Positions 1 to 64,000 of a DNA stretch of 64,000 nucleotides are shown in pieces (within the stretch, counting starts at the first letter, position 1; each line of letters begins with the position of its first letter). Source of the DNA: Paracoccus saliphilus (GTDB taxonomy: Bacteria > Pseudomonadota > Alphaproteobacteria > Rhodobacterales > Rhodobacteraceae); the NCBI RefSeq assembly GCF_028553805.1, contig NZ_CP067140.1, forward strand, positions 2,480,001-2,544,000, written 5' to 3'. The notes beneath the pieces were generated by a model, which worked only from the letters and a program-made list of their open reading frames with translations, was not told where the DNA came from and ran no database searches. The position numbers and the translations under genes are program-made.

Positions 1-310
1 CACCAAAATATAGGGCAGCGTAAGCACCGGCACTGGCGCCATAGGCAACAATTTCTCTACCCGCAGCGACCGGTGCAATCAATCGCTCTACGGTCTCTAT
101 ATCCAGACTGCGATGCATCACCTTATGGTGCGAACCTACGTAGACAGTATCGTAGCCCAGGGACAGTGCAGTTCCAGTCCCGAACCCGGAGTAAGCCAGT
201 TTCTCATTGATTGGCGAGAACGTTACAATCAGCTTTCTGGAGGGAGACTCGGCGCGGTGATAGACAACACGATGCTTTGGTGTTGCCGATAGAATTTGAT
301 AGTCAGGCAA
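1..310 (-). CDS. Alpha/beta-hydrolase-like protein, C-terminus beyond the window
   Basis: About 103 codons are open from a TTG at 308-310 to the window edge. An in-frame stop lies just upstream and no ATG or GTG is available near the start, so TTG is the only reasonable start unless the 5' end is broken. The visible peptide carries YGASAGAYAA, which fits the GxSxG nucleophile elbow of alpha/beta hydrolases, preceded by alternating hydrophobic strands. I see no signal peptide. It lies downstream of the large glycan-modifying gene on the same strand and may act with it on a surface polysaccharide; that role is inferred from position only. Confidence 0.55.
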   Translation of the reverse strand, partial: MPDYQILSATPKHRVVYHRAESPSRKLIVTFSPINEKLAYSGFGTGTALSLGYDTVYVGSHHKVMHRSLDIETVERLIAPVAAGREIVAYGASAGAYAALYFG

Positions 311-426
311 TGCTCAACCATCCGTGTGTACATGCGTGATGCATCTTATTGATCAGCTCCAAAAAAAGTCAACTATGCAGGCCTGAACTACGGGAACGAC
401 TCCGCCGCAGCGTCAGCCGACAACAT

Positions 427-3400
427 TCAGTTTCTGTCAGTCAGGTTCGCGCGCCCGGTAAATGTGGAAAGCTTTGGATGTGCCGCACGCAAGACCTCCG
501 CATTGATCCGGCCATCCCTAAGCATTTTCTTTACCCATAGAAGCATGGGCCCTATCGCCTCTACTTGCGGCGATAGGGCCGTCTTTCCCAAGGGAGATTC
601 GAGTGCCTCCAGCCCGGCGGTCTCGACTTCCTCTGAGTGCTTGCGCGCTGTTGTGACGGCTTTCAGACGGCGAAGCGTCGGTCGCATTCGCCGCAAGAAC
701 GCCTGATGATTGCCAGTTTGGCGCCACATCCGAAGGCTTTTTGCACGTGATTGCTCTCGCATCATCTGCACGAAGATCTCGGCGATTGACGTGTCGGACT
801 GAATCCGGGGGCGAACGAAAGGGACGGCTCTGCTGCCTGTCAGACTTTCGGACAATAAACGAAACTTGACTGCCTTCTGCTTGTGATTGAACCCGCCATT
901 CTGCGTCCGGGCTGCGGTATTGGGCACGACATCACTTGCCTCAAGCTCCCCGGACCGGATGCCGTTTTGTATAATTTGCTCTGCCAGCGGAGTACGGGTA
1001 ACGATCACGCTGTTCCCCATACCGTCCTGCTTGTACTCCGGCAGCCAAGCGTCTCCCAATGAGATGTCGGCCAGTTCGGTCATCACGTCAGTACAAAAGT
1101 CACATGCTCTGGATTTGAAAAGACCTGTTCCCCACATATCCCCGAGCTTCTGCATGCGCACGCGGCGCTCCTTGCCAGTCGAGTCCGTTGCCGCAAAGGA
1201 ATAGTCGCTGGAAAGGCTTTCTGGGTTCTTTACGCGATATTCAGCGTCCCGATACGTTCCCTCAATCCCGGCGCTCTGGGCAAGAAAATCGGTGTAGAAA
1301 CGGCTTTTTAGTCCGCCGCAGATGATGCCCGCCACGAACGGAATCTTCTCCTTTAGCTCTGGATGGTAATGTTGCTTCAGCCTGATGGCCTTTACGAAAC
1401 AAGACACCGCCGAGACCGCAATCCGCCCCTCGATTGTTTCGATAGTGGCAAATAGTTGGTCCATGGAGACGGGAATATACCGCGTCTTGGATGAGGTTTC
1501 GATGTTTTCGGACGCGTCGAAGATGCGATAGCTATATTGACCGTCGGAGGACTTGCGGACCACAAAGAGATGATCGACTTCGCCCCGTCGCAGAAGCTGG
1601 TCGAAGACATAAGTCGCGACGCCGCCGGACGAAGATGTGGGACGAAAGGCCGTACTATACCCCACGTAGGTCCCGATAAATCTGCCCAATCGCAGATCAG
1701 ACTTGTCGGCATGCGGCAGACAAATCTTGGCCAGCGCGTCCTCGTCCTCAACCAGCTTTTCTGGGGCCGGGTTGAACGGGCACACTCTAACGGCTTCGGC
1801 TGGAACCTTGCCGTTTGTTGCCCTGGGCTCAAGGAACCCATCTTGAGTCCAGACCATCTTCAACGTTCCGCACGATTCCGAGACGCACACGCCGCAGCCC
1901 GTACACAGGACATTCAGAGGATGGTTGTCCGCGCCTAACGCAGGTGCAGAACTGGCCATTGCCGTAACATCGCTGGCAAGTGGTAAGGGTGCCTGCTTGG
2001 ACGGAGCATCGGCAATGCCTGACTTGCCACCGCTTCCGTTCGGCTGGCCGCCTAAAGCATCCGTCAGGAATTTGAACGACTTCGCGCGCAGCGCATCAAG
2101 GCGCCCGTTGACTGCCTCCCAATCGATTGGGCGCAACAGGCTGTCTATATCCACCTCGTCCGAATCTACGACGATCCGATCTTCCAGCCCTACGGCCTTC
2201 AATAAGGACTGGAACCTGGCCAACCCCCGCTTGGCGTTTCCGTACGCCACAAAGGGGCGATTGAAGATGATCGAGAATGCGACCCCATGAAAGGAATCAG
2301 TGACGACATATGAGGCGTTGTGAAATGACGCCAGCCAAGCCTCCACCGACTTGTCTCCGCCCTCGTCCTTTAGTGGATCGGCAGACTCAAAGGGCTGGCC
2401 GCTGGTCGTTCGCGGCTCAACTGAAAGTGCGTTGGAGATCCGGTTGATGACGTCGAGCTTGTCAGGAGTTGCGTCAAGCACGTAGGTCAGCAAATGCCCA
2501 CCCTCGGAGGATCGCTGGCTCTCTGCAAGGAGGGCGGCGTAATCTTTCTTCGACAGCAAAAGCGTCGGGTCCAAAACGTGCTGGGCTTCAACTCCGAATA
2601 TATTCCGACAGAGATCAACGGCACTGTCTTCCCGGACCGAGACGGCATTGAATAACTGCAGAAGCGGTGCCGCGTTGGCCTTTTCGTCGGCCTTGTACTC
2701 GTCCTTTTCACTACCGAATGATGCGGCGTAAGCAATCCTTCTGGTGTCGCGGTCATCTTCGTCCAGGAACCCTAGGAAGAAATCGCGAAGAAGGCCTCTC
2801 GCGTATTTCGGCCGCCAGACTTGATCGCTGCCTACGATCACAGCATCGAAACCATATTCTCCAAACTGCTTACTAAGTGCAGCACTCGAATGAAATGCCC
2901 TTGAAATGGGAGTCATGTATTTTTCCACGAAGATGCGGTTCTGGACCTTCTTACCAAGACCGATCCGATCAGCGTAAAGAGGTATGTTGGCATCCGGCGC
3001 CAAGTCTTCGGGTACTGTGCCTGGGTCTTTCGACCCCGGACGTCGGTTCAGCAACACGGGACGATGACCAAAATCGCGCAAGACTTGCATCAGCGCGAAT
3101 GCCTGCAGGTTTCCACCATAGTTGCGGTTCATTGGCAGCGTCAGAATACCAATTTGCAGAGACCGCGCAGCTGCTTCCTCCACCTGTCTCTCCGAGGGTA
3201 TGTCGCTAATCTGCGCATATACCGTGTTCGGCCGGGTTACAGTGTTCTGCGATGGAACTGTGTCGGGCTTGGCTACCGTGTGCCGTTTGGAATCCGAGTG
3301 CGTCGGCGAAACTGCCTCGGCATCCGGAAGATCGATCGCCAGAGACTCGCGCAGCAGCTTTGCCGCAGAGGGTCCAGAGGGGCCACGAGTTTCGATGATG

Positions 3401-5007
3401 CGCAAGGCTGCGGATATCTTGTCTGGGTGGTCGAGATTCAGCTCTATTGCCTGCGGATGGTCTTCAAGGAAGCGCTTGAGGCGAAGTCTGGGGTCGGCCA
3501 TCTTACCTTCGGCGATCAAGGTCTCGACCTCGGCAGGTGTCTCGGCCCCGGTCAGAACTTGACGCAATGGGGGACGGCCATGCTGCGATTTCCGAACATA
3601 TTTGGCCTTTGTCTGGGCTATATGGGTAGGATAACCGGATAGTATCTGGTCATCATCACGCGACAGGACGATCAAGATTTCCTCATCCAACGGCCAGCCG
3701 TCCTTTGGCGCAGCGCGCTGGTAGTTGTGAAACCAGCGCACGCCCAAGGTTGCTTTCCGACCGTGTTTCTGTGCCCGTTTGAGACCTTCCGCCAGATTGG
3801 TGAGTGGCCGTTTGCCGAATGTCTGTTCTGGCCAGAACATCGCTTTGTTCGAGCGCGCCTGCTTGAATATTCGCCCAGAGATTTCGGTTGATCCCGCAAG
3901 GCCCGAATCAGCGATACTCAGCAAGGTCGAATGCGGAATGTCACCGTCGATCAGTTTTTCGACACTGACCTTTGGAGACATCTGAGACACAAGATCGCGC
4001 GAACGCTGGATGTCGTCCTGATCGAGGTTGCCGACCGTGCTTTTCTCTAGAATACTGCGCAATTGTTGTACATTCGGGTTCGCAAGGATCGTTTCAAGCC
4101 TTTCGAACCGCGCTGTGACAGATTTTCTGTGCAGCTCTGCCAGCATCGGGTCTGCAAACAAGCGATCCCGTTCCTGTTCAAATCCCGTCAAGTTATCGGC
4201 CACGACCAGGTCAGAGACCTGATTGTAATCGGCCTTGCGCCAGTAATCGATGCCGTGACGGTTAGAGTTCATCAGGCCGTCGCCACGGAAGATCTTGAGC
4301 AGGTATTCATCCAGGCTCTTGACCATGTAATGCGCGACCTCGGCGAAGTCGCGGTGTATGGCCTGGCGCCCGCCGTTCCAGGTCAATGTCTCCCGCTTCA
4401 ACGGCTGGCCGCCGGCATCAATCCACGACGCTTTCCCCGGGGAGCTGATGGGTACGCCCCCCTTCATCAAGGGCTTTGGAAAATGGATCGCCAGGCGAAG
4501 ATTATCGGCTTGCCGGAACAGGGTTTTGACGCCGACCTTCGGCAGGCTAGAAGCGTCCATCGACTGATTGAAGCGCTTGATGACCGGCCGATCTTCGAAC
4601 TCGATGTTATGGCCTGACCCGAACAGTCGCCACGGGATTACCATCATGTCGGCTGACCTGTCCTGCATGACATCTATGAGCACGTCCAGCGTGTGCGGCG
4701 CCTTTTTCACGACTAGAAATTCGTCGGCATCTAGAACCATGACGAAATCCGCCGATTTGACCTCGGGAGTCAGATTGGCAATCTTGAGCGCACGGGAATG
4801 TGGTTTGGCGCCCGTCGGCACCTCGTTTTCGTAATAGGCGATTACACCCATCTCATGCAGCCGAAGAAGCATTTCATGGGTGCCGTCGGTGCAGTCATTT
4901 GCCAAGACGACGACCCGGTCGAAGCCAAGAGCCCTGTGATAAGCAACCCATTCTATGATGTAGGGCGCTTCGTTCTTCATGGAGGTGACGACGGTTGATA
5001 TGGGCAT
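427..5007 (-). CDS. Trimodular glycan protein: GT2-type glycosyltransferase, polysaccharide pyruvyl transferase, FrhB-like iron-sulfur domain
   Basis: This 1526-residue protein reads as three enzymes in one chain. Residues 1-300 resemble a family 2 glycosyltransferase, starting with TVVTSMKNEAPYIIEW and carrying DADE at 93-96. Residues about 618-980 match polysaccharide pyruvyl transferase, with NYGGNLQAFALM near 629, GSDQVW at 726-731 and DSFHG at 904-908. Residues about 1033-1430 match the coenzyme F420 hydrogenase beta-subunit (FrhB) family, with ferredoxin-like cysteines 1035, 1038, 1041 and 1046. No membrane span or signal peptide is seen, so it should be cytosolic. FrhB-like proteins often neighbour pyruvyl transferases in polysaccharide clusters; a single fused chain is unusual. 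It probably builds or decorates a surface glycan. Start ATG at 5007. Confidence 0.85.
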   Translation of the reverse strand: MPISTVVTSMKNEAPYIIEWVAYHRALGFDRVVVLANDCTDGTHEMLLRLHEMGVIAYYENEVPTGAKPHSRALKIANLTPEVKSADFVMVLDADEFLVVKKAPHTLDVLIDVMQDRSADMMVIPWRLFGSGHNIEFEDRPVIKRFNQSMDASSLPKVGVKTLFRQADNLRLAIHFPKPLMKGGVPISSPGKASWIDAGGQPLKRETLTWNGGRQAIHRDFAEVAHYMVKSLDEYLLKIFRGDGLMNSNRHGIDYWRKADYNQVSDLVVADNLTGFEQERDRLFADPMLAELHRKSVTARFERLETILANPNVQQLRSILEKSTVGNLDQDDIQRSRDLVSQMSPKVSVEKLIDGDIPHSTLLSIADSGLAGSTEISGRIFKQARSNKAMFWPEQTFGKRPLTNLAEGLKRAQKHGRKATLGVRWFHNYQRAAPKDGWPLDEEILIVLSRDDDQILSGYPTHIAQTKAKYVRKSQHGRPPLRQVLTGAETPAEVETLIAEGKMADPRLRLKRFLEDHPQAIELNLDHPDKISAALRIIETRGPSGPSAAKLLRESLAIDLPDAEAVSPTHSDSKRHTVAKPDTVPSQNTVTRPNTVYAQISDIPSERQVEEAAARSLQIGILTLPMNRNYGGNLQAFALMQVLRDFGHRPVLLNRRPGSKDPGTVPEDLAPDANIPLYADRIGLGKKVQNRIFVEKYMTPISRAFHSSAALSKQFGEYGFDAVIVGSDQVWRPKYARGLLRDFFLGFLDEDDRDTRRIAYAASFGSEKDEYKADEKANAAPLLQLFNAVSVREDSAVDLCRNIFGVEAQHVLDPTLLLSKKDYAALLAESQRSSEGGHLLTYVLDATPDKLDVINRISNALSVEPRTTSGQPFESADPLKDEGGDKSVEAWLASFHNASYVVTDSFHGVAFSIIFNRPFVAYGNAKRGLARFQSLLKAVGLEDRIVVDSDEVDIDSLLRPIDWEAVNGRLDALRAKSFKFLTDALGGQPNGSGGKSGIADAPSKQAPLPLASDVTAMASSAPALGADNHPLNVLCTGCGVCVSESCGTLKMVWTQDGFLEPRATNGKVPAEAVRVCPFNPAPEKLVEDEDALAKICLPHADKSDLRLGRFIGTYVGYSTAFRPTSSSGGVATYVFDQLLRRGEVDHLFVVRKSSDGQYSYRIFDASENIETSSKTRYIPVSMDQLFATIETIEGRIAVSAVSCFVKAIRLKQHYHPELKEKIPFVAGIICGGLKSRFYTDFLAQSAGIEGTYRDAEYRVKNPESLSSDYSFAATDSTGKERRVRMQKLGDMWGTGLFKSRACDFCTDVMTELADISLGDAWLPEYKQDGMGNSVIVTRTPLAEQIIQNGIRSGELEASDVVPNTAARTQNGGFNHKQKAVKFRLLSESLTGSRAVPFVRPRIQSDTSIAEIFVQMMREQSRAKSLRMWRQTGNHQAFLRRMRPTLRRLKAVTTARKHSEEVETAGLEALESPLGKTALSPQVEAIGPMLLWVKKMLRDGRINAEVLRAAHPKLSTFTGRANLTDRN

Positions 5008-5249
5008 GGAGAGTCTACTCGTTATTTTCTATGGCGAGACACCAAAATGAATGAACGGCAAAACAGGTCATCAGTAGGCGGGCGCCTGCAGGTGATAGCC
5101 ATGATACATTCCACAGGCTCCTCGTCTCTTGAGTGGCAGAACAAACTAGTGTGGTCAACTGTTGGGTGACAAGTGTGGCAGTCAGTTTCTAAACTGACAT
5201 ACTATCAGTATCAGGTTGCCGCTTGCCCACCCCGATGCTGCACCTAAAA
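5008..5249. other. Intergenic region between tail-fibre gene and glycan gene
   Basis: No coding potential is evident in these 242 bases. The stretch separates the last virion gene from the glycan cargo gene and must hold the promoter of the latter. It contains a perfect 8-bp inverted repeat at 5181-5198. I found no tRNA or tRNA fragment here that would mark the left prophage end. Confidence 0.5.
5181..5198. repeat. Perfect 18-bp inverted repeat
   Basis: GTCAGTTT CT AAACTGAC is a perfect 8-bp inverted repeat with a 2-base centre. It has no T-tract, so it fits an operator better than a terminator. It lies about 175 bases upstream of the glycan gene start. Confidence 0.5.
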
Positions 5250-7868
5250 TTAGGTAACTTGCGGCAGGGACGGATCATCCTCATCGACCAGGCGAGGCCC
5301 GGCCGGGTTCATGAGCGCGGCCCGCATATTACCGTAATCGACATCTTGGATCGCGATCTCCTGCGCGGCCGCCATGGCCGCTGCCTGCCCCATGCTCTGC
5401 CCGGCCTGCATCGCGGTGACCTCCATGCGCACCGAACCGAAAGCAACCGTGGTCAGGGACGTAGCGAACAGCACCGAGAGGTTGGTGCAGTTGGTTTCCT
5501 TCGGTATATAGGTCTCGAAGGGCACGGGGTTGGCCTTATTGCTGCCGCCCTGACCTCGAACGAAGCCGCCCTCCATCCATGTCATCCACTCGCCCGCCTC
5601 GTATTCATAGGCGATGATGCTCATGACATGGTGGTCGAAGGGATAGGAGGCAACGGCCACGGTCTTCGTGCCGAGATTCGGATATTCACCATCGGGCTGG
5701 TTCAGGTCGCGGGCGTCCATGACCGCCTTGCCGAGCATCCGGACGCCTTCGCGGACGTAGAATTGCGGGGTGTCGAAGACCGCGTCGTTCTCGTGGTGGT
5801 TATGATAATGATCGGCACGCATCCCCCAGGTCAGCGCCTCGGCGCGCAGCTCTGAGGGAACACGGGGATCGTCATGATGTTGCAGCGCGTAGAACAGGTT
5901 CAGGATATGCTCCCAATGCGCCTTCCAGATTGCCTCCCGCTCGGCATATGTTGCTCCCGGATAGGTCTTGCTCATACCGACCCAATCGGTCGAATAGCCG
6001 TGGCCGGTATTGATATCGTAAACGCCCTGCGAAATGCCATCCAGCTTGAAGAGATCGTGCATGCGGATCAGCGGATCGAGCACTAGGTGACGGAACAGCA
6101 TCTCGAACCGGGCCGGGTCCCATGACGGCTGCGGCGTGGTCGGAAGCGGCACAAATCTCGCAGCATCAGTGCCCCATGCCAGCCGGAAGTTGAACGCCTG
6201 CAGCTCGTCGTCGGCCGATCCCAATGGCGGCTGATCGTGCAGATCGGGCGAAAACTCACTATAGATACCGGTCACCTCGGGGATCAGCCCGGAGGTGGTG
6301 TCGCCGGGGATGGCCCAGGGATCGACATAGGCGTATCCGCCCTCGGTCATCTGGAACTGCTTGGAATAGGATGAGTAATTTGTAGCAACCCCGCGATAGC
6401 CACCCGCGTTCTCGGCTCCTGCCCCTTGCATCTCGCGACCAACGCGCCACGGGACACCGGCAGCGACCAGCAGGTCGCCCTCGTAGCTGGCATCGATGAA
6501 CTGCTTGCCGATCACCGTGCGACCATCGACCGTGACCATGCTGGTGATATCCGTATCGTTCTTGCTGACGCTGGACACGCCATCCGAGTAAAAGACCGGG
6601 ATCTCGTATCCGCCGTTTGTCGAAGGATCGAGCAGCTCGCGCATCACGCGGCTGAACATACGCGGAATGAACGGAATACCGCTCGACGACCCGCCATGCA
6701 TGGTACGCGCCTTGCGGATGATCCAGCGGGGAATACCGGTCAGGAACTCCATTGCCCTAAAATCGGTCCAGCCGAGGCCGGAGGCCGACATGCCGCCGAT
6801 ATGGCGGTCGCGCCAGCCGCCGATGATGGCCACGCTCGCCCCGGCCCGCGCCGCCTGTAACGCCGCCGTGACGGCCTGCGGCGTGGTGCCGTAGATCACC
6901 ACGTCGACGGTGACCGTTTCCGGCCCGAGCCCGGCGGGCGTCAGGTCATATTCGCCATACCGGATCGCATCGAGAAATGTGCCGATCGCGCCGGTCAGTT
7001 CCCGCGCCTCGGTCTCGGTCAGCGCCGCTCCGAAGGCCCAGGCTGCCTGCTTGTGCGGGGAGTAGTCGGGCGAGAGCGCACCATCCACCGTCGCGGCCAG
7101 CAGAGTGATGCTCTGGGCGATCGGCGCGGCGGAAACGTCCGATGCCTGCGGCTTGGCCACGCCATTGCGCAGGCCGACACTGCCCGCTGCAACGGACCTG
7201 CGGGCGGCGGTCAGGCCGTAGCCGTCAGAATGCCCCGCAGGCGCAACCATGGCCTCCTGCCCCTGCGTCCGGGCCGTGGAGGAGTCGCTGGCGCTGCGAA
7301 CGCAAAGCGAGATACCATTGCCCGCCGCATCAACCGCGCCATAATCCAGGTTGTCGCTCTGGAGGGTGATGCCGTTGTGATCCGTGCCCTTGCACCAGAC
7401 CCCATGAAAGACATCGTCCTGGGCAAGATCGGAGGGTGCGAGTCCCGAATCGAGTGCCTGACCCGCCCCGGTCGCCTGCCAACCATCATCGGGCGAGAAT
7501 GTCGGCGCGCCGATCTTGCTCATGGCCGAGGCGGGCGTTTTCCAGTTCAACAGGCTTTCCTGTTCGGTCGCGCCGACAATGTGAAGGTTGGTCAGTTTCG
7601 CCCAGATGCCGGTGGCCTTCAGACGCTTGATACAGGTATCGATCGTGCGGATGCGGCGTGCGGAGGGTGGCACCGTGAAGGCTTCGACCAGGGCCGTGGT
7701 TTCGGCCTCCTCGACATAGGGCGAGATGCTGCCCGTGACAGGGTTGATGATCTCCGGGACATCCGTGCCGGGATCCATACCCAGGGAGGAAAGAAAATTC
7801 TCGATCCCGGTGCTGGTCAGGAGCGGAACCTGCGCGCCCAGGCCATCGAGCAATCGATAGCGGGCCAT
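5250..7868 (-). CDS. Phage tail fibre-like protein fused to an FAD-dependent oxidoreductase domain
   Basis: The 872-residue product has two parts. Residues 1 to about 300 look like the fibre module common in Rhodobacteraceae phages: IDTCIKRLKATGIWAKL, a stretch starting LLNWKTPAS, and a closing ALTETEARELTGAIGTFLDA. From about 320 onward it resembles the FAD-dependent oxidoreductase family (PF12831 type), with a Rossmann start VDVVIYGTTPQAVTAALQAA, then GGMSASGLGWTDF and DASYEGDLLVAAGVPWRVGR. The ATG overlaps the stop of the upstream fibre gene (TGATG), so it is part of the tail module. Presumably it is carried on or near the virion tail; its substrate is unknown. A pure cargo enzyme role is possible, but the fibre-like N-terminus argues against it. 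Confidence 0.75.
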   Translation of the reverse strand: MARYRLLDGLGAQVPLLTSTGIENFLSSLGMDPGTDVPEIINPVTGSISPYVEEAETTALVEAFTVPPSARRIRTIDTCIKRLKATGIWAKLTNLHIVGATEQESLLNWKTPASAMSKIGAPTFSPDDGWQATGAGQALDSGLAPSDLAQDDVFHGVWCKGTDHNGITLQSDNLDYGAVDAAGNGISLCVRSASDSSTARTQGQEAMVAPAGHSDGYGLTAARRSVAAGSVGLRNGVAKPQASDVSAAPIAQSITLLAATVDGALSPDYSPHKQAAWAFGAALTETEARELTGAIGTFLDAIRYGEYDLTPAGLGPETVTVDVVIYGTTPQAVTAALQAARAGASVAIIGGWRDRHIGGMSASGLGWTDFRAMEFLTGIPRWIIRKARTMHGGSSSGIPFIPRMFSRVMRELLDPSTNGGYEIPVFYSDGVSSVSKNDTDITSMVTVDGRTVIGKQFIDASYEGDLLVAAGVPWRVGREMQGAGAENAGGYRGVATNYSSYSKQFQMTEGGYAYVDPWAIPGDTTSGLIPEVTGIYSEFSPDLHDQPPLGSADDELQAFNFRLAWGTDAARFVPLPTTPQPSWDPARFEMLFRHLVLDPLIRMHDLFKLDGISQGVYDINTGHGYSTDWVGMSKTYPGATYAEREAIWKAHWEHILNLFYALQHHDDPRVPSELRAEALTWGMRADHYHNHHENDAVFDTPQFYVREGVRMLGKAVMDARDLNQPDGEYPNLGTKTVAVASYPFDHHVMSIIAYEYEAGEWMTWMEGGFVRGQGGSNKANPVPFETYIPKETNCTNLSVLFATSLTTVAFGSVRMEVTAMQAGQSMGQAAAMAAAQEIAIQDVDYGNMRAALMNPAGPRLVDEDDPSLPQVT

Positions 7869-9616
7869 CAGTCCAGTACACCACCCATCACATTGTCGAT
7901 TCGGCAGCCCGAGATATCGCCTGACGCGGCATTTGCCCCGATTCCGATCATGCCGCCATCATAGGTAGATGCTTCAGCCGTGAGCGCTTCGACGCCATCG
8001 ATATAAGCGCGGAGCATCTTCCCGTCCCGCTCCAGCCGGGCCGTCACCGGATAGGTCAGAAAGCCCGAGGACGTGGCCGCAAGGGTGACGGTGTTCAGCG
8101 CTTCGTCCACCTCCTCGAGAACCAGCTGCGAGGAGCGCAAGTTGAGGCGGTAGCCGGCATGGGTCTCTGGGGGCATGTTGATATAGAGGAAGGTGCCTTT
8201 CCCCGAAGAAAGACTGCTGCTTCCGCCGAGGACATTGGCCTCGATGAACTGATCGGGCGGCAGGAACTGTTTCGACTGCACCACCGGCAGCGCGTTCGAC
8301 GCGCTTGGCTGCGCAGCATTATTAACGATCGTCATGAGCGCGCCCTGCGTTCGCACGTTCACCCAGAGATCATCATTGGTGGCGAGCGGTTCGTCGGCCC
8401 GGTTGAAGCTATCCGCGAAACTCAGGATGGGTGCGGGCTCGACCTTGGCATGCAGATCGACCCCGGCATGCATCTTTGCGCTTGGATCATCGAAGGTCCG
8501 CCACATGACCATGGCTGCCCCCGCAGGGCGGTCAGGGATCGTGGCACGCCGCTGCACGACGGTTTGCATGGAGCTGGACATGCCGGTCTGCAATTCCTGG
8601 ATGGCGAGCAGGACTGACTGGATGATGGATTCCTTCGCCACCTTGGCGATCCGGATCCAGTAACCGTCATTGGCGGTCGGGACGCGCCCTTCGGCGGGCG
8701 GGCTGCCCTGGTCCCCCGATTTGCGCCACATCTCCATGTAGTCGCTGGTGAGCGTGGTGGTGACGATCATCCTGGTGCTGGCAGGGACCGTATAGGTCTC
8801 CGGTGTCTCGGCCTCAATAAAGACTGGCCGATCCGTCCATTTGGCATCGTTCGCGTCGAGCCGGGCATCACGGGCGAGCCGCTCGGCCATGGATTCCGCC
8901 GAATAGACGATCCGCATGATGGTATTGCTATGGATCTCGGCGAAATAGGTTCTCCCCTCAAGCAATCCTTCGGCGGGCAAGGGGCTATGGTTAGTATCGC
9001 GAACCTGGCGGGAAATGCTGCCGATCGTGCAAGAGGGCCCCTCCTGGGTATTGGTGCCGAGCGCCACGAAGCGAACGGTGCTGCCGGTACCGACGGTCTG
9101 ACCTTCCAGACCGGGCGCGAGCTCCGCCGTAAAATTATCCGCGGTACCGGTCAGGTTGACCAGGCGGATGACGCCAGCCTGATCGATCTCGGCCTTCGTG
9201 GCTCCGCCAAGAATGACTCGAAGCGTGCCGCCCCGGCGGCGCAGAAGATAGGACCGGCCCGGCACGAAAGCCTTCGCCCGCCAGGTGCCGCCGTCATCGC
9301 CACGGATGTCGAAGGTGGTACCGGCGATGGTCATGGTGGGGTTGGCGGTATCGTTGGTCGTGAGCGGGATATACTCGATCGTGGAGCCGCCGGAGATCTG
9401 CGTGATGCCGGCATTGACGAATACCGGTGCGATATCCGCCGTGATCGCGCTGCCGGTGCCGCCGATATTGACCGTTATGATCGCAGCGCCATCGCGAATG
9501 GCGGACCCGACATCAGCCTCCAGCCCGTCAATCTTCCCCCATAGCGCCCGAACCCCGCCCTTGGATACCGGCTGGCCGGAAACGTAAACGCTGCTTGCAT
9601 CATTTTGGAATGTCAT
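7868..9616 (-). CDS. Phage tail fibre / receptor-binding protein
   Basis: The 582-residue protein starts at an ATG preceded by GTGAGG. The N-terminal third is rich in Gly, Thr and Ile repeats typical of beta-structured fibres. The C-terminus (about 400-582) resembles a LamG/concanavalin-like jelly roll, from FADSFNRADEPLATNDDLWV through TARLERDGKMLRAYIDG. It is cotranscribed with the flavoenzyme-fibre gene (1-base overlap) and separated from the host-specificity gene by a terminator-like hairpin. Host receptor binding is inferred from position and composition. Confidence 0.7.
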   Translation of the reverse strand: MTFQNDASSVYVSGQPVSKGGVRALWGKIDGLEADVGSAIRDGAAIITVNIGGTGSAITADIAPVFVNAGITQISGGSTIEYIPLTTNDTANPTMTIAGTTFDIRGDDGGTWRAKAFVPGRSYLLRRRGGTLRVILGGATKAEIDQAGVIRLVNLTGTADNFTAELAPGLEGQTVGTGSTVRFVALGTNTQEGPSCTIGSISRQVRDTNHSPLPAEGLLEGRTYFAEIHSNTIMRIVYSAESMAERLARDARLDANDAKWTDRPVFIEAETPETYTVPASTRMIVTTTLTSDYMEMWRKSGDQGSPPAEGRVPTANDGYWIRIAKVAKESIIQSVLLAIQELQTGMSSSMQTVVQRRATIPDRPAGAAMVMWRTFDDPSAKMHAGVDLHAKVEPAPILSFADSFNRADEPLATNDDLWVNVRTQGALMTIVNNAAQPSASNALPVVQSKQFLPPDQFIEANVLGGSSSLSSGKGTFLYINMPPETHAGYRLNLRSSQLVLEEVDEALNTVTLAATSSGFLTYPVTARLERDGKMLRAYIDGVEALTAEASTYDGGMIGIGANAASGDISGCRIDNVMGGVLD

Positions 9617-9629
9617 GCTGACCTCACGT

Positions 9630-9655
9630 AAAAAAGCGGCCCTCGATGGGACCGC
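9630..9655 (-). terminator. Intrinsic terminator between tail-tip gene and fibre genes
   Basis: On the minus strand GCGGTCCC, a short loop and GGGCCGC are followed by six T residues (9630-9635). The stem has one bulged T. It would end or attenuate the late transcript before the fibre cassette. Confidence 0.65.
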
Positions 9656-9684
9656 GCGGCATGCTGATGTTTGAGATGCCCTGT

Positions 9685-11727
9685 TCAGGCGGGGTAATTG
9701 CCGATCACGACCGGATTGGATTTGACCCGGGACGGATTTTCCGACTGCAGCCAGAACTTCGCCCCGGCGGCCGGGATGGAGGCGCTCATCGTCACATCGC
9801 TCGACGTGTCATAGGACCACTTGATGAGCACCGCCTGCCCGAAACTGCCACCCGCCTCGGCACGGTACAGCCCGGTGCGGCGGTAGTTCGCGCCGAGATC
9901 GGGCTGGAAGGTCACGTTCAGATTGCCACCGGCCGAGCCGCTTTCGGAAAAGACCACCGGATCGTCCGGCGGGGTATTGTTCGCCACGACATCGATGCCG
10001 ATAACTTCGGTGGGGACCGACTGGATGATCAGTTCGCGGCCGCCGGAGCTGTTCTGATACCGACCGAAGAAGACCCGGACATCGTATTCCTGCAGATCGG
10101 CCAGCGGCACAGTGCGGAACGAAAAACCACCGCCCGAGGTCGCCTCGGCGATCATGTCCGTCCAGGTCCCGCCGGATGTCCGGCGATACTGTCCGAGAAG
10201 CCGATAGCCCGTAGCACCGGTAATCGCTCCCTTGACCCGGATGTAGGGCGCACCGTCATCGGTGATGACCTCGACGGATGTGATCGAGGTTTCCAGAATA
10301 TCCGAGCCGCGGTCGATCTCTATCGGTGGTGTGGGCGGCTGGCCTTCCTGCGCAGCCGTCTGGCTGAACGAGCCCGGATCGGCCTCGATCAGGCTGACGG
10401 TAACATTGGTGCCATCATAACCAAGGCTGTCGATCCAGAATGGCGTGCCAATCAACCCGAGACGCGGGATATTGACCGCCACCCGGCGTTCCCCGATCAG
10501 GCGCAAACCGAAGGCCCGCAGCGTCAGGCTCATGCTGCGGTGCGGGTTCATCCGGGCCAGCTGCTGCCTGCAGAGATGCGCGGCCTGGCCGTGATGCTGC
10601 ACGGCCAGCAGATCGACACCCTTCGGTTGACCCTCGCCCCAGAGCGCGATGGCGGCACTATCCTCGACCGGATCGGCATTGGTTTCCTGCCAATGGATCT
10701 CCGGCGCGACATAGGTCGGCACCAGCGTGGTAATGCGGGCGATCCGCTCGGTCCCGGCGCCGTAATCCATCTCAACGACATGGCGTTCCTCGATGGTGAT
10801 CTCCGGCGCGGACCAGACCCCTGCCTCGACAGCCAGCTTGCCATCATTGGTGATCCAGGCCCGGCCGCCCATCGCGTCCAGCAGTTTCTGGGCGGTATCC
10901 TTGACCGGCTCGGCCAGCGCATGGCTCAATCCCGATTGGTATCGTAGCCGCGTACCGCCTGCGGTGGGTACCTCCGCATTGCAATCGGGGCGGGCGGCGT
11001 TGAAACTGGCGGCATCGAGATCGCCCGCCCGCATCGGACCGTAGACAGGATGGCCGAGCAGATCGGCGAGATGCACCACCGGGTTGCGCGACCAGGGATA
11101 ATTGTCTCCGGTCACGGTCCAGACCGGCACCGCGCCCTCGATCAGCGCCGTAACCTTCGGCTCACCGCCGGAATAGAGCTCGCCGATATCATTGCCGTCA
11201 ACGGCATCGAACATGGCGAGGATCGTGCCGACGCCGCGCATCCGGTGATCCGTGGTCCAGTTGTTCGGAAAGGCGTCCCGCAGCACCTGGTAAGCCCCGC
11301 CATCCCATTGGTCGCCCTGAATGCCCTTGCGCCAGACCAACCGAACATTACCCTTGTTCCAGGGCGCCGTGGTCACATAGCCGCTACTGTCCACATCGAC
11401 CGGCTCACCGTTCAGGTAGAAGCGGATGACATCTTGCATGCCCCCTTCCGCGACGGCCAGCAACTTGAACAACCGGCGATTGCCATTGACATGGGTCCAA
11501 TCCCAGAAACAGACCGTGCCACCGGTCCGGACCCGGCCGAGATGTCGATAGCGCTGCGCGTTGCTGGATTTGACCTCGTTCTGCACATCCTGCGGACGCG
11601 GCCCTTTCGGAGCCGTCAGCTTTGCCAGCGCGTAATTGATCGCGACAGAGGCCCCGATCTTCAGGGCAGCGGCGGCAACCCCGCCGGCTTTCAATGCCCC
11701 GATGATCCATGCCCCGACAGCAGCCAT
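9685..11727 (-). CDS. Tail-tip host-specificity protein (lambda J / GTA gp15-like)
   Basis: The 680-residue protein begins MAAVGAWIIGALKAGG, a hydrophobic Ala/Gly-rich start usual for central tail-tip proteins. Its ATG overlaps the previous stop. The middle (about 190-460) resembles the tail-tip hub region of gpJ-like proteins, with LADLLGHPVYGPMR and VKDTAQKLLDAMGGRAWIT. A fibronectin-III-like region follows around 530-660 (AITGATGYRLLGQYRR, PLADLQEYDVRVFFG). It comes after the peptidase-like gene, as J follows K and I in lambda. Expected role: forming the tail tip and contacting the host. Confidence 0.85.
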   Translation of the reverse strand: MAAVGAWIIGALKAGGVAAAALKIGASVAINYALAKLTAPKGPRPQDVQNEVKSSNAQRYRHLGRVRTGGTVCFWDWTHVNGNRRLFKLLAVAEGGMQDVIRFYLNGEPVDVDSSGYVTTAPWNKGNVRLVWRKGIQGDQWDGGAYQVLRDAFPNNWTTDHRMRGVGTILAMFDAVDGNDIGELYSGGEPKVTALIEGAVPVWTVTGDNYPWSRNPVVHLADLLGHPVYGPMRAGDLDAASFNAARPDCNAEVPTAGGTRLRYQSGLSHALAEPVKDTAQKLLDAMGGRAWITNDGKLAVEAGVWSAPEITIEERHVVEMDYGAGTERIARITTLVPTYVAPEIHWQETNADPVEDSAAIALWGEGQPKGVDLLAVQHHGQAAHLCRQQLARMNPHRSMSLTLRAFGLRLIGERRVAVNIPRLGLIGTPFWIDSLGYDGTNVTVSLIEADPGSFSQTAAQEGQPPTPPIEIDRGSDILETSITSVEVITDDGAPYIRVKGAITGATGYRLLGQYRRTSGGTWTDMIAEATSGGGFSFRTVPLADLQEYDVRVFFGRYQNSSGGRELIIQSVPTEVIGIDVVANNTPPDDPVVFSESGSAGGNLNVTFQPDLGANYRRTGLYRAEAGGSFGQAVLIKWSYDTSSDVTMSASIPAAGAKFWLQSENPSRVKSNPVVIGNYPA

Positions 11728-12110
11728 CAGTTCCCCCAGATTGCGATTGCGCCGCGCCGGCTCATGCTGACGCCGCGCGGGGTGCGGAATGTCCAATGCG
11801 TGCCGGTCCAGATCGCTGCGACCCGGCGGCCTGCGATCTCGATCACGCCGATATCGCCGATTTCGGGGACATCCTTGCGCGGCAACGGGATCTCGGGGGC
11901 GACGAGATCGACCAGGCCGGTCCCGGTCAGCGCCTCGGCTTCGGCTTCCGTGCCATAGGTGCCACGAAACCGGGCCGCCGGATCCATGCCCCACCTGATC
12001 ATGCACCAATCGGCCACCCAGATCGTGCAATCCTGCACACCCCAGGCCCAGGGCAGATCAAGGCTGCGCCGGATGTAGCGGTCGAGCTGATCCGCTATCA
12101 CTTCAACCAT
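11727..12110 (-). CDS. Tail-tip NlpC/P60-like protein (DUF6950-like)
   Basis: The 127-residue protein contains LPWAWGVQDCTIWVADW, matching the W-G-x-x-D-C pattern around the catalytic cysteine of small peptidase-like tail proteins. A Gly-Asp-rich middle and an HWTFRTPRG segment could supply the histidine. In siphoviruses and in gene transfer agents this position encodes a cell-wall peptidase that assists tail-tip penetration. The start overlaps the upstream gene by 13 bases. Confidence 0.7.
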   Translation of the reverse strand: MVEVIADQLDRYIRRSLDLPWAWGVQDCTIWVADWCMIRWGMDPAARFRGTYGTEAEAEALTGTGLVDLVAPEIPLPRKDVPEIGDIGVIEIAGRRVAAIWTGTHWTFRTPRGVSMSRRGAIAIWGN

Positions 12111-12667
12111 CCCTTGATGGTCTTGCCATCCATCGTGGCGACATAGTCGAAGCCTCGATCCACGACGCCCGGATAGCGCCGCGCCTGATCGCGTGGCGTG
12201 TATTCCCCGAGCGGCGTGTAATTGCGCGCCGCCGCGATGCTTTCGGCGCGGATACGGATCGAGGCCGAGGCGGCACTTTCACTGGGTCGCACATCCATGA
12301 TCTGGCCGACATGCAGCACGATGGCGTCATCCGGGAATCCGCGCACGGTCCAGAGCTGCCGGATGCGCTTGCCCGACCAGAGTTCCGGGTTGTTCAGTGC
12401 CTGGTAGGCAAGGGTCTCGCCCTCCTTGTTGCCGATATTCCAGACGGTGTAATAGGCCGGCGCGGCATCGAAAGGATTGCCCGAGATTTCCAGCGGCTCG
12501 GCGGCGATCCAGCCCTTTGATGCCTGCCAGACCTGGCCGGCCACGGTCATTTCCGTATTGCCCTCGTTCAGGAAATACTCCTCCGCCCCGAAATCGACAT
12601 GGAACAGCCGGACCAGCTCGACCGCTTCTGGATCGCGATCAAGGAATGCACGCAGTTCAGGCGACAC
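12098..12667 (-). CDS. Tail-tip protein, possibly DUF2163-like
   Basis: I chose the GTG at 12667 because reading begins VSPELRAFLDRDPEAVELVR and overlaps the preceding stop by 11 bases; residues further upstream are antisense-like. The 189-residue product lies between a minor tail protein and the NlpC/P60-like gene, the place of gp13/DUF2163 proteins in gene transfer agents. Features include ISGNPFDAAPAYYTVWNIG and a conserved-looking end DRGFDYVATMDGKTIKGW. The family assignment rests mainly on synteny. Confidence 0.6.
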   Translation of the reverse strand: MSPELRAFLDRDPEAVELVRLFHVDFGAEEYFLNEGNTEMTVAGQVWQASKGWIAAEPLEISGNPFDAAPAYYTVWNIGNKEGETLAYQALNNPELWSGKRIRQLWTVRGFPDDAIVLHVGQIMDVRPSESAASASIRIRAESIAAARNYTPLGEYTPRDQARRYPGVVDRGFDYVATMDGKTIKGWLK

Positions 12668-13355
12668 GATCGAAGGCCTCGACAAAGGTGAGCGAGATCG
12701 GCGCGGCATAGCTGAGGATATCCCGCGCGCGAGCGCCCTCGTCATCCGTGGCGAAGCGGCCATGAAAACGGGGCGGATCGGTTTGCAGCACCGTACCAGC
12801 CGGGATCGCTTCCCGCGCATCCGGCTCGAACCGGACCCAGCCCTGATCGTTGCGGCGCACCACGCGATAGAGGAACCCGTTGACGCTGAACATGTCGCCC
12901 CGCCGGAAGGATGGCCGCACCGGGTCGGTCATTCCGACCGTGAGCGTGTTGGCCCCCGCAGCGCCACCCGTCTCGACCACCATGGGCTGCACACCGCCCG
13001 ACTCATCGAGAAACCCGGTGCCATCGTCGAACCAGGCACCGTCGTCAGTATCATCGAACTGGGAATCCTGCAGCGGACTGACCTGTTCGCCGTAGCGATA
13101 TCGATCGTAAAGACACAGATCGGCGATATTGAGGCGGCCGCGCATCATCGAGACATGCGCCTCGAAATCCTTGATCATCTGTTCCTCGGCATAGACCGAC
13201 AGGGACAGCCGAACCTCCCAATGCGCCGCACCGTTGGAGATGATCTGATCGGTGCCTGCCAGCGACACACCGGAGGTCCGGGTGGTATGTTTCAGGAACA
13301 CCCGGCAGGAGGTCAGCCTCAGCAATTCGCAGGGCCATTCAATGAGCTCGGGCAT
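12657..13355 (-). CDS. Minor tail protein, distal-tail-like by position
   Basis: The 232-residue protein follows the tape-measure gene with a 1-base overlap. It begins MPELIEWPCELLRLTSCRVF and includes VYAEEQMIKDFEAHVSMMRG. I recognise no catalytic motif. The gene directly after the tape measure normally encodes a distal tail or tail-tip adaptor, and a mostly beta, acidic protein of this size fits. Function is inferred from order alone. Confidence 0.6.
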   Translation of the reverse strand: MPELIEWPCELLRLTSCRVFLKHTTRTSGVSLAGTDQIISNGAAHWEVRLSLSVYAEEQMIKDFEAHVSMMRGRLNIADLCLYDRYRYGEQVSPLQDSQFDDTDDGAWFDDGTGFLDESGGVQPMVVETGGAAGANTLTVGMTDPVRPSFRRGDMFSVNGFLYRVVRRNDQGWVRFEPDAREAIPAGTVLQTDPPRFHGRFATDDEGARARDILSYAAPISLTFVEAFDRVA

Positions 13356-15442
13356 TAGCCATATCTCTCGTCATTATTGGCCGACACGCGGCGCAGGCTT
13401 TGGGGCAGCTGGGTTCGGTCGTATTGTTGCAGGCCCTGCTGCGTTATCAGGCCAGCGCGGCGATCGACAAATGCCTGGAGATTGCCAGTCTCCGGATCGA
13501 CGCCGACCGTGACATGCGCCTCGTTGCGATTGGCCTGATCCACCATCCGGGCTGAAAGATCATGCGGAATAACCGTCGAGCCACCGGGCAGGTTGACCAG
13601 CTCGCCGCCACGCTCATTGATCCGGGCTAGGCCGCCCCGGAAATTCTCCACGCCATTGGCAAAGCCGGGGATCAACCCAGCCAATCCGGACAGGATACCG
13701 CCACCGGAGGCATTGAGCCCGGCGCCGCGAAGCGCGTTTGTCAGCGGATCGCCCGTAAGGCTATTGAACAGGCCGCCGAGGCCGGACGAGAGCATTTTCT
13801 TTGCAAACTGCTGCAGGACGTCGGACATGCTGCGCGTGCGGGTAATGACGTCCGCCGCGAGATCCCCGAATTTCTTGCCCATGTCTTCGGTTGCCCGGGA
13901 GGCGTCCTTCACGGAATCCTTGAGTTTGTCGATCCCGGCCGAACCTGCGCTACCTGCCTTTCCGGCAGAACCACCAGCATCCTCCAGCGCGTCCCCGAGA
14001 TCGGTGATACTGGGAGTGGTGTTCTCTGCCTCCTTCTTGACCTTTGGAAATTCCGTCCGCAGATCGCCAAGGCCGAGCGCGGTCAGCTTGATGCCGGTTC
14101 CGGCATTTTGCATGGACTGCGTGACGGTGCCGGACATAGCCTTGAAGTTCTCTTCGGCGGCCGCCGACAAGGCTGCGGCTTCGGCGCGCAGATCCTCGGT
14201 AAGGCCACCGGTCCCGCCGCCTGTAGGCTTTACACTTCCAAGCGTCAGGAAGCTGATGCCCGTTGTCACCTTCCTGATGAAACTGTCCCATATCTGGGTC
14301 AGGTCGGCGACCATCGTGATGAAGTCGGATCGGACCAGGTTCCAAACACCCGCAAGCCCGGCCGGAATGGCCTTTGCGGAATCAACAATCCCCTGCCAGA
14401 CCAATTCCGCGATGCGGCCCAATGTCTCGAATGCATTGCCGACGCTCCCGGTTGTCTCGATGAGACCGGTGAACCGGTAGATCAGCTCACCAATTCCTAC
14501 AATCGCGATCCCGATCCCGGACCGAAGCAGCGCCCCCCGCAATGCGGCCAATGCGCCAACGAGCGAAAATGTGGCAATTCGTGCCGCGACAAGCGCCGCC
14601 ACGAACCGCGTCCCGAATGCCGCAACGGCGGTGCCGATATAGGTGATGATCCGGTCGATATTGCCGGCCAGCCCGTCGATCATGGCGCGCAGTGCGCCGC
14701 CTTCGCGCAGGCTGGCGGTCATGGCATCGGCCATGCGCCCCATGGCGGGGACCAACTGCAGCGCGAGCTGCTGGCCTGCATAGCGTGTGACCAGGCCGAG
14801 GCGGCCGATCGAGTCATTGGCAGATTCGATCCGGCCAGCCTCGACGCTGTCCAGGGCCAGACCATAATCCTCGACATCCCGGCGGGCGCGACGGACGGCG
14901 TCACCGCCCTGGATCATCAGCAAGGCGACCTCGCGGTTCCGCACCCCGAGATCGCGCAGAACGGCTGTTGCTTCACCCGAGGACAGGCCGAGCGCCTTCA
15001 CCGCGTCGGAGATCGTGGCCAGCTTCTCATCGGCATCGAGACCCGTCAGATCATCGAGACTAAGCCCGAGCCGTTCCAGGGCCCGGTCGGCATTCCCGGA
15101 GGTGCCGATATTGGCCAGCTCGCGGTTGATGTTCTGGATCTCGTTGGGCAGCGAAGAGACGGACACGCCCGCCTCGCTGGCGGCGAGTTTCAAAGCCTCG
15201 AACGCGCCGATCGAGGCATCCAGCCGGCGCGCCGCCTTGGCCGCCTGATCGATATCCTGGGCGCCCTTGAGGGCCGCTGCGCTGATCGCCGCCCCTGTCG
15301 CAGCGGCGACCGAGGCGACACGGCGGAACTGCTGCCCGAAATCCCGCAGCCGTTTCTGGCTCTCGGAAAGGCCCTTTTGGAACCGCGTCGCGTCGAGCCC
15401 GAGCAGGGCCTGCATGCGGCCGATCAGCTTTGTGGCTGCCAT
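13355..15442 (-). CDS. Tail tape-measure protein
   Basis: The 695-residue protein starts MAATKLIGRMQALLGLDATRFQ, typical of lambda-loop tape measures. It has long Ala-rich helices at 1-230 and 430-560 and hydrophobic membrane-like segments around 270-330. The C-terminus is Gly-rich (GIDKLKDSVKDASRATEDMG, then a run starting SSGLGGLFNSLTG). ATG at 15442 overlaps the upstream stop as TGATG and is preferred over the TTG one codon earlier. It should set tail length and pass to the host membrane during injection; the length suggests a tail of ordinary siphovirus size. Confidence 0.88.
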   Translation of the reverse strand: MAATKLIGRMQALLGLDATRFQKGLSESQKRLRDFGQQFRRVASVAAATGAAISAAALKGAQDIDQAAKAARRLDASIGAFEALKLAASEAGVSVSSLPNEIQNINRELANIGTSGNADRALERLGLSLDDLTGLDADEKLATISDAVKALGLSSGEATAVLRDLGVRNREVALLMIQGGDAVRRARRDVEDYGLALDSVEAGRIESANDSIGRLGLVTRYAGQQLALQLVPAMGRMADAMTASLREGGALRAMIDGLAGNIDRIITYIGTAVAAFGTRFVAALVAARIATFSLVGALAALRGALLRSGIGIAIVGIGELIYRFTGLIETTGSVGNAFETLGRIAELVWQGIVDSAKAIPAGLAGVWNLVRSDFITMVADLTQIWDSFIRKVTTGISFLTLGSVKPTGGGTGGLTEDLRAEAAALSAAAEENFKAMSGTVTQSMQNAGTGIKLTALGLGDLRTEFPKVKKEAENTTPSITDLGDALEDAGGSAGKAGSAGSAGIDKLKDSVKDASRATEDMGKKFGDLAADVITRTRSMSDVLQQFAKKMLSSGLGGLFNSLTGDPLTNALRGAGLNASGGGILSGLAGLIPGFANGVENFRGGLARINERGGELVNLPGGSTVIPHDLSARMVDQANRNEAHVTVGVDPETGNLQAFVDRRAGLITQQGLQQYDRTQLPQSLRRVSANNDERYG

Positions 15443-16145
15443 CAAGACCCTCCTGTCCGGCTATCTGATTGCGGGATGCGCGCGGATGCATGCCGCGCGC
15501 GCCATTGATCCATGGTGATGCCGGGCAGGCTGGCGCGCACCCCGTCGAGATACATGCGCAGATCCGGCTTCTCGTCGGACTCGCGCTGCAGCAGGGTCTT
15601 GAGCCGGGGCAGCTTCTTCGCGCGGCTCAGCCCGGCCGATACCCATGCGGTGGTCAGCATCATGTCCTCCTGGCGGCGCTGGCGGAGCTGCGCGGCGTCG
15701 CATTCGATGAGCCAGAGCCGCGGGGTGATCTGCCAGAACCGGTCGGGATCGAGCCCGAGCGACAACCAGCCGGTATAGAGATCGGCGAGGTTCAGCGCCT
15801 CGCCCGGGACTTTCCCGTAGATTTGCCTTTTCCACGCGTACCCGCTTCCGGGAAAGCGGCATTGAGCAGGCGGATCGCGATCTCCTGGTCCGCCGTCAGA
15901 AGATCGTCAGCAAGGTCATCCGCCTCCTCGGCCTCCATCCGCATGCCCTTTTGAAGCGCGACAGAGATTGTATCGACCAGGATGCCGAAGTTGAGCAATT
16001 CGCCTTCGTCGCGATCCTCATCAAGCAGCCCGCCGATCGTCACGCCATGCTTGCGCTGCAGCTTGCCCAGCCCTCCCAGTGTGAGCCGCAGGGTCAGTTC
16101 ACGATCTTCATGTGTGACGTGCAATGCGCCTGTAATATCCGTCAT
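15442..16145 (-). CDS. Tail assembly chaperone GT, made by programmed -1 frameshift
   Basis: A reading frame in the -1 phase relative to the G-like gene is open from before the slip site to a stop at 15442. Slippage at GGGAAAG (15810-15816) would join about 112 G residues to about 122 T residues, giving a 234-residue GT product. After the shift the protein continues VPGEALNLADLYTGWLSLGL and ends DSRTGGS. In lambda the G and GT proteins bind tape measure and tail tube before assembly. Gene order here (tube, G, T, tape measure) is identical. The T part has no good start of its own, only a TTG at 15765. Confidence 0.75.
15792..16145 (-). CDS. Tail assembly chaperone G-like protein
   Basis: The 117-residue protein begins MTDITGALHVTHEDRELTLR and contains GGLGKLQRKHGVTIGGLL, resembling the small GTA/siphovirus chaperone family that precedes the tape measure. 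Its C-terminus is basic (GKGKSTGKSRARR) and covers the slip site. It starts 2 bases after the tail tube gene stop. Most ribosomes should make this short form. Confidence 0.75.
   Translation of the reverse strand: MTDITGALHVTHEDRELTLRLTLGGLGKLQRKHGVTIGGLLDEDRDEGELLNFGILVDTISVALQKGMRMEAEEADDLADDLLTADQEIAIRLLNAAFPEAGTRGKGKSTGKSRARR
15810..15816 (-). promoter_or_regulatory. -1 ribosomal frameshift slippery heptamer
   Basis: In the G frame the codons read ACG GGA AAG, so the heptamer is G GGA AAG, the X XXY YYZ form. It is the same heptamer used in lambda G/T. The 0-frame stop is at 15792-15794, and the -1 frame is open to 15442. Confidence 0.8.
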
Positions 16146-16147
16146 GA

Positions 16148-16567
16148 TCAGGGCCCCGTCACGATTTTGGCCGAGAGCCGGAAAGTCGCCTCGGCGGTCA
16201 TCTTGTCATCGATCGGCGCTGTGCGTGCATAGCCGCTGAGAAAGGCCGCATATTGCTCGGGTGTTCCGCCTTCCGTGACGGTGAACTCCAGGATCACCTC
16301 TTCACCGCTGGCCTTGAGTTCCTGCAGCAGCGTGTCGGTCACCGAGCCGGGGATATAGTTCATCGGCACGGTGACCTCGCCACCATCGATGAGCCCGGCG
16401 ATGAACTGGCGCCGTCGGCCCGGGGATTTCATATGGGTGATCTCGACCTCGTCGACCTGCTCATCAGGCAAGGTGATATCGCCGACCAGCTTGATCTCGG
16501 TCCAGGTCGGGGTCTCGCCCCGGCCGACGCGTATGGTCGAGCCATAACCAATCATTCCATCAGCCAT
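16148..16567 (-). CDS. Major tail tube protein
   Basis: The 139-residue protein resembles phage tail tube proteins: MADGMIGYGSTIRVGRGE at the start, an ITHMKSPGRRRQFIAGL segment, and GGEVTVPMNYIPG. An AAGGAG ribosome site lies 7-8 bases before the ATG, the strongest in this part of the operon, as expected for an abundant protein. It sits between a tail terminator-like gene and the chaperones. Confidence 0.82.
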   Translation of the reverse strand: MADGMIGYGSTIRVGRGETPTWTEIKLVGDITLPDEQVDEVEITHMKSPGRRRQFIAGLIDGGEVTVPMNYIPGSVTDTLLQELKASGEEVILEFTVTEGGTPEQYAAFLSGYARTAPIDDKMTAEATFRLSAKIVTGP

Positions 16568-16658
16568 GAGCTGACACTCCTTTGGTAGGTTTCAGGGGAA
16601 AGCTGACGGAAGCGAATTTGGGTGACCAAGATTCGCGCCGCATCAGCGTACAAAGTAT

Positions 16659-17078
16659 CTACAGACTGGCGACCGGCCGCCAGGATTGCAGCCGGAAGCC
16701 CATGACCAGCGTGCCGACAAAGGCGTAGCCTTGGCTGTTGGTCACGATGCTGGTCTCTTCGAGCACGCAGCGCAGATCGGGTCTGCGCAGGGCCGCGATG
16801 ATGATCGCCTCGATGAGCGCGCTGTCCTCGTCGAGCAGGTCCTCGATCTCGTCACCGCCCGCGCGGCGCAGCGCGACCTGCATCAGCGTGCGCCGCGTGG
16901 TGGTTTTCTGGGTATCGGCCTCGCAGGGTTCCTGCGGGGTCAGCACGCCGAGAACCGGCAAGGTGGCGTCATCCACGCTGCCGGGCCAGACCCTGAAGAT
17001 GGTGACATCGGCAAAGCGTGGATGCGCCGCGAGGGCCACCCGGGCAATGGCCCGGTATTCAGAGCGGTAATGGCTCAT
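16659..17078 (-). CDS. Tail terminator / minor tail protein (gpU-like by position)
   Basis: The ATG at 17078 overlaps the upstream stop (ATGA) and gives MSHYRSEYRAIARVALAAHP. The 139-residue product has FRVWPGSVDDATLPVLGV and ends with YAFVGTLVMGFRLQSW. Proteins between the head-tail joiner and the tail tube usually cap the tail (lambda U type). I see no catalytic motif. Confidence 0.65.
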   Translation of the reverse strand: MSHYRSEYRAIARVALAAHPRFADVTIFRVWPGSVDDATLPVLGVLTPQEPCEADTQKTTTRRTLMQVALRRAGGDEIEDLLDEDSALIEAIIIAALRRPDLRCVLEETSIVTNSQGYAFVGTLVMGFRLQSWRPVASL

Positions 17079-17410
17079 GGCACGGGGTCCGGATCGAGAT
17101 GCAATTCGCAGATCACATGCGCGTCGGGGCTGGGCGAGCCGTTGCGATGGACGGTCCGGACGCGAAACCGCCGCCCATCGGGGACAGTGACATGATCGCC
17201 CCGCTTGAGTTCCGGGACAAGGTCCCGGCGCACCCGCCATGTCGGCGCCTCGATCAGCACCTCGTTGCCATCGGCGCCGGGGATCTCGATCGGCGACTCG
17301 CGGAAGATCGACTGGATATCCCGCGAGATGCCATCCTGGGGCAGATAGGTGACCCGGTCGCCGAAGACATCGGCGAGGATCCCGGTCATGCCGTCAAAGG
17401 CCGATGCCAT
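17075..17410 (-). CDS. Head-tail joining protein
   Basis: The 111-residue protein starts MASAFDGMTGILADVFGD and has a beta-rich core with PTWRVRRDLVPELKRGD and GRRFRVRTVHRNG. This pattern and its place after the decoration protein fit small head-tail adaptor proteins. It starts on the last base of the upstream stop. Confidence 0.65.
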   Translation of the reverse strand: MASAFDGMTGILADVFGDRVTYLPQDGISRDIQSIFRESPIEIPGADGNEVLIEAPTWRVRRDLVPELKRGDHVTVPDGRRFRVRTVHRNGSPSPDAHVICELHLDPDPVP

Positions 17411-17757
17411 CAGGGGGCCGTCACCGCAACCCGGATCACACCATCCAGGAGCACGATCCCCGTCTCCGAGGGATTGGCCGCATCTTCGACCGCCGCCCCG
17501 ACCAGCGCATCCGCCTCGACAGTAGTGAGCTGTTTTGCGGTGTCATCCCAGTAAACGGGATCACCGGCAGACCAGGCCTCGGCCGACAGCTTCGGCAGCT
17601 CGAAGACGCCACGGCGGACCAGCACCACGGAGTCACCGGCCTCCGCCTTGCCCTGGGCGACACCGAAGATCGCGCCGATCAGGACCGCGCCGCCCGAGGC
17701 TACGGCCGCGGGCATTGCCAGGGTGAGATTCTCACCAGGTTGAATGTAATTCTTCAT
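17410..17757 (-). CDS. DUF2190-family capsid decoration protein
   Basis: The 115-residue protein begins MKNYIQPGENLTLAMPAAVA and contains GDPVYWDDTAKQLTTVEADA, a hallmark of DUF2190 phage proteins encoded just after the major capsid gene. It probably decorates or stabilises the capsid. It lies 79 bases after the capsid gene, with a hairpin between. Confidence 0.82.
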   Translation of the reverse strand: MKNYIQPGENLTLAMPAAVASGGAVLIGAIFGVAQGKAEAGDSVVLVRRGVFELPKLSAEAWSAGDPVYWDDTAKQLTTVEADALVGAAVEDAANPSETGIVLLDGVIRVAVTAP

Positions 17758-17790
17758 CTCGCTTCCTCATCAGGTAAGGGGGTGAACGAC

Positions 17791-17814
17791 AAAGGGCGGC
17801 ATGACGCCGCCCTT
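17791..17814 (-). terminator. Hairpin after the capsid gene
   Basis: AAGGGCGGC and GCCGCCCTT (17792-17800 / 17806-17814) form a perfect 9-bp stem with a 5-base loop. The following bases on the minus strand are TTTGTC, so termination would be partial; it may instead protect the capsid mRNA 3' end. Confidence 0.5.
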
Positions 17815-17836
17815 CATCACCGATATGGATCGAAGT

Positions 17837-19294
17837 TTACTGGCCCGGGTTCTTGTAGGAGCCGCGGAACTCGACGGCCGCCGCGCCGAAGATGTGGCGG
17901 GCATTCATGACCACCGCATCGGGATTCATGCCCTCGATGGTCTGGACCGTGGGCGCATTGTAGCCCTCGAGATAGGCATGGGCGATCGGCGGCAGATCGC
18001 TGGAGACCAGGTACCAGGCTGTATCCGAGCCTCCAGCGGCCGCGCCGAGATTGGCCACCACGCTCGGCTGCAGCGAGGATTTGTACGGGTTTACATCGCC
18101 ATCCTTGTTGGGCGTCACCGTGGTGGCAAATTGCAACGCGACCAGTTCGAGCGCCGGTGGCACGATCAACCGATCGGGCTCGACCTGCATGAAATCGTCC
18201 TTGTCGGTCGAACCGAAGACCCGCTGTTCCCACATCGCCTTGCGCGCCTTGGCGACATTGGCTGCGTTGATCACCCCGGCCGTGCCGAGATTGTTGTGAT
18301 CGGCATGAAACAGCGCCTTGCCGTCCGATTTGAGCTTGGCATTGTTGCGGATCAGCGACCAGACCATGGCGCTTTCCATGGTGCGTGCGGCCATGGCGAA
18401 CTCGGTCGGGATGCGCTGGAAGGCGCCCATATCGTCATTGACCACCGCCTCGAAGGTCAGCTTGATGGTCCGGCCCCGGCGCTCGACCTTCAGCCCCTCG
18501 GCCTCGTCGGCCAGGGTGGCGGATTGATATTCGCCATTCTCCTGGACCGGTTTCAGCGAGAAATCCCCGCCGAAGCGGACCGAATGCAGTTCCCGGAAAT
18601 CCGTCGCCGTCAGCGGCGTGCCGGTGACCATCTGCCAGGACGCATTGCGGCGCTGATAGGCCGCGAGCAGGGATCGGTTCATCACCTCGGTGGTGACATA
18701 GGCAAAATCGCTGATCCCATGCGCGCCGCCCATCATGGTGGTGGCGCGCATGCCGCGCCGGATGGTCTCGGCATCGTTATAGCCCCGGCCGGGTCCCGCG
18801 AGTTCCATGGCGAGATGGCGCAGGCGCATGCCCCGGAATTGCTCCGCCGGCCCTTCACCCTGCCCCATCAGCGCCCCGATCATCCCCTCCATCCGGGTCT
18901 CGGATTCGTCGCGGGTGATCGTACTGCGGGGATTGGCGGAACGGCCCGGGGCTTCCGAGGCGGCCAGCATGGTCAGGACCTGCGCGCTGGCAGCGTCAGC
19001 ACTGACGCCCGTGTCGATCAGTTCATCGACCTGCGCCTGCATCAGCCGGCCCGAGGTCACGAAACTGGCCGTCATCTCGCGGATGCCGCGCACGCGGCTC
19101 CGCTCGCCCGCCAGAATATCCTCGGCCGAGGGTGCCTGCAGGCGCGTGGGCTCCGCCGGCTGCGGTGCGGACACCGGTGCCGGAGTTCCAGCCGGGGCCT
19201 GCATCGTGGCCGTGCCTGCAGGCGGGGTCTCATGCGCCGGATCGGCGGCGGGGGGATTGGCCGGTGTTCCGGCCGTCTTCGCTTTGTCAGCCAT
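17837..19294 (-). CDS. Scaffold-capsid product from an internal start
   Basis: Codon 246 of the fusion is ATG (19292-19294), preceded by AAGGAGGCCAAC, an ideal ribosome site at normal spacing. Initiation here would give a 485-residue scaffold-capsid protein lacking the protease. This resembles Nu3 made inside lambda C, where the internal product is needed in excess. The internal product has not been shown; it is predicted from the ribosome site. Confidence 0.6.
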   Translation of the reverse strand: MADKAKTAGTPANPPAADPAHETPPAGTATMQAPAGTPAPVSAPQPAEPTRLQAPSAEDILAGERSRVRGIREMTASFVTSGRLMQAQVDELIDTGVSADAASAQVLTMLAASEAPGRSANPRSTITRDESETRMEGMIGALMGQGEGPAEQFRGMRLRHLAMELAGPGRGYNDAETIRRGMRATTMMGGAHGISDFAYVTTEVMNRSLLAAYQRRNASWQMVTGTPLTATDFRELHSVRFGGDFSLKPVQENGEYQSATLADEAEGLKVERRGRTIKLTFEAVVNDDMGAFQRIPTEFAMAARTMESAMVWSLIRNNAKLKSDGKALFHADHNNLGTAGVINAANVAKARKAMWEQRVFGSTDKDDFMQVEPDRLIVPPALELVALQFATTVTPNKDGDVNPYKSSLQPSVVANLGAAAGGSDTAWYLVSSDLPPIAHAYLEGYNAPTVQTIEGMNPDAVVMNARHIFGAAAVEFRGSYKNPGQ

Positions 19295-20029
19295 GTTGGC
19301 CTCCTTCTGGTTGTCTTGCTCTCGGGTGGTGGATGGGTGATCAGGGCGGTTGCCGCGTTCACCGGATCGATGATCGGCCATGCGCATCAGCAGGCGTTCG
19401 CGGCCGCGCAGATACAGCTCCTGCGCCTGGTCCTTCGTGCGGACCTCGGTCAGCATCGAGGTCTGGGGCGCCGCGGCCTCGCCCTCGTCCAGGACCCTGT
19501 CGGCGAAGCCCGTATCGATGGCGGGCTGCGGGCCCAGCCAGGTCTCGGCCCTCATGATCGCCCGGGCCTTGTCCGGGCTGATGCCCGCGGCGGCCGCATA
19601 GACCGAGGCATAGGTGCTGGAGACGACGCCCAGCATCTCGGCATGCCGCCTGGCCTCGTCCTCGGTCCCGAAAAACGCCCCCGACGGATCATGGATCATC
19701 AGATGCGAGCCGGCCGACATCAGGCGCTCATCGCCCGCCATGAAGATCAGCGAGGCCGCAGAGGCCGCCAGCCCCTCGACGATGATCCGGCAGCCGCCGG
19801 GATGACCGGCGAGGATGGTCCGGATCTGCTCGCCGGCATCGGCATGGCCGCCGGGGGAATTGATCCGCACGGTCACGCGGCCCTCGCCGAGCTCGGCAAG
19901 CGCCCGTCGAACCTTGGACGGACAGAAATAGATATCCTCCTCCCACATCCAGCCCGCCCAGGAATCATCGATGACATTACCGCTGAGGATCAGTTCACCA
20001 TTGAAGATCAGATCACTGCCCGTGTTCAT
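17837..20029 (-). CDS. Prohead protease / scaffold / major capsid fusion protein
   Basis: The 730-residue protein starts MNTGSDLIFNGELILSGNVI at the ATG overlapping the portal end by 17 bases. Residues 30-190 are a ClpP-like serine protease: INSPGG at 56-61, a serine nucleophile in EGLAASAASL (S90 or S93) and His113 in MIHDP. A Pro/Ala-rich linker (about 246-310) and a helical scaffold-like part follow. From about 410 onward it resembles a Mu-T/HK97-type major capsid protein (ELHSVRFGGDFSLKPVQENG). NCBI annotators call this arrangement a protease/capsid fusion. The protease should release the capsid part during maturation. Confidence 0.87.
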   Translation of the reverse strand: MNTGSDLIFNGELILSGNVIDDSWAGWMWEEDIYFCPSKVRRALAELGEGRVTVRINSPGGHADAGEQIRTILAGHPGGCRIIVEGLAASAASLIFMAGDERLMSAGSHLMIHDPSGAFFGTEDEARRHAEMLGVVSSTYASVYAAAAGISPDKARAIMRAETWLGPQPAIDTGFADRVLDEGEAAAPQTSMLTEVRTKDQAQELYLRGRERLLMRMADHRSGERGNRPDHPSTTREQDNQKEANMADKAKTAGTPANPPAADPAHETPPAGTATMQAPAGTPAPVSAPQPAEPTRLQAPSAEDILAGERSRVRGIREMTASFVTSGRLMQAQVDELIDTGVSADAASAQVLTMLAASEAPGRSANPRSTITRDESETRMEGMIGALMGQGEGPAEQFRGMRLRHLAMELAGPGRGYNDAETIRRGMRATTMMGGAHGISDFAYVTTEVMNRSLLAAYQRRNASWQMVTGTPLTATDFRELHSVRFGGDFSLKPVQENGEYQSATLADEAEGLKVERRGRTIKLTFEAVVNDDMGAFQRIPTEFAMAARTMESAMVWSLIRNNAKLKSDGKALFHADHNNLGTAGVINAANVAKARKAMWEQRVFGSTDKDDFMQVEPDRLIVPPALELVALQFATTVTPNKDGDVNPYKSSLQPSVVANLGAAAGGSDTAWYLVSSDLPPIAHAYLEGYNAPTVQTIEGMNPDAVVMNARHIFGAAAVEFRGSYKNPGQ

Positions 20030-21488
20030 GCGCGTCTTCCTTTTCTTCTGCGGGGATCTCTGCGGGCAAAGCCGCAGGTTCCGGTTTGACAGTTCCAACC
20101 GAGGGCAGCCCGGCCGCCTTGTCGGCTTCCAGGTCCTGTTTGCGCTCTTCGCGGATACGTTCGGGATCGCGGCCAAGTTCGCGCTGCACGCCCTGGCGGC
20201 TGTTCAGCCCGGTCTCGACCTCCTCGGCCATGGCGCGGATTTCCTTGGTCGGATCGACAAGGATGCGCCGCGGCGGCGTCCAGTCCAGGGTGAAGTTCAG
20301 TCTGCCAAGATTGGCAACGCGCAGCCCCTCGCGGAACCAGCGTTCCATGCCGGCACCGAACTGGGCGATCATCAGTCCGCGCTGCCACATGCGCACCAGC
20401 CGGTCCATCTCGTTGCGGCCCAACCGCCCCGAGGAGAAGTTCACCCTCTCCAGGTCGACGGCGAGCGATTCATAGGTGACGCCGATCCCGGCCGCGATGG
20501 CGCGCAGCCCCTGTTTCATGAACTCCGAATAACCCTCGACCCTGGGCGGATCGACCACCACGGCATCGGCATCGGGGGGCAGCTCGACCACCGCGCCGGG
20601 GGACAGCTCGTCGAGCCCGGCGCCCGGCTTGGCGGGACGCTGCGCGCCCGGCGCCCATTTGACCAGGATCGCCAGCAGGGCCGAGATGCGCTGCTTGAGG
20701 ATCTGCGCCTCCTGGTAATCCGACAACTCGCCAAGCGTCATCATCACCGGCGCCAGCCAGGGCACCCCGCGCAGCTGGCCGGGCCGGTCGAAGCGGCGCA
20801 GATGGATCACGTCGGACCAATGCACCCGTGTCGAGGCCAAGGCTTTGCGGCTGCGCACCGCACCCGGATGCTCGTTATAGATATGATAGGCCTCGATCGC
20901 GCCGGTGGGCCCGTATTCGACACCTTCGATGACCAGGTTGTCGCCCCAGCTCTGCCGCGTGACATCGAGGCAATCCACCTCGACCAGCTCGACCTGGTAC
21001 GGCAGGGCGAGACCGGCGCCGAAGGGACCGTTCCGCCAGCGCCGCCGCAGCAGCACCTCGCCATCGGAGAACACCGCCGACATGCAAATCTGCTGCATCT
21101 CGAAGAGATCGTATTCGCCGATCGCATCGATATCACTGCTCAGCAGATGCTGCTTGATCAGCGCCTCGATCTTCTCCTTGCCGGCGGCATCCGTGCTGCG
21201 CACCGAGGGCACGATCCCCTCGCCGACCACGTTGGAGACCACCACGTCGCGGGCCCGCGCCGCATAGGCGCGGTTGCGGATCATGTCGCGGCTGAGCTGG
21301 CGCAGCCGGGCGCGCGAGCCATAGGCCGCGGCATCGGCCGCCGTGGCCGGCGCCTTCCAGCCATAGCTCCGGCGGCCCCGAGAGGCGGCGTCATAGTTCA
21401 TCACCACCGCAGCCTGGGCGCGGGCCGTGGCCCGTCTGAGCCCGGCGGCGGGCGAGACCATGGCGATGGCGCGATCGAGCAGGTTCAT
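20013..21488 (-). CDS. Lambda-family portal protein
   Basis: The 491-residue protein begins MNLLDRAIAMVSPAAGLRRA. Typical lambda-B/TIGR01539-like features include GSRARLRQLSRDMIRNRAYA, then VSNVVGEGIVPS and a distal VTYESLAVDLERVNFSSGR. The ATG shares a base with the gpW-like stop (TGATG). It forms the dodecameric vertex through which the terminase pumps DNA. The C-terminus is charged (PAEEKEDAHEHGQ). Confidence 0.88.
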   Translation of the reverse strand: MNLLDRAIAMVSPAAGLRRATARAQAAVVMNYDAASRGRRSYGWKAPATAADAAAYGSRARLRQLSRDMIRNRAYAARARDVVVSNVVGEGIVPSVRSTDAAGKEKIEALIKQHLLSSDIDAIGEYDLFEMQQICMSAVFSDGEVLLRRRWRNGPFGAGLALPYQVELVEVDCLDVTRQSWGDNLVIEGVEYGPTGAIEAYHIYNEHPGAVRSRKALASTRVHWSDVIHLRRFDRPGQLRGVPWLAPVMMTLGELSDYQEAQILKQRISALLAILVKWAPGAQRPAKPGAGLDELSPGAVVELPPDADAVVVDPPRVEGYSEFMKQGLRAIAAGIGVTYESLAVDLERVNFSSGRLGRNEMDRLVRMWQRGLMIAQFGAGMERWFREGLRVANLGRLNFTLDWTPPRRILVDPTKEIRAMAEEVETGLNSRQGVQRELGRDPERIREERKQDLEADKAAGLPSVGTVKPEPAALPAEIPAEEKEDAHEHGQ

Positions 21489-21688
21489 CACAGCCCCCGC
21501 GTGGTCAGCGGGTAGCTGATCCGGGCTAGGTTGTCGGCACCGGAGATCTCCGCCTTCATATAGGCGATGATCTCCTTCAGCTCGGCCACGGATCGGAAGC
21601 TGAGCTTCTCTCCCGCCACCTCGGCGCTGGTCACGCCCCTGGCGAACAGGGATTCGACCCGGGCCACATCGGCCTGTGTAAACGCCAT
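21488..21688 (-). CDS. gpW-like head-tail joining protein
   Basis: The 66-residue protein resembles lambda gpW: two helices around a beta hairpin, with FTQADVARVESLFARGV and a second helix VAELKEIIAYMKAEISG. It lies between terminase large subunit and portal, the W position of lambda, and overlaps both by one base. Confidence 0.75.
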   Translation of the reverse strand: MAFTQADVARVESLFARGVTSAEVAGEKLSFRSVAELKEIIAYMKAEISGADNLARISYPLTTRGL

Positions 21689-23856
21689 CAGCGCCTCCTG
21701 AGATAATTGATCTGGCGCGGCAGATCGGCCTGCGCCGGTTCATCCGTGCCGCGCGCCTCCTCGACCTGGTCGAGCGGCACCAGATGCGGGTTGAGATTGC
21801 CGGCCACGCACCAGGCGGGCGGGGCCTCCCAGTTCACCCGGTTGAGACCGAGATGCTCGGCCAGCGCCAATGCCTGGACCGAATGATCGAGGCTTTCATT
21901 GCGCTGGACGCCCTTCCTGAGTTCCCAGCCCTTGTCGGTGCGCTGCTCGGCGAGATGCTCGGCAATATGCTCGGCCTCCATCCAGCCGGGGATGTGCTGG
22001 GCCCCGATCGGGGTATCGAGGCGGCCAAGCGCGGCGGCCACCGAATCCTTGAGCCGGTCGACGGCCATGTTCAGCAGCTTGATGCCGCGCGCCTTCTTGC
22101 CGCCCGAGGCCCGTTCCGGGGCTTCATGCCAGACGCGATCGCGCTGGTTGAAGCCCGCCCGGCCGATCGACAGGAAGAAGCGATGGCCCATCCCCTTGCG
22201 GGCCTGCTTGCGCCAGAACTTTTCCGCATTGTCCGACCAGCCCTTCGGCCCGTTGAAATCGATCACGACAGCGACCGGCCTCACCCCCCAGCTCTCGCCC
22301 TCCACCGGGTAGACGCGCTCGGCCAGTTCCGCCAGCACCGCCGCATCCTCGGCATAGCGGCCGGGATCGATGGCGCGATACTTGCCGTCATCGCCCTTCG
22401 CGCTCGGCGCATCATCAGGCGGCTGGTGGATCGCGAAGCGCTCGAGCGCCACCCGCTCGCCCTCGGCGCCCCAGGCCATGGCCATGACCTCGAAGCGATT
22501 GCCCTGCACATCGACCATCACCGTGACGAAGCGCGCCCAGGCCGGGGCGATGCCTTTCGGGATCGCCAGGGCGTGATCGCGCAGGGTCTCCGCGGTGAGC
22601 GCATCCTCGTCGCCCTCCTTGGGGCGGCGATAAGGGATGCCGATCTCGGTATAATGCACCCCTTTGAGATCGAGATCGTCACCGGAGATCTCCAGGCCGC
22701 GCCGGGCGGTCTCGTAGCGCTCGACCAATCCGGACCAGGAGGCGAAGGCCGCCGCCGCGCCATTCAGGGCATAGCTGGCAAAGGGCACGTTGCGGATCGC
22801 CGCGTCATCGATCCGGACCAGCTGGCGCTGGCCGGTGGCCGCGTCCACCTCGCGGCCCTCGTGGAGCCAGCCGCCATGATGCGCCAGGGCGTGGCGGTTC
22901 AGCTCTCCCTTGTGCCGATGCGGCAGCACCGAGCCGCAATGCGGGCAGACCATCGCCGCCATGTCGCCGGCCTCGCCCGGATCGAGATCGGGATTGTAAT
23001 TCAGCCGGTCGAAGCGGGGTTCGAAGAGCCCGGCGCAATCCGGGCATTCCCAGTACCAGCGTCCCCGCGTGCCTTCGTTGTAGAGATTGACGATCCCGCC
23101 GCTGGTGGCGGGCAGCAGATGCGGCTCGAGCGGGCTGGCCTCGCGGGCGGTCTCCTCGTCGACCGGGAAGGCCGGGGTGCTTTCCACGAAGACGCAGCCT
23201 CGGCTCAGGAAGGTCCGGATCCGTTGCAGCGCCATGCCGAAGGGCGAGGCTTCGGGGGCGTCCTTCGGGCCCAGCCTTTGCGGCATGTGATCGTAATCGG
23301 TCAGCAGCACCAGGCGCTGCGAGCGCGAGGAGAGCTGGTTGGCGACCGGGTAGCCGATGGCCAGCCGCATGCCCTTGAAGCGCTTGCGGCTGAAGGTGCT
23401 GTCCTCGCGCGCGCGACCGAGCCGTTCATGCAGCGCCGGGCTGTTCATGATCGCCGGATCGAGCTTTTCCTCGACCCAGGCATCGGCATCGGTCTTGGTC
23501 ATATGGATCAGCTGCACCGGGCCCGGCGCGCAGGTAACCGCATGGGCGGCGACCGAGAGCAGCATCTGGCTCTTGCCGCTTTGCGACGGGCCGGTGAAGA
23601 TCACCGCCTTGAAGCGGCGCGACTGCGAGACATCCTGCGGCTCGACCGTATAGGGCGCGACATTCCTGTCATAGGCGCTCCATTTACCCGCGACCGGAAC
23701 CCGCAAGGCCCGTTCGGCCGCGTCGGTGACGGTGATCCGGTTCGGTGGATCGAGCAGCGGCAGCGCATCGGCGACGATTTCTTCGGGCGTCAGGAAAGGC
23801 GGCAGCGGCGGCAGGCGATCCATCCCGCCCCGCCCGAAATCCGGCATCTCGACCAT
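21688..23856 (-). CDS. Terminase large subunit, GpA family
   Basis: The 722-residue protein has Walker A GPSQSGKS at 89-96 and a Walker B-like LVLLTDYDHM near 182-191. A zinc-like cysteine pair set (CPDC and CPHC) lies near 270-310, and a nuclease half follows after about 430 (VTVMVDVQGNRFEVMAMAWG). These match lambda gpA-type packaging ATPase-nucleases, which cut cohesive ends at cos. The start overlaps the small-subunit stop by one base. The phage should therefore package by a cos mechanism; I could not locate cos by eye. Confidence 0.9.
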   Translation of the reverse strand: MVEMPDFGRGGMDRLPPLPPFLTPEEIVADALPLLDPPNRITVTDAAERALRVPVAGKWSAYDRNVAPYTVEPQDVSQSRRFKAVIFTGPSQSGKSQMLLSVAAHAVTCAPGPVQLIHMTKTDADAWVEEKLDPAIMNSPALHERLGRAREDSTFSRKRFKGMRLAIGYPVANQLSSRSQRLVLLTDYDHMPQRLGPKDAPEASPFGMALQRIRTFLSRGCVFVESTPAFPVDEETAREASPLEPHLLPATSGGIVNLYNEGTRGRWYWECPDCAGLFEPRFDRLNYNPDLDPGEAGDMAAMVCPHCGSVLPHRHKGELNRHALAHHGGWLHEGREVDAATGQRQLVRIDDAAIRNVPFASYALNGAAAAFASWSGLVERYETARRGLEISGDDLDLKGVHYTEIGIPYRRPKEGDEDALTAETLRDHALAIPKGIAPAWARFVTVMVDVQGNRFEVMAMAWGAEGERVALERFAIHQPPDDAPSAKGDDGKYRAIDPGRYAEDAAVLAELAERVYPVEGESWGVRPVAVVIDFNGPKGWSDNAEKFWRKQARKGMGHRFFLSIGRAGFNQRDRVWHEAPERASGGKKARGIKLLNMAVDRLKDSVAAALGRLDTPIGAQHIPGWMEAEHIAEHLAEQRTDKGWELRKGVQRNESLDHSVQALALAEHLGLNRVNWEAPPAWCVAGNLNPHLVPLDQVEEARGTDEPAQADLPRQINYLRRR

Positions 23857-24521
23857 CAGAGCCCCAGCTCGGCCTGTTTGCCGGTCATCGGCACAACCAC
23901 ACCGCTGCGCTCCAGCAACTGTTCAACCTGCTGGCGAATATCCATGCGCGCCTGATCGCAGCGCTCCTCCAGCTGGGCGACCTGTTGAGCCGACAGCCCG
24001 AAGTTCATCTCGGCATAGTCGGGCAGCGTATCCATCTCCGCGCCGATCGAGACGAAGATATCCTCAAACACCGCCCGGACCCGGTCCTTCCTGACCAGAT
24101 CGCCGCGCTGCTCTGCCACACGGTTGCGATGATACTCGGCCTCGGCCATCGCCCGGATCTCGGCCGGGGTGAGGTGCCCGATCTCACGCTCGGTATCGGT
24201 GTCATGGTTCAGAAACGCCAGCCGGTTCTGGCGGTCGGATTCGCTCTGCTGACGGCGCGCGGCTTCGTCACTGGCGTCGCGCCATTGCCGCCAGGCCCAG
24301 CAATGCGCGAGGTTGAACTCGTAAGACACACCGTTCCGCCCGCCCGAGGCCACAGGCATGCCCTTGGCAATCCAATCCGTGATCGTATTCTCGGATTTGC
24401 AGAAGATTGTCGCGAGCCGCGAGCGGCTCACAGGTTGGCCGTCATCCACTGCCCCCTCAGGCAGGGGCCATGCCGCAACATCCAGCACCTCCCCGGTGCT
24501 GAGGGTGATCAGGTCTGACAT
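23856..24521 (-). CDS. Terminase small subunit (Nu1/DUF1441-like)
   Basis: The ATG at 24521 follows GAAGAGGAAATCACCG, so I prefer it to an upstream ATG inside a triplet repeat. The 221-residue protein has an N-terminal winged-helix-like motif (VSRSRLATIFCKSENTITDW) and a long charged C-terminal helical part that should bind the large subunit. It should recognise the packaging site. It is first in the packaging block. Confidence 0.8.
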   Translation of the reverse strand: MSDLITLSTGEVLDVAAWPLPEGAVDDGQPVSRSRLATIFCKSENTITDWIAKGMPVASGGRNGVSYEFNLAHCWAWRQWRDASDEAARRQQSESDRQNRLAFLNHDTDTEREIGHLTPAEIRAMAEAEYHRNRVAEQRGDLVRKDRVRAVFEDIFVSIGAEMDTLPDYAEMNFGLSAQQVAQLEERCDQARMDIRQQVEQLLERSGVVVPMTGKQAELGL

Positions 24522-24540
24522 CGGTGATTTCCTCTTCAAG

Positions 24541-24567
24541 AACAACAACAACAAGGACAACAACAAC
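24541..24567. repeat. AAC triplet repeat upstream of terminase genes
   Basis: Runs of AAC interrupted once by AAGG cover 27 bases in the untranslated gap between the Z-like gene and the terminase start. It could be an unstructured leader or a slippage-prone tract; no function can be assigned. Confidence 0.5.
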
Positions 24568-24651
24568 CCCTCGCGGAAATTGCTGGCCTAAATGTGGCGG
24601 GGTGCGAATTACCCCCGTGCCGGGCATGGCCGGGAAGGACCCGCGCCGATC

Positions 24652-25365
24652 TCAGCCTCGACTGGCCGCCCGCTCGACCATCTTCGCGATGGTGCGCTGC
24701 AAGTGCACCGGCAACCGGCGGGCCGAGACCGCCTCGGTCCCGTCGAAGAAGCCGAGCCGTTGGCGATATTCCGGCACGGCGGTGGTGAAGTGCAGGACTT
24801 TCTTGATCGAGCCATCCGGATTGCGTTTCCAGATCCCCGAGGACAGGCGCGAACTCGCGGCGGGCAGGAAATAACCGGCGCGGCGGCGTCTGCGGGTGCC
24901 GCCTGTTGCGGCGGCGGCCGGTGCCTGTCTCGAAACCGCGGCCAGCGCCTGGTTGCGTTCACTGGGGGACCAGTTGCCATAGGCGTTCAGCTTGGCTCCG
25001 GCGGCCGGAACCGCCGCGCTGATCTTACCATCATGCCCCAGGCGCGATGACAGCAGAGCCTCCAGCCCAGTCTGCCCCCGCTTGCCACCGAATTCCTCGA
25101 CCTTCAGGTAATGGCGACGCCCGACCGAGGGCCGTTCCATCACCTTCGCCTCCAACAGCGACGGCTTGGCCCGCCAGACCATGAAGGCGTTCTTCGTGAA
25201 CTGCGTCGGGCGGTCGAATACCTGGTCCATCCGCCCCTGCACATGCTTGAGCACGTCATCCGCCGTGTCGTTCAGCGCCCAGACCGCCGCCGTCCTCGCG
25301 TCGCGATCTGAAAGGCGGCGCAGGTTGGCCTGCAGCGCGCGATCGTCAAGTGAAAGTTGCAGCAT
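24652..25365 (-). CDS. Phage virion-like protein, possibly minor tail Z-like
   Basis: The 237-residue protein begins MLQLSLDDRALQANLRRLSD and has AAVWALNDTADDVLKHVQGR, then FDRPTQFTKNAFMVWRAK. The opening Ala-rich helix and basic middle resemble lambda gpZ-type minor tail proteins, but here it precedes the terminase genes instead of following the joiner. It is the first gene of the late leftward operon. Assignment is weak. Confidence 0.55.
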   Translation of the reverse strand: MLQLSLDDRALQANLRRLSDRDARTAAVWALNDTADDVLKHVQGRMDQVFDRPTQFTKNAFMVWRAKPSLLEAKVMERPSVGRRHYLKVEEFGGKRGQTGLEALLSSRLGHDGKISAAVPAAGAKLNAYGNWSPSERNQALAAVSRQAPAAAATGGTRRRRRAGYFLPAASSRLSSGIWKRNPDGSIKKVLHFTTAVPEYRQRLGFFDGTEAVSARRLPVHLQRTIAKMVERAASRG

Positions 25366-25418
25366 CTATTATCCTTGATATATGCAAAACTTCCATCCGA
25401 TCGGCAGGACGACACGCC

Positions 25419-25607
25419 ATGAGAGGCACAAAAGCGCTTTATCTGATCGCTATCTGCTGCGCCCTGCTGCTTGGCTGGGCTTTCGGCTCTGCGTATCCAA
25501 TTCCGTTATGGCCGAGTTCAGACTGCCATCGCCTTGGAGGTGCGATCCGCACAACTCAAGGTCCCGGCAAACCAACAGAGTGCATCATACCGTGGGACGA
25601 CCACTGA
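25419..25607 (+). CDS. Small membrane protein
   Basis: The 62-residue product from ATG 25419 has one hydrophobic segment (ALYLIAICCALLLGWAFG) and a short Cys-containing periplasmic-type tail. Start chosen because upstream codons overlap the divergent Z-like gene. It is read against the late operon, so it looks like prophage cargo. I considered a holin, but one transmembrane segment and the orientation give no firm support. Confidence 0.45.
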   Translation: MRGTKALYLIAICCALLLGWAFGSAYPIPLWPSSDCHRLGGAIRTTQGPGKPTECIIPWDDH

Positions 25608-25737
25608 ACTGCCAAACGAAGAGCGCGGCAATTGAATGAGGTTCCCTACACCCCTCGAGGCGTCATCGGCCTGCCTTGCGATACCTTGTCATTGGCGGCA
25701 TCATCCCATTGATTGCCTGACTTATTGGAGTGTTACC

Positions 25738-26187
25738 GTGAAACGGATCGCCTTACTTGCCACGCTTTTGATTCCGACGTGTGCCCTGGCTGAAACCACG
25801 GCTTTCATCCAAAAGAACGTCGAAGGACAAAACCAGATCGGCTTCCTCAACACGATGCCCGACGGTCGGGAGGTGATGTTAGCCATATCCTGCCCCATAG
25901 ATGAGCCGATGCACCTCGCAGGAGCATTGGATTTAGAAGCGGCCCCCCCATGGAACCCACTAGGTGAACGCGTCACGTTCAATCTGGACGGCCTTGCCAT
26001 CGAGCGGGAGATGGTCGCGTTCGATCAGTATCTGGTTCTTCCAACTGGAACGGAAGACGATATGCTGCGCGGAATTCTGAAAGCGGATAACGTATCAATT
26101 ACGGTGCAGAAGGACATAAACGCGGAATTTTCCTTGACGGAAGCTTTGCCGCATATCGAGGCATTCCGTTCACTTTGCACAAAATAA
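25738..26187 (+). CDS. Secreted hypothetical protein (prophage cargo)
   Basis: GTG at 25738 follows TTGGAG at normal spacing. The 149-residue product has a signal peptide (MKRIALLATLLIPTCALAET, cleavage probably after ALA) and a mature domain with two cysteines (SCPIDEP and RSLCTK), which could form a disulfide. It lies between late and early leftward operons, reads the other way and has lower GC than its neighbours, as lysogenic-conversion genes often do. I do not recognise the family. Confidence 0.65.
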   Translation: MKRIALLATLLIPTCALAETTAFIQKNVEGQNQIGFLNTMPDGREVMLAISCPIDEPMHLAGALDLEAAPPWNPLGERVTFNLDGLAIEREMVAFDQYLVLPTGTEDDMLRGILKADNVSITVQKDINAEFSLTEALPHIEAFRSLCTK

Positions 26188-26433
26188 ACGCATCGCACTG
26201 CTCCCTCGGTATCGCACGCCACCAAACCCGAAAATAGAAACGCCCGCGAGGGGATGATCCCTGCGGGCATACGTCTAGATGATGCCAATACTTATGCGCC
26301 CGTCCGTCCTAAGCAGTCAAGGAAGAATTTTTGCTTAGCAATGTCGAAGCAACCACATACGGCGGCTTTGAGCCCAAATTGACTTTGGCGCGCGGGTTCG
26401 GGATAGTCCGATGAAGGTAGTTCGGGTGACAAA
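26188..26433. other. Intergenic region in the cargo block
   Basis: Apart from the hairpin at 26242-26268 I see nothing definite here. Reading frames on both strands look random. Confidence 0.4.
26242..26268 (+). terminator. Terminator-like hairpin after the secreted cargo gene
   Basis: GCCCGC (26242-26247) and GCGGGC (26263-26268) enclose an inner GGGA/TCCC stem. It lies 55 bases after the secreted-protein stop. The downstream T-tract is poor, so efficiency is uncertain. Confidence 0.45.
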
Positions 26434-26715
26434 GTGCGATTTCTAAATAGACTGTTGCAAAGTCCGAGTAAGCGGGAACCAGAAAAGCAGCTGGTACTGG
26501 TCTTTATTCCTGCACTGGTCACTGTGCTGATTGCCGCTGAGAACAAGAAAGGTTCCCCTTTAGAAGAGGATGAGGTGCTCTCGATACGAGACAGTGCAGT
26601 TTGTATGGCAGTTAGATTTTCAGATGCGGTGGAGGCGGAGAGACGGCGTGGTTACCCTGACATAGCGCCCGAAACCGCATGGGAGGACTGGAAATCGTTG
26701 CGCCTTAAGTTGTGA
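26434..26715 (+). CDS. Hypothetical protein (prophage cargo)
   Basis: The 93-residue product from GTG 26434 has coding-like composition: a hydrophobic stretch LVFIPALVTVLIAAE, then an acidic, tryptophan-containing C-terminus (PDIAPETAWEDWKSLRLKL). The hydrophobic part is short for a membrane anchor. The ribosome site is weak. No family is recognised. Confidence 0.5.
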   Translation: MRFLNRLLQSPSKREPEKQLVLVFIPALVTVLIAAENKKGSPLEEDEVLSIRDSAVCMAVRFSDAVEAERRRGYPDIAPETAWEDWKSLRLKL

Positions 26716-26816
26716 ATTTGGCTCGTCCACATAGATGGCAGCTTTGTCCGCATTGTGTGAGCCCGCCCGGCCAGTGACCTTGCACTCGCAATGAATGACC
26801 GAAACGACGGGCCGCC

Positions 26817-27299
26817 TCACTGCTTCGGTTCGACTGATCCACTCGATGTATGTTGCCGGCTGCTTTTGCGCGCGAGAATAAAAGCAGTTATCGGACCGAC
26901 TATGATCGCTGGGATCATCCCCATGATCAGCGCGCTATTAAGGGCAAAGACGAACCAACTCGGAAGCAAGCCGACATCTGCCGCAATGATCATCGCCAAT
27001 ATCGCTGCTCCAGTTGTAATAGTGCCGGCCAAGACTTCACGGATCATCCGGCTCCAGCCAATCATGGCAAGGCCCCTGAAAACAATAACCCATATAACCA
27101 GGGAGGGAACCACTGAGACGAGTATGGTTGCTGCTGCGGATTCTGTCCACCATCCGAGTATTGATGGGGAGAATTCAGAAATGATTGCGAAGGCGAGGTA
27201 AAGGGAAATCGCTCCCACGATCAGGAAAGTGTTCAGATACCAGCGTATGAAAATCCGAAAATCGTGCTGATATCGGCTCAACCCTATTTCACGAAGCAC
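26817..27299 (-). CDS. Multi-pass membrane protein of unknown function
   Basis: The 160-residue protein starts at GTG 27299 after AAGGATGGCCAG. Four hydrophobic segments are visible, around residues 20-42, 55-78, 88-110 and 118-145, with a polar charged tail. It lies in the cargo region between the early and late blocks. Superinfection exclusion or lysis roles are possible for such proteins, but nothing in the sequence decides it. Confidence 0.55.
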   Translation of the reverse strand: MLREIGLSRYQHDFRIFIRWYLNTFLIVGAISLYLAFAIISEFSPSILGWWTESAAATILVSVVPSLVIWVIVFRGLAMIGWSRMIREVLAGTITTGAAILAMIIAADVGLLPSWFVFALNSALIMGMIPAIIVGPITAFILARKSSRQHTSSGSVEPKQ

Positions 27300-27377
27300 C
27301 TGGCCATCCTTTCGTTAAGGCTCAACGAGGGAGCGTGAAGTCATCAACCCAAGACACGACAAGATTATCATACACGC

Positions 27378-28076
27378 TCAGGACATGTGGTCCAGAACAC
27401 CCGCCAACGCCGCCATGAGCGCGCGAGTGTTGCGAGAAGAGTCAGTCCACCCATGCCCCTTCAGCACCTGCCGAAACGATTTCCCTTGCAGGCAGATGGC
27501 CTCAACCAGATCACGATCTCGAATATTACGCGCCGTCTTTCCACCCCTTGCCGATGGCCGCACCCGTCGAACCTGCATGGCCACGCCATTACCGATCGCC
27601 CGCTGCATCCGCCGGATCGCCTCACCCTCGGCCAGAAAGGCATCCATGAACTCCCCACCCTTTCCCGATCCCGACGCGACCAGACCCTCGAGGCTGGCCA
27701 GCTTCATGCCACCGGCACTGTGCCGTTCCACGAGATCGCGATAGAGCCGCGCGGCATTGACTTGCCCCTTGGTGAAGGGCGGCGCCTGGTCCCGCTTGGC
27801 AGCCTTGATCGCCAACTGATCGAAGATGTCGATGGCCTGCGCTGCCTTGAACCCGCGCCAGCCGGTTTCCTCCGCTTTCCAGCCTGTTTTATCCTTGGGA
27901 TCGGGCATCATCACATGCGGGGTGACACTGCGCGACGGACCACGCGCCGGGGCGATCGGGATCTCGGGCCCGCAACCCTCCGCCGGAACAGCACGCGCGA
28001 TCAGCGCCTCAAAACGTTCCTGTTCATTACGCAGACGTGCCACACCAGCAGGTGGACCATAGAACTCCAACTTCAT
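27378..28076 (-). CDS. Early/late-boundary phage protein with a C-terminal HTH-like region
   Basis: The 232-residue protein is the last gene of the early leftward operon and overlaps the one before it (ATGA). The C-terminus reads RDRDLVEAICLQGKSFRQVL followed by GHGWTDSSRNTRALMAALAG, compatible with a helix-turn-helix. Its place directly before the cargo and late blocks makes a late-gene regulator possible, as with Q-type proteins, but I recognise no family. Confidence 0.55.
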   Translation of the reverse strand: MKLEFYGPPAGVARLRNEQERFEALIARAVPAEGCGPEIPIAPARGPSRSVTPHVMMPDPKDKTGWKAEETGWRGFKAAQAIDIFDQLAIKAAKRDQAPPFTKGQVNAARLYRDLVERHSAGGMKLASLEGLVASGSGKGGEFMDAFLAEGEAIRRMQRAIGNGVAMQVRRVRPSARGGKTARNIRDRDLVEAICLQGKSFRQVLKGHGWTDSSRNTRALMAALAGVLDHMS

Positions 28077-28636
28077 GCATCTGCCCCTTCTTCCACGGCG
28101 GATTGGATTGCCTCGATCTCGGCCAGTTCGGCATGCCAGCCTTCCAGCCAGCGCTTCTCATTGGGTGTGGCTCTCCCGATCTCGATATTCTCGCGGATCA
28201 CCCGCCGCCGGTGCCGATTGTTGTCTGCATCCTGCTTGAGGCGGGAAATGATGTACTTACCGGGTGGGGGGCCAAGCTTCTTGGCGACCTGGAACAACTC
28301 TACCGCCCAGCCCTCGGCCATCGCCTGTCGGCCCATGGCCGATTTGATCAGGCTGCGCGCATAGGCGCAGTCACGCGGTGGCGGGCATTGCAGGGTCATC
28401 GCCCAACTACGGATCAGCCCTTCCTCGGGCCAGACGCCCTTGCTCGCGTGGCGGGCGATCAGATCGACCATGGCACGAAGGTTGTCATCCGACATGTAAC
28501 TGAGCCAACCGCGCAATCGAGCCAAGCTCTTTTCATGCGCCTCGGCGCTAATGCCGCGCTTGCGCGACAGGCCCGCCAAGGGCTCGAACAGCAGCGCATC
28601 AACCCGCGCCTTCGCTTCCGCTGTCACACCCGACAT
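28073..28636 (-). CDS. Hypothetical early phage protein
   Basis: The 187-residue protein is helical and charged. I chose ATG 28636, preceded by GAAGGG, over the GTG two codons earlier. Recognisable stretches are SRKRGISAEAHEKSLARLRG and AKKLGPPPGKYIISRLKQDA. It overlaps the HTH-like gene and follows the GTCT-rich repeat region. A DNA-metabolism role is only inferred from the neighbourhood. Confidence 0.6.
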   Translation of the reverse strand: MSGVTAEAKARVDALLFEPLAGLSRKRGISAEAHEKSLARLRGWLSYMSDDNLRAMVDLIARHASKGVWPEEGLIRSWAMTLQCPPPRDCAYARSLIKSAMGRQAMAEGWAVELFQVAKKLGPPPGKYIISRLKQDADNNRHRRRVIRENIEIGRATPNEKRWLEGWHAELAEIEAIQSAVEEGADA

Positions 28637-28708
28637 TGCCACATCCCTTCTTTCTCAGCCCTTCCAACTTATCCACAAGTACGAACGCCGGAATGTCGCA
28701 GCCCGGTC

Positions 28709-28822
28709 GCTGTCTTTGTCTTTGTCTTTGTCCCTGTCTCTATCGAGCGAGACAGTCTCGAAGTGTCTGCGGACTGTCTCAGACTGTCTTTCGGACAGTG
28801 TCGGGACAGTTCGGAAAGTCTC
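28709..28822. repeat. GTCT/AGAC-rich repeat cluster, candidate replication origin
   Basis: Tandem TGTCTT units at 28711-28730 are followed by many ACTGTCT, GACAGT and GGACAGT elements on both strands up to 28818. The cluster lies immediately downstream of the putative replication-initiation gene (28821-29447), within the early operon. Iteron-like clustering fits an origin or a protein-binding array. It is non-coding. Confidence 0.5.
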
Positions 28823-29447
28823 AGCCGCGCGTTCGATTTCGCGCCATGGTTAGGTCCAACATGTGATCGGACCAACGGGCGATCCCGCGCTCGATCCAGC
28901 TAGAAGACCGGTATTCGCAGCCTTCCTTGACCAGCCACTCATCGATCCACCGGACCGCGGCATCGTTCTGGGCCAATTCGGCCTGATACCCGGCAAGCGA
29001 TGATCGCAACCGCAAAAGGCGCTTCGCCGCACTGGCCGCTTCGCTGCGCGCCCGGTGATCCTCTTTTCGTGACATGGCCTCGGTCAGAGAGCGCAACACC
29101 ATCGGATGCATGAGCCGGATTTCTTCCCGGCACTTGACGCGCCGCCATTTGTGCAGCGGTCCGAACTCCAACCGGCAGAGCTGCGAGAAGTGGTCGCGAT
29201 CGACAAACAGCATCTTGGCAAGGACGGCATGATCGGTCGGCAGGGTGCCCACCGGCGCTTGGTCATAGCTGATATTGATCAGGTCGAAATACAGCGCCCG
29301 GCACTCGGCAGTGCCTTTCAGGCGCATGTCGCAATTCAGCCAGCGCCGCCGCTCCCACGCCATGAAATAGTGGCTGTCGAGCCGATCCTCGACCGTCAGC
29401 GGATATTCATCGAGATCATCGATGGCCGCGAGTTGAACCTGCGTCAT
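28821..29447 (-). CDS. Putative replication-initiation protein (DUF1376-like N-terminus)
   Basis: The 208-residue protein contains HYFMAWERRRWLNCDMRLKG and ECRALYFDLINISYDQAP, then LPTDHAVLAKMLFVDRDHFS. The pattern of a layered helical module with 'work per step' spacing resembles DUF1376 or DnaD-type phage replisome organisers. The C-terminal half is basic, and ends RNRTRG. It overlaps the gene before by 4 bases, and the repeat cluster sits at its 3' end. No helicase or primase is visible, so it likely recruits host DnaB. Confidence 0.6.
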   Translation of the reverse strand: MTQVQLAAIDDLDEYPLTVEDRLDSHYFMAWERRRWLNCDMRLKGTAECRALYFDLINISYDQAPVGTLPTDHAVLAKMLFVDRDHFSQLCRLEFGPLHKWRRVKCREEIRLMHPMVLRSLTEAMSRKEDHRARSEAASAAKRLLRLRSSLAGYQAELAQNDAAVRWIDEWLVKEGCEYRSSSWIERGIARWSDHMLDLTMARNRTRG

Positions 29448-29734
29448 GCAGCAATCCTCTTGCGCTGAACCGCCGATCTAGGGTCGCCTGAGGATAGCGC
29501 CGCATGAAAGCCCTTCAGGATGCGGTCACCCTCAACACCCGCCAATGCGCAGACCTGCCAGAAATCCCGGCCGCCAAACCACGATTGGGCACGCTCGACA
29601 TCCTTGGGATGCGCCGTGATCGATGGATGCAGAGCATCTTCCCATGCCATCGACAGCACATTGCACCAAAGCGCTCGACAGGCATCGACCGGGATATGCG
29701 CAAGGGGCGATACTGTAAAATCAGGTTTTGTCAT
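29444..29734 (-). CDS. Small conserved-looking phage protein
   Basis: The 96-residue product starts at ATG 29734, which overlaps the preceding stop (ATGA). It contains AHPKDVERAQSWFGGRDFWQ followed by VCALAGVEGDRILKGF, a layout common in small alphaproteobacterial phage early genes. A helical DNA-binding function is possible; none is proved. Confidence 0.6.
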   Translation of the reverse strand: MTKPDFTVSPLAHIPVDACRALWCNVLSMAWEDALHPSITAHPKDVERAQSWFGGRDFWQVCALAGVEGDRILKGFHAALSSGDPRSAVQRKRIAA

Positions 29735-30009
29735 GTGACACCCCTGCCGGCCGGCCACCAATCCCAATCCGTCAAGCCCAACAGGCAGACACGGCGATAT
29801 GCACCACGCCAGCCCGTGGTGCGCCATTCATGGCCGGTGTCGTTGCAGCGCAACATGACGACGGTGGTGGAAGTAGCGATGTCCTCGATGTCCGCCGAGT
29901 CCATGCGGAGATCGGCAGCGACCTGGTCGACGCTGCGATCAACCAACATCCTGCGAATGCCTGAGGGAGTGATTTCGAGAATATCTTTCAATCTTGTCTC
30001 CCATCCCAA
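29731..30009 (-). CDS. Small early phage protein
   Basis: The 92-residue protein has a helical N-terminus (ITPSGIRRMLVDRSVDQVAA followed by DLRMDSADIED) that could be a HTH, then a Trp-rich C-terminus (GHEWRTTGWRGAYRR, WDWWPAGRG). It overlaps its neighbours on both sides. Function unknown. Confidence 0.55.
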   Translation of the reverse strand: MGWETRLKDILEITPSGIRRMLVDRSVDQVAADLRMDSADIEDIATSTTVVMLRCNDTGHEWRTTGWRGAYRRVCLLGLTDWDWWPAGRGVT

Positions 30010-30131
30010 TCCAAGCCGCAGCGCTGGAAGAATTTTTCCGCCGTTTTCTTGAAGCGATGATGCAGGGAAAGGGCGCGGGTCGACCGCGCCTCGTAGAACC
30101 TTCCCATCAGGTAATTATAGAGCCTGGTCAT
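29988..30131 (-). CDS. Small basic protein, 47 residues
   Basis: The reading frame from ATG 30131 to TGA 29988 encodes a basic product starting MTRLYNYLMGRFYEARSTRA. Its start overlaps the upstream stop by 4 bases (ATGA) and its end overlaps the next start by 22 bases, the same coupling used along this operon. That coupling is the main reason for calling it. Function unknown. Confidence 0.5.
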   Translation of the reverse strand: MTRLYNYLMGRFYEARSTRALSLHHRFKKTAEKFFQRCGLDWDGRQD

Positions 30132-30364
30132 TTGCGCCCCTCGATCCGGCCAAAGACAACTTCGGCGCCAGCGATGGCAATGACGGCCATGACATAGCGA
30201 AGCGAGGCGTCATGTTCTTCGCGCAGCCAGTTCTTCACCTGGCGCTGCGAGACATCGAGGACACCGGCAGCTTTAACGGTCAGATCATGCTCGGATGGCG
30301 ACGGAAATGCGCGCCAAAGCATGTTGCGAAACCACTTTCGCGGATTTTCGGCAGGATTTTTCAT
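30128..30364 (-). CDS. HTH protein of the early leftward operon
   Basis: The 78-residue product from ATG 30364 (preceded by GGAGA) contains LTVKAAGVLDVSQRQVKNWL, a clear helix-turn-helix of Cro/CI style, followed by DASLRYVMAVIAIAGAE. It may be a CII- or Cro-like regulator. An ATG seven codons upstream is an alternative start. Confidence 0.65.
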   Translation of the reverse strand: MKNPAENPRKWFRNMLWRAFPSPSEHDLTVKAAGVLDVSQRQVKNWLREEHDASLRYVMAVIAIAGAEVVFGRIEGRK

Positions 30365-30438
30365 CGGAAAGTCTCCATGTTTCATCTGTGAGGGTGAAAC
30401 TGGAGAAGACGATGAGCAGGAGGGCGCGGTGTGGATGG

Positions 30439-30657
30439 TCACGCTGCGTCCTCCCGGGAGGAGCGCTTAGAACGGCGCGATCTTTCAGCTACCAGTGCTG
30501 CACGAATACGTGCTTCAGTTTCTGGCCAAACACGACCCGAGCTACGAAGCCTCGGCATGAGACGCCCATTTTTTGCCAAGACAATACCCGCCCGGTACTC
30601 AGACAGCCCAGTCTCGGCAATAAAATCATCGATCTCGGTAAGCAGGTTGTGTTTCAT
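30439..30657 (-). CDS. Cro-like DNA-binding protein
   Basis: The 72-residue product begins MKHNLLTEIDDFIAETGLSE and continues RAGIVLAKNGRLMPRLRSSG, a compact helical DNA-binding fold seen in small alphaproteobacterial phage proteins next to the repressor. It is divergent from the repressor gene. Its promoter overlaps operator O1, and the -10 element ends only 9 bases before the ATG, so the mRNA should be nearly leaderless. This also excludes the earlier in-frame start at 30675. Expected role: lytic switch. Confidence 0.65.
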   Translation of the reverse strand: MKHNLLTEIDDFIAETGLSEYRAGIVLAKNGRLMPRLRSSGRVWPETEARIRAALVAERSRRSKRSSREDAA

Positions 30658-30665
30658 AATTCGAC

Positions 30666-30694
30666 GTATAGGCACGCTATAGCGTTCATGTCAA
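30666..30694 (-). promoter_or_regulatory. Leftward early promoter (P-left)
   Basis: On the minus strand TTGACA (30689-30694) and CTATAC (30666-30671) are separated by exactly 17 bases. Operator O1 fills the spacer. The expected transcript starts only a few bases before the Cro-like ATG at 30657. Confidence 0.75.
30672..30687. promoter_or_regulatory. Operator O1
   Basis: GCACGCTATAGCGTTC, close to the perfect palindrome of O3. It lies within the spacer of the leftward promoter, so binding should block it. Confidence 0.75.
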
Positions 30695-30695
30695 T

Positions 30696-30711
30696 GCACG
30701 CCATAACGTTC
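30696..30711. promoter_or_regulatory. Operator O2
   Basis: GCACGCCATAACGTTC is a degenerate copy centred 24 bases from O1, just upstream of the leftward -35. Two sites about two helical turns apart fit cooperative repressor binding. Confidence 0.65.
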
Positions 30712-30746
30712 GAGCCGCGCGCAGATAGTCGTGCTAATCAATCGTC

Positions 30747-31112
30747 ATGAATAAAGGTTGGTTCGATAGACTTGTCCTGGCCATCGAGGCCGACGATCGC
30801 GGGATGCGAGAACTAAGCCGGCTTGCCGGCGTGGGGCCAAACTATGTTCAGCAGATGATCAAAAACCACAAAGAACCGGGAGCGGATCGACTAGCACGGA
30901 TACTTGATGTGCTGGGCAAGAAGAACGCTCTATACATCCTCACTGGCATCAAGGCTGATGACGATGACCTTGCATTCCTGGCAGTTCTTCAAAGCCTTCG
31001 CCCTGATGTGAAGAATCAGGCGAAGGCGCTTCTTGCTTCAATGCAAGCTGACGGAGAGAATGCAACGCAATCTCCCTCTGTGAATCAGGAAGATTCGCCC
31101 ACAGAGCAATGA
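30747..31112 (+). CDS. Prophage repressor (HTH, C2/CI-like)
   Basis: The 121-residue protein has an N-terminal HTH (MRELSRLAGVGPNYVQQMIK) followed by EPGADRLARILDVLGKKNAL, typical of XRE/CI-like phage repressors. It lacks the LexA/CI peptidase domain, so SOS cleavage would have to work another way or not at all. A GCTAAT box at 30733-30738 lies 8 bases before the ATG, suggesting a very short leader. It is divergent from the Cro-like gene across O1/O2 and most likely binds the four operators. Confidence 0.75.
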   Translation: MNKGWFDRLVLAIEADDRGMRELSRLAGVGPNYVQQMIKNHKEPGADRLARILDVLGKKNALYILTGIKADDDDLAFLAVLQSLRPDVKNQAKALLASMQADGENATQSPSVNQEDSPTEQ

Positions 31113-31208
31113 TTTCTATGTCAATAGCATTCATGACGCCCTCCGCCCGCACTGGAACATTAGGCGAACATTCGCCGATCAGCAACCCGAGAGCCGCTAA
31201 AGAATTGC

Positions 31209-31655
31209 CTAGAAATCCAAGTCCAATTTTACCCCAAATGATCCTTCATCCACCTTCACTCGCCTTTTGCGTAGCCAGCCGCCGACGATTAGCGCCTCGA
31301 CCAATACCCTCTCACCGACCCACCCCATGCGGTCTAGTTGCGTTGTCCACCGCGCCGCATCAGCCCGAGAAAGATATCCAACCTTCTTATCCTCTATCAA
31401 AACGGCAACAGCGTTCGCATCGTAGGGATTGCTAGGCTCGGCCATAAGTACTGCATCACATTCCAACTCAACGCCTTCCTCTGTCTTTGGGCCTGCCAAG
31501 CTAGTGAGCTCAGCTTGATAGTGACTTTCCCCGACAATATCGAACTCATAATCGCCTGGGCCCGATATCCGCCTCATCCTGTGCGATGTACTATTTTGCA
31601 GGGGCGAACTATCGCGAGCCCCGCCGAGGCCGAATAGCCAACTCAACAATCCCAT
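31209..31655 (-). CDS. HIRAN-domain protein
   Basis: ATG 31655 has a strong site (GGAGG at normal spacing), so I reject the earlier ATG. The 148-residue product starts MGLLSWLFGLGG and then has FDIVGESHYQAELTSL and MAEPSNPYDANAVAVLIEDK with VGYLSRADAARW, matching the HIRAN fold that binds DNA ends or stalled forks. It is convergent with the repressor and its start lies 80 bases from O3. It may be expressed in lysogeny or shut off by the repressor. Confidence 0.7.
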   Translation of the reverse strand: MGLLSWLFGLGGARDSSPLQNSTSHRMRRISGPGDYEFDIVGESHYQAELTSLAGPKTEEGVELECDAVLMAEPSNPYDANAVAVLIEDKKVGYLSRADAARWTTQLDRMGWVGERVLVEALIVGGWLRKRRVKVDEGSFGVKLDLDF

Positions 31656-31734
31656 AGGTTCCTCCAATTGGGGCAGCGATTCTCGAATTGATTGTGGCAA
31701 AGCACCGATCAACTTTACAGAAGAACCAATTGAT

Positions 31735-31750
31735 GAACGCTATAGCGTTC
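31735..31750. promoter_or_regulatory. Operator O3
   Basis: GAACGCTATAGCGTTC is a perfect 16-base palindrome, the best copy of the set, in the divergent region between the HIRAN gene and the rightward early genes. Confidence 0.8.
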
Positions 31751-31758
31751 TATCTGTA

Positions 31759-31787
31759 TTGACATGAACGCAATAGCGTGCAATCCA
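31759..31787 (+). promoter_or_regulatory. Rightward early promoter (P-right)
   Basis: TTGACA at 31759-31764 is followed after 17 bases by AATCCA (31782-31787), a weak -10. The spacer begins TGAACGC and holds O4, the same design as the leftward promoter. It would drive the genes from 31823. Confidence 0.6.
31766..31781. promoter_or_regulatory. Operator O4
   Basis: GAACGCAATAGCGTGC, two changes from O3, centred 31 bases from it and lying inside the rightward promoter spacer. Confidence 0.7.
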
Positions 31788-31822
31788 ATCCCAACCGACA
31801 CCCATCGGAAGGGAGCTCACCA

Positions 31823-32140
31823 GTGACGACCTCAGCATTTTTTGTGGAACCTGCGCAGTTCGCATCTGAGCAGATGGAAGCCCGCCATTTCGCGCCTGGT
31901 GAGATCGCGGGAGCCGTCATCCCCTACGGCACTGTCATCATCAAATACCGCAGTGGTGATCTTGATCGCTTTCCGGGCGTTCCTGCGGCTGCGGCTCGTG
32001 AGATGGCCGAAAAGGTTCACGATTCCCGGGCATTCTCTGGAACGCTGATGATCGAATGCGCTGGCTGTATCGGCATAATCAATATGGCCGAGGTCGAGAG
32101 CATCACGTTCCTGCAGGGTCAGAACGAGGCCCAGCCATGA
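31823..32140 (+). CDS. Early rightward phage protein
   Basis: GTG 31823 is preceded by AAGGGAG at 8 bases. The 105-residue product contains HFAPGEIAGAVIPYGTVIIK and MIECAGCIGIINMAEVESIT, with two close cysteines. First gene of the rightward operon. Function unknown. Confidence 0.55.
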   Translation: MTTSAFFVEPAQFASEQMEARHFAPGEIAGAVIPYGTVIIKYRSGDLDRFPGVPAAAAREMAEKVHDSRAFSGTLMIECAGCIGIINMAEVESITFLQGQNEAQP

Positions 32141-32271
32141 CCCTCGAGCTGATCGCCCTTCGCGCCGCCCAAGCCACCCTATTCGTCACGTTCCTGCTGA
32201 CCGCGCCGACTTTCATGGCGCTGCTTATCCGGTGGGGCGGAACGACCGTGCAACAGGCGATGGGCTGGTGA
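32137..32271 (+). CDS. Small membrane protein, 44 residues
   Basis: The ATG overlaps the preceding stop (ATGA). The product starts MTLELIALRAAQATLFVTFL and is a single hydrophobic helix with a short polar tail. Translational coupling is the main support. Confidence 0.5.
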   Translation: MTLELIALRAAQATLFVTFLLTAPTFMALLIRWGGTTVQQAMGW

Positions 32272-32366
32272 AGCGATGCCGCATCCCCACTTTTCATCAG
32301 ATATTCACTTTCGCGCCACGACCTGGTGCGCATCGGAAGGGTGCCGTTCTGCTTCGCACCCCACTG

Positions 32367-32412
32367 GCCCGCGACTGCGCCTCTTCTCCTCAACTCCCCT
32401 GCGGTCGCGGGC
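32367..32412 (+). terminator. Terminator or attenuator within the rightward operon
   Basis: GCCCGCGACTGC (32367-32378) pairs with GCGGTCGCGGGC (32401-32412) with one wobble and is followed by ATTTTT. It lies between the membrane-protein gene and the 32443 gene and may reduce readthrough unless an antiterminator acts. The rest of the 32272-32442 gap shows nothing else. Confidence 0.6.
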
Positions 32413-32442
32413 ATTTTTCACCTTCAGCTGAAAGGACAATTC

Positions 32443-32805
32443 ATGTCGCAGACACCGGAACTGCGCAGCCTCGATCAGATTCTGTCTCTGGCAGATAACG
32501 GAGATTACCTGCCCGACCTGCAAGAGCGCATCGAGGCCAACAATATCGAGATGCGGCAATTCGCCAATGATTTCTCGGCCAGCGCCAAGGCCAAGATCAC
32601 GCTCACCATCGACATGAAGCTGGATCGTTTCGGCCAGTTGGAGCTGACGGTGGATGACAAGATCGTCGGGCCCAAGCCGCCGAAGCACAAGGCGGTCGCC
32701 TGGATGACCGGCGGCGGTGCCATCACCACCCACAATCCCGCGCAATCCCGCATGGAAATCCGCGACGCCGATGATGGTCGCCGCGAGCTGCGCACTGCTG
32801 AGTAA
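32443..32805 (+). CDS. Early phage protein preceding DUF2303 gene
   Basis: The 120-residue product starts after GAAAGGACAATTC. It contains ELRSLDQILSLADNGDYLPD and ITLTIDMKLDRFGQLELTVD with IVGPKPPKHKAVAWM, a beta-rich body. Small proteins of this type regularly precede DUF2303 genes in prophages, suggesting a shared function. No catalytic motif seen. Confidence 0.6.
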   Translation: MSQTPELRSLDQILSLADNGDYLPDLQERIEANNIEMRQFANDFSASAKAKITLTIDMKLDRFGQLELTVDDKIVGPKPPKHKAVAWMTGGGAITTHNPAQSRMEIRDADDGRRELRTAE

Positions 32806-32817
32806 GGAGAGCTGACC

Positions 32818-33801
32818 GTGACCCAGGACACCCCGAAGAATATCGCCGAGACGGTGATCGAGGAAATGAAGCGCGTGGGTGAGGTGCAGTTCGTCTCGCT
32901 TCCCACGGCAGAAGCGCCGGAGACACCCTATATCGTCGCCGCGCCAGAAGGCATGAAGTTGCATGATCTGACTGCACAGCATCGCTCGGTCATGGAGGCG
33001 CTGCGCCCGCTACAGCGCAAGGGCAAGGCACAGTTGGCCGATCTCGATAGCCTGATTGCCTGGACCAATCGCTTCAAGGGCGAAGCCACTGCTTTGTTCG
33101 GACAAATCCATCCGACGCCGAAGATGCTTTCCGTGATCGACTATCACGGTGGCGGCGCGCCGGTGATTGATCCCGAGGGTGGTGATCCCTCCGCCAGCCA
33201 TGGCCGTCATACCGGCGTCTATACCTTCCCGGTTTCCGAGGAATGGAAGCGCTGGAACGGCATCAGCGGTAAGAGCCTGACGAAAGACGAGTTCGGCGAA
33301 TTCATCGAGGACAATGCCAATGACTTCCTCGATCCGACGCCGGCGCTGTTGGGCAAAGCCTCCGGTGATCTGCAGCCATGGGAAGAGCGTATGATCGAGA
33401 TTGCGCAGAAGCTGCAGGGCCGGTTCGGGCAATATGCGGCGCTGGCGCATCTGTCACGTGAGTTCCAGGTCCATGAAACTGGCCATCTGCAGGTCAAGAC
33501 TGATCGCGACACGGGCGAGGCTAAGGTCCAGTTCCTGACCGAGCACAAGGATCCCGATGGCCAGCCGCTGAGCCTGCCGAACCTGTTTATGATTGCCATC
33601 CCGGTTTTCGAGGAAGGCGCGCTATACCGCCTCGCCGTTCGCTTCCGCTACCGGAAGTCCGGCAGCGAGGTGCGGTTCATCGTCAGTCTCTACAATGCCG
33701 ATGTCGCGCTTCGCGATGCCGCACGGGAGGCCATGTATCGCGCACAGGCCGAGACCGAGGTTCCGCTCATGATGGGTGTGCCCGAGGTGGGCGTGGCATG
33801 A
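32818..33801 (+). CDS. DUF2303 (YfdQ-like) family protein
   Basis: The 327-residue protein starts at GTG 32818 after AAGGAGAGCTGACC. Typical features are MKLHDLTAQHRSVMEALRPL, SVIDYHGGGAP, HTGVYTFPVSEEWKRWNG and FRYRKSGSEVRFIVSLYNAD. The family is widespread in prophages, and its function is not established; a role near recombination or replication genes is often assumed. It ends overlapping the next gene (ATGA). Confidence 0.8.
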   Translation: MTQDTPKNIAETVIEEMKRVGEVQFVSLPTAEAPETPYIVAAPEGMKLHDLTAQHRSVMEALRPLQRKGKAQLADLDSLIAWTNRFKGEATALFGQIHPTPKMLSVIDYHGGGAPVIDPEGGDPSASHGRHTGVYTFPVSEEWKRWNGISGKSLTKDEFGEFIEDNANDFLDPTPALLGKASGDLQPWEERMIEIAQKLQGRFGQYAALAHLSREFQVHETGHLQVKTDRDTGEAKVQFLTEHKDPDGQPLSLPNLFMIAIPVFEEGALYRLAVRFRYRKSGSEVRFIVSLYNADVALRDAAREAMYRAQAETEVPLMMGVPEVGVA

Positions 33802-33995
33802 GCGGCACTGAGAAACACAGGGTGGCGCCAATGCGCCATCCCATCGAACCGTTGCCGATTGACCTTCCGGCTGTCGAGGATCACGAGGTGCCGTCACCCC
33901 TGCAGTCCATCAAGGCCCGTGATCTGATCTTCATCGCGGTCGGCATGTTCGGCACCTTCGCTGGTGGTGCGCTGGCCGCACGGTGGTTGAAATGA
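33798..33995 (+). CDS. Small single-pass membrane protein
   Basis: The 65-residue product begins MSGTEKHRVAPMRHPIEPLP and has one hydrophobic segment near the C-terminus (DLIFIAVGMFGTFAGGALAA). It overlaps both neighbours in ATGA fashion. Function unknown. Confidence 0.55.
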   Translation: MSGTEKHRVAPMRHPIEPLPIDLPAVEDHEVPSPLQSIKARDLIFIAVGMFGTFAGGALAARWLK

Positions 33996-34204
33996 GCATC
34001 CCTACCCTTTCCGCCTTCACCGACGATCAGCTCCGCGAGGCTTACGCCTTCCAGGTCCGCCAAGGCTATCGCGGTGACATGGGTCGCACTGCAGCTGCGA
34101 TGGCGTTGCTCGAAGATGACGGCACTATTGCCGATGACGACATGATCGAGCGGCTGGCGGCCGAGATCGGGCGAGCGGTTGAGGAGTCGGGTGCGCATGA
34201 CTGA
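33992..34204 (+). CDS. Small acidic phage protein
   Basis: The 70-residue product from ATG 33992 is helical and acidic (TDDQLREAYAFQVRQGYRGD, LLEDDGTIADDDMIERLAAE). It overlaps its neighbours. No family recognised. Confidence 0.55.
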   Translation: MSIPTLSAFTDDQLREAYAFQVRQGYRGDMGRTAAAMALLEDDGTIADDDMIERLAAEIGRAVEESGAHD

Positions 34205-34418
34205 CATGCTTTTCGACGACCCGCTTCAAATGACGTGGCAGCGACCCGCGAAGAAGAGCGGATGCGGTCGCAATCCTTCTCTTGGCCCTGGTAGCTGCAA
34301 GTTCTGGTGGGAGGGATGCCCTCGCGCAAAAGAACGCGGTTGCTATCAGCTTTGGGAAAGGGCGCAGGCAGATGCTGGAAATGTTCCGGACGGACCGGGG
34401 AAGGCACGGCGCCCATGA
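34197..34418 (+). CDS. Small cysteine-containing phage protein
   Basis: The 73-residue product from ATG 34197 has four cysteines in CGRN...CKFWWEGCPRAKERGC, which could bind a metal. It overlaps the upstream gene by 8 bases and the methyltransferase-like gene by 4. Function unknown. Confidence 0.5.
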   Translation: MTDMLFDDPLQMTWQRPAKKSGCGRNPSLGPGSCKFWWEGCPRAKERGCYQLWERAQADAGNVPDGPGKARRP

Positions 34419-35098
34419 TCTCCCTCCGCATCCTCATCGCCTGTGAAACCTCGGGCGTAATGCGCCGGGCCTTTGCTGCCCGCGGGCACGATGTCTGGTC
34501 CTGCGACATTCTCCCGGCTGAGGAGGGCAGCAACCGGCACATCACCGGCGACGTGCGCGACTATCTCGATGACGGGTGGGACCTGCTGACTGTCATGCAC
34601 CCACCCTGCACGCGCCTGTGCCGGTCGGGCCGTCGCTGGATGTCGGGACCGGGCAAGTGGACGCAGCCCAAACAACTGCCGCGTGGGCGCAATTGGGAGA
34701 GCATGAAGAACGAGTTCGTGGAAGGCGTGGATCTCTTCATTTCATGCTGGCGTACGCCGATCGAGAGGGTAGCGATCGAGAACCCCGAAATGAACGATCT
34801 GGCCCGAGATCGCATGCCGGCCGATCTCCCTGCTCCGCAGATGGTTCAACCGTTCTGGTTCGGTGAGCCGTTCTACAAGGCCACGGGCCTCTACTTGCGT
34901 GGCCTGCCGCAGTTGTCCCCGACCAACAGGCTGCCGGAGCCCGAGCGCGGTAGCGACGAATGGAAACGCTGGAACGCGGTTCACAGGGCCCCGCGCGGCG
35001 GCCCTGACAGATGGAGGCTGCGCAGCCGCACGTATGAGGGTGTGGCAGATGCCTGCGCCGATCAATGGGGCAGGCATGCGATGGAGGTGGCGGCATGA
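34415..35098 (+). CDS. DNA cytosine methyltransferase-like phage protein
   Basis: The 227-residue protein begins ISLRILIACETSGVMRRAFA and has GHDVWSCDILPAEEG, then LLTVMHPPCTRLCRSGRRWM, like the PPC loop of cytosine-5 methyltransferases, and IERVAIENPEMN resembling the ENV motif. It is shorter than full cytosine methyltransferases and lacks an obvious target-recognition domain. Phages often carry this form. It may modify phage DNA against restriction or be a relic. Confidence 0.65.
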   Translation: MISLRILIACETSGVMRRAFAARGHDVWSCDILPAEEGSNRHITGDVRDYLDDGWDLLTVMHPPCTRLCRSGRRWMSGPGKWTQPKQLPRGRNWESMKNEFVEGVDLFISCWRTPIERVAIENPEMNDLARDRMPADLPAPQMVQPFWFGEPFYKATGLYLRGLPQLSPTNRLPEPERGSDEWKRWNAVHRAPRGGPDRWRLRSRTYEGVADACADQWGRHAMEVAA

Positions 35099-35331
35099 CA
35101 CCCAATCTCACCTTCCACAAGCCGCATGAGGCTCACGAGACCGGCCGCATTCTGGCATTCTGTCACAAGGCGTATATCGGACGCATCAATCCCCTTGGGG
35201 ACGGCCGTGCAACTTGGGAACTGGATCGCAGCGACCACCGAGGCACGGCGAAGTCCGTTCAGGCGGCAGAGGCGGCACTAGCCGAGGCGTTTGGGCAGTG
35301 GATGGCAACGGCCGGGCTGGTGCAGACATGA
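35095..35331 (+). CDS. Small hypothetical phage protein
   Basis: The 78-residue product starts at ATG 35095, overlapping the preceding stop. It contains GRILAFCHKAYIGRINPLGD and ends with an Ala-rich helix. It lies between the two methyltransferase-like genes. Function unknown. Confidence 0.5.
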   Translation: MTPNLTFHKPHEAHETGRILAFCHKAYIGRINPLGDGRATWELDRSDHRGTAKSVQAAEAALAEAFGQWMATAGLVQT

Positions 35332-35903
35332 GCCAGCTTCACACATTCCACACCCTGCGCCCCTATGGCGGTTTCGACATGATCATGGCCGACCCGCCCT
35401 GGTCATTCGACAATTTCTCATCCGCGGGCGAAGCGAAGAATGCCAAGGCGCAGTACGCCTGCATGTCACTCGATGACATCGCTGCCCTGCCCGTTTCTGC
35501 CTTGGCGTCCGACAATTGCGTGCTGTGGCTCTGGGCCACCAACCCGCTCCTGCGCGAGGCCTTCGACATCATGGATGCATGGGGCTTCAATCGAAAGACG
35601 GCCGGTCATTGGGTGAAGACCACCAAGCACGGCAAGCTGGCCTTCGGGACCGGTTACATTCTGCGTTGTGCTGGTGAGCCGTTCCTGATCGGAACGCGCG
35701 GATCGCCGAAGACCAGCCGGTCGGTGCGCTCGGTCATCATGGGCCCGATCCGCGAGCACAGCCGCAAACCCGACGAGGCGTTCGCCGAGGCAGAGAGGCT
35801 GATGCCGGGTGCCAGGCGCATCGAACTGTTCAGCCGCCAGCGCCGTGAAGGATGGGCGAACTGGGGCAACGAAGCCGAGAAATTTCAGGAAGTGACGAGC
35901 TGA
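35328..35903 (+). CDS. MT-A70 family adenine methyltransferase
   Basis: The 191-residue protein carries DPPW at 22-25, the catalytic motif of N6-adenine methyltransferases, and the rest of the family pattern: DNCVLWLWATNPLLREAFDI, WGFNRKTAGHWVKT, GTGYILRCAGEPFLIG and REHSRKPDEAF. It probably methylates phage DNA. The gene is coupled to its neighbours by overlaps. Confidence 0.85.
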   Translation: MSQLHTFHTLRPYGGFDMIMADPPWSFDNFSSAGEAKNAKAQYACMSLDDIAALPVSALASDNCVLWLWATNPLLREAFDIMDAWGFNRKTAGHWVKTTKHGKLAFGTGYILRCAGEPFLIGTRGSPKTSRSVRSVIMGPIREHSRKPDEAFAEAERLMPGARRIELFSRQRREGWANWGNEAEKFQEVTS

Positions 35904-36091
35904 TGGGACGGCCGCGTGCAGCCTATACCAAAACGGACATCAGGAGAGCCGTGCAGGGTGCGCGCGAGGCCGATCCAATGGCGGTGGTGGAAGTGGTACT
36001 GGGAGAAGTTACGCTCAGAATATTGCCACCCGAAACCCCGCTTGACGAATGCATTGATAACGACAAACTTGGGCTACCCAAACAATGGTAG
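35903..36091 (+). CDS. Small protein upstream of the integrase
   Basis: The 62-residue product starts at the ATG overlapping the methyltransferase stop (TGATG). It begins MGRPRAAYTKTDIRRAVQGA, basic and helical, then a beta part. Its place immediately before int fits a recombination directionality factor, but it lacks a clear excisionase motif. Confidence 0.5.
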   Translation: MGRPRAAYTKTDIRRAVQGAREADPMAVVEVVLGEVTLRILPPETPLDECIDNDKLGLPKQW

Positions 36092-37164
36092 ACCCAATGA
36101 TGATCGAACTACCTGGCTTGCTCAAAGAGCGGCTTCCATCAGGCGCATTCCGTTATCGCGTCAGGGTCGAAGGGAATAAATCCCGACGGATAAGATTGAA
36201 CGTTACGCCAGACCATCCAGATTTCATGGAGCATTATCGCGCGGCGCGGCGCGGTGTGGCGCTGGAAGTCCATACCGCGCCCGAGGATCGCGTAGTTCGC
36301 AACTCCATAGCCTGGCTCAGCTACAAGCACGAAGCCGCTTTGGAGCGACAGGTCAATGCCGGTCAGGCGTCTCCGCTCACTCTGAAAAAGCGTAAGCAAA
36401 TCATGGCCAGGCTTCGCGAAGAGTATGGCGAATATGATATGCGCATGCCGCAAATGAAGATCATCGAGCTGCGCGATAGCATGCTCGAAACTCCGGCATG
36501 GGCCGACAGCATGGTTGAAGGTATCCGCAGCATGTACCGATGGGCTGTAAAAGATGTTGGCCTGTGCCAAGTCAACCCGGCAATCGGCATCGAAAAGATC
36601 AACAAAGGTAAGGGTGGCGCCATTCCCTGGACTGTGAACGATCTGAAAAAATATCGAAAGTTTCACAAGCCTGGAAGCACGCCGCACCTCGCTCTCACCC
36701 TATTTATGTTCACTGCATGCCGAATTGGCGATGCGGTCATTCTAGGTCGAGACAACGAGTTCAAGCAGGATGGCATCAGGGGAATTGCCTGGCAGCCACA
36801 AAAGCGGGGATCGGCCTTTGTTAAAATTCCCATGGTTCCACCACTCTACAAGGCAACCAGAGCAACGAAAGTTCAAGGTCCGACATATCTCCTGAACGAC
36901 AAGGGCAAGCCATTTACATCGTCCGACAGCTTCGGCCAGATGTTCCGCAGGTGGTGCCGTGAAGCCGGGCTTCAGAACCGGTCCAGCCACGGAATTCGAA
37001 AAGCAGCTGGTCATCTGCTCGCGCAAGAAGGATGCAGCCAGTACCAGATCATGGCCATCCACGGCCATACGCAGGCAAAGACCTCAGAAATCTACACGAA
37101 GGGAGTCGAGCGTTGGCGTATGGCAGCAGATGCTATGAAGCGCCTGGAAGGCATGGACTGGTAG
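36085..37164 (+). CDS. int: Tyrosine integrase
   Basis: The 359-residue protein has the tyrosine recombinase set: R213 in FTACRIGDAV, H302 and R305 in SHGIRKA, H328 in IHGHTQ and Y337 in SEIYTKG. An N-terminal arm-binding part (1-70) and SAM-like core-binding part (75-175) precede it. It ends 118 bases before the tRNA-Gly-derived att site, which it presumably uses. The start at 36085 overlaps the upstream gene by 7 bases; ATG 36097 is an alternative. Confidence 0.92.
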   Translation: MVDPMMIELPGLLKERLPSGAFRYRVRVEGNKSRRIRLNVTPDHPDFMEHYRAARRGVALEVHTAPEDRVVRNSIAWLSYKHEAALERQVNAGQASPLTLKKRKQIMARLREEYGEYDMRMPQMKIIELRDSMLETPAWADSMVEGIRSMYRWAVKDVGLCQVNPAIGIEKINKGKGGAIPWTVNDLKKYRKFHKPGSTPHLALTLFMFTACRIGDAVILGRDNEFKQDGIRGIAWQPQKRGSAFVKIPMVPPLYKATRATKVQGPTYLLNDKGKPFTSSDSFGQMFRRWCREAGLQNRSSHGIRKAAGHLLAQEGCSQYQIMAIHGHTQAKTSEIYTKGVERWRMAADAMKRLEGMDW

Positions 37165-37282
37165 AACAAACCGCAAATTTCGTGGGACACCCTAATTGTA
37201 ACCTATTGGAATCATTGAGGTGCGAATACTAAGGCATGGGACACATTTCCGTTGAAAACATTACGAAAATTCGTCTGATCGT

Positions 37283-37300
37283 ATCCCATCGCCCGCTCCA
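37283..37300 (+). other. attR: 3' end copy of tRNA-Gly
   Basis: ATCCCATCGCCCGCTCCA equals the T-arm and acceptor 3' end plus CCA expected for alphaproteobacterial tRNA-Gly (GCC). No 5' part of a tRNA precedes it, as expected of the distal att site after integration at a tRNA 3' end. It follows int and is followed by a typical tRNA terminator. Confidence 0.75.
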
Positions 37301-37305
37301 ATCAC

Positions 37306-37340
37306 AAAGAGGCCGGACCTTCACAGGGTCCGGCCTCTTT
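37306..37340 (+). terminator. Strong terminator that followed the target tRNA
   Basis: AAAGAGGCCGGACC (37306-37319) and its exact complement (37327-37340) form a 14-bp stem with a 7-base loop. The T-rich ends allow termination in both directions. Confidence 0.85.
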
Positions 37341-37438
37341 GATTTCTTGGCCCAATATCGACACAAGCAGGCATCGCAGCCCAAGCATGTTCAGGCATGA
37401 CATGTCGTCCTCAAAGCCTTGCGGTTTTCATATTGAAA

Positions 37439-37467
37439 CGCCGCGCATGCGAAACACAGGCGCGGCG
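37439..37467 (-). terminator. Hairpin downstream of kduD
   Basis: CGCCGCGC (37439-37446) and GCGCGGCG (37460-37467) form an 8-bp stem; on the minus strand it is followed by TTTC. It would end the kduI-kduD transcript 36 bases after the kduD stop. Confidence 0.55.
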
Positions 37468-37502
37468 ATCATGTTTTGACTACCGGGGCTTATCCCGAAA
37501 GC

Positions 37503-38228
37503 CTATCTCGCAAGCCATCCTCCATCGACATTCAGCACTGCCCCGTTGACGTAATCCGAGGCCGGCGCGGCCAGGAACACCGCCGTCTGCCCAATATCCT
37601 CGGGCTTGCCCCAACGCCCCGCCGGGATCCGCTCGAGGATCGATTTCGAGCGGTCGGGATCGGCGCGCAGGGCCTGCGTGTTGTTGGTCTCGATATAGCC
37701 CGGCGCGATCGCGTTCACGTTCAGCCCCCGCGCCGCCCATTCATTCGCCATCAGCCTGGTCAGCCCCGCCACCCCATGCTTGCTGGCCGTGTAGGAGGGC
37801 ACCCGGATGCCGCCCTGGAAACTGAGCAGGGAGGCGATATTGACGATCTTGCCCCGCCCGCGCGGCAAAGCCGCCTTCGCGAAAGCCTGGCAGGTGAAGA
37901 ACAATGCCTTCAGGTTCACGTCCATGACATCGTCCCAATCGGCCTCGGAGAATTCCACCGCATCCTCGCGCCGAATGATACCGGCATTGTTCACCAGGAT
38001 ATCGATGCGCTCAGCGGCAAAGACATCCCGCGCCGCCATCGGATCAGTGAAATCCAGGCGCATGGTCCGGCCCGAGCCCATCAGCGCCAGCGTCTCGTCG
38101 CAATCGCGCCGACCGGCGGCGATCACCTCGGCCCCGGCCTGCGCCATCGCCACCGCAATCGCCTGCCCGATCCCGGTATTCGCGCCGGTCACCAGCGCAA
38201 CCTGTCCGTCAAGCGAAAAGGCTGTCAT
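37503..38228 (-). CDS. kduD: 2-dehydro-3-deoxy-D-gluconate 5-dehydrogenase (KduD)
   Basis: The 241-residue short-chain dehydrogenase has TGANTGIG at 14-21, NNAG near 80-83, S133, Y146 and K150 of the YxxxK motif, and APGYIETNNTQALR, a KduD signature. It reduces 2,5-diketo-3-deoxygluconate to 2-keto-3-deoxygluconate with NAD(P)H in the cytoplasm. It is the last gene of the kduI operon, with a 4-base overlap to the gene before it. KDG kinase and aldolase are not in this window and must be elsewhere. Confidence 0.92.
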   Translation of the reverse strand: MTAFSLDGQVALVTGANTGIGQAIAVAMAQAGAEVIAAGRRDCDETLALMGSGRTMRLDFTDPMAARDVFAAERIDILVNNAGIIRREDAVEFSEADWDDVMDVNLKALFFTCQAFAKAALPRGRGKIVNIASLLSFQGGIRVPSYTASKHGVAGLTRLMANEWAARGLNVNAIAPGYIETNNTQALRADPDRSKSILERIPAGRWGKPEDIGQTAVFLAAPASDYVNGAVLNVDGGWLAR

Positions 38229-40720
38229 CCCTGTTCCTCCAGTCGAATATCCTCTGCCTCGCGCGGCATCACCCGCCGCTCACCCTCCAGCGTCCAGTCA
38301 CGCGGATCGAGCCTGCGCCCCTCGGCCTCGACCACGCCATCCGGGCGGAACAGGACCTCGCCGTAATCGGCGTCCTTCACCCGGATCGTGCCATCGGGCT
38401 CGATAACCGGCATCAGGACGTGCCGGGCGGCAAAGCCCTGCAGCTCGCCCGCATGGCCAAGCCGCATGACCCAGAGCCCGTTCCGGCCCTCCAGCCGCAG
38501 CTCATGCCCCGCCGATCCGCCCTGAGTTGACAGCGCCAAGGGGGCGGATGCCGATAGCAGCACCCCGCCCGCACCGGATCGCGCCAGTGCCCGCTTGCCG
38601 TCAACCGCCCATTCGTCGAATGATTGCGTCGGAAACCAGGCATGGGTGAAACCGGGCTGCGCGGGATCGCCGTCGAATTTCACCACCGCCAGATCGCGAT
38701 ATTGCTGCACGCGCGGCACGCTGGCCGAGCCGCCCCAGAAGGACGGGCGGCCAAAGCCGGACTGAATGATCTCTCCCGGATGGTTGATCCAGATCTGTGC
38801 CGAGGGCTCCCGCCCGATCCGCGCCTGGATCAGCGTTTCCTGATAGCCCCATTCGCCCCAACGATACAGCGCCGCCGAGCCCATGGCCGTCTCACTGGTC
38901 TTATAGTGATAGAGCCGCGCGAAACCGTTCTGCCCCTGCTGGAACATCCATTCCTGCGCTTGCGCGTCATCGCTCCAGCAGGCGGTCGCGGTCAGATCCG
39001 GCAGGACCAGCCCGTGATCGCGCAGGCAAAGCGCAAGCTGGGCAAGGCAGTTCACATGGGCGCCAAAGCTCCCCTGCCCCCAAAGCAGCCGCGCCATGCC
39101 GGTCAGTTCCAGCGTATCGGCGGTGCAGAGCGAATGTTCATAGCTGCGGCCCTGCGCCCCGGTGATCACGCCGTGATGGGCGGAATTGGCGACCACTGTC
39201 ACCAGCCGCTCGATGGCGCGCCCGGCCCGCTCGCGGATCTCCGGATCATGGGCCAGCGCATGAAGCGCGGTCATCCCCTTCAGGTCGATCGGGAAATAGG
39301 TGGCCGAGTTGAATTCGGCCATCTCCGCCGCCTCGAAATGATCGAACCAGGCCATCAGCCGGTCATGGCCGATCCGGCTCTGCTCGGCCCCTGTCCGCCC
39401 CGACCGGACAAACCGCGCCTCGGGCAACATGTGACCGGCCAGGTAGGCCGCCGTATGGAACAGCAGCGCGTGGTTTTCCGAGAAATACCACTGCACGTCA
39501 TTGCCCGGCTCGTCCATCCAGTAGCGGAAATTCAAGGCTGCCGCATCGATCCGCGCCCGCAAGCCGTCAGAGAGGCGGTCAGGATAGGCGATGCGAGTCC
39601 AGAGAAGCGGCACCAGCGCGAAATCGGCGCAATCGAAACAGGCCTCGATCCCCGGCAGGGCTGCGGTGATGATCTCATCCGCCCGCGCCAGCGCCAGATC
39701 GCCGCCAAGTGCCGCGCAGGCCAGGGCTGTCTCGGTATCGGATTCGGCATTGCGGGCGATCCAGCCTATCGCCTCTTCGATGCGGGCGGCGGGATCGGCG
39801 GATGCCGGTCCGATACTGCCGCGATGGCTGATCTCGGCCCCGAGCCGGGTATCCACGGTGAATCCGTCACAGGTCAGCGTAAAATCGAAATAACGGTAAT
39901 CGGCAGGCAGATCGCCCGAAGGACCGATCCGAACCCGATCCGCGCCCGCAGGAATGTCGATCCGCAGATCCGTATGGTCATGCGACATGAAATGCCCGCT
40001 GATCCGGACACCCCCCGAGACGGGTGCCGGAAAGGGCCTGGGCAGGATCAGGTGAATATCCTCGCCATCATAGCGTTTGCGATCCAGATGCATGGCCGCC
40101 AAGGCACCCTCGACCTGCGTCACAAAGGCAGGATCAACAGCAAAGCTATGTCCCGCCTCGGCCTCTGGCCCCGAAATCCAGCCCAGGGAGATCCGCAGAA
40201 CTGCGTCGCGTTCGCATAGATCCTCGAACCAGATCGCCAGTTCGTTTACCCCGGCCACCAGTTCGGCATCGAACTCGACCTCATCCATCGCGTTGCGCGT
40301 CGCGGGCGACAGCCATGCCACCGGATCGCCGTTCACATACAGCTTCGCCGCCCCGCAAATGCCCAGCTTCAGCCGCGCGGTGCCCGCCTGCCCGGCATGG
40401 ATCACGCTGCGCGCCCAGCCCTCGACCCGCGTGGCCCGGAACCAGAATCCCGACAGGTCGAGAAAGGCCGAACCCGTGGGCAGCACATTGCGCGCGCCCA
40501 TCCAATCCGGCATCGGGCGGGTCGAGGGCTCCTTGCCGCGAACCTCGTCGATATAGGCAGTGCGGCAGGGATAGGTATGCGGAATCCAGTTCTTGTCCTT
40601 AGTCAGGAAGAAGGTCGAATCCATCTCGCCTTCCATCGGCGCATCCGCGACGTCATAGGGGCTTTGCCTCAGCGTGGTGACTTGCCAATAGGAGAGCGGG
40701 GTTCCGGCGGATAGAGGCAT
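38225..40720 (-). CDS. Unclassified carbohydrate-active-like protein of the kdu cluster
   Basis: The 831-residue protein lacks a signal peptide and lies between kduI and kduD with 3 and -4 base spacing. Residues 60-200 look like a beta-sandwich (KLYVNGDPVAWLSPATR, ELAIWFEDL). Residues 280-680 look like an alpha/alpha toroid: DVQWYFSENHALLFHTAAYL, EFNSATYFPIDLKGMTALHA and AHHGVITGAQGRSYEH. The end is beta-rich. The layout fits glycoside hydrolases or lyases acting on uronic acid oligomers, but I cannot assign a family. The conserved-looking acidic and His residues in those stretches are candidates for catalysis. Substrate: probably an unsaturated oligouronide. Confidence 0.55.
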   Translation of the reverse strand: MPLSAGTPLSYWQVTTLRQSPYDVADAPMEGEMDSTFFLTKDKNWIPHTYPCRTAYIDEVRGKEPSTRPMPDWMGARNVLPTGSAFLDLSGFWFRATRVEGWARSVIHAGQAGTARLKLGICGAAKLYVNGDPVAWLSPATRNAMDEVEFDAELVAGVNELAIWFEDLCERDAVLRISLGWISGPEAEAGHSFAVDPAFVTQVEGALAAMHLDRKRYDGEDIHLILPRPFPAPVSGGVRISGHFMSHDHTDLRIDIPAGADRVRIGPSGDLPADYRYFDFTLTCDGFTVDTRLGAEISHRGSIGPASADPAARIEEAIGWIARNAESDTETALACAALGGDLALARADEIITAALPGIEACFDCADFALVPLLWTRIAYPDRLSDGLRARIDAAALNFRYWMDEPGNDVQWYFSENHALLFHTAAYLAGHMLPEARFVRSGRTGAEQSRIGHDRLMAWFDHFEAAEMAEFNSATYFPIDLKGMTALHALAHDPEIRERAGRAIERLVTVVANSAHHGVITGAQGRSYEHSLCTADTLELTGMARLLWGQGSFGAHVNCLAQLALCLRDHGLVLPDLTATACWSDDAQAQEWMFQQGQNGFARLYHYKTSETAMGSAALYRWGEWGYQETLIQARIGREPSAQIWINHPGEIIQSGFGRPSFWGGSASVPRVQQYRDLAVVKFDGDPAQPGFTHAWFPTQSFDEWAVDGKRALARSGAGGVLLSASAPLALSTQGGSAGHELRLEGRNGLWVMRLGHAGELQGFAARHVLMPVIEPDGTIRVKDADYGEVLFRPDGVVEAEGRRLDPRDWTLEGERRVMPREAEDIRLEEQG

Positions 40721-40723
40721 GAT

Positions 40724-41575
40724 CTAGCGCAACTCCGAAATGGCAACGGGAGAGACATCGGTATAGGCTTGGTTCTCGCCCGTCATGCCCCAGACAAAAC
40801 CATAGGGGCCGGTGCCCGCGCCCATATGGATCGACCATGCCGGTGACAGCACGACATCGCCATCGGCCACGACCAGGTGACGGGTATTGTCCGGGCGGCC
40901 CATGAAATGCATCACCCGGTCGCCCTCGGCGAGATCGAAATAGCAATAGGCCTCCATCCGGCGCTCATGCAGATGCGGCGGCATGGTGTTCCAGATCGAT
41001 CCCGGCGCCGGATCGGTGATCCCCATCAGCAGCAGGCAGGAGGGCGCGACCTCGGGATGGATATACATCGCCAGCGAGCGCTGGTTGGAACGCTCCGCCT
41101 CGCCCATCACCAGCACCTTGGATTCCGATTTGCGGATCAGCCGATGCGGGATATCGGCACCAGCCGGAACCGAGTTCATGTAGAACCGCGCCGGCGCATC
41201 GGCCGAGTCGCTGCCCAGAACCACCTGCCTGGCCCCGCGCCCGATATAGAGCACATCGCGATTGGCCAATGCGAAACGCTCGCCATCGACCTCGATCCAG
41301 CCCGCGCCGCCCAGATTGGCGATCCCCATCTCGCGGGCGGTAAAGAAGAATTCCGTGCCGACATCCTCGCCGTCACCGAATTCCAGCGCCTGTTCCAGCG
41401 GCACGGCCCCGCCCACGATCATCCGGTCGAAATGGGTATATGCGAATTCGATCTGGCCCGGCGCGAACAGCCCCTCGACCATGAAATTCGCCCGCAGATC
41501 CGTGGTTTTCATGCCGTCGACCTGATCCGGCCCGGCTCCGTATCTTTGCAACATCGGCATAGCCATTTCCTTCAT
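40724..41575 (-). CDS. kduI: 5-keto-4-deoxyuronate isomerase (KduI)
   Basis: The 283-residue protein matches KduI, with metal ligands H201, H203 and E208 in PPHLHERRMEAY and H250 in WSIHMGAG. It turns 5-keto-4-deoxyuronate into 2,5-diketo-3-deoxygluconate, the substrate of KduD. Three in-frame ATGs lie within the first 8 codons; the one at 41560 has AAGGA at good spacing and could be the true start. The gene is divergent from the LacI-type regulator, and TTTGCGCAAA lies in the shared promoter region. Confidence 0.92.
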   Translation of the reverse strand: MKEMAMPMLQRYGAGPDQVDGMKTTDLRANFMVEGLFAPGQIEFAYTHFDRMIVGGAVPLEQALEFGDGEDVGTEFFFTAREMGIANLGGAGWIEVDGERFALANRDVLYIGRGARQVVLGSDSADAPARFYMNSVPAGADIPHRLIRKSESKVLVMGEAERSNQRSLAMYIHPEVAPSCLLLMGITDPAPGSIWNTMPPHLHERRMEAYCYFDLAEGDRVMHFMGRPDNTRHLVVADGDVVLSPAWSIHMGAGTGPYGFVWGMTGENQAYTDVSPVAISELR

Positions 41576-41589
41576 ATTCGCCTTGATGA

Positions 41590-41599
41590 TTTGCGCAAA
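41590..41599. promoter_or_regulatory. Putative LacI-family operator
   Basis: TTTGCGCAAA is a perfect palindrome with a central CG, as usual for LacI/GalR regulators, in the kduI/regulator divergent region. ATTGTGCAAT at 41620-41629 is a related half-symmetric site 30 bases away. Confidence 0.55.
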
Positions 41600-41623
41600 C
41601 GGATCACACTAGGAAATCTATTG

Positions 41624-41641
41624 TGCAATATGTAAATTCAT
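41624..41641 (+). promoter_or_regulatory. AT-rich motif shared with the TRAP promoter region
   Basis: TGCAATATGTAAATTCAT matches TGCAATATGAAAATTAAT at 44619-44636 in 15 of 18 positions. The two copies lie upstream of the two divergent units of this cluster. Confidence 0.5.
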
Positions 41642-41676
41642 TTCATAACCATGCGTCAGATACTCACGAGGTTTGC

Positions 41677-42690
41677 ATGAGACAGAACGGCCGCACGCGG
41701 ATCACCGACATCGCCAGGAAGCTGGGCGTCTCGACCGCGACGGTGTCACGAGCACTGACCGGCAACGGCTATGTGCGCGAGGCGCTGGCGGCGAAAATTC
41801 GCGCCGCCGCGGTCGAGATGAATTACACCCTGCCCGGATCTGTCACCGGGCGGCGTGTCCTGCTTGTCTCGTCGCAAGAGGCGATGATCGATTTCCAGCG
41901 CAGTCAGTTCACCATGCATGTGCTGGCCGGGCTACAGGAACGCGCCGATGCGCAGGATATCCGTGTCGATACGCAGATCTATCAAGGCGCGGACGGCCTG
42001 CAGAGCCTGCGAGAAACCGCCGAGGCCGAGGATGTGATCGGCGTTCTGCTGGTCACCGTGGATGACGCGATACTCGATTTTGCCCATGAACTGCCCCGCC
42101 CCGCCGTCATCGTGAATGGCGACGATCCCGGGATGCGGCTCAGTTCCGTGACGCCCTGCAACCGTTCGGCGGCAGCCCTGGCGACCCGGCACCTGATCGA
42201 ACTCGGCCATCGCCGGATCGCCTTCATGAACAAGCCGGGACGCCGCACGATCCTGCGCCGCTTTGAGGGCTGGAAGGATGCGCTGGCCGAAGATTTCGAC
42301 CCCCGCCTGACCATCGAGGTCGAGGACTGGACGGCCGAGGCGGCGCGTCGCAGCGTGACGGAGGCGCTGGAGAACGGGCTCGAATTCACCGCCATCGTCG
42401 CTGCCGGGGACATCCTTGCCGCCGGTGCCGTCGCCGCCCTGCAATCGGCGGGCTGGAAGGTGCCGGGAGAAATCTCGGTGCTGGGGATCGACGGGCTGCC
42501 GCAGGGGCAATACCTGTCGCCCGCGCTCAGCACGGTGAAGATCCCGATGCATGCAGTCGGCGCCCTGTCGCTCGACCTGCTTTGCGAAACGGTGCGGCTC
42601 CGCTCTGCCGGGATCGACCTGCCTGCACGCCGGATCGAACTCGCCTGCGAATTGATCCGGCGCGCCAGTTGCGGCCCCTGCTCCACTTGA
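41677..42690 (+). CDS. LacI-family transcriptional regulator
   Basis: The 337-residue protein has a LacI HTH at about 9-29 (ITDIARKLGVSTATVSRALT) and a periplasmic-binding-like sensor domain with ELGHRRIAFMNKPGRR and VLGIDGLPQGQYLSPALSTV. I chose ATG 41677 since the HTH then starts at the usual distance. It most likely controls the kdu and TRAP genes, with a uronate intermediate as inducer. Repression is inferred. Confidence 0.85.
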   Translation: MRQNGRTRITDIARKLGVSTATVSRALTGNGYVREALAAKIRAAAVEMNYTLPGSVTGRRVLLVSSQEAMIDFQRSQFTMHVLAGLQERADAQDIRVDTQIYQGADGLQSLRETAEAEDVIGVLLVTVDDAILDFAHELPRPAVIVNGDDPGMRLSSVTPCNRSAAALATRHLIELGHRRIAFMNKPGRRTILRRFEGWKDALAEDFDPRLTIEVEDWTAEAARRSVTEALENGLEFTAIVAAGDILAAGAVAALQSAGWKVPGEISVLGIDGLPQGQYLSPALSTVKIPMHAVGALSLDLLCETVRLRSAGIDLPARRIELACELIRRASCGPCST

Positions 42691-42709
42691 TCCTGCCCCT
42701 CCTGATCCT

Positions 42710-44032
42710 TTACATCAGGCCGAACAGCCGCGGCAGTCCAAGCGTCAGCGCTGGCACATAGCTGACCAGCATCAGCGACAGGACCAGCACGGCGAGGAAG
42801 GGCAAGAGCGGCTTCGCCACCTGCTCGATCCTCAGATTGGCGACCGAGCAGCCGACGAACAACACCGATCCCACAGGCGGCGTCATCGACCCCACGCCGA
42901 GATTGAAGATCATCATGATCCCGAGTTGCACCGGATCCATGCCTATCTCGCCCGCGATGGGCAGGAAGATCGGCGTGAAGATCAGCACCGCCGGGGTCAG
43001 GTCCATGAAGAAACCGATGACCAGCAGGCTGATATTCATGATCAGCAGCACGATCAGCGGGTTGTCGAAGGTCAGGATCGTTTCGGCGATGATGTCGGGG
43101 ATTCCCGCGACGGTCATGACATAGGACATGATGCCCGAGGTCGCGATCAGGAACAGGATCGCGCAGGTCATCACTGCCGAAGAGCACAGCACCTCGGCAT
43201 ATTCGCGCCAGCTTGCCATGCGGTAGAACAGCGAGAGCCCGAAACTGTAGAGCACGGCCACCGCCGCTCCCTCGGTCGCGGTAAAGGCACCGATGACGAT
43301 GCCCCCGATCACCACCACCACCATCATCAGCGACGGTAGCGCACCGATCACGATTTGCATCGCCTCGCTCATGTCGGGCTGCCGCTCGATCCGGTAGCCG
43401 CGGCGATGGGCGATCACCCCGGCGACCAGCATCACCGACAGGCCCATCAGGATACCCGGAACGTAGCCGCCGACGAACAGCGCCGAGATCGAGGTGCCGC
43501 CCGAGACCAGCGAGAACAGGATCAGCGGCCCGCTTGGCGGGATCAGGATGCCGGTCGGGGCAGAGGCGATATTGACCGCGGCCGAGAAGGCCGGGTCGTA
43601 ATTCTCTTTCTTCTGCAGCGGCCCCATGGTTCCGCCGACTGCCGCCGCTGCCGCGATGGACGAGCCCGAGATCGAACCGAACAGCATGTTCGCGATGATA
43701 TTCGTATGCGCCAGCGCCCCGGGCAGCCGCCCGCCGACCAGCTTGGCCAGGTTGATCAGTCGGATCGCGATGCCGCCCTTGTTCATGATGTTGCCGGCAA
43801 GGATGAAGAAGGGAATCGCCAGCAGCGTGAAACTGTCGATGCCCGAGAACATCTTCTGCGCGGCCACGAAATAGATCACGTCGGGCGGGAAATAGGCCAG
43901 CCCGGTCACGATGGAGGAAACGCCGATGGCAACCGAGATCGGCGTGCCCAGGGCCAGAAGCCCGAAGAACAGGACGAACAGCACGAAAGCGGCGAAACCC
44001 GGCTCGAGCATCAGGTCGAGGAAAGCGGTCAT
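42710..44032 (-). CDS. dctM: TRAP transporter large permease (DctM)
   Basis: The 440-residue protein is a typical DctM subunit of about 12 hydrophobic segments, with FILAGNIMNKGGIAIRLINL, then GSISGSSIAAAAAVGGTMGP and a later MDPVQLGIMMIFNLGVGSMT. It uses the sodium or proton gradient to import the substrate bound by DctP. Its start is 1 base from the dctQ stop; they are one transcript. Confidence 0.92.
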   Translation of the reverse strand: MTAFLDLMLEPGFAAFVLFVLFFGLLALGTPISVAIGVSSIVTGLAYFPPDVIYFVAAQKMFSGIDSFTLLAIPFFILAGNIMNKGGIAIRLINLAKLVGGRLPGALAHTNIIANMLFGSISGSSIAAAAAVGGTMGPLQKKENYDPAFSAAVNIASAPTGILIPPSGPLILFSLVSGGTSISALFVGGYVPGILMGLSVMLVAGVIAHRRGYRIERQPDMSEAMQIVIGALPSLMMVVVVIGGIVIGAFTATEGAAVAVLYSFGLSLFYRMASWREYAEVLCSSAVMTCAILFLIATSGIMSYVMTVAGIPDIIAETILTFDNPLIVLLIMNISLLVIGFFMDLTPAVLIFTPIFLPIAGEIGMDPVQLGIMMIFNLGVGSMTPPVGSVLFVGCSVANLRIEQVAKPLLPFLAVLVLSLMLVSYVPALTLGLPRLFGLM

Positions 44033-44033
44033 C

Positions 44034-44537
44034 TCACATCGTCTCCTGCGGGTCCGGATCGGTCTGGCCCGTGCCGGTGATCAGCCCGACGATCTCTATC
44101 GCCAGAAGCACCACGATCAGGACCGCCGAAATCGGCAGGACCAGGTAGACCAGCCCGATGGGGATCTGCATGATCGGCGAATATTGCTCCATCGCCGAGC
44201 TGCTGGCGCGAATGCCGCCGAAGAACATGGTGATGACCGCAAAGCCGATGGTAATCAGCGCATTGACGATGCCCAACAGGCGTCTTGCCCGTGGCGGGCA
44301 CATGCTGGGCAGCAGTTCCAGCGCCAGGTGCTTGCGCGCCCCAAAGCAATAGGCCGTGCCGAGAAGGGCCGTCCAGATCATCATGAAGCGCAGGGTTTCC
44401 TCGGTAAACAATGCCGGGGTGGACAGCACGTAGCGCGTGAATACCTGCCACAGCATCAGCACGACCATGATCGCGAGCAGGCTGGCGATAAGCCCGAGCA
44501 GCAGGCGCTCGACAATAGACTTGATACGAAACAACAA
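44034..44537 (-). CDS. dctQ: TRAP transporter small permease (DctQ)
   Basis: I chose TTG 44537, which has GGGAGG six bases upstream; the longer frame starting at 44726 has no ribosome site and runs through the regulatory region. The 167-residue product has four hydrophobic segments and the DctQ pattern VLMLWQVFTRYVLSTPALFT with EETLRFMMIWTALLGTAY. It bridges DctM and the binding protein. Confidence 0.8.
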   Translation of the reverse strand: MLFRIKSIVERLLLGLIASLLAIMVVLMLWQVFTRYVLSTPALFTEETLRFMMIWTALLGTAYCFGARKHLALELLPSMCPPRARRLLGIVNALITIGFAVITMFFGGIRASSSAMEQYSPIMQIPIGLVYLVLPISAVLIVVLLAIEIVGLITGTGQTDPDPQETM

Positions 44538-44863
44538 GGGTATCCTCCCATGGATATCGGCATATGCCGTCACGGCAGTCCGGCCTTCCCCGGGCATGCG
44601 CCGCCGTGGCGCGGAAGATGCAATATGAAAATTAATCGCACAACATGAAATATTATTGCACACTCCTTCGACAATCGCCCTTCCACGACTTCGCGTCAGG
44701 TCATTTCCGTGCCCTGGTCGGGCCAATCATGTGAATGCAAAAAATTTACATGTGGAAACTTAAATTCAGATGTTTCATTTCTCGCCCTGACGACCTCGGA
44801 CCGATCCGGGGAGATGTGGCGGCTCCGACGTGGATGCCACCAGGTAAATGGGGAGGAATAACC
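44538..44863. promoter_or_regulatory. Divergent regulatory region between dctQ and dctP
   Basis: This 326-base region is AT-rich around 44620-44665 and 44735-44775. It contains TGCAATATGAAAATTAAT (44619-44636), ATTGCACACT (44655-44664), and AATTTACAT (44743-44751), the inverse of ATGTAAATT in the regulator/kduI promoter. These are candidate binding sites for the LacI-type protein. GGGGAGG precedes dctP. Confidence 0.5.
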
Positions 44864-45838
44864 ATGAATATTCGTCAATTCACGCTCACGCTGACCTCGG
44901 TTCTGGCGCTGAGCGCCGCTGCGGCCGAGGCCCGGGTCAATCTGAAACTCGCCAATTCGCTGTCCAAGGATCATCCGACCAGCGTCGCCCTGCAGCAATT
45001 CGCAGACGAGGTCGAGGAAAAGACCGATGGCGAAGTGAAGATCCGCCTGTTCCTGAACGGCGTTCTCGGCTCGGAACGCGAAGTGCTGGAGCAGCTTCAG
45101 AACAACGCGGTCGATATCACCCGTGTCAGCGCCGCCAATCTGGAAAACTTCAATCCGATCTACAAGGCGTTCAACCTCCCCTACATCTTTAGCGATGAAG
45201 ACCATTTCTACGAGGTCATGAGCGGCCCCGTCGCCGACGAGGTCTATCAGGCCACCGCGGAAAGCGGCTTTACCGGTCTGACTTTCTTCGACAGCGGCGC
45301 GCGCTCTTTCTACACCAAGTCCAAGCCGATCGAGACGCCCGAGGACCTGGCGGGCCAGAAGCTTCGCGTCATCAACTCGAACATCTCTATCCGCATGGTC
45401 GAACTGATGGGCGGTACTCCCACGCCGATGCCCTATGGCGAGATCTACACCGCGCTGCAGCAGGGCGTGATCGACGGGGCCGAGAACAATCCCACGGCGC
45501 TCACCATCGGCCGTCACGGCGAGGTCGCCAAGTTCTACTCGCAGGACGAGCATCAGCGCATCCCGGATTTCCTGGTTATCTCGAACTCGGCCACCGAAAA
45601 GCTGAGCGACGAGCAAATGGCGATCGTCAAGGAGGCCGCCGTTCACGCGACCGAATCCTTCCGCGATCTCTGGACCAAGGCGGTCGAGGATGCCGTGACC
45701 GAAGCCGAGGCCGAGGGTGTCACCTTCAACAAGCCCGACCCGGCGCCCTTCCGCGCCAAGGTCGAACCGCTGATCGAGGAATTCAAGGCCGATCCGCAGA
45801 TCGGACCGCTGCTGACCAAGATCATCGAAAGCCAATAA
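44864..45838 (+). CDS. dctP: TRAP transporter solute-binding protein (DctP)
   Basis: The 324-residue periplasmic protein has a signal peptide (MNIRQFTLTLTSVLALSAAA, cleavage near AEA-RV). Typical DctP features include LANSLSKDHPTSVALQQFAD, then GQKLRVINSNISIRMVELMG and QQGVIDGAENNPTAL, with the conserved Arg in LRV that binds the substrate carboxylate. It should bind uronates or unsaturated oligouronides. The start ATG follows GGGGAGGAATAACC. Confidence 0.92.
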   Translation: MNIRQFTLTLTSVLALSAAAAEARVNLKLANSLSKDHPTSVALQQFADEVEEKTDGEVKIRLFLNGVLGSEREVLEQLQNNAVDITRVSAANLENFNPIYKAFNLPYIFSDEDHFYEVMSGPVADEVYQATAESGFTGLTFFDSGARSFYTKSKPIETPEDLAGQKLRVINSNISIRMVELMGGTPTPMPYGEIYTALQQGVIDGAENNPTALTIGRHGEVAKFYSQDEHQRIPDFLVISNSATEKLSDEQMAIVKEAAVHATESFRDLWTKAVEDAVTEAEAEGVTFNKPDPAPFRAKVEPLIEEFKADPQIGPLLTKIIESQ

Positions 45839-45846
45839 TTTTGCCC

Positions 45847-45870
45847 GGCCCCGGTCCAAACCCCGGGGCC
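45847..45870 (+). terminator. Intercistronic hairpin after dctP
   Basis: GGCCCCGG (45847-45854) pairs with CCGGGGCC (45863-45870). There is no T-tract, so it more likely stabilises dctP mRNA than ends it, allowing more binding protein than hydrolase. Confidence 0.55.
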
Positions 45871-45892
45871 GCGCGATCCGGACAGGAACCAG

Positions 45893-46990
45893 ATGAACAT
45901 GCATTTCCCCGCTCGCCGCGCCGAACTTGAACAGGCAATTTCGCAAACCGTTCAGGGCCTGCGCTCATTGCGCCACGAAGGGCAGTTCGACGAGCCGAAT
46001 CTCGACGGCACCGCCGGCGATTACATCAGCTTCGAATCATGGGAATGGCCACAAGGCGTGGGGCTTTACGGTCTGGCCCAGCTTTGGCTGCAAACCGGCG
46101 ACGCAACTGCCCGCGCCACGCTGGAGGACTGGTATGCCCGCCAGATCGAACGGGGCCTGCCCCGCCGCAACGTGAATACCACCGCGCCAATGCTGGCGCT
46201 GTCGCTTCTGTGGCGCGAAACCCGCGATCCGCGTTGGGAACACCCGCTGCGTGACTGGGCGGATGGCGTTCTGGCGGATATGCCGCGCACGGTCTCGGGC
46301 GGGTTCCAGCATGACGTCTCGGACAAGATCAACGAGGGTGAGCTGTGGGACGATACGCTGTTCATGCTGGCGCTGTTCCTGGCCAGCTATGGCCATGCCG
46401 CGAACCGGCCCGACCTGGTTGAAGAGGCAGGGTTCCAGTTCCTGATCCACACCCATTACCTGTGCGAGGCGGAAACCGGACTGTGGTTCCACGGATGGAC
46501 CTTTGACGGCAATCACAATTTCGCCCGTGCGCGTTGGGCGCGGGGCAATTCATGGATATCCGCCGGGGTTCTGGACCTGCTGGAACTGACCGAACTGGAC
46601 CCGGCGGTCCGGCGCTACCTGACCTGGGTCGTCACCGCCCAATTGCAGGCCCTTCTGGATCACCAGACCGATAGCGGCGCATGGCATACGCTGGTGGACG
46701 ATCCCTCCTCTTACGAGGAAATCTCGGCCACCGCCGCCATCGGCTATGCCCTGCTCAAGGGGCATCGTCTTGGACTGGGCAATGAGCACTGGAAGACCGG
46801 CGGGACGCGGGCATTGCAGGCGGTGCTGCGGCATATCGGCCCCGATGGGGTCGTCGGTCAGGTCTCTTACGGGACACGCATGGGCGAGGATCTGCAATTC
46901 TACCGCGACATCCCGATCCAGCCGACCGGTTACGGGCAGTCGATGACCCTGCTTTGCCTGGTCGAGGCGCTGAACCACGTTCCGGCCTGA
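45893..46990 (+). CDS. Unsaturated glucuronyl/rhamnogalacturonyl hydrolase, GH105
   Basis: The 365-residue protein has an alpha/alpha-barrel pattern with YISFESWEWPQGVGLYGLAQ, then ELWDDTLFMLALFLASYGHA (D154 likely catalytic, as Asp in YteR) and W215ARGNSW. These are GH105 signatures. It removes the terminal unsaturated uronate from lyase products, giving 5-keto-4-deoxyuronate for KduI. No signal peptide is present, so it acts in the cytoplasm after TRAP import. It lies 54 bases after dctP. Confidence 0.9.
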   Translation: MNMHFPARRAELEQAISQTVQGLRSLRHEGQFDEPNLDGTAGDYISFESWEWPQGVGLYGLAQLWLQTGDATARATLEDWYARQIERGLPRRNVNTTAPMLALSLLWRETRDPRWEHPLRDWADGVLADMPRTVSGGFQHDVSDKINEGELWDDTLFMLALFLASYGHAANRPDLVEEAGFQFLIHTHYLCEAETGLWFHGWTFDGNHNFARARWARGNSWISAGVLDLLELTELDPAVRRYLTWVVTAQLQALLDHQTDSGAWHTLVDDPSSYEEISATAAIGYALLKGHRLGLGNEHWKTGGTRALQAVLRHIGPDGVVGQVSYGTRMGEDLQFYRDIPIQPTGYGQSMTLLCLVEALNHVPA

Positions 46991-47028
46991 CATGTTCCGG
47001 GCAATCGCATCGATAAGGCGGGGCCCGG

Positions 47029-47745
47029 TCAGCCCTGCCTGCGAAATGTCACGTAATGCGGTATGCGGCCCTCGCGCAGTGCCTTCTGCTCATAACGGGT
47101 GCTGATCCAGTCCTCCCAGGGCTCCCCCGTCTCGCGGGTCAGATCGAAGCCCGCCAGCGGCACCTCTTCCAATGTCTGGCGAACGTAATCGGGAATATCG
47201 GTCGCCACGCGGAACTCGCCCCCCGGACGCATCACCCGGGCCAGCGGCAAGAGATGTTCCGGCGTCACGAAGCGGCGGCGATGATGACGCGCCTTGGGCC
47301 AGGGATCGGGATACATCAGGAAGGCGCGGTCGATACTGGCATCGGGCAGCACATCCATCAGGTCCCGCGCATCGCCCGGATGAACCGAGACATTTTCGAC
47401 CCCCGCCGCCCGGATCTTGCCCAACAGCATGGCGACGCCGTTGATAAAGGGCTCGCAACCGATGATCCCGATCTCGGGATAGGTTGCGGCCATGTGGACC
47501 ATATGCTCGCCGCCGCCGAAGCCGACCTCCATCCAGACAGAGCGATCGTCCCCGAAAATCGCCTTGGGATCGATCTGGCTGCGCTCCGGGTTCTCCTGAA
47601 CGGAAATCCCGCGTGGGCGCAGCTCTCCCAGATCCTCGTTCAGGTATCCCTTCTGGCTCGGGCGAAGGGTCTTGCCGTGACGCCGCCCATAGAAATTGCG
47701 GCGCGGCGGGTTCGGATCAAAGGCGGATTTCGACTTGTCACTCAT
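47029..47745 (-). CDS. trmB: tRNA (guanine-N7-)-methyltransferase
   Basis: The 238-residue protein has a SAM-binding WMEVGFGGGEH motif, LMYPDPWPKARHHRRRF, and VATDIPDYVRQTLEEV, all TrmB hallmarks. It makes m7G46 in tRNA. It is at the end of the operon, 200 bases after rnj, with hairpins between. The N-terminus is basic. Confidence 0.93.
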   Translation of the reverse strand: MSDKSKSAFDPNPPRRNFYGRRHGKTLRPSQKGYLNEDLGELRPRGISVQENPERSQIDPKAIFGDDRSVWMEVGFGGGEHMVHMAATYPEIGIIGCEPFINGVAMLLGKIRAAGVENVSVHPGDARDLMDVLPDASIDRAFLMYPDPWPKARHHRRRFVTPEHLLPLARVMRPGGEFRVATDIPDYVRQTLEEVPLAGFDLTRETGEPWEDWISTRYEQKALREGRIPHYVTFRRQG

Positions 47746-47853
47746 GTTTCGTCATCTCGGCACAGGCAGTATCCGTTACCGGATATAATGCGAAACCTGT
47801 TGATCGTCCCCGAACCAGGCTTCGCTTCTTCTTCATGCAAATATCCCACGGGG

Positions 47854-47910
47854 GTCGCCGGTTGGAGCGCCACGGGTTCGAGAACCAGCCGGCGACGGGG
47901 TGTGAACCCC
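47854..47910 (-). promoter_or_regulatory. Structured leader between rnj and trmB
   Basis: GTCGCCGGTTGG (47854-47865) pairs with CCAGCCGGCGAC (47885-47896) with one wobble, and GGGGTGTGAACCCC (47897-47910) forms a second hairpin. The 200-base gap has a 32-codon frame ending at the trmB ATG, without a convincing ribosome site. It may be an attenuator or processing region; I cannot match it to a known riboswitch. Confidence 0.4.
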
Positions 47911-47945
47911 CCGGCTGTCGCGGGACGCAGATCATGAATCTCGCC

Positions 47946-49622
47946 CTAGTCCGCTGTCAACCGGCTGACAATCACCGTGACCTCGGGCTTTTTGCCGATT
48001 TCCTCCATGCTGACCTGGCGGGTAACCTTGCGAATCGCATCGTCCATCTTCTTGTCATCGCGGACAAGCTTGTTGTCGGCGCTTTCCAGGAATTCGGCCA
48101 GCTCGGTTTCGATATGGCGGGCCAGATCGTCGCCGCCACGGGTCCGCTCGGGCAGGCCCATCAGCTCGACCCAGGCATCGGGCAGAACGTTATCGTCCTC
48201 GTCCACGATCACGCTGACCAGCGCATGCCCGTTCAGGGCCATGCGGATACGGTCGCGCACGATCCCGTCCATCGCACCGATCAGGGTATTGCCGTCAAGA
48301 TAAAGCCGCCCTGTCTCGACCTGGTCGATCACGCGCGGCGCGTCTCCGGTCAATTCCAGCATGGTGCCATTCGTGGCGATTTCGGCCGCGATTCCCTTGC
48401 CGCGGGCGATCTGCACATGTTCGCGCAGATGCAGATGCTCGCCATGCATTGGGATCACGACCTGCGGCTTCAGCAATTCGTGGATCTTCTCGATATCCGG
48501 GCGGTTGGCATGACCCGAGACATGGTAAAGCCCGTCCTGATCGTCGAAGACATCCACGCCCATCTCGCTGAGCGCATTCATGATCCGCCCGACCGAGCGT
48601 TCATTGCCCGGAATGGTCTTCGAGCTGAACAGGAAGCTGTCTCCCTCTTTCAGCGACAGCCCCAGGTAACGCCCGCGCGAAAGCTGCGCGCTGGCGGCGC
48701 GGCGCTCGCCCTGCGAACCGGTGACGATCAGCATCACCTTGTCGCGCGGCATATCCGATGCCTCGTCCGGGCCGATCGTCTCGGGGAAATCACTCAGCAC
48801 GCCGGTCTCGAAGCCGACCGAGACCATCCGCCGCATCGCCCGCCCCAACAGGCAGACCTTGCGGCCCGATGCGATGGCTGCATCGGCAAGCGTCTTCAAC
48901 CGGGCGATATTGCTGGCGAAGGTCGTCGCGACGACCATGTTCTTCTGCTCCATCACCCAATCGCGGATCGGGTCGGCCAGAAGCGACTCGGACCGGCCTG
49001 GATGGGATGAGAAGACATTGGTCGAATCGCAGGTCAGCACCTTGACCCCCTGCCCTTCGCCAGCGATTTCGCTCCATTTCGCAGGCTCGAAAGGGTCGCC
49101 CACGATTGGCGTCTCGTCCAGCTTGAAATCGCCGGTATGCACGATGCGTCCGGCGGGCGTGTCGATGATCAGCGCGGCGCTTTCCGGGATCGAGTGGCTG
49201 ACCGGCATGAACTGCACCGAGAACGGCCCCTTTTCGATCACCTGCGGGCGCGGATCGACGAATTTCACCGTATCCGCCGGCAACCCCATCTCTTCCAGCT
49301 TCAGCCGGCACAGGGTCCCGGTGAACTTGCGCGCATAGACCGGCACTTCAAGCCGCGACCACAGATGCCCGAGCGCACCAAGATGATCCTCGTGGCCATG
49401 GGTGATGAAGATCGCCTCCAGCCGGTCGCGGTTTTCCTCCAGCCATGTCAGATCCGGCATGATCAGGTCGATCCCGGGGCTTGAATCCATGTCCCCGAAG
49501 GTCACGCCCAGATCCACGAGGATCAGCCGTTCCTTGCCCGGCGCGCCATATCCATAGACATAGGCGTTCATGCCGATTTCGCCCGCGCCGCCTAGCGGCA
49601 GATAGATCAGGCGCTCAGCCAT
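47946..49622 (-). CDS. rnj: Ribonuclease J
   Basis: The 558-residue protein is a beta-CASP metallo-beta-lactamase RNase: ITHGHEDHLGALGHLWSRLE contains HxHxDH at 75-80, with GDFKLDETP, CDSTNVFSSHPGRSE and VTGSQGERRAASAQLSRGRY. It has endo- and 5'-exonuclease activity on RNA in the cytoplasm. It overlaps coaX by 8 bases, an arrangement found in other Rhodobacteraceae. Confidence 0.93.
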   Translation of the reverse strand: MAERLIYLPLGGAGEIGMNAYVYGYGAPGKERLILVDLGVTFGDMDSSPGIDLIMPDLTWLEENRDRLEAIFITHGHEDHLGALGHLWSRLEVPVYARKFTGTLCRLKLEEMGLPADTVKFVDPRPQVIEKGPFSVQFMPVSHSIPESAALIIDTPAGRIVHTGDFKLDETPIVGDPFEPAKWSEIAGEGQGVKVLTCDSTNVFSSHPGRSESLLADPIRDWVMEQKNMVVATTFASNIARLKTLADAAIASGRKVCLLGRAMRRMVSVGFETGVLSDFPETIGPDEASDMPRDKVMLIVTGSQGERRAASAQLSRGRYLGLSLKEGDSFLFSSKTIPGNERSVGRIMNALSEMGVDVFDDQDGLYHVSGHANRPDIEKIHELLKPQVVIPMHGEHLHLREHVQIARGKGIAAEIATNGTMLELTGDAPRVIDQVETGRLYLDGNTLIGAMDGIVRDRIRMALNGHALVSVIVDEDDNVLPDAWVELMGLPERTRGGDDLARHIETELAEFLESADNKLVRDDKKMDDAIRKVTRQVSMEEIGKKPEVTVIVSRLTAD

Positions 49623-50394
49623 TGCCCATCTCCTTGTTGTAATCGTGAATTAATCTTAGTCCGTGCATCGTCAGATCGTCTTCGATTGTGTCGAACAGGT
49701 CAAACCCCTGATCGAAGAGCGGCGCAAGCCCCCCCGTCGCAATAACTTTCATCGGCCGGTGACGCTCGGTCCGGATATGCTGGACGATCCCCTCGACCAG
49801 CCCGATATATCCCCAGAAAATGCCCGATTGCAGGCAGGCCACCGTATTGGTGCCGATCACCTTGGCGGGCATGGTCACATCGACATGTGGCAGGCTTGCC
49901 GCGCCCATATGCAGCGCCTCGAGCGACAGGTTGACGCCGGGAGAGATCACGCCGCCGATATAGGCGCCGTCCTTATCGACCACGTCAAAGGTCGTCGCGG
50001 TGCCGAAATCGACCACGATCAGGTCTGGCCCGTGCCGGTCGAATGCGCCGACGGTATTCACCAGCCGGTCGGGACCGACGCTGGTGCCCGCATCCACGCG
50101 CGGCGGAACCGGCAACAGGCAATCGGGTTTACCCACGACCAGCGGGCGGGTGTCGAAATAACGGCTGCACAGCACCCGCAGATTGAACACCACGCGCGGC
50201 GCGGTCGCACTGATGATGCAGGCATTGATCTCCAGCCCGAATTTCTGCCCCTCGATCAGCGTGGAGAGCCAGACGAAATACTCGTCCGCCGTGCGGCGGT
50301 GATCGGTCGAGATGCGCCAATGCGCCAGGAATTTCCGACCGTCCCAAATCGAGAACACGGTATTCGTATTGCCGGTGTCGATGCACAGAAGCAT
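49615..50394 (-). CDS. coaX: Type III pantothenate kinase
   Basis: The 259-residue protein has DTGNTNTVFSIW at the N-terminus, VGPDRLVNTVGA and VDFGTATTFDVVDKDGAYIG with GGVISPGVNLSLEALHMGAA, the phosphate, pantothenate and acidic motifs of CoaX. It phosphorylates pantothenate, the first step of coenzyme A synthesis. It lies 3 bases after birA. Confidence 0.93.
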   Translation of the reverse strand: MLLCIDTGNTNTVFSIWDGRKFLAHWRISTDHRRTADEYFVWLSTLIEGQKFGLEINACIISATAPRVVFNLRVLCSRYFDTRPLVVGKPDCLLPVPPRVDAGTSVGPDRLVNTVGAFDRHGPDLIVVDFGTATTFDVVDKDGAYIGGVISPGVNLSLEALHMGAASLPHVDVTMPAKVIGTNTVACLQSGIFWGYIGLVEGIVQHIRTERHRPMKVIATGGLAPLFDQGFDLFDTIEDDLTMHGLRLIHDYNKEMGNG

Positions 50395-50397
50395 GGC

Positions 50398-51171
50398 TCA
50401 GCCTCCGCTGAAATATATCTCGGCCGCGGGGATCGCCTGCCGGCCCTTGGGCGTCGCCAGGATCAACGCGCCGGTGTCGTCGATGCCGTCGAAACGGCCT
50501 TCGGTCCGGGTTGTACCGGTCCGGGCGATGATTGTCTCGCCCAGTTTCGCCGCGCGCGCCAGCCATGCCTGCCGGATCGGCGCGAAACCATAGGCGCGCA
50601 TCTGCCGCCACCAGCGGTCAAAAGCCGGGGCCAGCGCATCCAGCAATTCTTCCGGTGTGACCAGCAGCCCGGTCTCGCCCTTGAGACTGACGGGGCGTGT
50701 CGCCTGTTCCTCGACAGAGGCACTGTCCGGGGCATCCACAAGATTGACGCCGATTCCGATGGCCAATGCGCTCATCTGTTTTCCTGCGCCCGCGCTCTCT
50801 AGCAGGATGCCCGAAAGCTTGCCTCCATTCAGCAAGACGTCATTGGGCCATTTCAACGTAATGTTAAGCTGAGGCCCGCAAAGTCCCGTCAGCGCCTCGT
50901 GCAGTGCCAGCGCCGCAACAAAGGACAGGCGGGCGGCATCGGAGGGCCCGCCTTCGGGGCGCAGGATCAGGGTCGCTGCGAAATTGCCGGGCGGATCGGT
51001 CCAGGGACGGCCACGGCGACCCCGCCCCGCCTCTTGCCGTCGCGCCATGATCCAGGCGGGGCCACTCAACTGTGGAGCAAGCCTGAAAGCCTCGGCATTC
51101 GTGCTGTCCACGCGCTCCAGCACGTGGCGGGCGACACCTTCGGGCCACCCGGCCGTGATCGGGTCACCCAC
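50398..51171 (-). CDS. birA: Biotin-[acetyl-CoA-carboxylase] ligase
   Basis: GTG 51171 overlaps the nuoN stop and starts at a normal length (257 residues). The catalytic loop [29 protein letters not shown] and IGIGVNL identify biotin protein ligase. There is no N-terminal HTH, so it is a monofunctional enzyme and not a repressor. As I recall, P. denitrificans also has a birA-like gene after its last nuo gene. Confidence 0.9.
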
Positions 51172-52699
51172 CCGTTGCCTCGGCGGGTGTCGGGTCGGCG
51201 GGCGCCTCGTCAGAAAGATCGGGGCCGCCTCCGGTGGCGCCAGCCTCCGCAGCACTCTCGGGCGCGACCAGTGATTGCGCGGCGGTCGCAGCGGCGTCGT
51301 CCATGCCCAGCATGGTCACCGCCCCAAGCAGCAGCACGGCGGCAGGCAGGATCAATGCGAGATATTGCACCAGCCCCATGCGGCTATTGATGCCTTCATT
51401 CTCTGCCCCGAAGAACATGTAATAGACGATCCGCAGGTAGTAGAAGGCGCCGATGACCGAGGCGACCACACCTGCCACCGCCAGCCATGCCATCCCCGCT
51501 TCGACCGCCGCCGAAAGCACACCCAGCTTGGCGAAGAAGCCAAGGAAAGGTGGCACGCCAGCAAGGCTGAACATCAGGAACAGCACTGCCAATGCCTTGA
51601 GCGGTTCCTTGGACGCGAACTGATTCAAGCTGTTCAGATCGGTGACCGGCTGCCCGTCACGCTCCATCGACAGCACGAAAGCGAAGGTGCCGACATTCAT
51701 CGCCGCATAGATCGCCATATACATCAGCATGGCCTGCACGCCATCGGCATTCCCCGCGGCCAGCCCGACCAGCGCAAATCCCATATGCGCGATCGAGGAA
51801 TAGGCCATCAGCCGCTTGATATTGCGCTGCCCGATCCCGGCGATCGATCCGAGGAACATCGACATCACCGCCAGCGCGGCGATGATCTGTCCCCAATCCC
51901 CCGGCACATTGCCGAAGGCGCCGAACAGCAGCCGCGCGATCAATGCCATCGCCGCAACCTTGGGCGCGGTGGCAAAGAAGGCGGTGACCGGCGTCGGGGC
52001 ACCCTCGTAGACATCAGGCGTCCACATGTGGAACGGCACAGCCGAGACCTTGAAGGCCAGACCGACCAGCAGGAAGACCAGGCCAAAGAGCAGTCCCATC
52101 GACAGCTCGCCCGAATTCACGGTGCCGATGATGCCCGCAAAGCTCGTGGTCCCCGCGAAGCCGTAAACCAGCGAGGCGCCGAACAGCAGCAGGCCGGAAC
52201 TGAGCGCGCCGAGGACGAAATATTTCAGCCCCGCCTCCGAGGATTTGGCGCTTTCGCGACGCATCGCGGCGATGACGTAAAGCGACAGGGACTGCAGTTC
52301 CAGCCCCATGTAGAGCGACAGGAGATCGCCCGCCGAAACCATCATCATCATGCCGATCCCGGCCAGGATGATCAGGATCGGATATTCGAAGCGCATCAGA
52401 CCGTGCCTGACCATGTAATCGGCGCTCATCGCCAGAACGGCGGCGGCCGAGATCAGGATGGTGACCTTTGCAAAACGGGCAAAGGCGTCGTCGATGAACA
52501 TGTCAAAGAAGACGGTCTGCGCGGGACGGCTGTTGAAGCCGATATACAGCCCCGCGATCAGCAGCGCCGCAACACTCGCCCAGAGCAGCGGCTTGGCAAT
52601 CGCATCCTTGCCGAAATAAGCCCCGGCCATCAGCGCCGCCATCGCATAGATGGCCAGCAGCAGCTCGGGCAGGATGGTCGAGAAATCGAGCGCGGTCAT
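51164..52699 (-). CDS. nuoN: NADH-quinone oxidoreductase subunit N
   Basis: The 511-residue antiporter-like membrane subunit has about 14 hydrophobic segments, [20 protein letters not shown] (with the conserved Glu), [20 protein letters not shown] and [20 protein letters not shown]. The start at 52699 gives [20 protein letters not shown]. The C-terminal 35 residues are an acidic Ala/Gly/Pro tail. It is part of proton pumping by complex I. Confidence 0.95.
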
Positions 52700-52709
52700 C
52701 TGGCTTTCC

Positions 52710-54278
52710 TCAATGGCTGGTCTCGGACGCGGCGGCAGCACCCATCGGGGCAAGGCCGTCGGTCGCGTCATGCGGCAGGGCATCGTGATATCCGACCAGC
52801 AGCGATTCCACCGCCGGGCCGGTAATATCGGTGACCAGTCGCGGATAGACGCCCAACAGCAGCGTCATCGCGACCAGCGGCGCGAAAATCCATTTCTCGC
52901 GCGGGGTCATGTCTGAGATGGTCTTGAGGCTCTCCTTGATCAGCGCCCCGAAGGTCACCCGGCGATACAGCCACAACGCATAGCCCGCCGACAGGATCAC
53001 ACCGGTCGCAGCGACAAAGGCGACCCAAGTATTGGCCTTGAACACACCCATCAATGTCAAGAATTCACCAACAAAGCCAGAGGTCCCCGGCAGGCCGACA
53101 TTGGCCAGCGTGAAGAACATGAACACCAGCGCATAGACCGGCATCCGGTTGACCAGACCGCCATAGGCATCGATCTCGCGCGTATGCATCCGGTCATAGA
53201 TCACGCCGACACAAAGGAAGAGCGCGCCCGAAATGAACCCGTGCGACAGCATCTGGAAGATCGCCCCATCCAGCCCCTGCTGATTGGCGGCAAAGACCCC
53301 CATGGTGACGTAGCCCATATGCGCGACCGAGGAATAGGCAATCAGCTTCTTCATATCGGTCTGCGCCAACGCCACCAGCGAGGTGTAGACGATGGCAATG
53401 GCCGACATCCAGAAGACCAGCGGCTGAAGCAACTCGCTTGCCACCGGGAACATCGGCAGGGAGAAGCGCAGGAAGCCATAGCCGCCCATCTTCAGCAGCA
53501 CCGCGGCCAGCACGACCGAGCCCGCCGTCGGCGCCTGGACGTGGGCATCGGGCAACCATGTATGCACCGGCCACATCGGCATCTTCACCGCGAAACTGGC
53601 AAAGAAGGCGAAGAACAGCAGGGTCTGCATGCCGCCGACAATGGTGAAGCCGAGCACCCGGACCGTCTCGGACGGGAAGTCGTAATCCAGCAGGGCGGCA
53701 ATATCGGTCGTGCCCGCGGCGCGATACATGGCGATCATCGCCACCAGCATCAGCACCGAGCCGAGGAAGGTATAAAGGAAGAACTTGAAAGCCGCGTAGA
53801 TACGGTTCTTTCCACCCCAGATCCCGATGATCAGGAACATCGGGATCAGCCCCGCCTCGAAGAACAGGTAGAACAGGAACAGGTCCAGCGCCGTGAAGAC
53901 GCCGATCATCAGTCCTTCCAGTACCAGGAAGGCGATCATGTAATCCTTGACCTTTTCCTTGACATGCCAGGTCGACAGGATCGTCAACGGCATCAGGAAA
54001 GTGGTCAGCAGCACGAAGAGGATCGAGATCCCGTCCACGCCCATCTTGTAGCGCAGCCCCATGATCCAGGGGTGATCCTCGACGAACTGGAAACCGGTAT
54101 CCGCCGGATTGAAACCCGCCAGCAGGAAGAGCGAGATCAGGAAGGTCGCCGAGGTCGCGATCAGCGCCAGGTATTTGGCGTTTTTCTGCGCGGCCTCGTC
54201 ATCGCCGCGCAGGAACAGCGCCAGGATGAGCGCGGCAACGATCGGCAGGAAGGTGATGATCGAAAGTAGGTTCGTCAT
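52710..54278 (-). CDS. nuoM: NADH-quinone oxidoreductase subunit M
   Basis: The 522-residue antiporter-like subunit has [38 protein letters not shown] and [20 protein letters not shown], with the conserved Glu and Lys residues of the proton channel. It is 1 base from nuoL and 10 bases from nuoN. Confidence 0.96.
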
Positions 54279-54279
54279 G

Positions 54280-56385
54280 TCAGTGCGTTCCCCGCATCAT
54301 CACCCAGATCAGCAAGCCCACGATGCCAAGCACCATCGCGAAGGCGTAATGGAACAGGTAGCCCGATTGCACCCGACCGGCAAAGCGGGTCAGGCGCGGG
54401 ATGATTCCCATGGCCACACCGTTGATGGCGCCATCGATAACCGCTCCGTCGCCGCGCGTCCACAGCTTGTGGCCCAACCATCTGGCAGGTCGTGTAAAAA
54501 TCACGTCGTAGATTTCGTCGAAATACCATTTGTTCAGCAGGAAGCGATACAGCGCTGGCTGCTGCGCGGCCAGTTTCGCGGGTGCTTCCGGGCTGCGGAT
54601 ATAGAAGATCCAGGCCACCAGGAACCCGCCCAGCATGGCGATGAAAGGCGAAACCTTGACCCATGCGGGCGAATGATGCGCCTCGTCCAGAACATGGTTG
54701 TCGGGATGCATGTAGATCGCCCCGCCGACTGGTGCCGCAACATCGGTGGCGACGGCGTGGCCCTCACCCTCGGCAGGTGCGGCGGCAGCGTCATGGCCCT
54801 CTTCCGTAGCTGCGGCCTCTTCCCCCCCATGTTCAGCCTCGGCGCTGGCATGTTCTTCGCCATGGCCCATGTGGAAGAACTCGGCGACGCGATCATGGCT
54901 GCCGAAGAAGGGCTGATACCAGACCATCCCGGCAAAGATCGCACCCACGGCCAGAACCCCCAGGGGAACGGTCATCACGCGCGGGCTCTCATGGGCATGC
55001 TCATGCGCATGATGATCGCCGCGCGGCTGGCCCCAGAAGGTCATGAACATCAGCCGCCAGCTGTAGAAGCTGGTAAAGGCGGCGGCGATGACCAGCATCC
55101 AGAAGGCATAGGTATTGCCGGCCCAAGCGCTTTCGATCGCAGCGTCCTTGGACAGGAAACCGGCAAAGCCGATATGGGTCAGCGGGATGCCCACCCCGGT
55201 GATGGCCAGCGTGCCGATCAGCATCGCCCAGAAGGTCAGCGGCACTTTCTTGCGCAGACCACCGTAATTGCGCATGTCCTGCTCGTGATGCATCGCGTGG
55301 ATGACCGAGCCGGCGCCAAGGAACAGCATCGCCTTGAAGAAGGCATGGGTCAGCAGGTGGAACATGGCGACCGAATAGACGCCGACACCCGCCGCCACGA
55401 ACATGTAGCCAAGCTGCGAACAGGTCGAATAGGCGATGACGCGCTTGATGTCGTTCTGCACAAGGCCCACGGTGGCGGCAAAGAAAGCGGTGGTCGCGCC
55501 GATCACGGTCACGAAGGTCTTGGCGTCGGGCGCGAATTCGAACAGCGGCGACATGCGGCAGACAAGGAACACCCCCGCCGTCACCATGGTCGCGGCGTGG
55601 ATCAGGGCGGAAACCGGGGTCGGACCCTCCATCGCGTCGGGCAGCCATGTATGCAGGAAAAGCTGCGCCGATTTGCCCATCGCGCCGATGAACAGCAGCA
55701 CCGCCAGAACCTCGGCCGCGTTCCAGTCGCGCCACAGGAAATGCATCTGTTCTTGCGCCAGCTCGGGCACCTGCGCGAAGATCGTGTCGAACTGGATCCC
55801 TCCGGTCATCCAGAACAGCCCGAAGATCCCCAGCAGGAAGCCGAAATCGCCGACCCGGTTGACGATGAAGGCCTTCATCGCCGCCGCGCCCGCCGACTGT
55901 TTCTTGAAATAGAAACCGATCAGCAGGTAGGAGGCGACGCCCACGCCCTCCCATCCGAAGAACATCTGCAAGAGGTTATCGGCCGTCACCAGCATCAGCA
56001 TGGCGAAGGTGAAGAAGGACAGATAGGCGAAGAAGCGCGCCTTGTAGTTCTGATCGTGGTCGAAATTCTCGTCATGGGCCATGTAGCCCATGGAATAGAG
56101 GTGAACCAGCGCCGAGACCGTGGTCACCACGACCAGCATGATCGCGGTCAGTCGGTCCAGCCGGATCGCCCATTCCGAGGTGAAATCACCCGAGACCACC
56201 CAATCGAAGACCGGGATCTGCCGCATCTCGCCATCGAAACCGAGGAAGACGATCCAGCTGAACAGCGCGGCGACGAACAGGATTCCCGTGGTCAGGTACT
56301 GCGCCGCCTGCTCGCCGATCAAGCGCCAGCCGAACCCGGCAATGATCGCCGCCAAGAGCGGGGCAAAGAGAATGAATTGTACCAT
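54280..56385 (-). CDS. nuoL: NADH-quinone oxidoreductase subunit L
   Basis: The 701-residue subunit has [40 protein letters not shown] and [20 protein letters not shown], then the C-terminal lateral helix. A low-complexity Glu/Ala/His stretch (about 505-555, [15 protein letters not shown] at its start) is inserted before the final part. It is the distal proton pump of complex I. Confidence 0.95.
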
Positions 56386-56391
56386 GTTTCC

Positions 56392-56786
<395 letters not shown>

Positions 56787-56799
56787 GCTCCGATATTCT

Positions 56800-57398
56800 T
56801 CACAGCCCCTGCCCAGGCTTGATGTCGCGCATCTCCATCGTTTTGGCCGGATCGCGATGCATCTGGGCCACCACATCCTGCCGCTTGATATCCCGCCTGT
56901 GCCGCATGGTCAGGGTGATCGCCCCGATCATCGCCACCAGCAGGATCAGTCCGGCAAGCTGGAACGGCAGCAGATAGCGGTCATAGAGCACCAAACCGAT
57001 GGCATGGGAGTTCATCGCCTCAGCGGTGATCGGCGCGCTGCGCAGCGCCTCGGCCTGCTCCGAGGATTCCCATGCACCAAGCGCGATACCGAGTTGCGCC
57101 AGCAGCACGATGGCTATCAATCCGCCAAGCGGCAAATAACGGGCGAATTCGCCCCGCAGCTCGGCAAAATCCACGTCCAGCATCATGACAACGAAGAGGA
57201 ACAGCACCGCAACCGCGCCGACATAGACGATGATCAGCAACATCGCCACGAATTCGGCGCCTTGCAGGACGAACAGCCCCGACGCCGACAGGAAGGCGAG
57301 AATCAGCCACAATACGGAGTGAACTGGGTTCCTGGAGAGCACGACCATCAGGCCAGCCACGCAGACAGAGATCGCGAACAGGTAGAATGCGAAAGTGA

Positions 57399-57402
<4 letters not shown>
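56800..57402 (-). CDS. nuoJ: NADH-quinone oxidoreductase subunit J
   Basis: The 200-residue protein has five hydrophobic segments, [20 protein letters not shown] and [20 protein letters not shown] (the pi-bulge helix TM3 with its conserved Tyr/Gly). The cytoplasmic tail is charged. The start overlaps the stop of the preceding gene by 4 bases. Confidence 0.95.
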
Positions 57403-58303
<901 letters not shown>

Positions 58304-59335
58304 TTATACCCCCGCCCAACGGGTCCAGAACCCGCCGAGCACTTCGTATTTTGCCAGGAACGCCACGATTACCACCCAGGCCAGCGAGAGCGGTAGGAAC
58401 ACTTTCCAGCCGATCCGCATCAACTGGTCATAGCGGTAACGCGGCACGATGGCCTTCACCATGGCGAACATGAAGAACCAGAAGACCATTTTCAGGAACA
58501 TCCACAGCGCCCCGTCGGGGATGCCGGGGATGGGCGACAGCCAGCCGCCAAAGAACAACAGCGAGATCAGTGCGCACATCAGCCACATGGCGATATATTC
58601 ACCAGCCATGAACAGCAGGTAAGGCGTCGAGGAATATTCGACCATGAAACCCGCGACCAGCTCCGATTCCGCCTCGGGCAGATCGAAGGGCGGGCGGTTT
58701 GTCTCGGCCAGCGCCGAGACGAAGAACAGCACAAGCATCGGCAGATGCGGCAGCCAATACCATGACAGAAGCCCCGCACCGCTTTGCGCCTCGACGATCG
58801 CGGTCAGGTTCATCGAGCCGGTCGAGATGATGATGCCGATGATGATCAGGCCAAGGCTGACCTCGTATGAAATCATCTGTGCGGCGGAGCGCAGCGACCC
58901 GAGGAAAGGATATTTCGAGTTCGAGGCCCAACCGCCCATGATCACGCCATATACTTCGAGCGAGGAGACGGCGAAGATGAACAGGATGCCGACATTGATA
59001 TCGGCCATCACCCAACCCGGCGCGAAAGGGATCGCCACAAAGGCCAGCATCGCCAGCACCATCGACAGGAAGGGCGCGAGGAAAAAGACGAACTTGTCCG
59101 CCCCCGCCGGAATGACGACTTCCTTGACGATATATTTCAGCGCATCGGCAAAGGTCTGTAACAGCCCCCAAGGCCCGACCACGTTGGGACCGCGCCGCAT
59201 CTGCACGGCCGCCCAGACCTTGCGGTCGCCATAGACCATATAGATGAGCGAGCCCATCACAAAGGCGATCAGCGCAAGTCCCTGTAGCAGCAAGCTTAGC
59301 GCGATGCCCCAGGAGGATGCCCAAAAATCAGCCAT
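58304..59335 (-). CDS. nuoH: NADH-quinone oxidoreductase subunit H
   Basis: The 343-residue membrane subunit has about eight helices, with [20 protein letters not shown], then the quinone-loop acidic part [20 protein letters not shown] and [20 protein letters not shown]. It forms the quinone chamber with NuoB and NuoD. Confidence 0.97.
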
Positions 59336-59353
59336 ATCGCCTGTCCCTCTTTC

Positions 59354-60118
59354 TTATGCCGCGGGAATGCCGCGCGCCTTGCAATCACGCAAGGCCTCTT
59401 GTGTTTCCATCACCCGCAGCCCCAGTGGCTTCTTGTCCGAGATCGTGAAGGCGGCGTCGATCAGCAGTTTGCCGTTACGCGTATCCTGTAACGTGCGGAT
59501 ATGGCGCCCGTAATGTGTTCCCTCGGCCTTGGCCCAACCTGCCAGCGCGCAGGTGGCATACGAAAAGGCGATATCGGCGTCCACCCCTTCGCGCAGATTC
59601 GCGACCACGCTGACCAGATCGTCACCCTTGCCTTCATTCAGCACCGTAACCCTTACGCCGATGAAATCCTCGGGGTCGATCTCGGTGCCTTCTTTCCATG
59701 TCGGCAAGGCAGGTTGGGTCCGGGCTGCGAATTCCTCGATCATCTTTTCCTGCGCGGTCTTGCGAGGCGGAAGATTCGGTGCAACGATCCCTTTGGGAAT
59801 GTCCAGATCCAGGTTGGCGTTCAGCGCCATGAGCTCTTCTTCGGTAACCGCGAAGGCTTCCTTCCCCTCGGGACTGTCGAGATCCATCGAGGTAAGTTCA
59901 CCATCCGGTTCGAGAATCAGGATCTCGCCCGATTTGGTCGAAACCCGCGCCCTTGTCAGCGATGTATCGCCGTCACCCTGCCCCGGTGTCGCTATCCTTG
60001 TCGTCAGATGCTCGGGTTTGCTGGGCGGGCGTTGATCGCTCGCACCGCAACCGGTCAGCAGCGCCAGCCCCAGAAGGGCGGCACTCAGGCTGACGGGCTG
60101 GCGAAGGGCTGGCCACAT
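59354..60118 (-). CDS. Lipoprotein gene within the nuo operon
   Basis: The 254-residue product starts at ATG 60118 and has a lipoprotein signal with LALLTGCG (Cys24). The mature part is hydrophilic, with EDFIGVRVTVLNEGKGDDLV and FSYATCALAGWAKAEGTHYG. I do not recognise a domain. It lies 4 bases after nuoG and 18 before nuoH, a place where P. denitrificans also has an extra reading frame. It would be anchored in the periplasm, away from the peripheral arm. Confidence 0.75.
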   Translation of the reverse strand: MWPALRQPVSLSAALLGLALLTGCGASDQRPPSKPEHLTTRIATPGQGDGDTSLTRARVSTKSGEILILEPDGELTSMDLDSPEGKEAFAVTEEELMALNANLDLDIPKGIVAPNLPPRKTAQEKMIEEFAARTQPALPTWKEGTEIDPEDFIGVRVTVLNEGKGDDLVSVVANLREGVDADIAFSYATCALAGWAKAEGTHYGRHIRTLQDTRNGKLLIDAAFTISDKKPLGLRVMETQEALRDCKARGIPAA

Positions 60119-60122
60119 GGCG

Positions 60123-62147
60123 TTACTCCGCAGCAATCGCCGGCGCCTGGCGCGCGGCGGCCATTCGCGACAGCTCGGCCATCAGCGGCGAGCTGCGCGC
60201 AATCGGGTTGGTAAGATAGAAGTCCTTGACCAGATTGACGAAATCGGCGCGGCCGAGATCCGCCAGCGACAAGGGCTGCCATTCGTTTTCCGGCACTTCG
60301 TCGATCTTGGCCAGATGCGGCACCGTCTTGACCAGCGCACGCCGCAATTGCGCAAGACTGTCCCAAGGCAGGGTCTGCCCAAGCTCGGCCGAAAGGGCAC
60401 GCAGGATCGCCCAGTTCTCCTTGGCTTCGCCCGGCGCGAAATTGGCACGCATGGCAAGCTGCGGGCGCCCCTCGGTATTCACGAAAAGGCCGTTCTCCTC
60501 GGTATAGCAAGCCGCAGGCAGGATGATATCGGCACGATGCGCACCCCGGTCGCCATGGCTGCCCTGATAGATCACCAACGGCCCTTCGGCGATCTCGACC
60601 TCGTCGGCGCCCAGGCTGAAGATCACCTCAGCGCCATCGATGGCCGCAGTCATTCCGCCTTCGGTCACAGCCCCCACATCCATCGCGCCCACGCGGCTGG
60701 CGGCGCTGTGCAGGATCAGCAGTTTCGAATTGGAGTTTTCGGCCAGCTTCATCGCATGAGCCAGAACCGCCTCGCCATCGGCTTCGCGAATGGCCCCCTG
60801 ACCGACAATCACCAAGGTCGGTTTGTCGCGGGTCTCGTCACTGATCTCTTGCGAGCTGAGCTTTTCCAGCGCGGCGCGATCCGTGCCCACATGCGCATAG
60901 TCATAGGTCAGATCGGCGGCCTCGCCGACCAGCCCGACCTGTGCACCATTGATCCATGCCTTGCGGATGCGCGCGTTCAGCACCGGCGCCTCCTCGCGCG
61001 GATTGGTGCCGATCAGCTGGATCATCGCGGCATTGTCGATATCCTCGATCCGCGCCGTGCCGGCATAGCCCGAGCGATTGCCCGCGGGCAGTCGCGCCCC
61101 GTCGGTGCGGCATTCGACCTGCCCCCCGAACCCCTCGAGAAGCGTCTTGAGACTATATGCCGCCTCGACCGGGGCCAGATCGCCGATCAGACCCGCTACT
61201 TTCTTGCCTTGCATCGCACGGGCGGCGGCGGTCAGGGCCTCGGGCCAGGTCGCTGGCCGCAATTTTCCGTTCTCGCGGATATAGGGCTTGTCCAGCCGCT
61301 GGCGGCGCAACCCGTCCCAAACGAAGCGGGACTTGTCGCTGATCCATTCCTCGTTCACGCCGTCATGGTTGCGCGGCAGGATGCGCATCACCTCGCGCCC
61401 CTTGGTATCGACCCGGATATTGCTGCAAAGCGCATCCATCACATCGATGGTCTCGGTCTTGGTCAGTTCCCAGGGGCGGGCGGTGAAGGCGTAGGGCTTG
61501 CTGACCAGCGCGCCCACCGGGCAGAGATCGATGATATTGCCCTGCAGGTTCGAGGCCAGCGTCTCGTTCAGATAGCTGGTGATCTCGCTGTCTTCGCCGC
61601 GGCCGGTCTGCCCCATCTGGCTGATCCCGGCCACCTCGGAGGTAAAGCGCACGCAGCGGGTGCAAGAGATACAGCGTGTCATGTGGGTCTCGACCAGCGG
61701 GCCGAGATTGAGTTCTTCCGTCGCCCGCTTGGGCTCGCGATAGCGGCTGAAATCGACGCCGTAAGCCATCGCCTGATCCTGCAAGTCGCACTCGCCGCCC
61801 TGGTCGCAGATCGGGCAATCCAGCGGGTGGTTGATCAGCAGGAACTCCATCACCCCTTCGCGGGCCTTTTTGACCATGGGGCTGTTGGTGCGAACCTCTG
61901 GCGGAGCGCCTTCGGGCCCCGGCCGCAGATCCTTGACCTGCATGGCGCAGGACGCAGCGGGCTTGGGTGGGCCGCCGACCACCTCGACCAGGCACATCCG
62001 GCAATTCCCGGCAATCGACAACCGCTCGTGATAGCAGAAACGCGGAATCTCGACCCCGGCCTGCTCGCAAGCCTGGATCAGGGTCAGATTGGGATCGACA
62101 TCGATTTCATTGCCGTCGATCTTGATTGTCCGCGTATCGGCCATCAT
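60123..62147 (-). CDS. nuoG: NADH-quinone oxidoreductase subunit G
   Basis: The 674-residue protein has a 2Fe-2S ferredoxin domain ([20 protein letters not shown]), [17 protein letters not shown], and the [10 protein letters not shown] 4Fe-4S site, then a molybdopterin-oxidoreductase-like part with [20 protein letters not shown]. It passes electrons in the peripheral arm. MMAD (62147) or the next ATG is the start; it is 8 bases after the DUF5333 gene. Confidence 0.95.
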
Positions 62148-62155
62148 TGCAATCC

Positions 62156-62572
62156 TTACTTGGCACTCAGAAGCGATCCGGTGACCGTCTTCCCTGCTAT
62201 TTCGTCCCGCCCGAGGCGGCAATAACTCTCTGCATCGCCCTTTGTCACGCCATTGCGGGCCATGTAATCCTCGGCCACGCCATAAATGCGATCCTTGTCG
62301 GGCCTGCTATCCAGGAACGCCTCGATCTGTGCGTCAGAATAACCCTTGCCGCGAGCGTATTTCTTCAACGCCCGCGCCTGCGACCAGGCATAGATCATTC
62401 GCGCGTCGATAGACGGGCATTCGCGGCGGATGCGGTCGGCGATCCGCGCCGCGATCAGCCGATCATTGATGTAGCGCTCCTGACTCAACGGCTCCAATGC
62501 GGCAGCAGGCATCGCGGTCAGGGCCAGCGTCGCGGCAAGCGCTGCCGCCATACGGTTGCGGGTGGTTTTCAT
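62156..62572 (-). CDS. DUF5333 secreted protein between nuoF and nuoG
   Basis: The 138-residue product (ATG 62572) has a signal peptide ([20 protein letters not shown], cleavage near AAA-LEP). The mature part matches DUF5333: [40 protein letters not shown], then [11 protein letters not shown], with two cysteines. The family is known in Rhodobacteraceae without defined function. A 113-base gap separates it from nuoF. Confidence 0.8.
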
Positions 62573-62685
62573 GGCTCGAGCCTCCGTTCTGTTATGGCGC
62601 GAACCATAACAAAGCGAGACCGGATTGACCCCACACGACACCGTGCGCAAGCTGTGACCGGATGTGGATATGTTCCGTCCAGCCT

Positions 62686-63981
<1,296 letters not shown>

Positions 63982-64000
63982 CTAACTTTCATTCCTCATC

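Follow-up and report, generated by a model that had tools for sequence, protein, structure and literature searches.

Genomic setting of the fusion gene

The window (the whole stretch of 64,000 nucleotides of Paracoccus saliphilus contig NZ_CP067140.1 that was analyzed) contains a lambda-like prophage, and the last tail gene of this prophage encodes a fibre-like module fused to an FAD-dependent oxidoreductase domain (Table 1; the protein is denoted P0001 below). The fusion gene sits in the late tail module, downstream of the tail tip gene, and is joined by a TGATG overlap to the stop of the upstream fibre ORF. Parts of this upstream fibre, mostly residues 1-260, are matched in 22 of the 125 genomes of the genus, its own genome included, and segments of it sometimes match more than once per ORF. 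For the J-like tail tip gene, the family match covers residues 102-661 and the true start is uncertain.

Table 1. Features of the prophage around the fusion gene (positions in the window)
Feature	Position	Strand	Remarks
GT2 (glycosyltransferase 2) + polysaccharide pyruvyl transferase + FrhB/FdhB protein	427..5007	-	1526 aa; next downstream of the fusion gene
Fibre-FAD oxidoreductase fusion gene	5250..7868	-	ATG start, 872 aa, no internal stop
FAD_oxidored domain	5253..6917	-	residues 318-872; Pfam, fold matches, conserved residues
Concanavalin A-like (LamG-type) module	6954..7730	-	residues 47-305
Upstream fibre gene	7868..9616	-	582 aa
Terminator-like hairpin, T6 tail	9636..9655	-	between the J-like gene and the two-gene fibre cassette
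J-like tail tip/central fibre gene	9685..12030	-	phrog_5616 E=1.1e-81, phrog_31 E=2.3e-18
Distal tail protein	12657..13355	-	phrog_1302 E=5e-22
Tape measure protein	13355..15445	-	phrog_8462 E=5.9e-51
Head protease-capsid fusion	17837..20176	-	phrog_133 E=1.1e-112, PF25209 E=1.2e-41
Lambda-family portal protein	20013..21743	-	PF05136 E=2.1e-90
Terminase large subunit, GpA type	21688..23856	-	PF05876 E=2.1e-67

An earlier note on this DNA, made from the sequence alone, described the two fibre genes as a cassette that follows a terminator and adjoins glycan cargo. The terminator-like hairpin with its T6 tail precedes the fibre pair, and the next gene encodes the GT2/pyruvyl transferase/FrhB/FdhB protein. 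Four terminator-like sites were found in this stretch compared with 2.4 expected in shuffles, so that their number alone is not significant, and a promoter scan yielded nothing convincing (four sites compared with 1.9 expected). Further downstream of the glycosyltransferase gene, beyond the window, lies a phage lysozyme gene (positions 16004-16552 of locus L022), which rules out a location of the fusion gene outside the prophage. Its origin as a phage duplicate of a host gene is ruled out as well: among the 32 PF12831 matches in the host genome, no other full-length gene was found, the other 31 reaching at most position 146 of the 416-position profile. Two genes on the plus strand (L022 10495-11793 and 13798-15552), which lie beside two tRNA genes close to what is presumed to be the left end of the prophage, have starts that by eye resemble AAA/OLD-type ATPases; they are possibly defence genes.

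Domain architecture and predicted fold

The N-terminal module of P0001 has a lectin-like fold, with the concanavalin A (ConA)-like profile aligning to residues 50-306. Residues 322-852 match the full length of the PF12831 (FAD_oxidored) profile, from position 1 to 416 of 416, in a Pfam search (E = 1.4e-58; 199.6 bits vs the cut-off of 27). This is the sole Pfam match of the protein at E ≤ 1, and no known glycan hydrolase, lyase or esterase domain was detected. In the AlphaFold model of the full chain (pLDDT 92.9, pTM 0.91) and in the model of the FAD domain folded alone from residue 316 (pLDDT 95.2), the second half of the protein is predicted to adopt a flavoprotein (two-dinucleotide-domain) fold. 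These results bear out the earlier reading of a fibre-like N-terminus extending to about residue 300 (the ConA part ends at ∼306 and the FAD part begins at ∼318), followed by an FAD-dependent oxidoreductase-like domain with the dinucleotide-binding motif VDVVIYGTTPQAVTAALQAA (present from residue 321); the structure prediction that had been proposed as a check gave the flavoprotein fold, in a model of the protein chain alone.

Sequence search found no close solved relative of P0001. The match to solved members of the fumarate/urocanate reductase family is confined to the N-terminal nucleotide-binding part of the FAD domain, and the VIA structural match to this family extends over 218 of the 557 residues. 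Foldseek TM-scores of the FAD domain are low (0.14-0.27 of the query), and the VIA alignments span only about 170-300 of the 557 residues. Given such partial structural alignments and the lack of a close solved structure, the substrate pocket of P0001 has no template.

A relative from the same genus, G018, retains the fusion gene, with 89% identity of the proteins. The dN/dS is 0.11 for the FAD part and 0.14 for the ConA part, values that point to purifying selection on both. The downstream GT2/pyruvyl transferase protein is retained along with it (85% identity). This fibre-FAD-GT cassette (L019/L020) belongs to a different element, with DarB-like/LPD39 genes and an integrase beside tRNA-Arg, and the upstream fibre gene appears there as two frames. 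The G018 orthologue, the dN/dS values and the wide family described below rule out a chance ORF or a frame artefact.

Distribution of the fused chain and of the lectin-like module

The initial reading of the gene as a fibre module joined to a flavoprotein domain is supported, and this combination is recurrent. A tblastn search of 50,697 phage records detected the whole chain in three Rhizobium phages (86-95% coverage, 38-40% identity). A single-sequence scan of viral contigs with P0001 gave no match, and 14 loci were recovered from IMG/VR by an alignment scan, 13 of which encode the ConA module and the enzyme in one frame (one of these, L032, is cut by the contig end) and one, L036, in two genes. 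According to the ConA profile, the module directly precedes the FAD domain in 26 of the 27 fused proteins, the exception being P0100, which has another N-terminus; among the FAD-only proteins tested by the same profile, none contained the module (best score E = 0.58). Some of the fused proteins contain extra sequence before the ConA-FAD pair, namely, an Ig-like Big_3_5 domain in L030, ∼380 residues in L035 and PF05345 in P0008. In the alignment, a short motif similar to PVLPQVN/T terminates most of the fused phage proteins, and the cellular enzymes L038 and L039 of rhizobia also have a PVLP stretch close to their ends.

The ConA module is common to other phage proteins encoded in fibre or structural regions, where it occurs alone or with other domains; the search for this module without the oxidoreductase that the earlier note had recommended recovered it in Microcystis phage Mwe-JY13, RHEph16, RHEph08 and phiM12. 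The whole-chain relatives with a known gene setting, that is, all except the database proteins P0002-P0005, P0008, P0121, P0122 and P0124, come from sequenced phages, viral contigs or the G018 element with its integrase and DarB-like genes. Neither of the refuting outcomes named in the earlier note, the lack of an FAD site in the model or a whole-chain homologue outside phages combined with absence of the protein from virions, was encountered in the flavoprotein-fold model or in these settings.

A 324-base match (77% identical) to a Paracoccus phage and a P. versutus replicon likewise points to Paracoccus as the probable host genus. Within the host genus, 11 of the 125 genomes match P0001 at E ≤ 1e-6: two encode the fusion, G022 encodes a split pair, and in eight the match is confined to the FAD part. 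Eight of 101 relatives match at E ≤ 1e-3, with the whole chain covered in G000 and G018. In the family sample, at least one of 394 genomes matches at 1e-15, and in the class sample, at least four of 385 at 1e-20, only G000 over the ConA module; at most two candidates per genome were scored among the matches listed, so that both counts are lower bounds. The best 80 of at least 583 relatives in the genome contig search are nearly all FAD-only.

Phylogeny and repeated recruitment of the enzyme

In the IQ-TREE phylogeny (75 sequences, with a random sample of 28 among the cellular ones), all 27 fused FAD domains fall together with a UFBoot of 97, and the 26 without P0100 group only at 68. The first FastTree tree (247 sequences) places all 27 in one clade (0.924); the second one (259 sequences) holds 26 of them together (0.986) and one apart, so that the common ancestor of all 27 then includes five cellular sequences. 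The fused clade joins six cellular proteins at UFBoot 100, two of which, the rhizobial L038 and L039, possess Tat-like signals. A rough rule finds a signal-like N-terminus in 184 of 216 cellular relatives, seven of the 216 being too long to judge and an uncounted number of sequences that do not start with Met having been dropped beforehand.

In the prophages of G022 and L036, the two parts are split: a fibre gene that ends with the same ConA module is followed by a gene for the FAD enzyme, and the pair directly follows the J-like tail genes. The G022 enzyme falls outside the fused clade and clusters with L143_FAD2 (UFBoot 100; 55% identity), an enzyme encoded at the end of a polysaccharide-export locus in another genome of the host genus, G058. 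The FAD loci were retrieved for four of the eight FAD-only genomes, G863 (L140), G865 (L141), G844 (L142) and G058 (L143 and L160), and one gene set is found in all of them: two proteins with polysaccharide pyruvyl transferase domains, one protein without a Pfam match, an ABC ATPase, an ABC-2 membrane protein, a methyltransferase-like protein and the PF12831 enzyme. Compared with L141, the non-enzyme members of the set show 66-87% identity. The G058 locus continues past the methyltransferase with a sulfotransferase-like gene (below the Pfam cut-off) and then the second PF12831 enzyme, L143_FAD2. Judging by its parts, the locus serves surface-polysaccharide export. The FAD enzymes encoded there have no evident signal peptide by eye and, therefore, may act inside the cell.

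Because the split G022 enzyme stands apart from the fused clade, flavoenzymes were set next to this fibre module on at least two occasions, and in the case of G022, the recruit came from a polysaccharide-export locus. L036 may represent a third recruitment; its grouping with the G022 enzyme is weak (support 76), in a group that takes in cellular enzymes.

An exchange slot in Kleczkowskavirus

Conserved heads with exchanged bodies are how tail fibre and spike enzymes evolve. An exchange of this kind is seen in one relative of the fused family, RHph_Y55; the comparison concerns this phage and does not extend to the slot of the window's own gene. The genomes of RHph_Y55 and RHEph04 are 92-96% identical at the DNA level on both sides of one gene, and the flanks in RHph_N17 are 80-85% identical at the same slot. 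Within the gene itself, DNA similarity between RHph_Y55 and RHEph04 is limited to ∼40 bases at the start and 9 bases at the end, with nothing in between. The slot is occupied by the ConA + FAD_oxidored protein in RHph_Y55; by a protein of 548 amino acids in RHEph04, named lysophospholipase L1-like esterase in RefSeq, with no Pfam match at E ≤ 0.01 and with a 99% identical counterpart in RHph_Y17 that is called hypothetical; and by a BNR_4 protein (E = 2.9e-13) with a ConA-like module at residues 460-691 in RHph_N17. The first ∼20 residues of the three proteins look similar, with weak BLAST support (E 0.02-0.2). Two genes further down, EVB71_025 and gp15 differ as well, so that the slot is not the sole site of exchange in this region.

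These settings bear on the possibility that the product is not a virion part at all but a lysogenic-conversion enzyme that, together with the GT/pyruvyl transferase, remodels the lysogen's own glycan inside the cell, with the lectin module serving as a glycan tether. Such a role would fit the location of the fusion gene between a terminator-like site and the GT/pyruvyl transferase gene, the recurrence of the cassette in a second, different element in G018, the relatives in the genus that neighbor pyruvyl transferases in polysaccharide-export loci and have no evident signals, and the presence of a gene annotated as integrase in RHph_I72, which encodes the whole chain. However, the whole chain is also present in RHph_Y55, where none of the 84 annotated genes is named integrase and where it stands in place of an 'esterase' or a BNR_4 protein, and the split versions directly follow the J-like tail genes and the fibre gene. 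On balance, lysogenic conversion seems quite unlikely.

A conserved putative active centre

The 27 fused FAD domains have a median pairwise identity of 39%. Among 18 polar positions chosen by hand from a list of those conserved in cellular relatives, nine (D369, R562, D618, N620, Y704, R706, R710, D745 and H747) are kept in all 27 fused domains and another eight in 24 to 26 of them, and H807 is histidine in only 20. P0001 keeps 17 of the 18. The residue at 807 is histidine in 99% of the 218 cellular relatives, threonine in P0001, its G018 orthologue and P0002, and serine, leucine or tryptophan in four other fused members. More generally, P0001 keeps 39 of the 43 positions that are conserved in at least 97% of the cellular relatives (P580, G657, R709 and H807 are changed) and 81 of the 114 that are conserved in at least 85% (33 are changed). 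The split enzymes deviate further, with Asn 463, Thr 620, Lys 747 and Glu 807 in G022, and Ser 620, Ser 710 and Thr 807 in L036. The arginine-rich set R562, R706 and R710 suggests an acidic ligand.

The earlier note had named both oxidation and the use of the fold for binding only; the conservation of the putative active centre tips this choice toward oxidation, that is, toward a working enzyme. The second option, in which catalysis is lost and the FAD domain is a receptor-binding fold that adds a second glycan-binding surface to the fibre, draws on the replacement of H807 in P0001, its two close relatives and the four other fused members, on the loss of further conserved residues in the split enzymes and on the lectin-like fold of the neighboring module, but nine residues that are invariant across domains this diverged and purifying selection on the FAD part speak for a kept active centre, and this option is, in our estimate, unlikely.

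A candidate function in host contact

By computation, we observed an intact fusion, a flavoprotein fold, a conserved putative active centre, recurrence in phages and at least two recruitments, as well as the exchange of bodies at one locus of related phages. The interpretation that we propose, with somewhat better than an even chance of being correct, is a fibre-borne flavoenzyme that acts on a surface glycan, in the role that is usual for depolymerases or esterases. The product of the fusion gene would be a modular host-contact protein of the virion, in which the short N-terminal segment and the ConA-like module put the protein on the particle and probably touch the surface polysaccharide. 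The PF12831 domain would take up FAD in the cytoplasm during folding, and on the particle, this C-terminal domain could oxidize the surface polysaccharide or an acidic substituent, such as uronic acid or a pyruvate ketal, and oxygen would probably accept the electrons. The glycan would be loosened or altered by such oxidation, making it easier for the particle to reach the cell.

A glycan as the target is suggested by the pyruvyl transferase domain next door and by the pyruvyl transferase proteins in all four chromosomal FAD loci examined. Counted against the proposed role are the altered residues (580, 657, 709 and 807 in P0001 and several in the split enzymes), the gene annotated as integrase in RHph_I72, the polysaccharide-locus relatives that seemingly are not exported, and the location of the gene among head/packaging genes, not tail-fibre genes, in the three Rhizobium phages. 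The enzyme could also have a substrate other than glycan, be it a phenolic, a pigment or a small molecule near the cell, or could attack locally by producing hydrogen peroxide; membership in PF12831 defines a fold and not a substrate, and no characterized close relative was found among the solved structures. However, the lectin-like partner module, the relatives in polysaccharide loci and the replacement by other enzyme-like bodies all suggest glycan, and we regard a different substrate as very unlikely. The broader proposition, to which we assign slightly less than an even chance, is that fibre enzymes were drawn from flavin oxidoreductases two or more times in phages of Alphaproteobacteria, in one case visibly out of a surface-polysaccharide locus, and that the virions carry FAD and oxidize an acidic surface polysaccharide of the host to gain access to the cell, a redox route through the glycan that takes the place of hydrolytic, eliminating or de-esterifying attack.

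Comparison with known systems

A search of the titles and abstracts of open-licence PMC papers found no description of a tail-fibre flavoenzyme, which might have been published elsewhere, and no virion proteome data for the protein were found in open-licence papers. For the T4-like phages of its cluster N, PMC10783043 refers to an FAD-dependent oxidoreductase, and a term search of PMC8245606 yielded no relevant match. If the proposed function is correct, a redox enzyme on a fibre would add a chemistry to phage entry, would suggest that a redox cofactor can travel with virions, and would provide a lead to the substrate of PF12831, a large and poorly characterized family.

The phage fibre and tailspike enzymes, including depolymerases, SGNH/GDSL esterases and sialidase-like domains, likewise consist of an N-terminal segment, a lectin-like module and an exchangeable body. 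These enzymes hydrolyze, eliminate or de-esterify, and to our knowledge, all fibre-borne enzymes are hydrolases, lyases or esterases; the body of P0001, in contrast, is a flavin oxidoreductase by its predicted fold. The Sinorhizobium T4-like phages phiM12 (SmphiM12_398) and phiN3 ('YapH') encode the same ConA-like module at the C-terminus, without the FAD domain, and in phiM12, the rest of the protein carries the annotation of a partial GDSL lipase (Pfam E = 0.031, below the cut-off). The cellular PF12831 enzymes, among them those of Agrobacterium larrymoorei (L038) and Rhizobium paknamense (L039) and the polysaccharide-locus enzymes L140-L143, share the FAD domain with P0001; L038 and L039 are 38-39% identical and bear Tat-like signals. 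None of the FAD-only proteins tested matched the ConA profile. The closest parallels are the proteins with the same chain, the ConA-like module followed by PF12831, in RHph_Y55 (EVB71_023), RHph_I72 (EVC26_036) and RHph_N3_19 (EVB99_110), the first two of which are annotated as FAD dependent oxidoreductase and the third one as hypothetical. The fusion genes of these phages lie in the head/packaging region and their products have histidine at 807, whereas the window's gene follows the tail tip gene and its product has threonine. These are sequenced phages with named hosts, and their near relatives with other bodies in the slot are natural controls.
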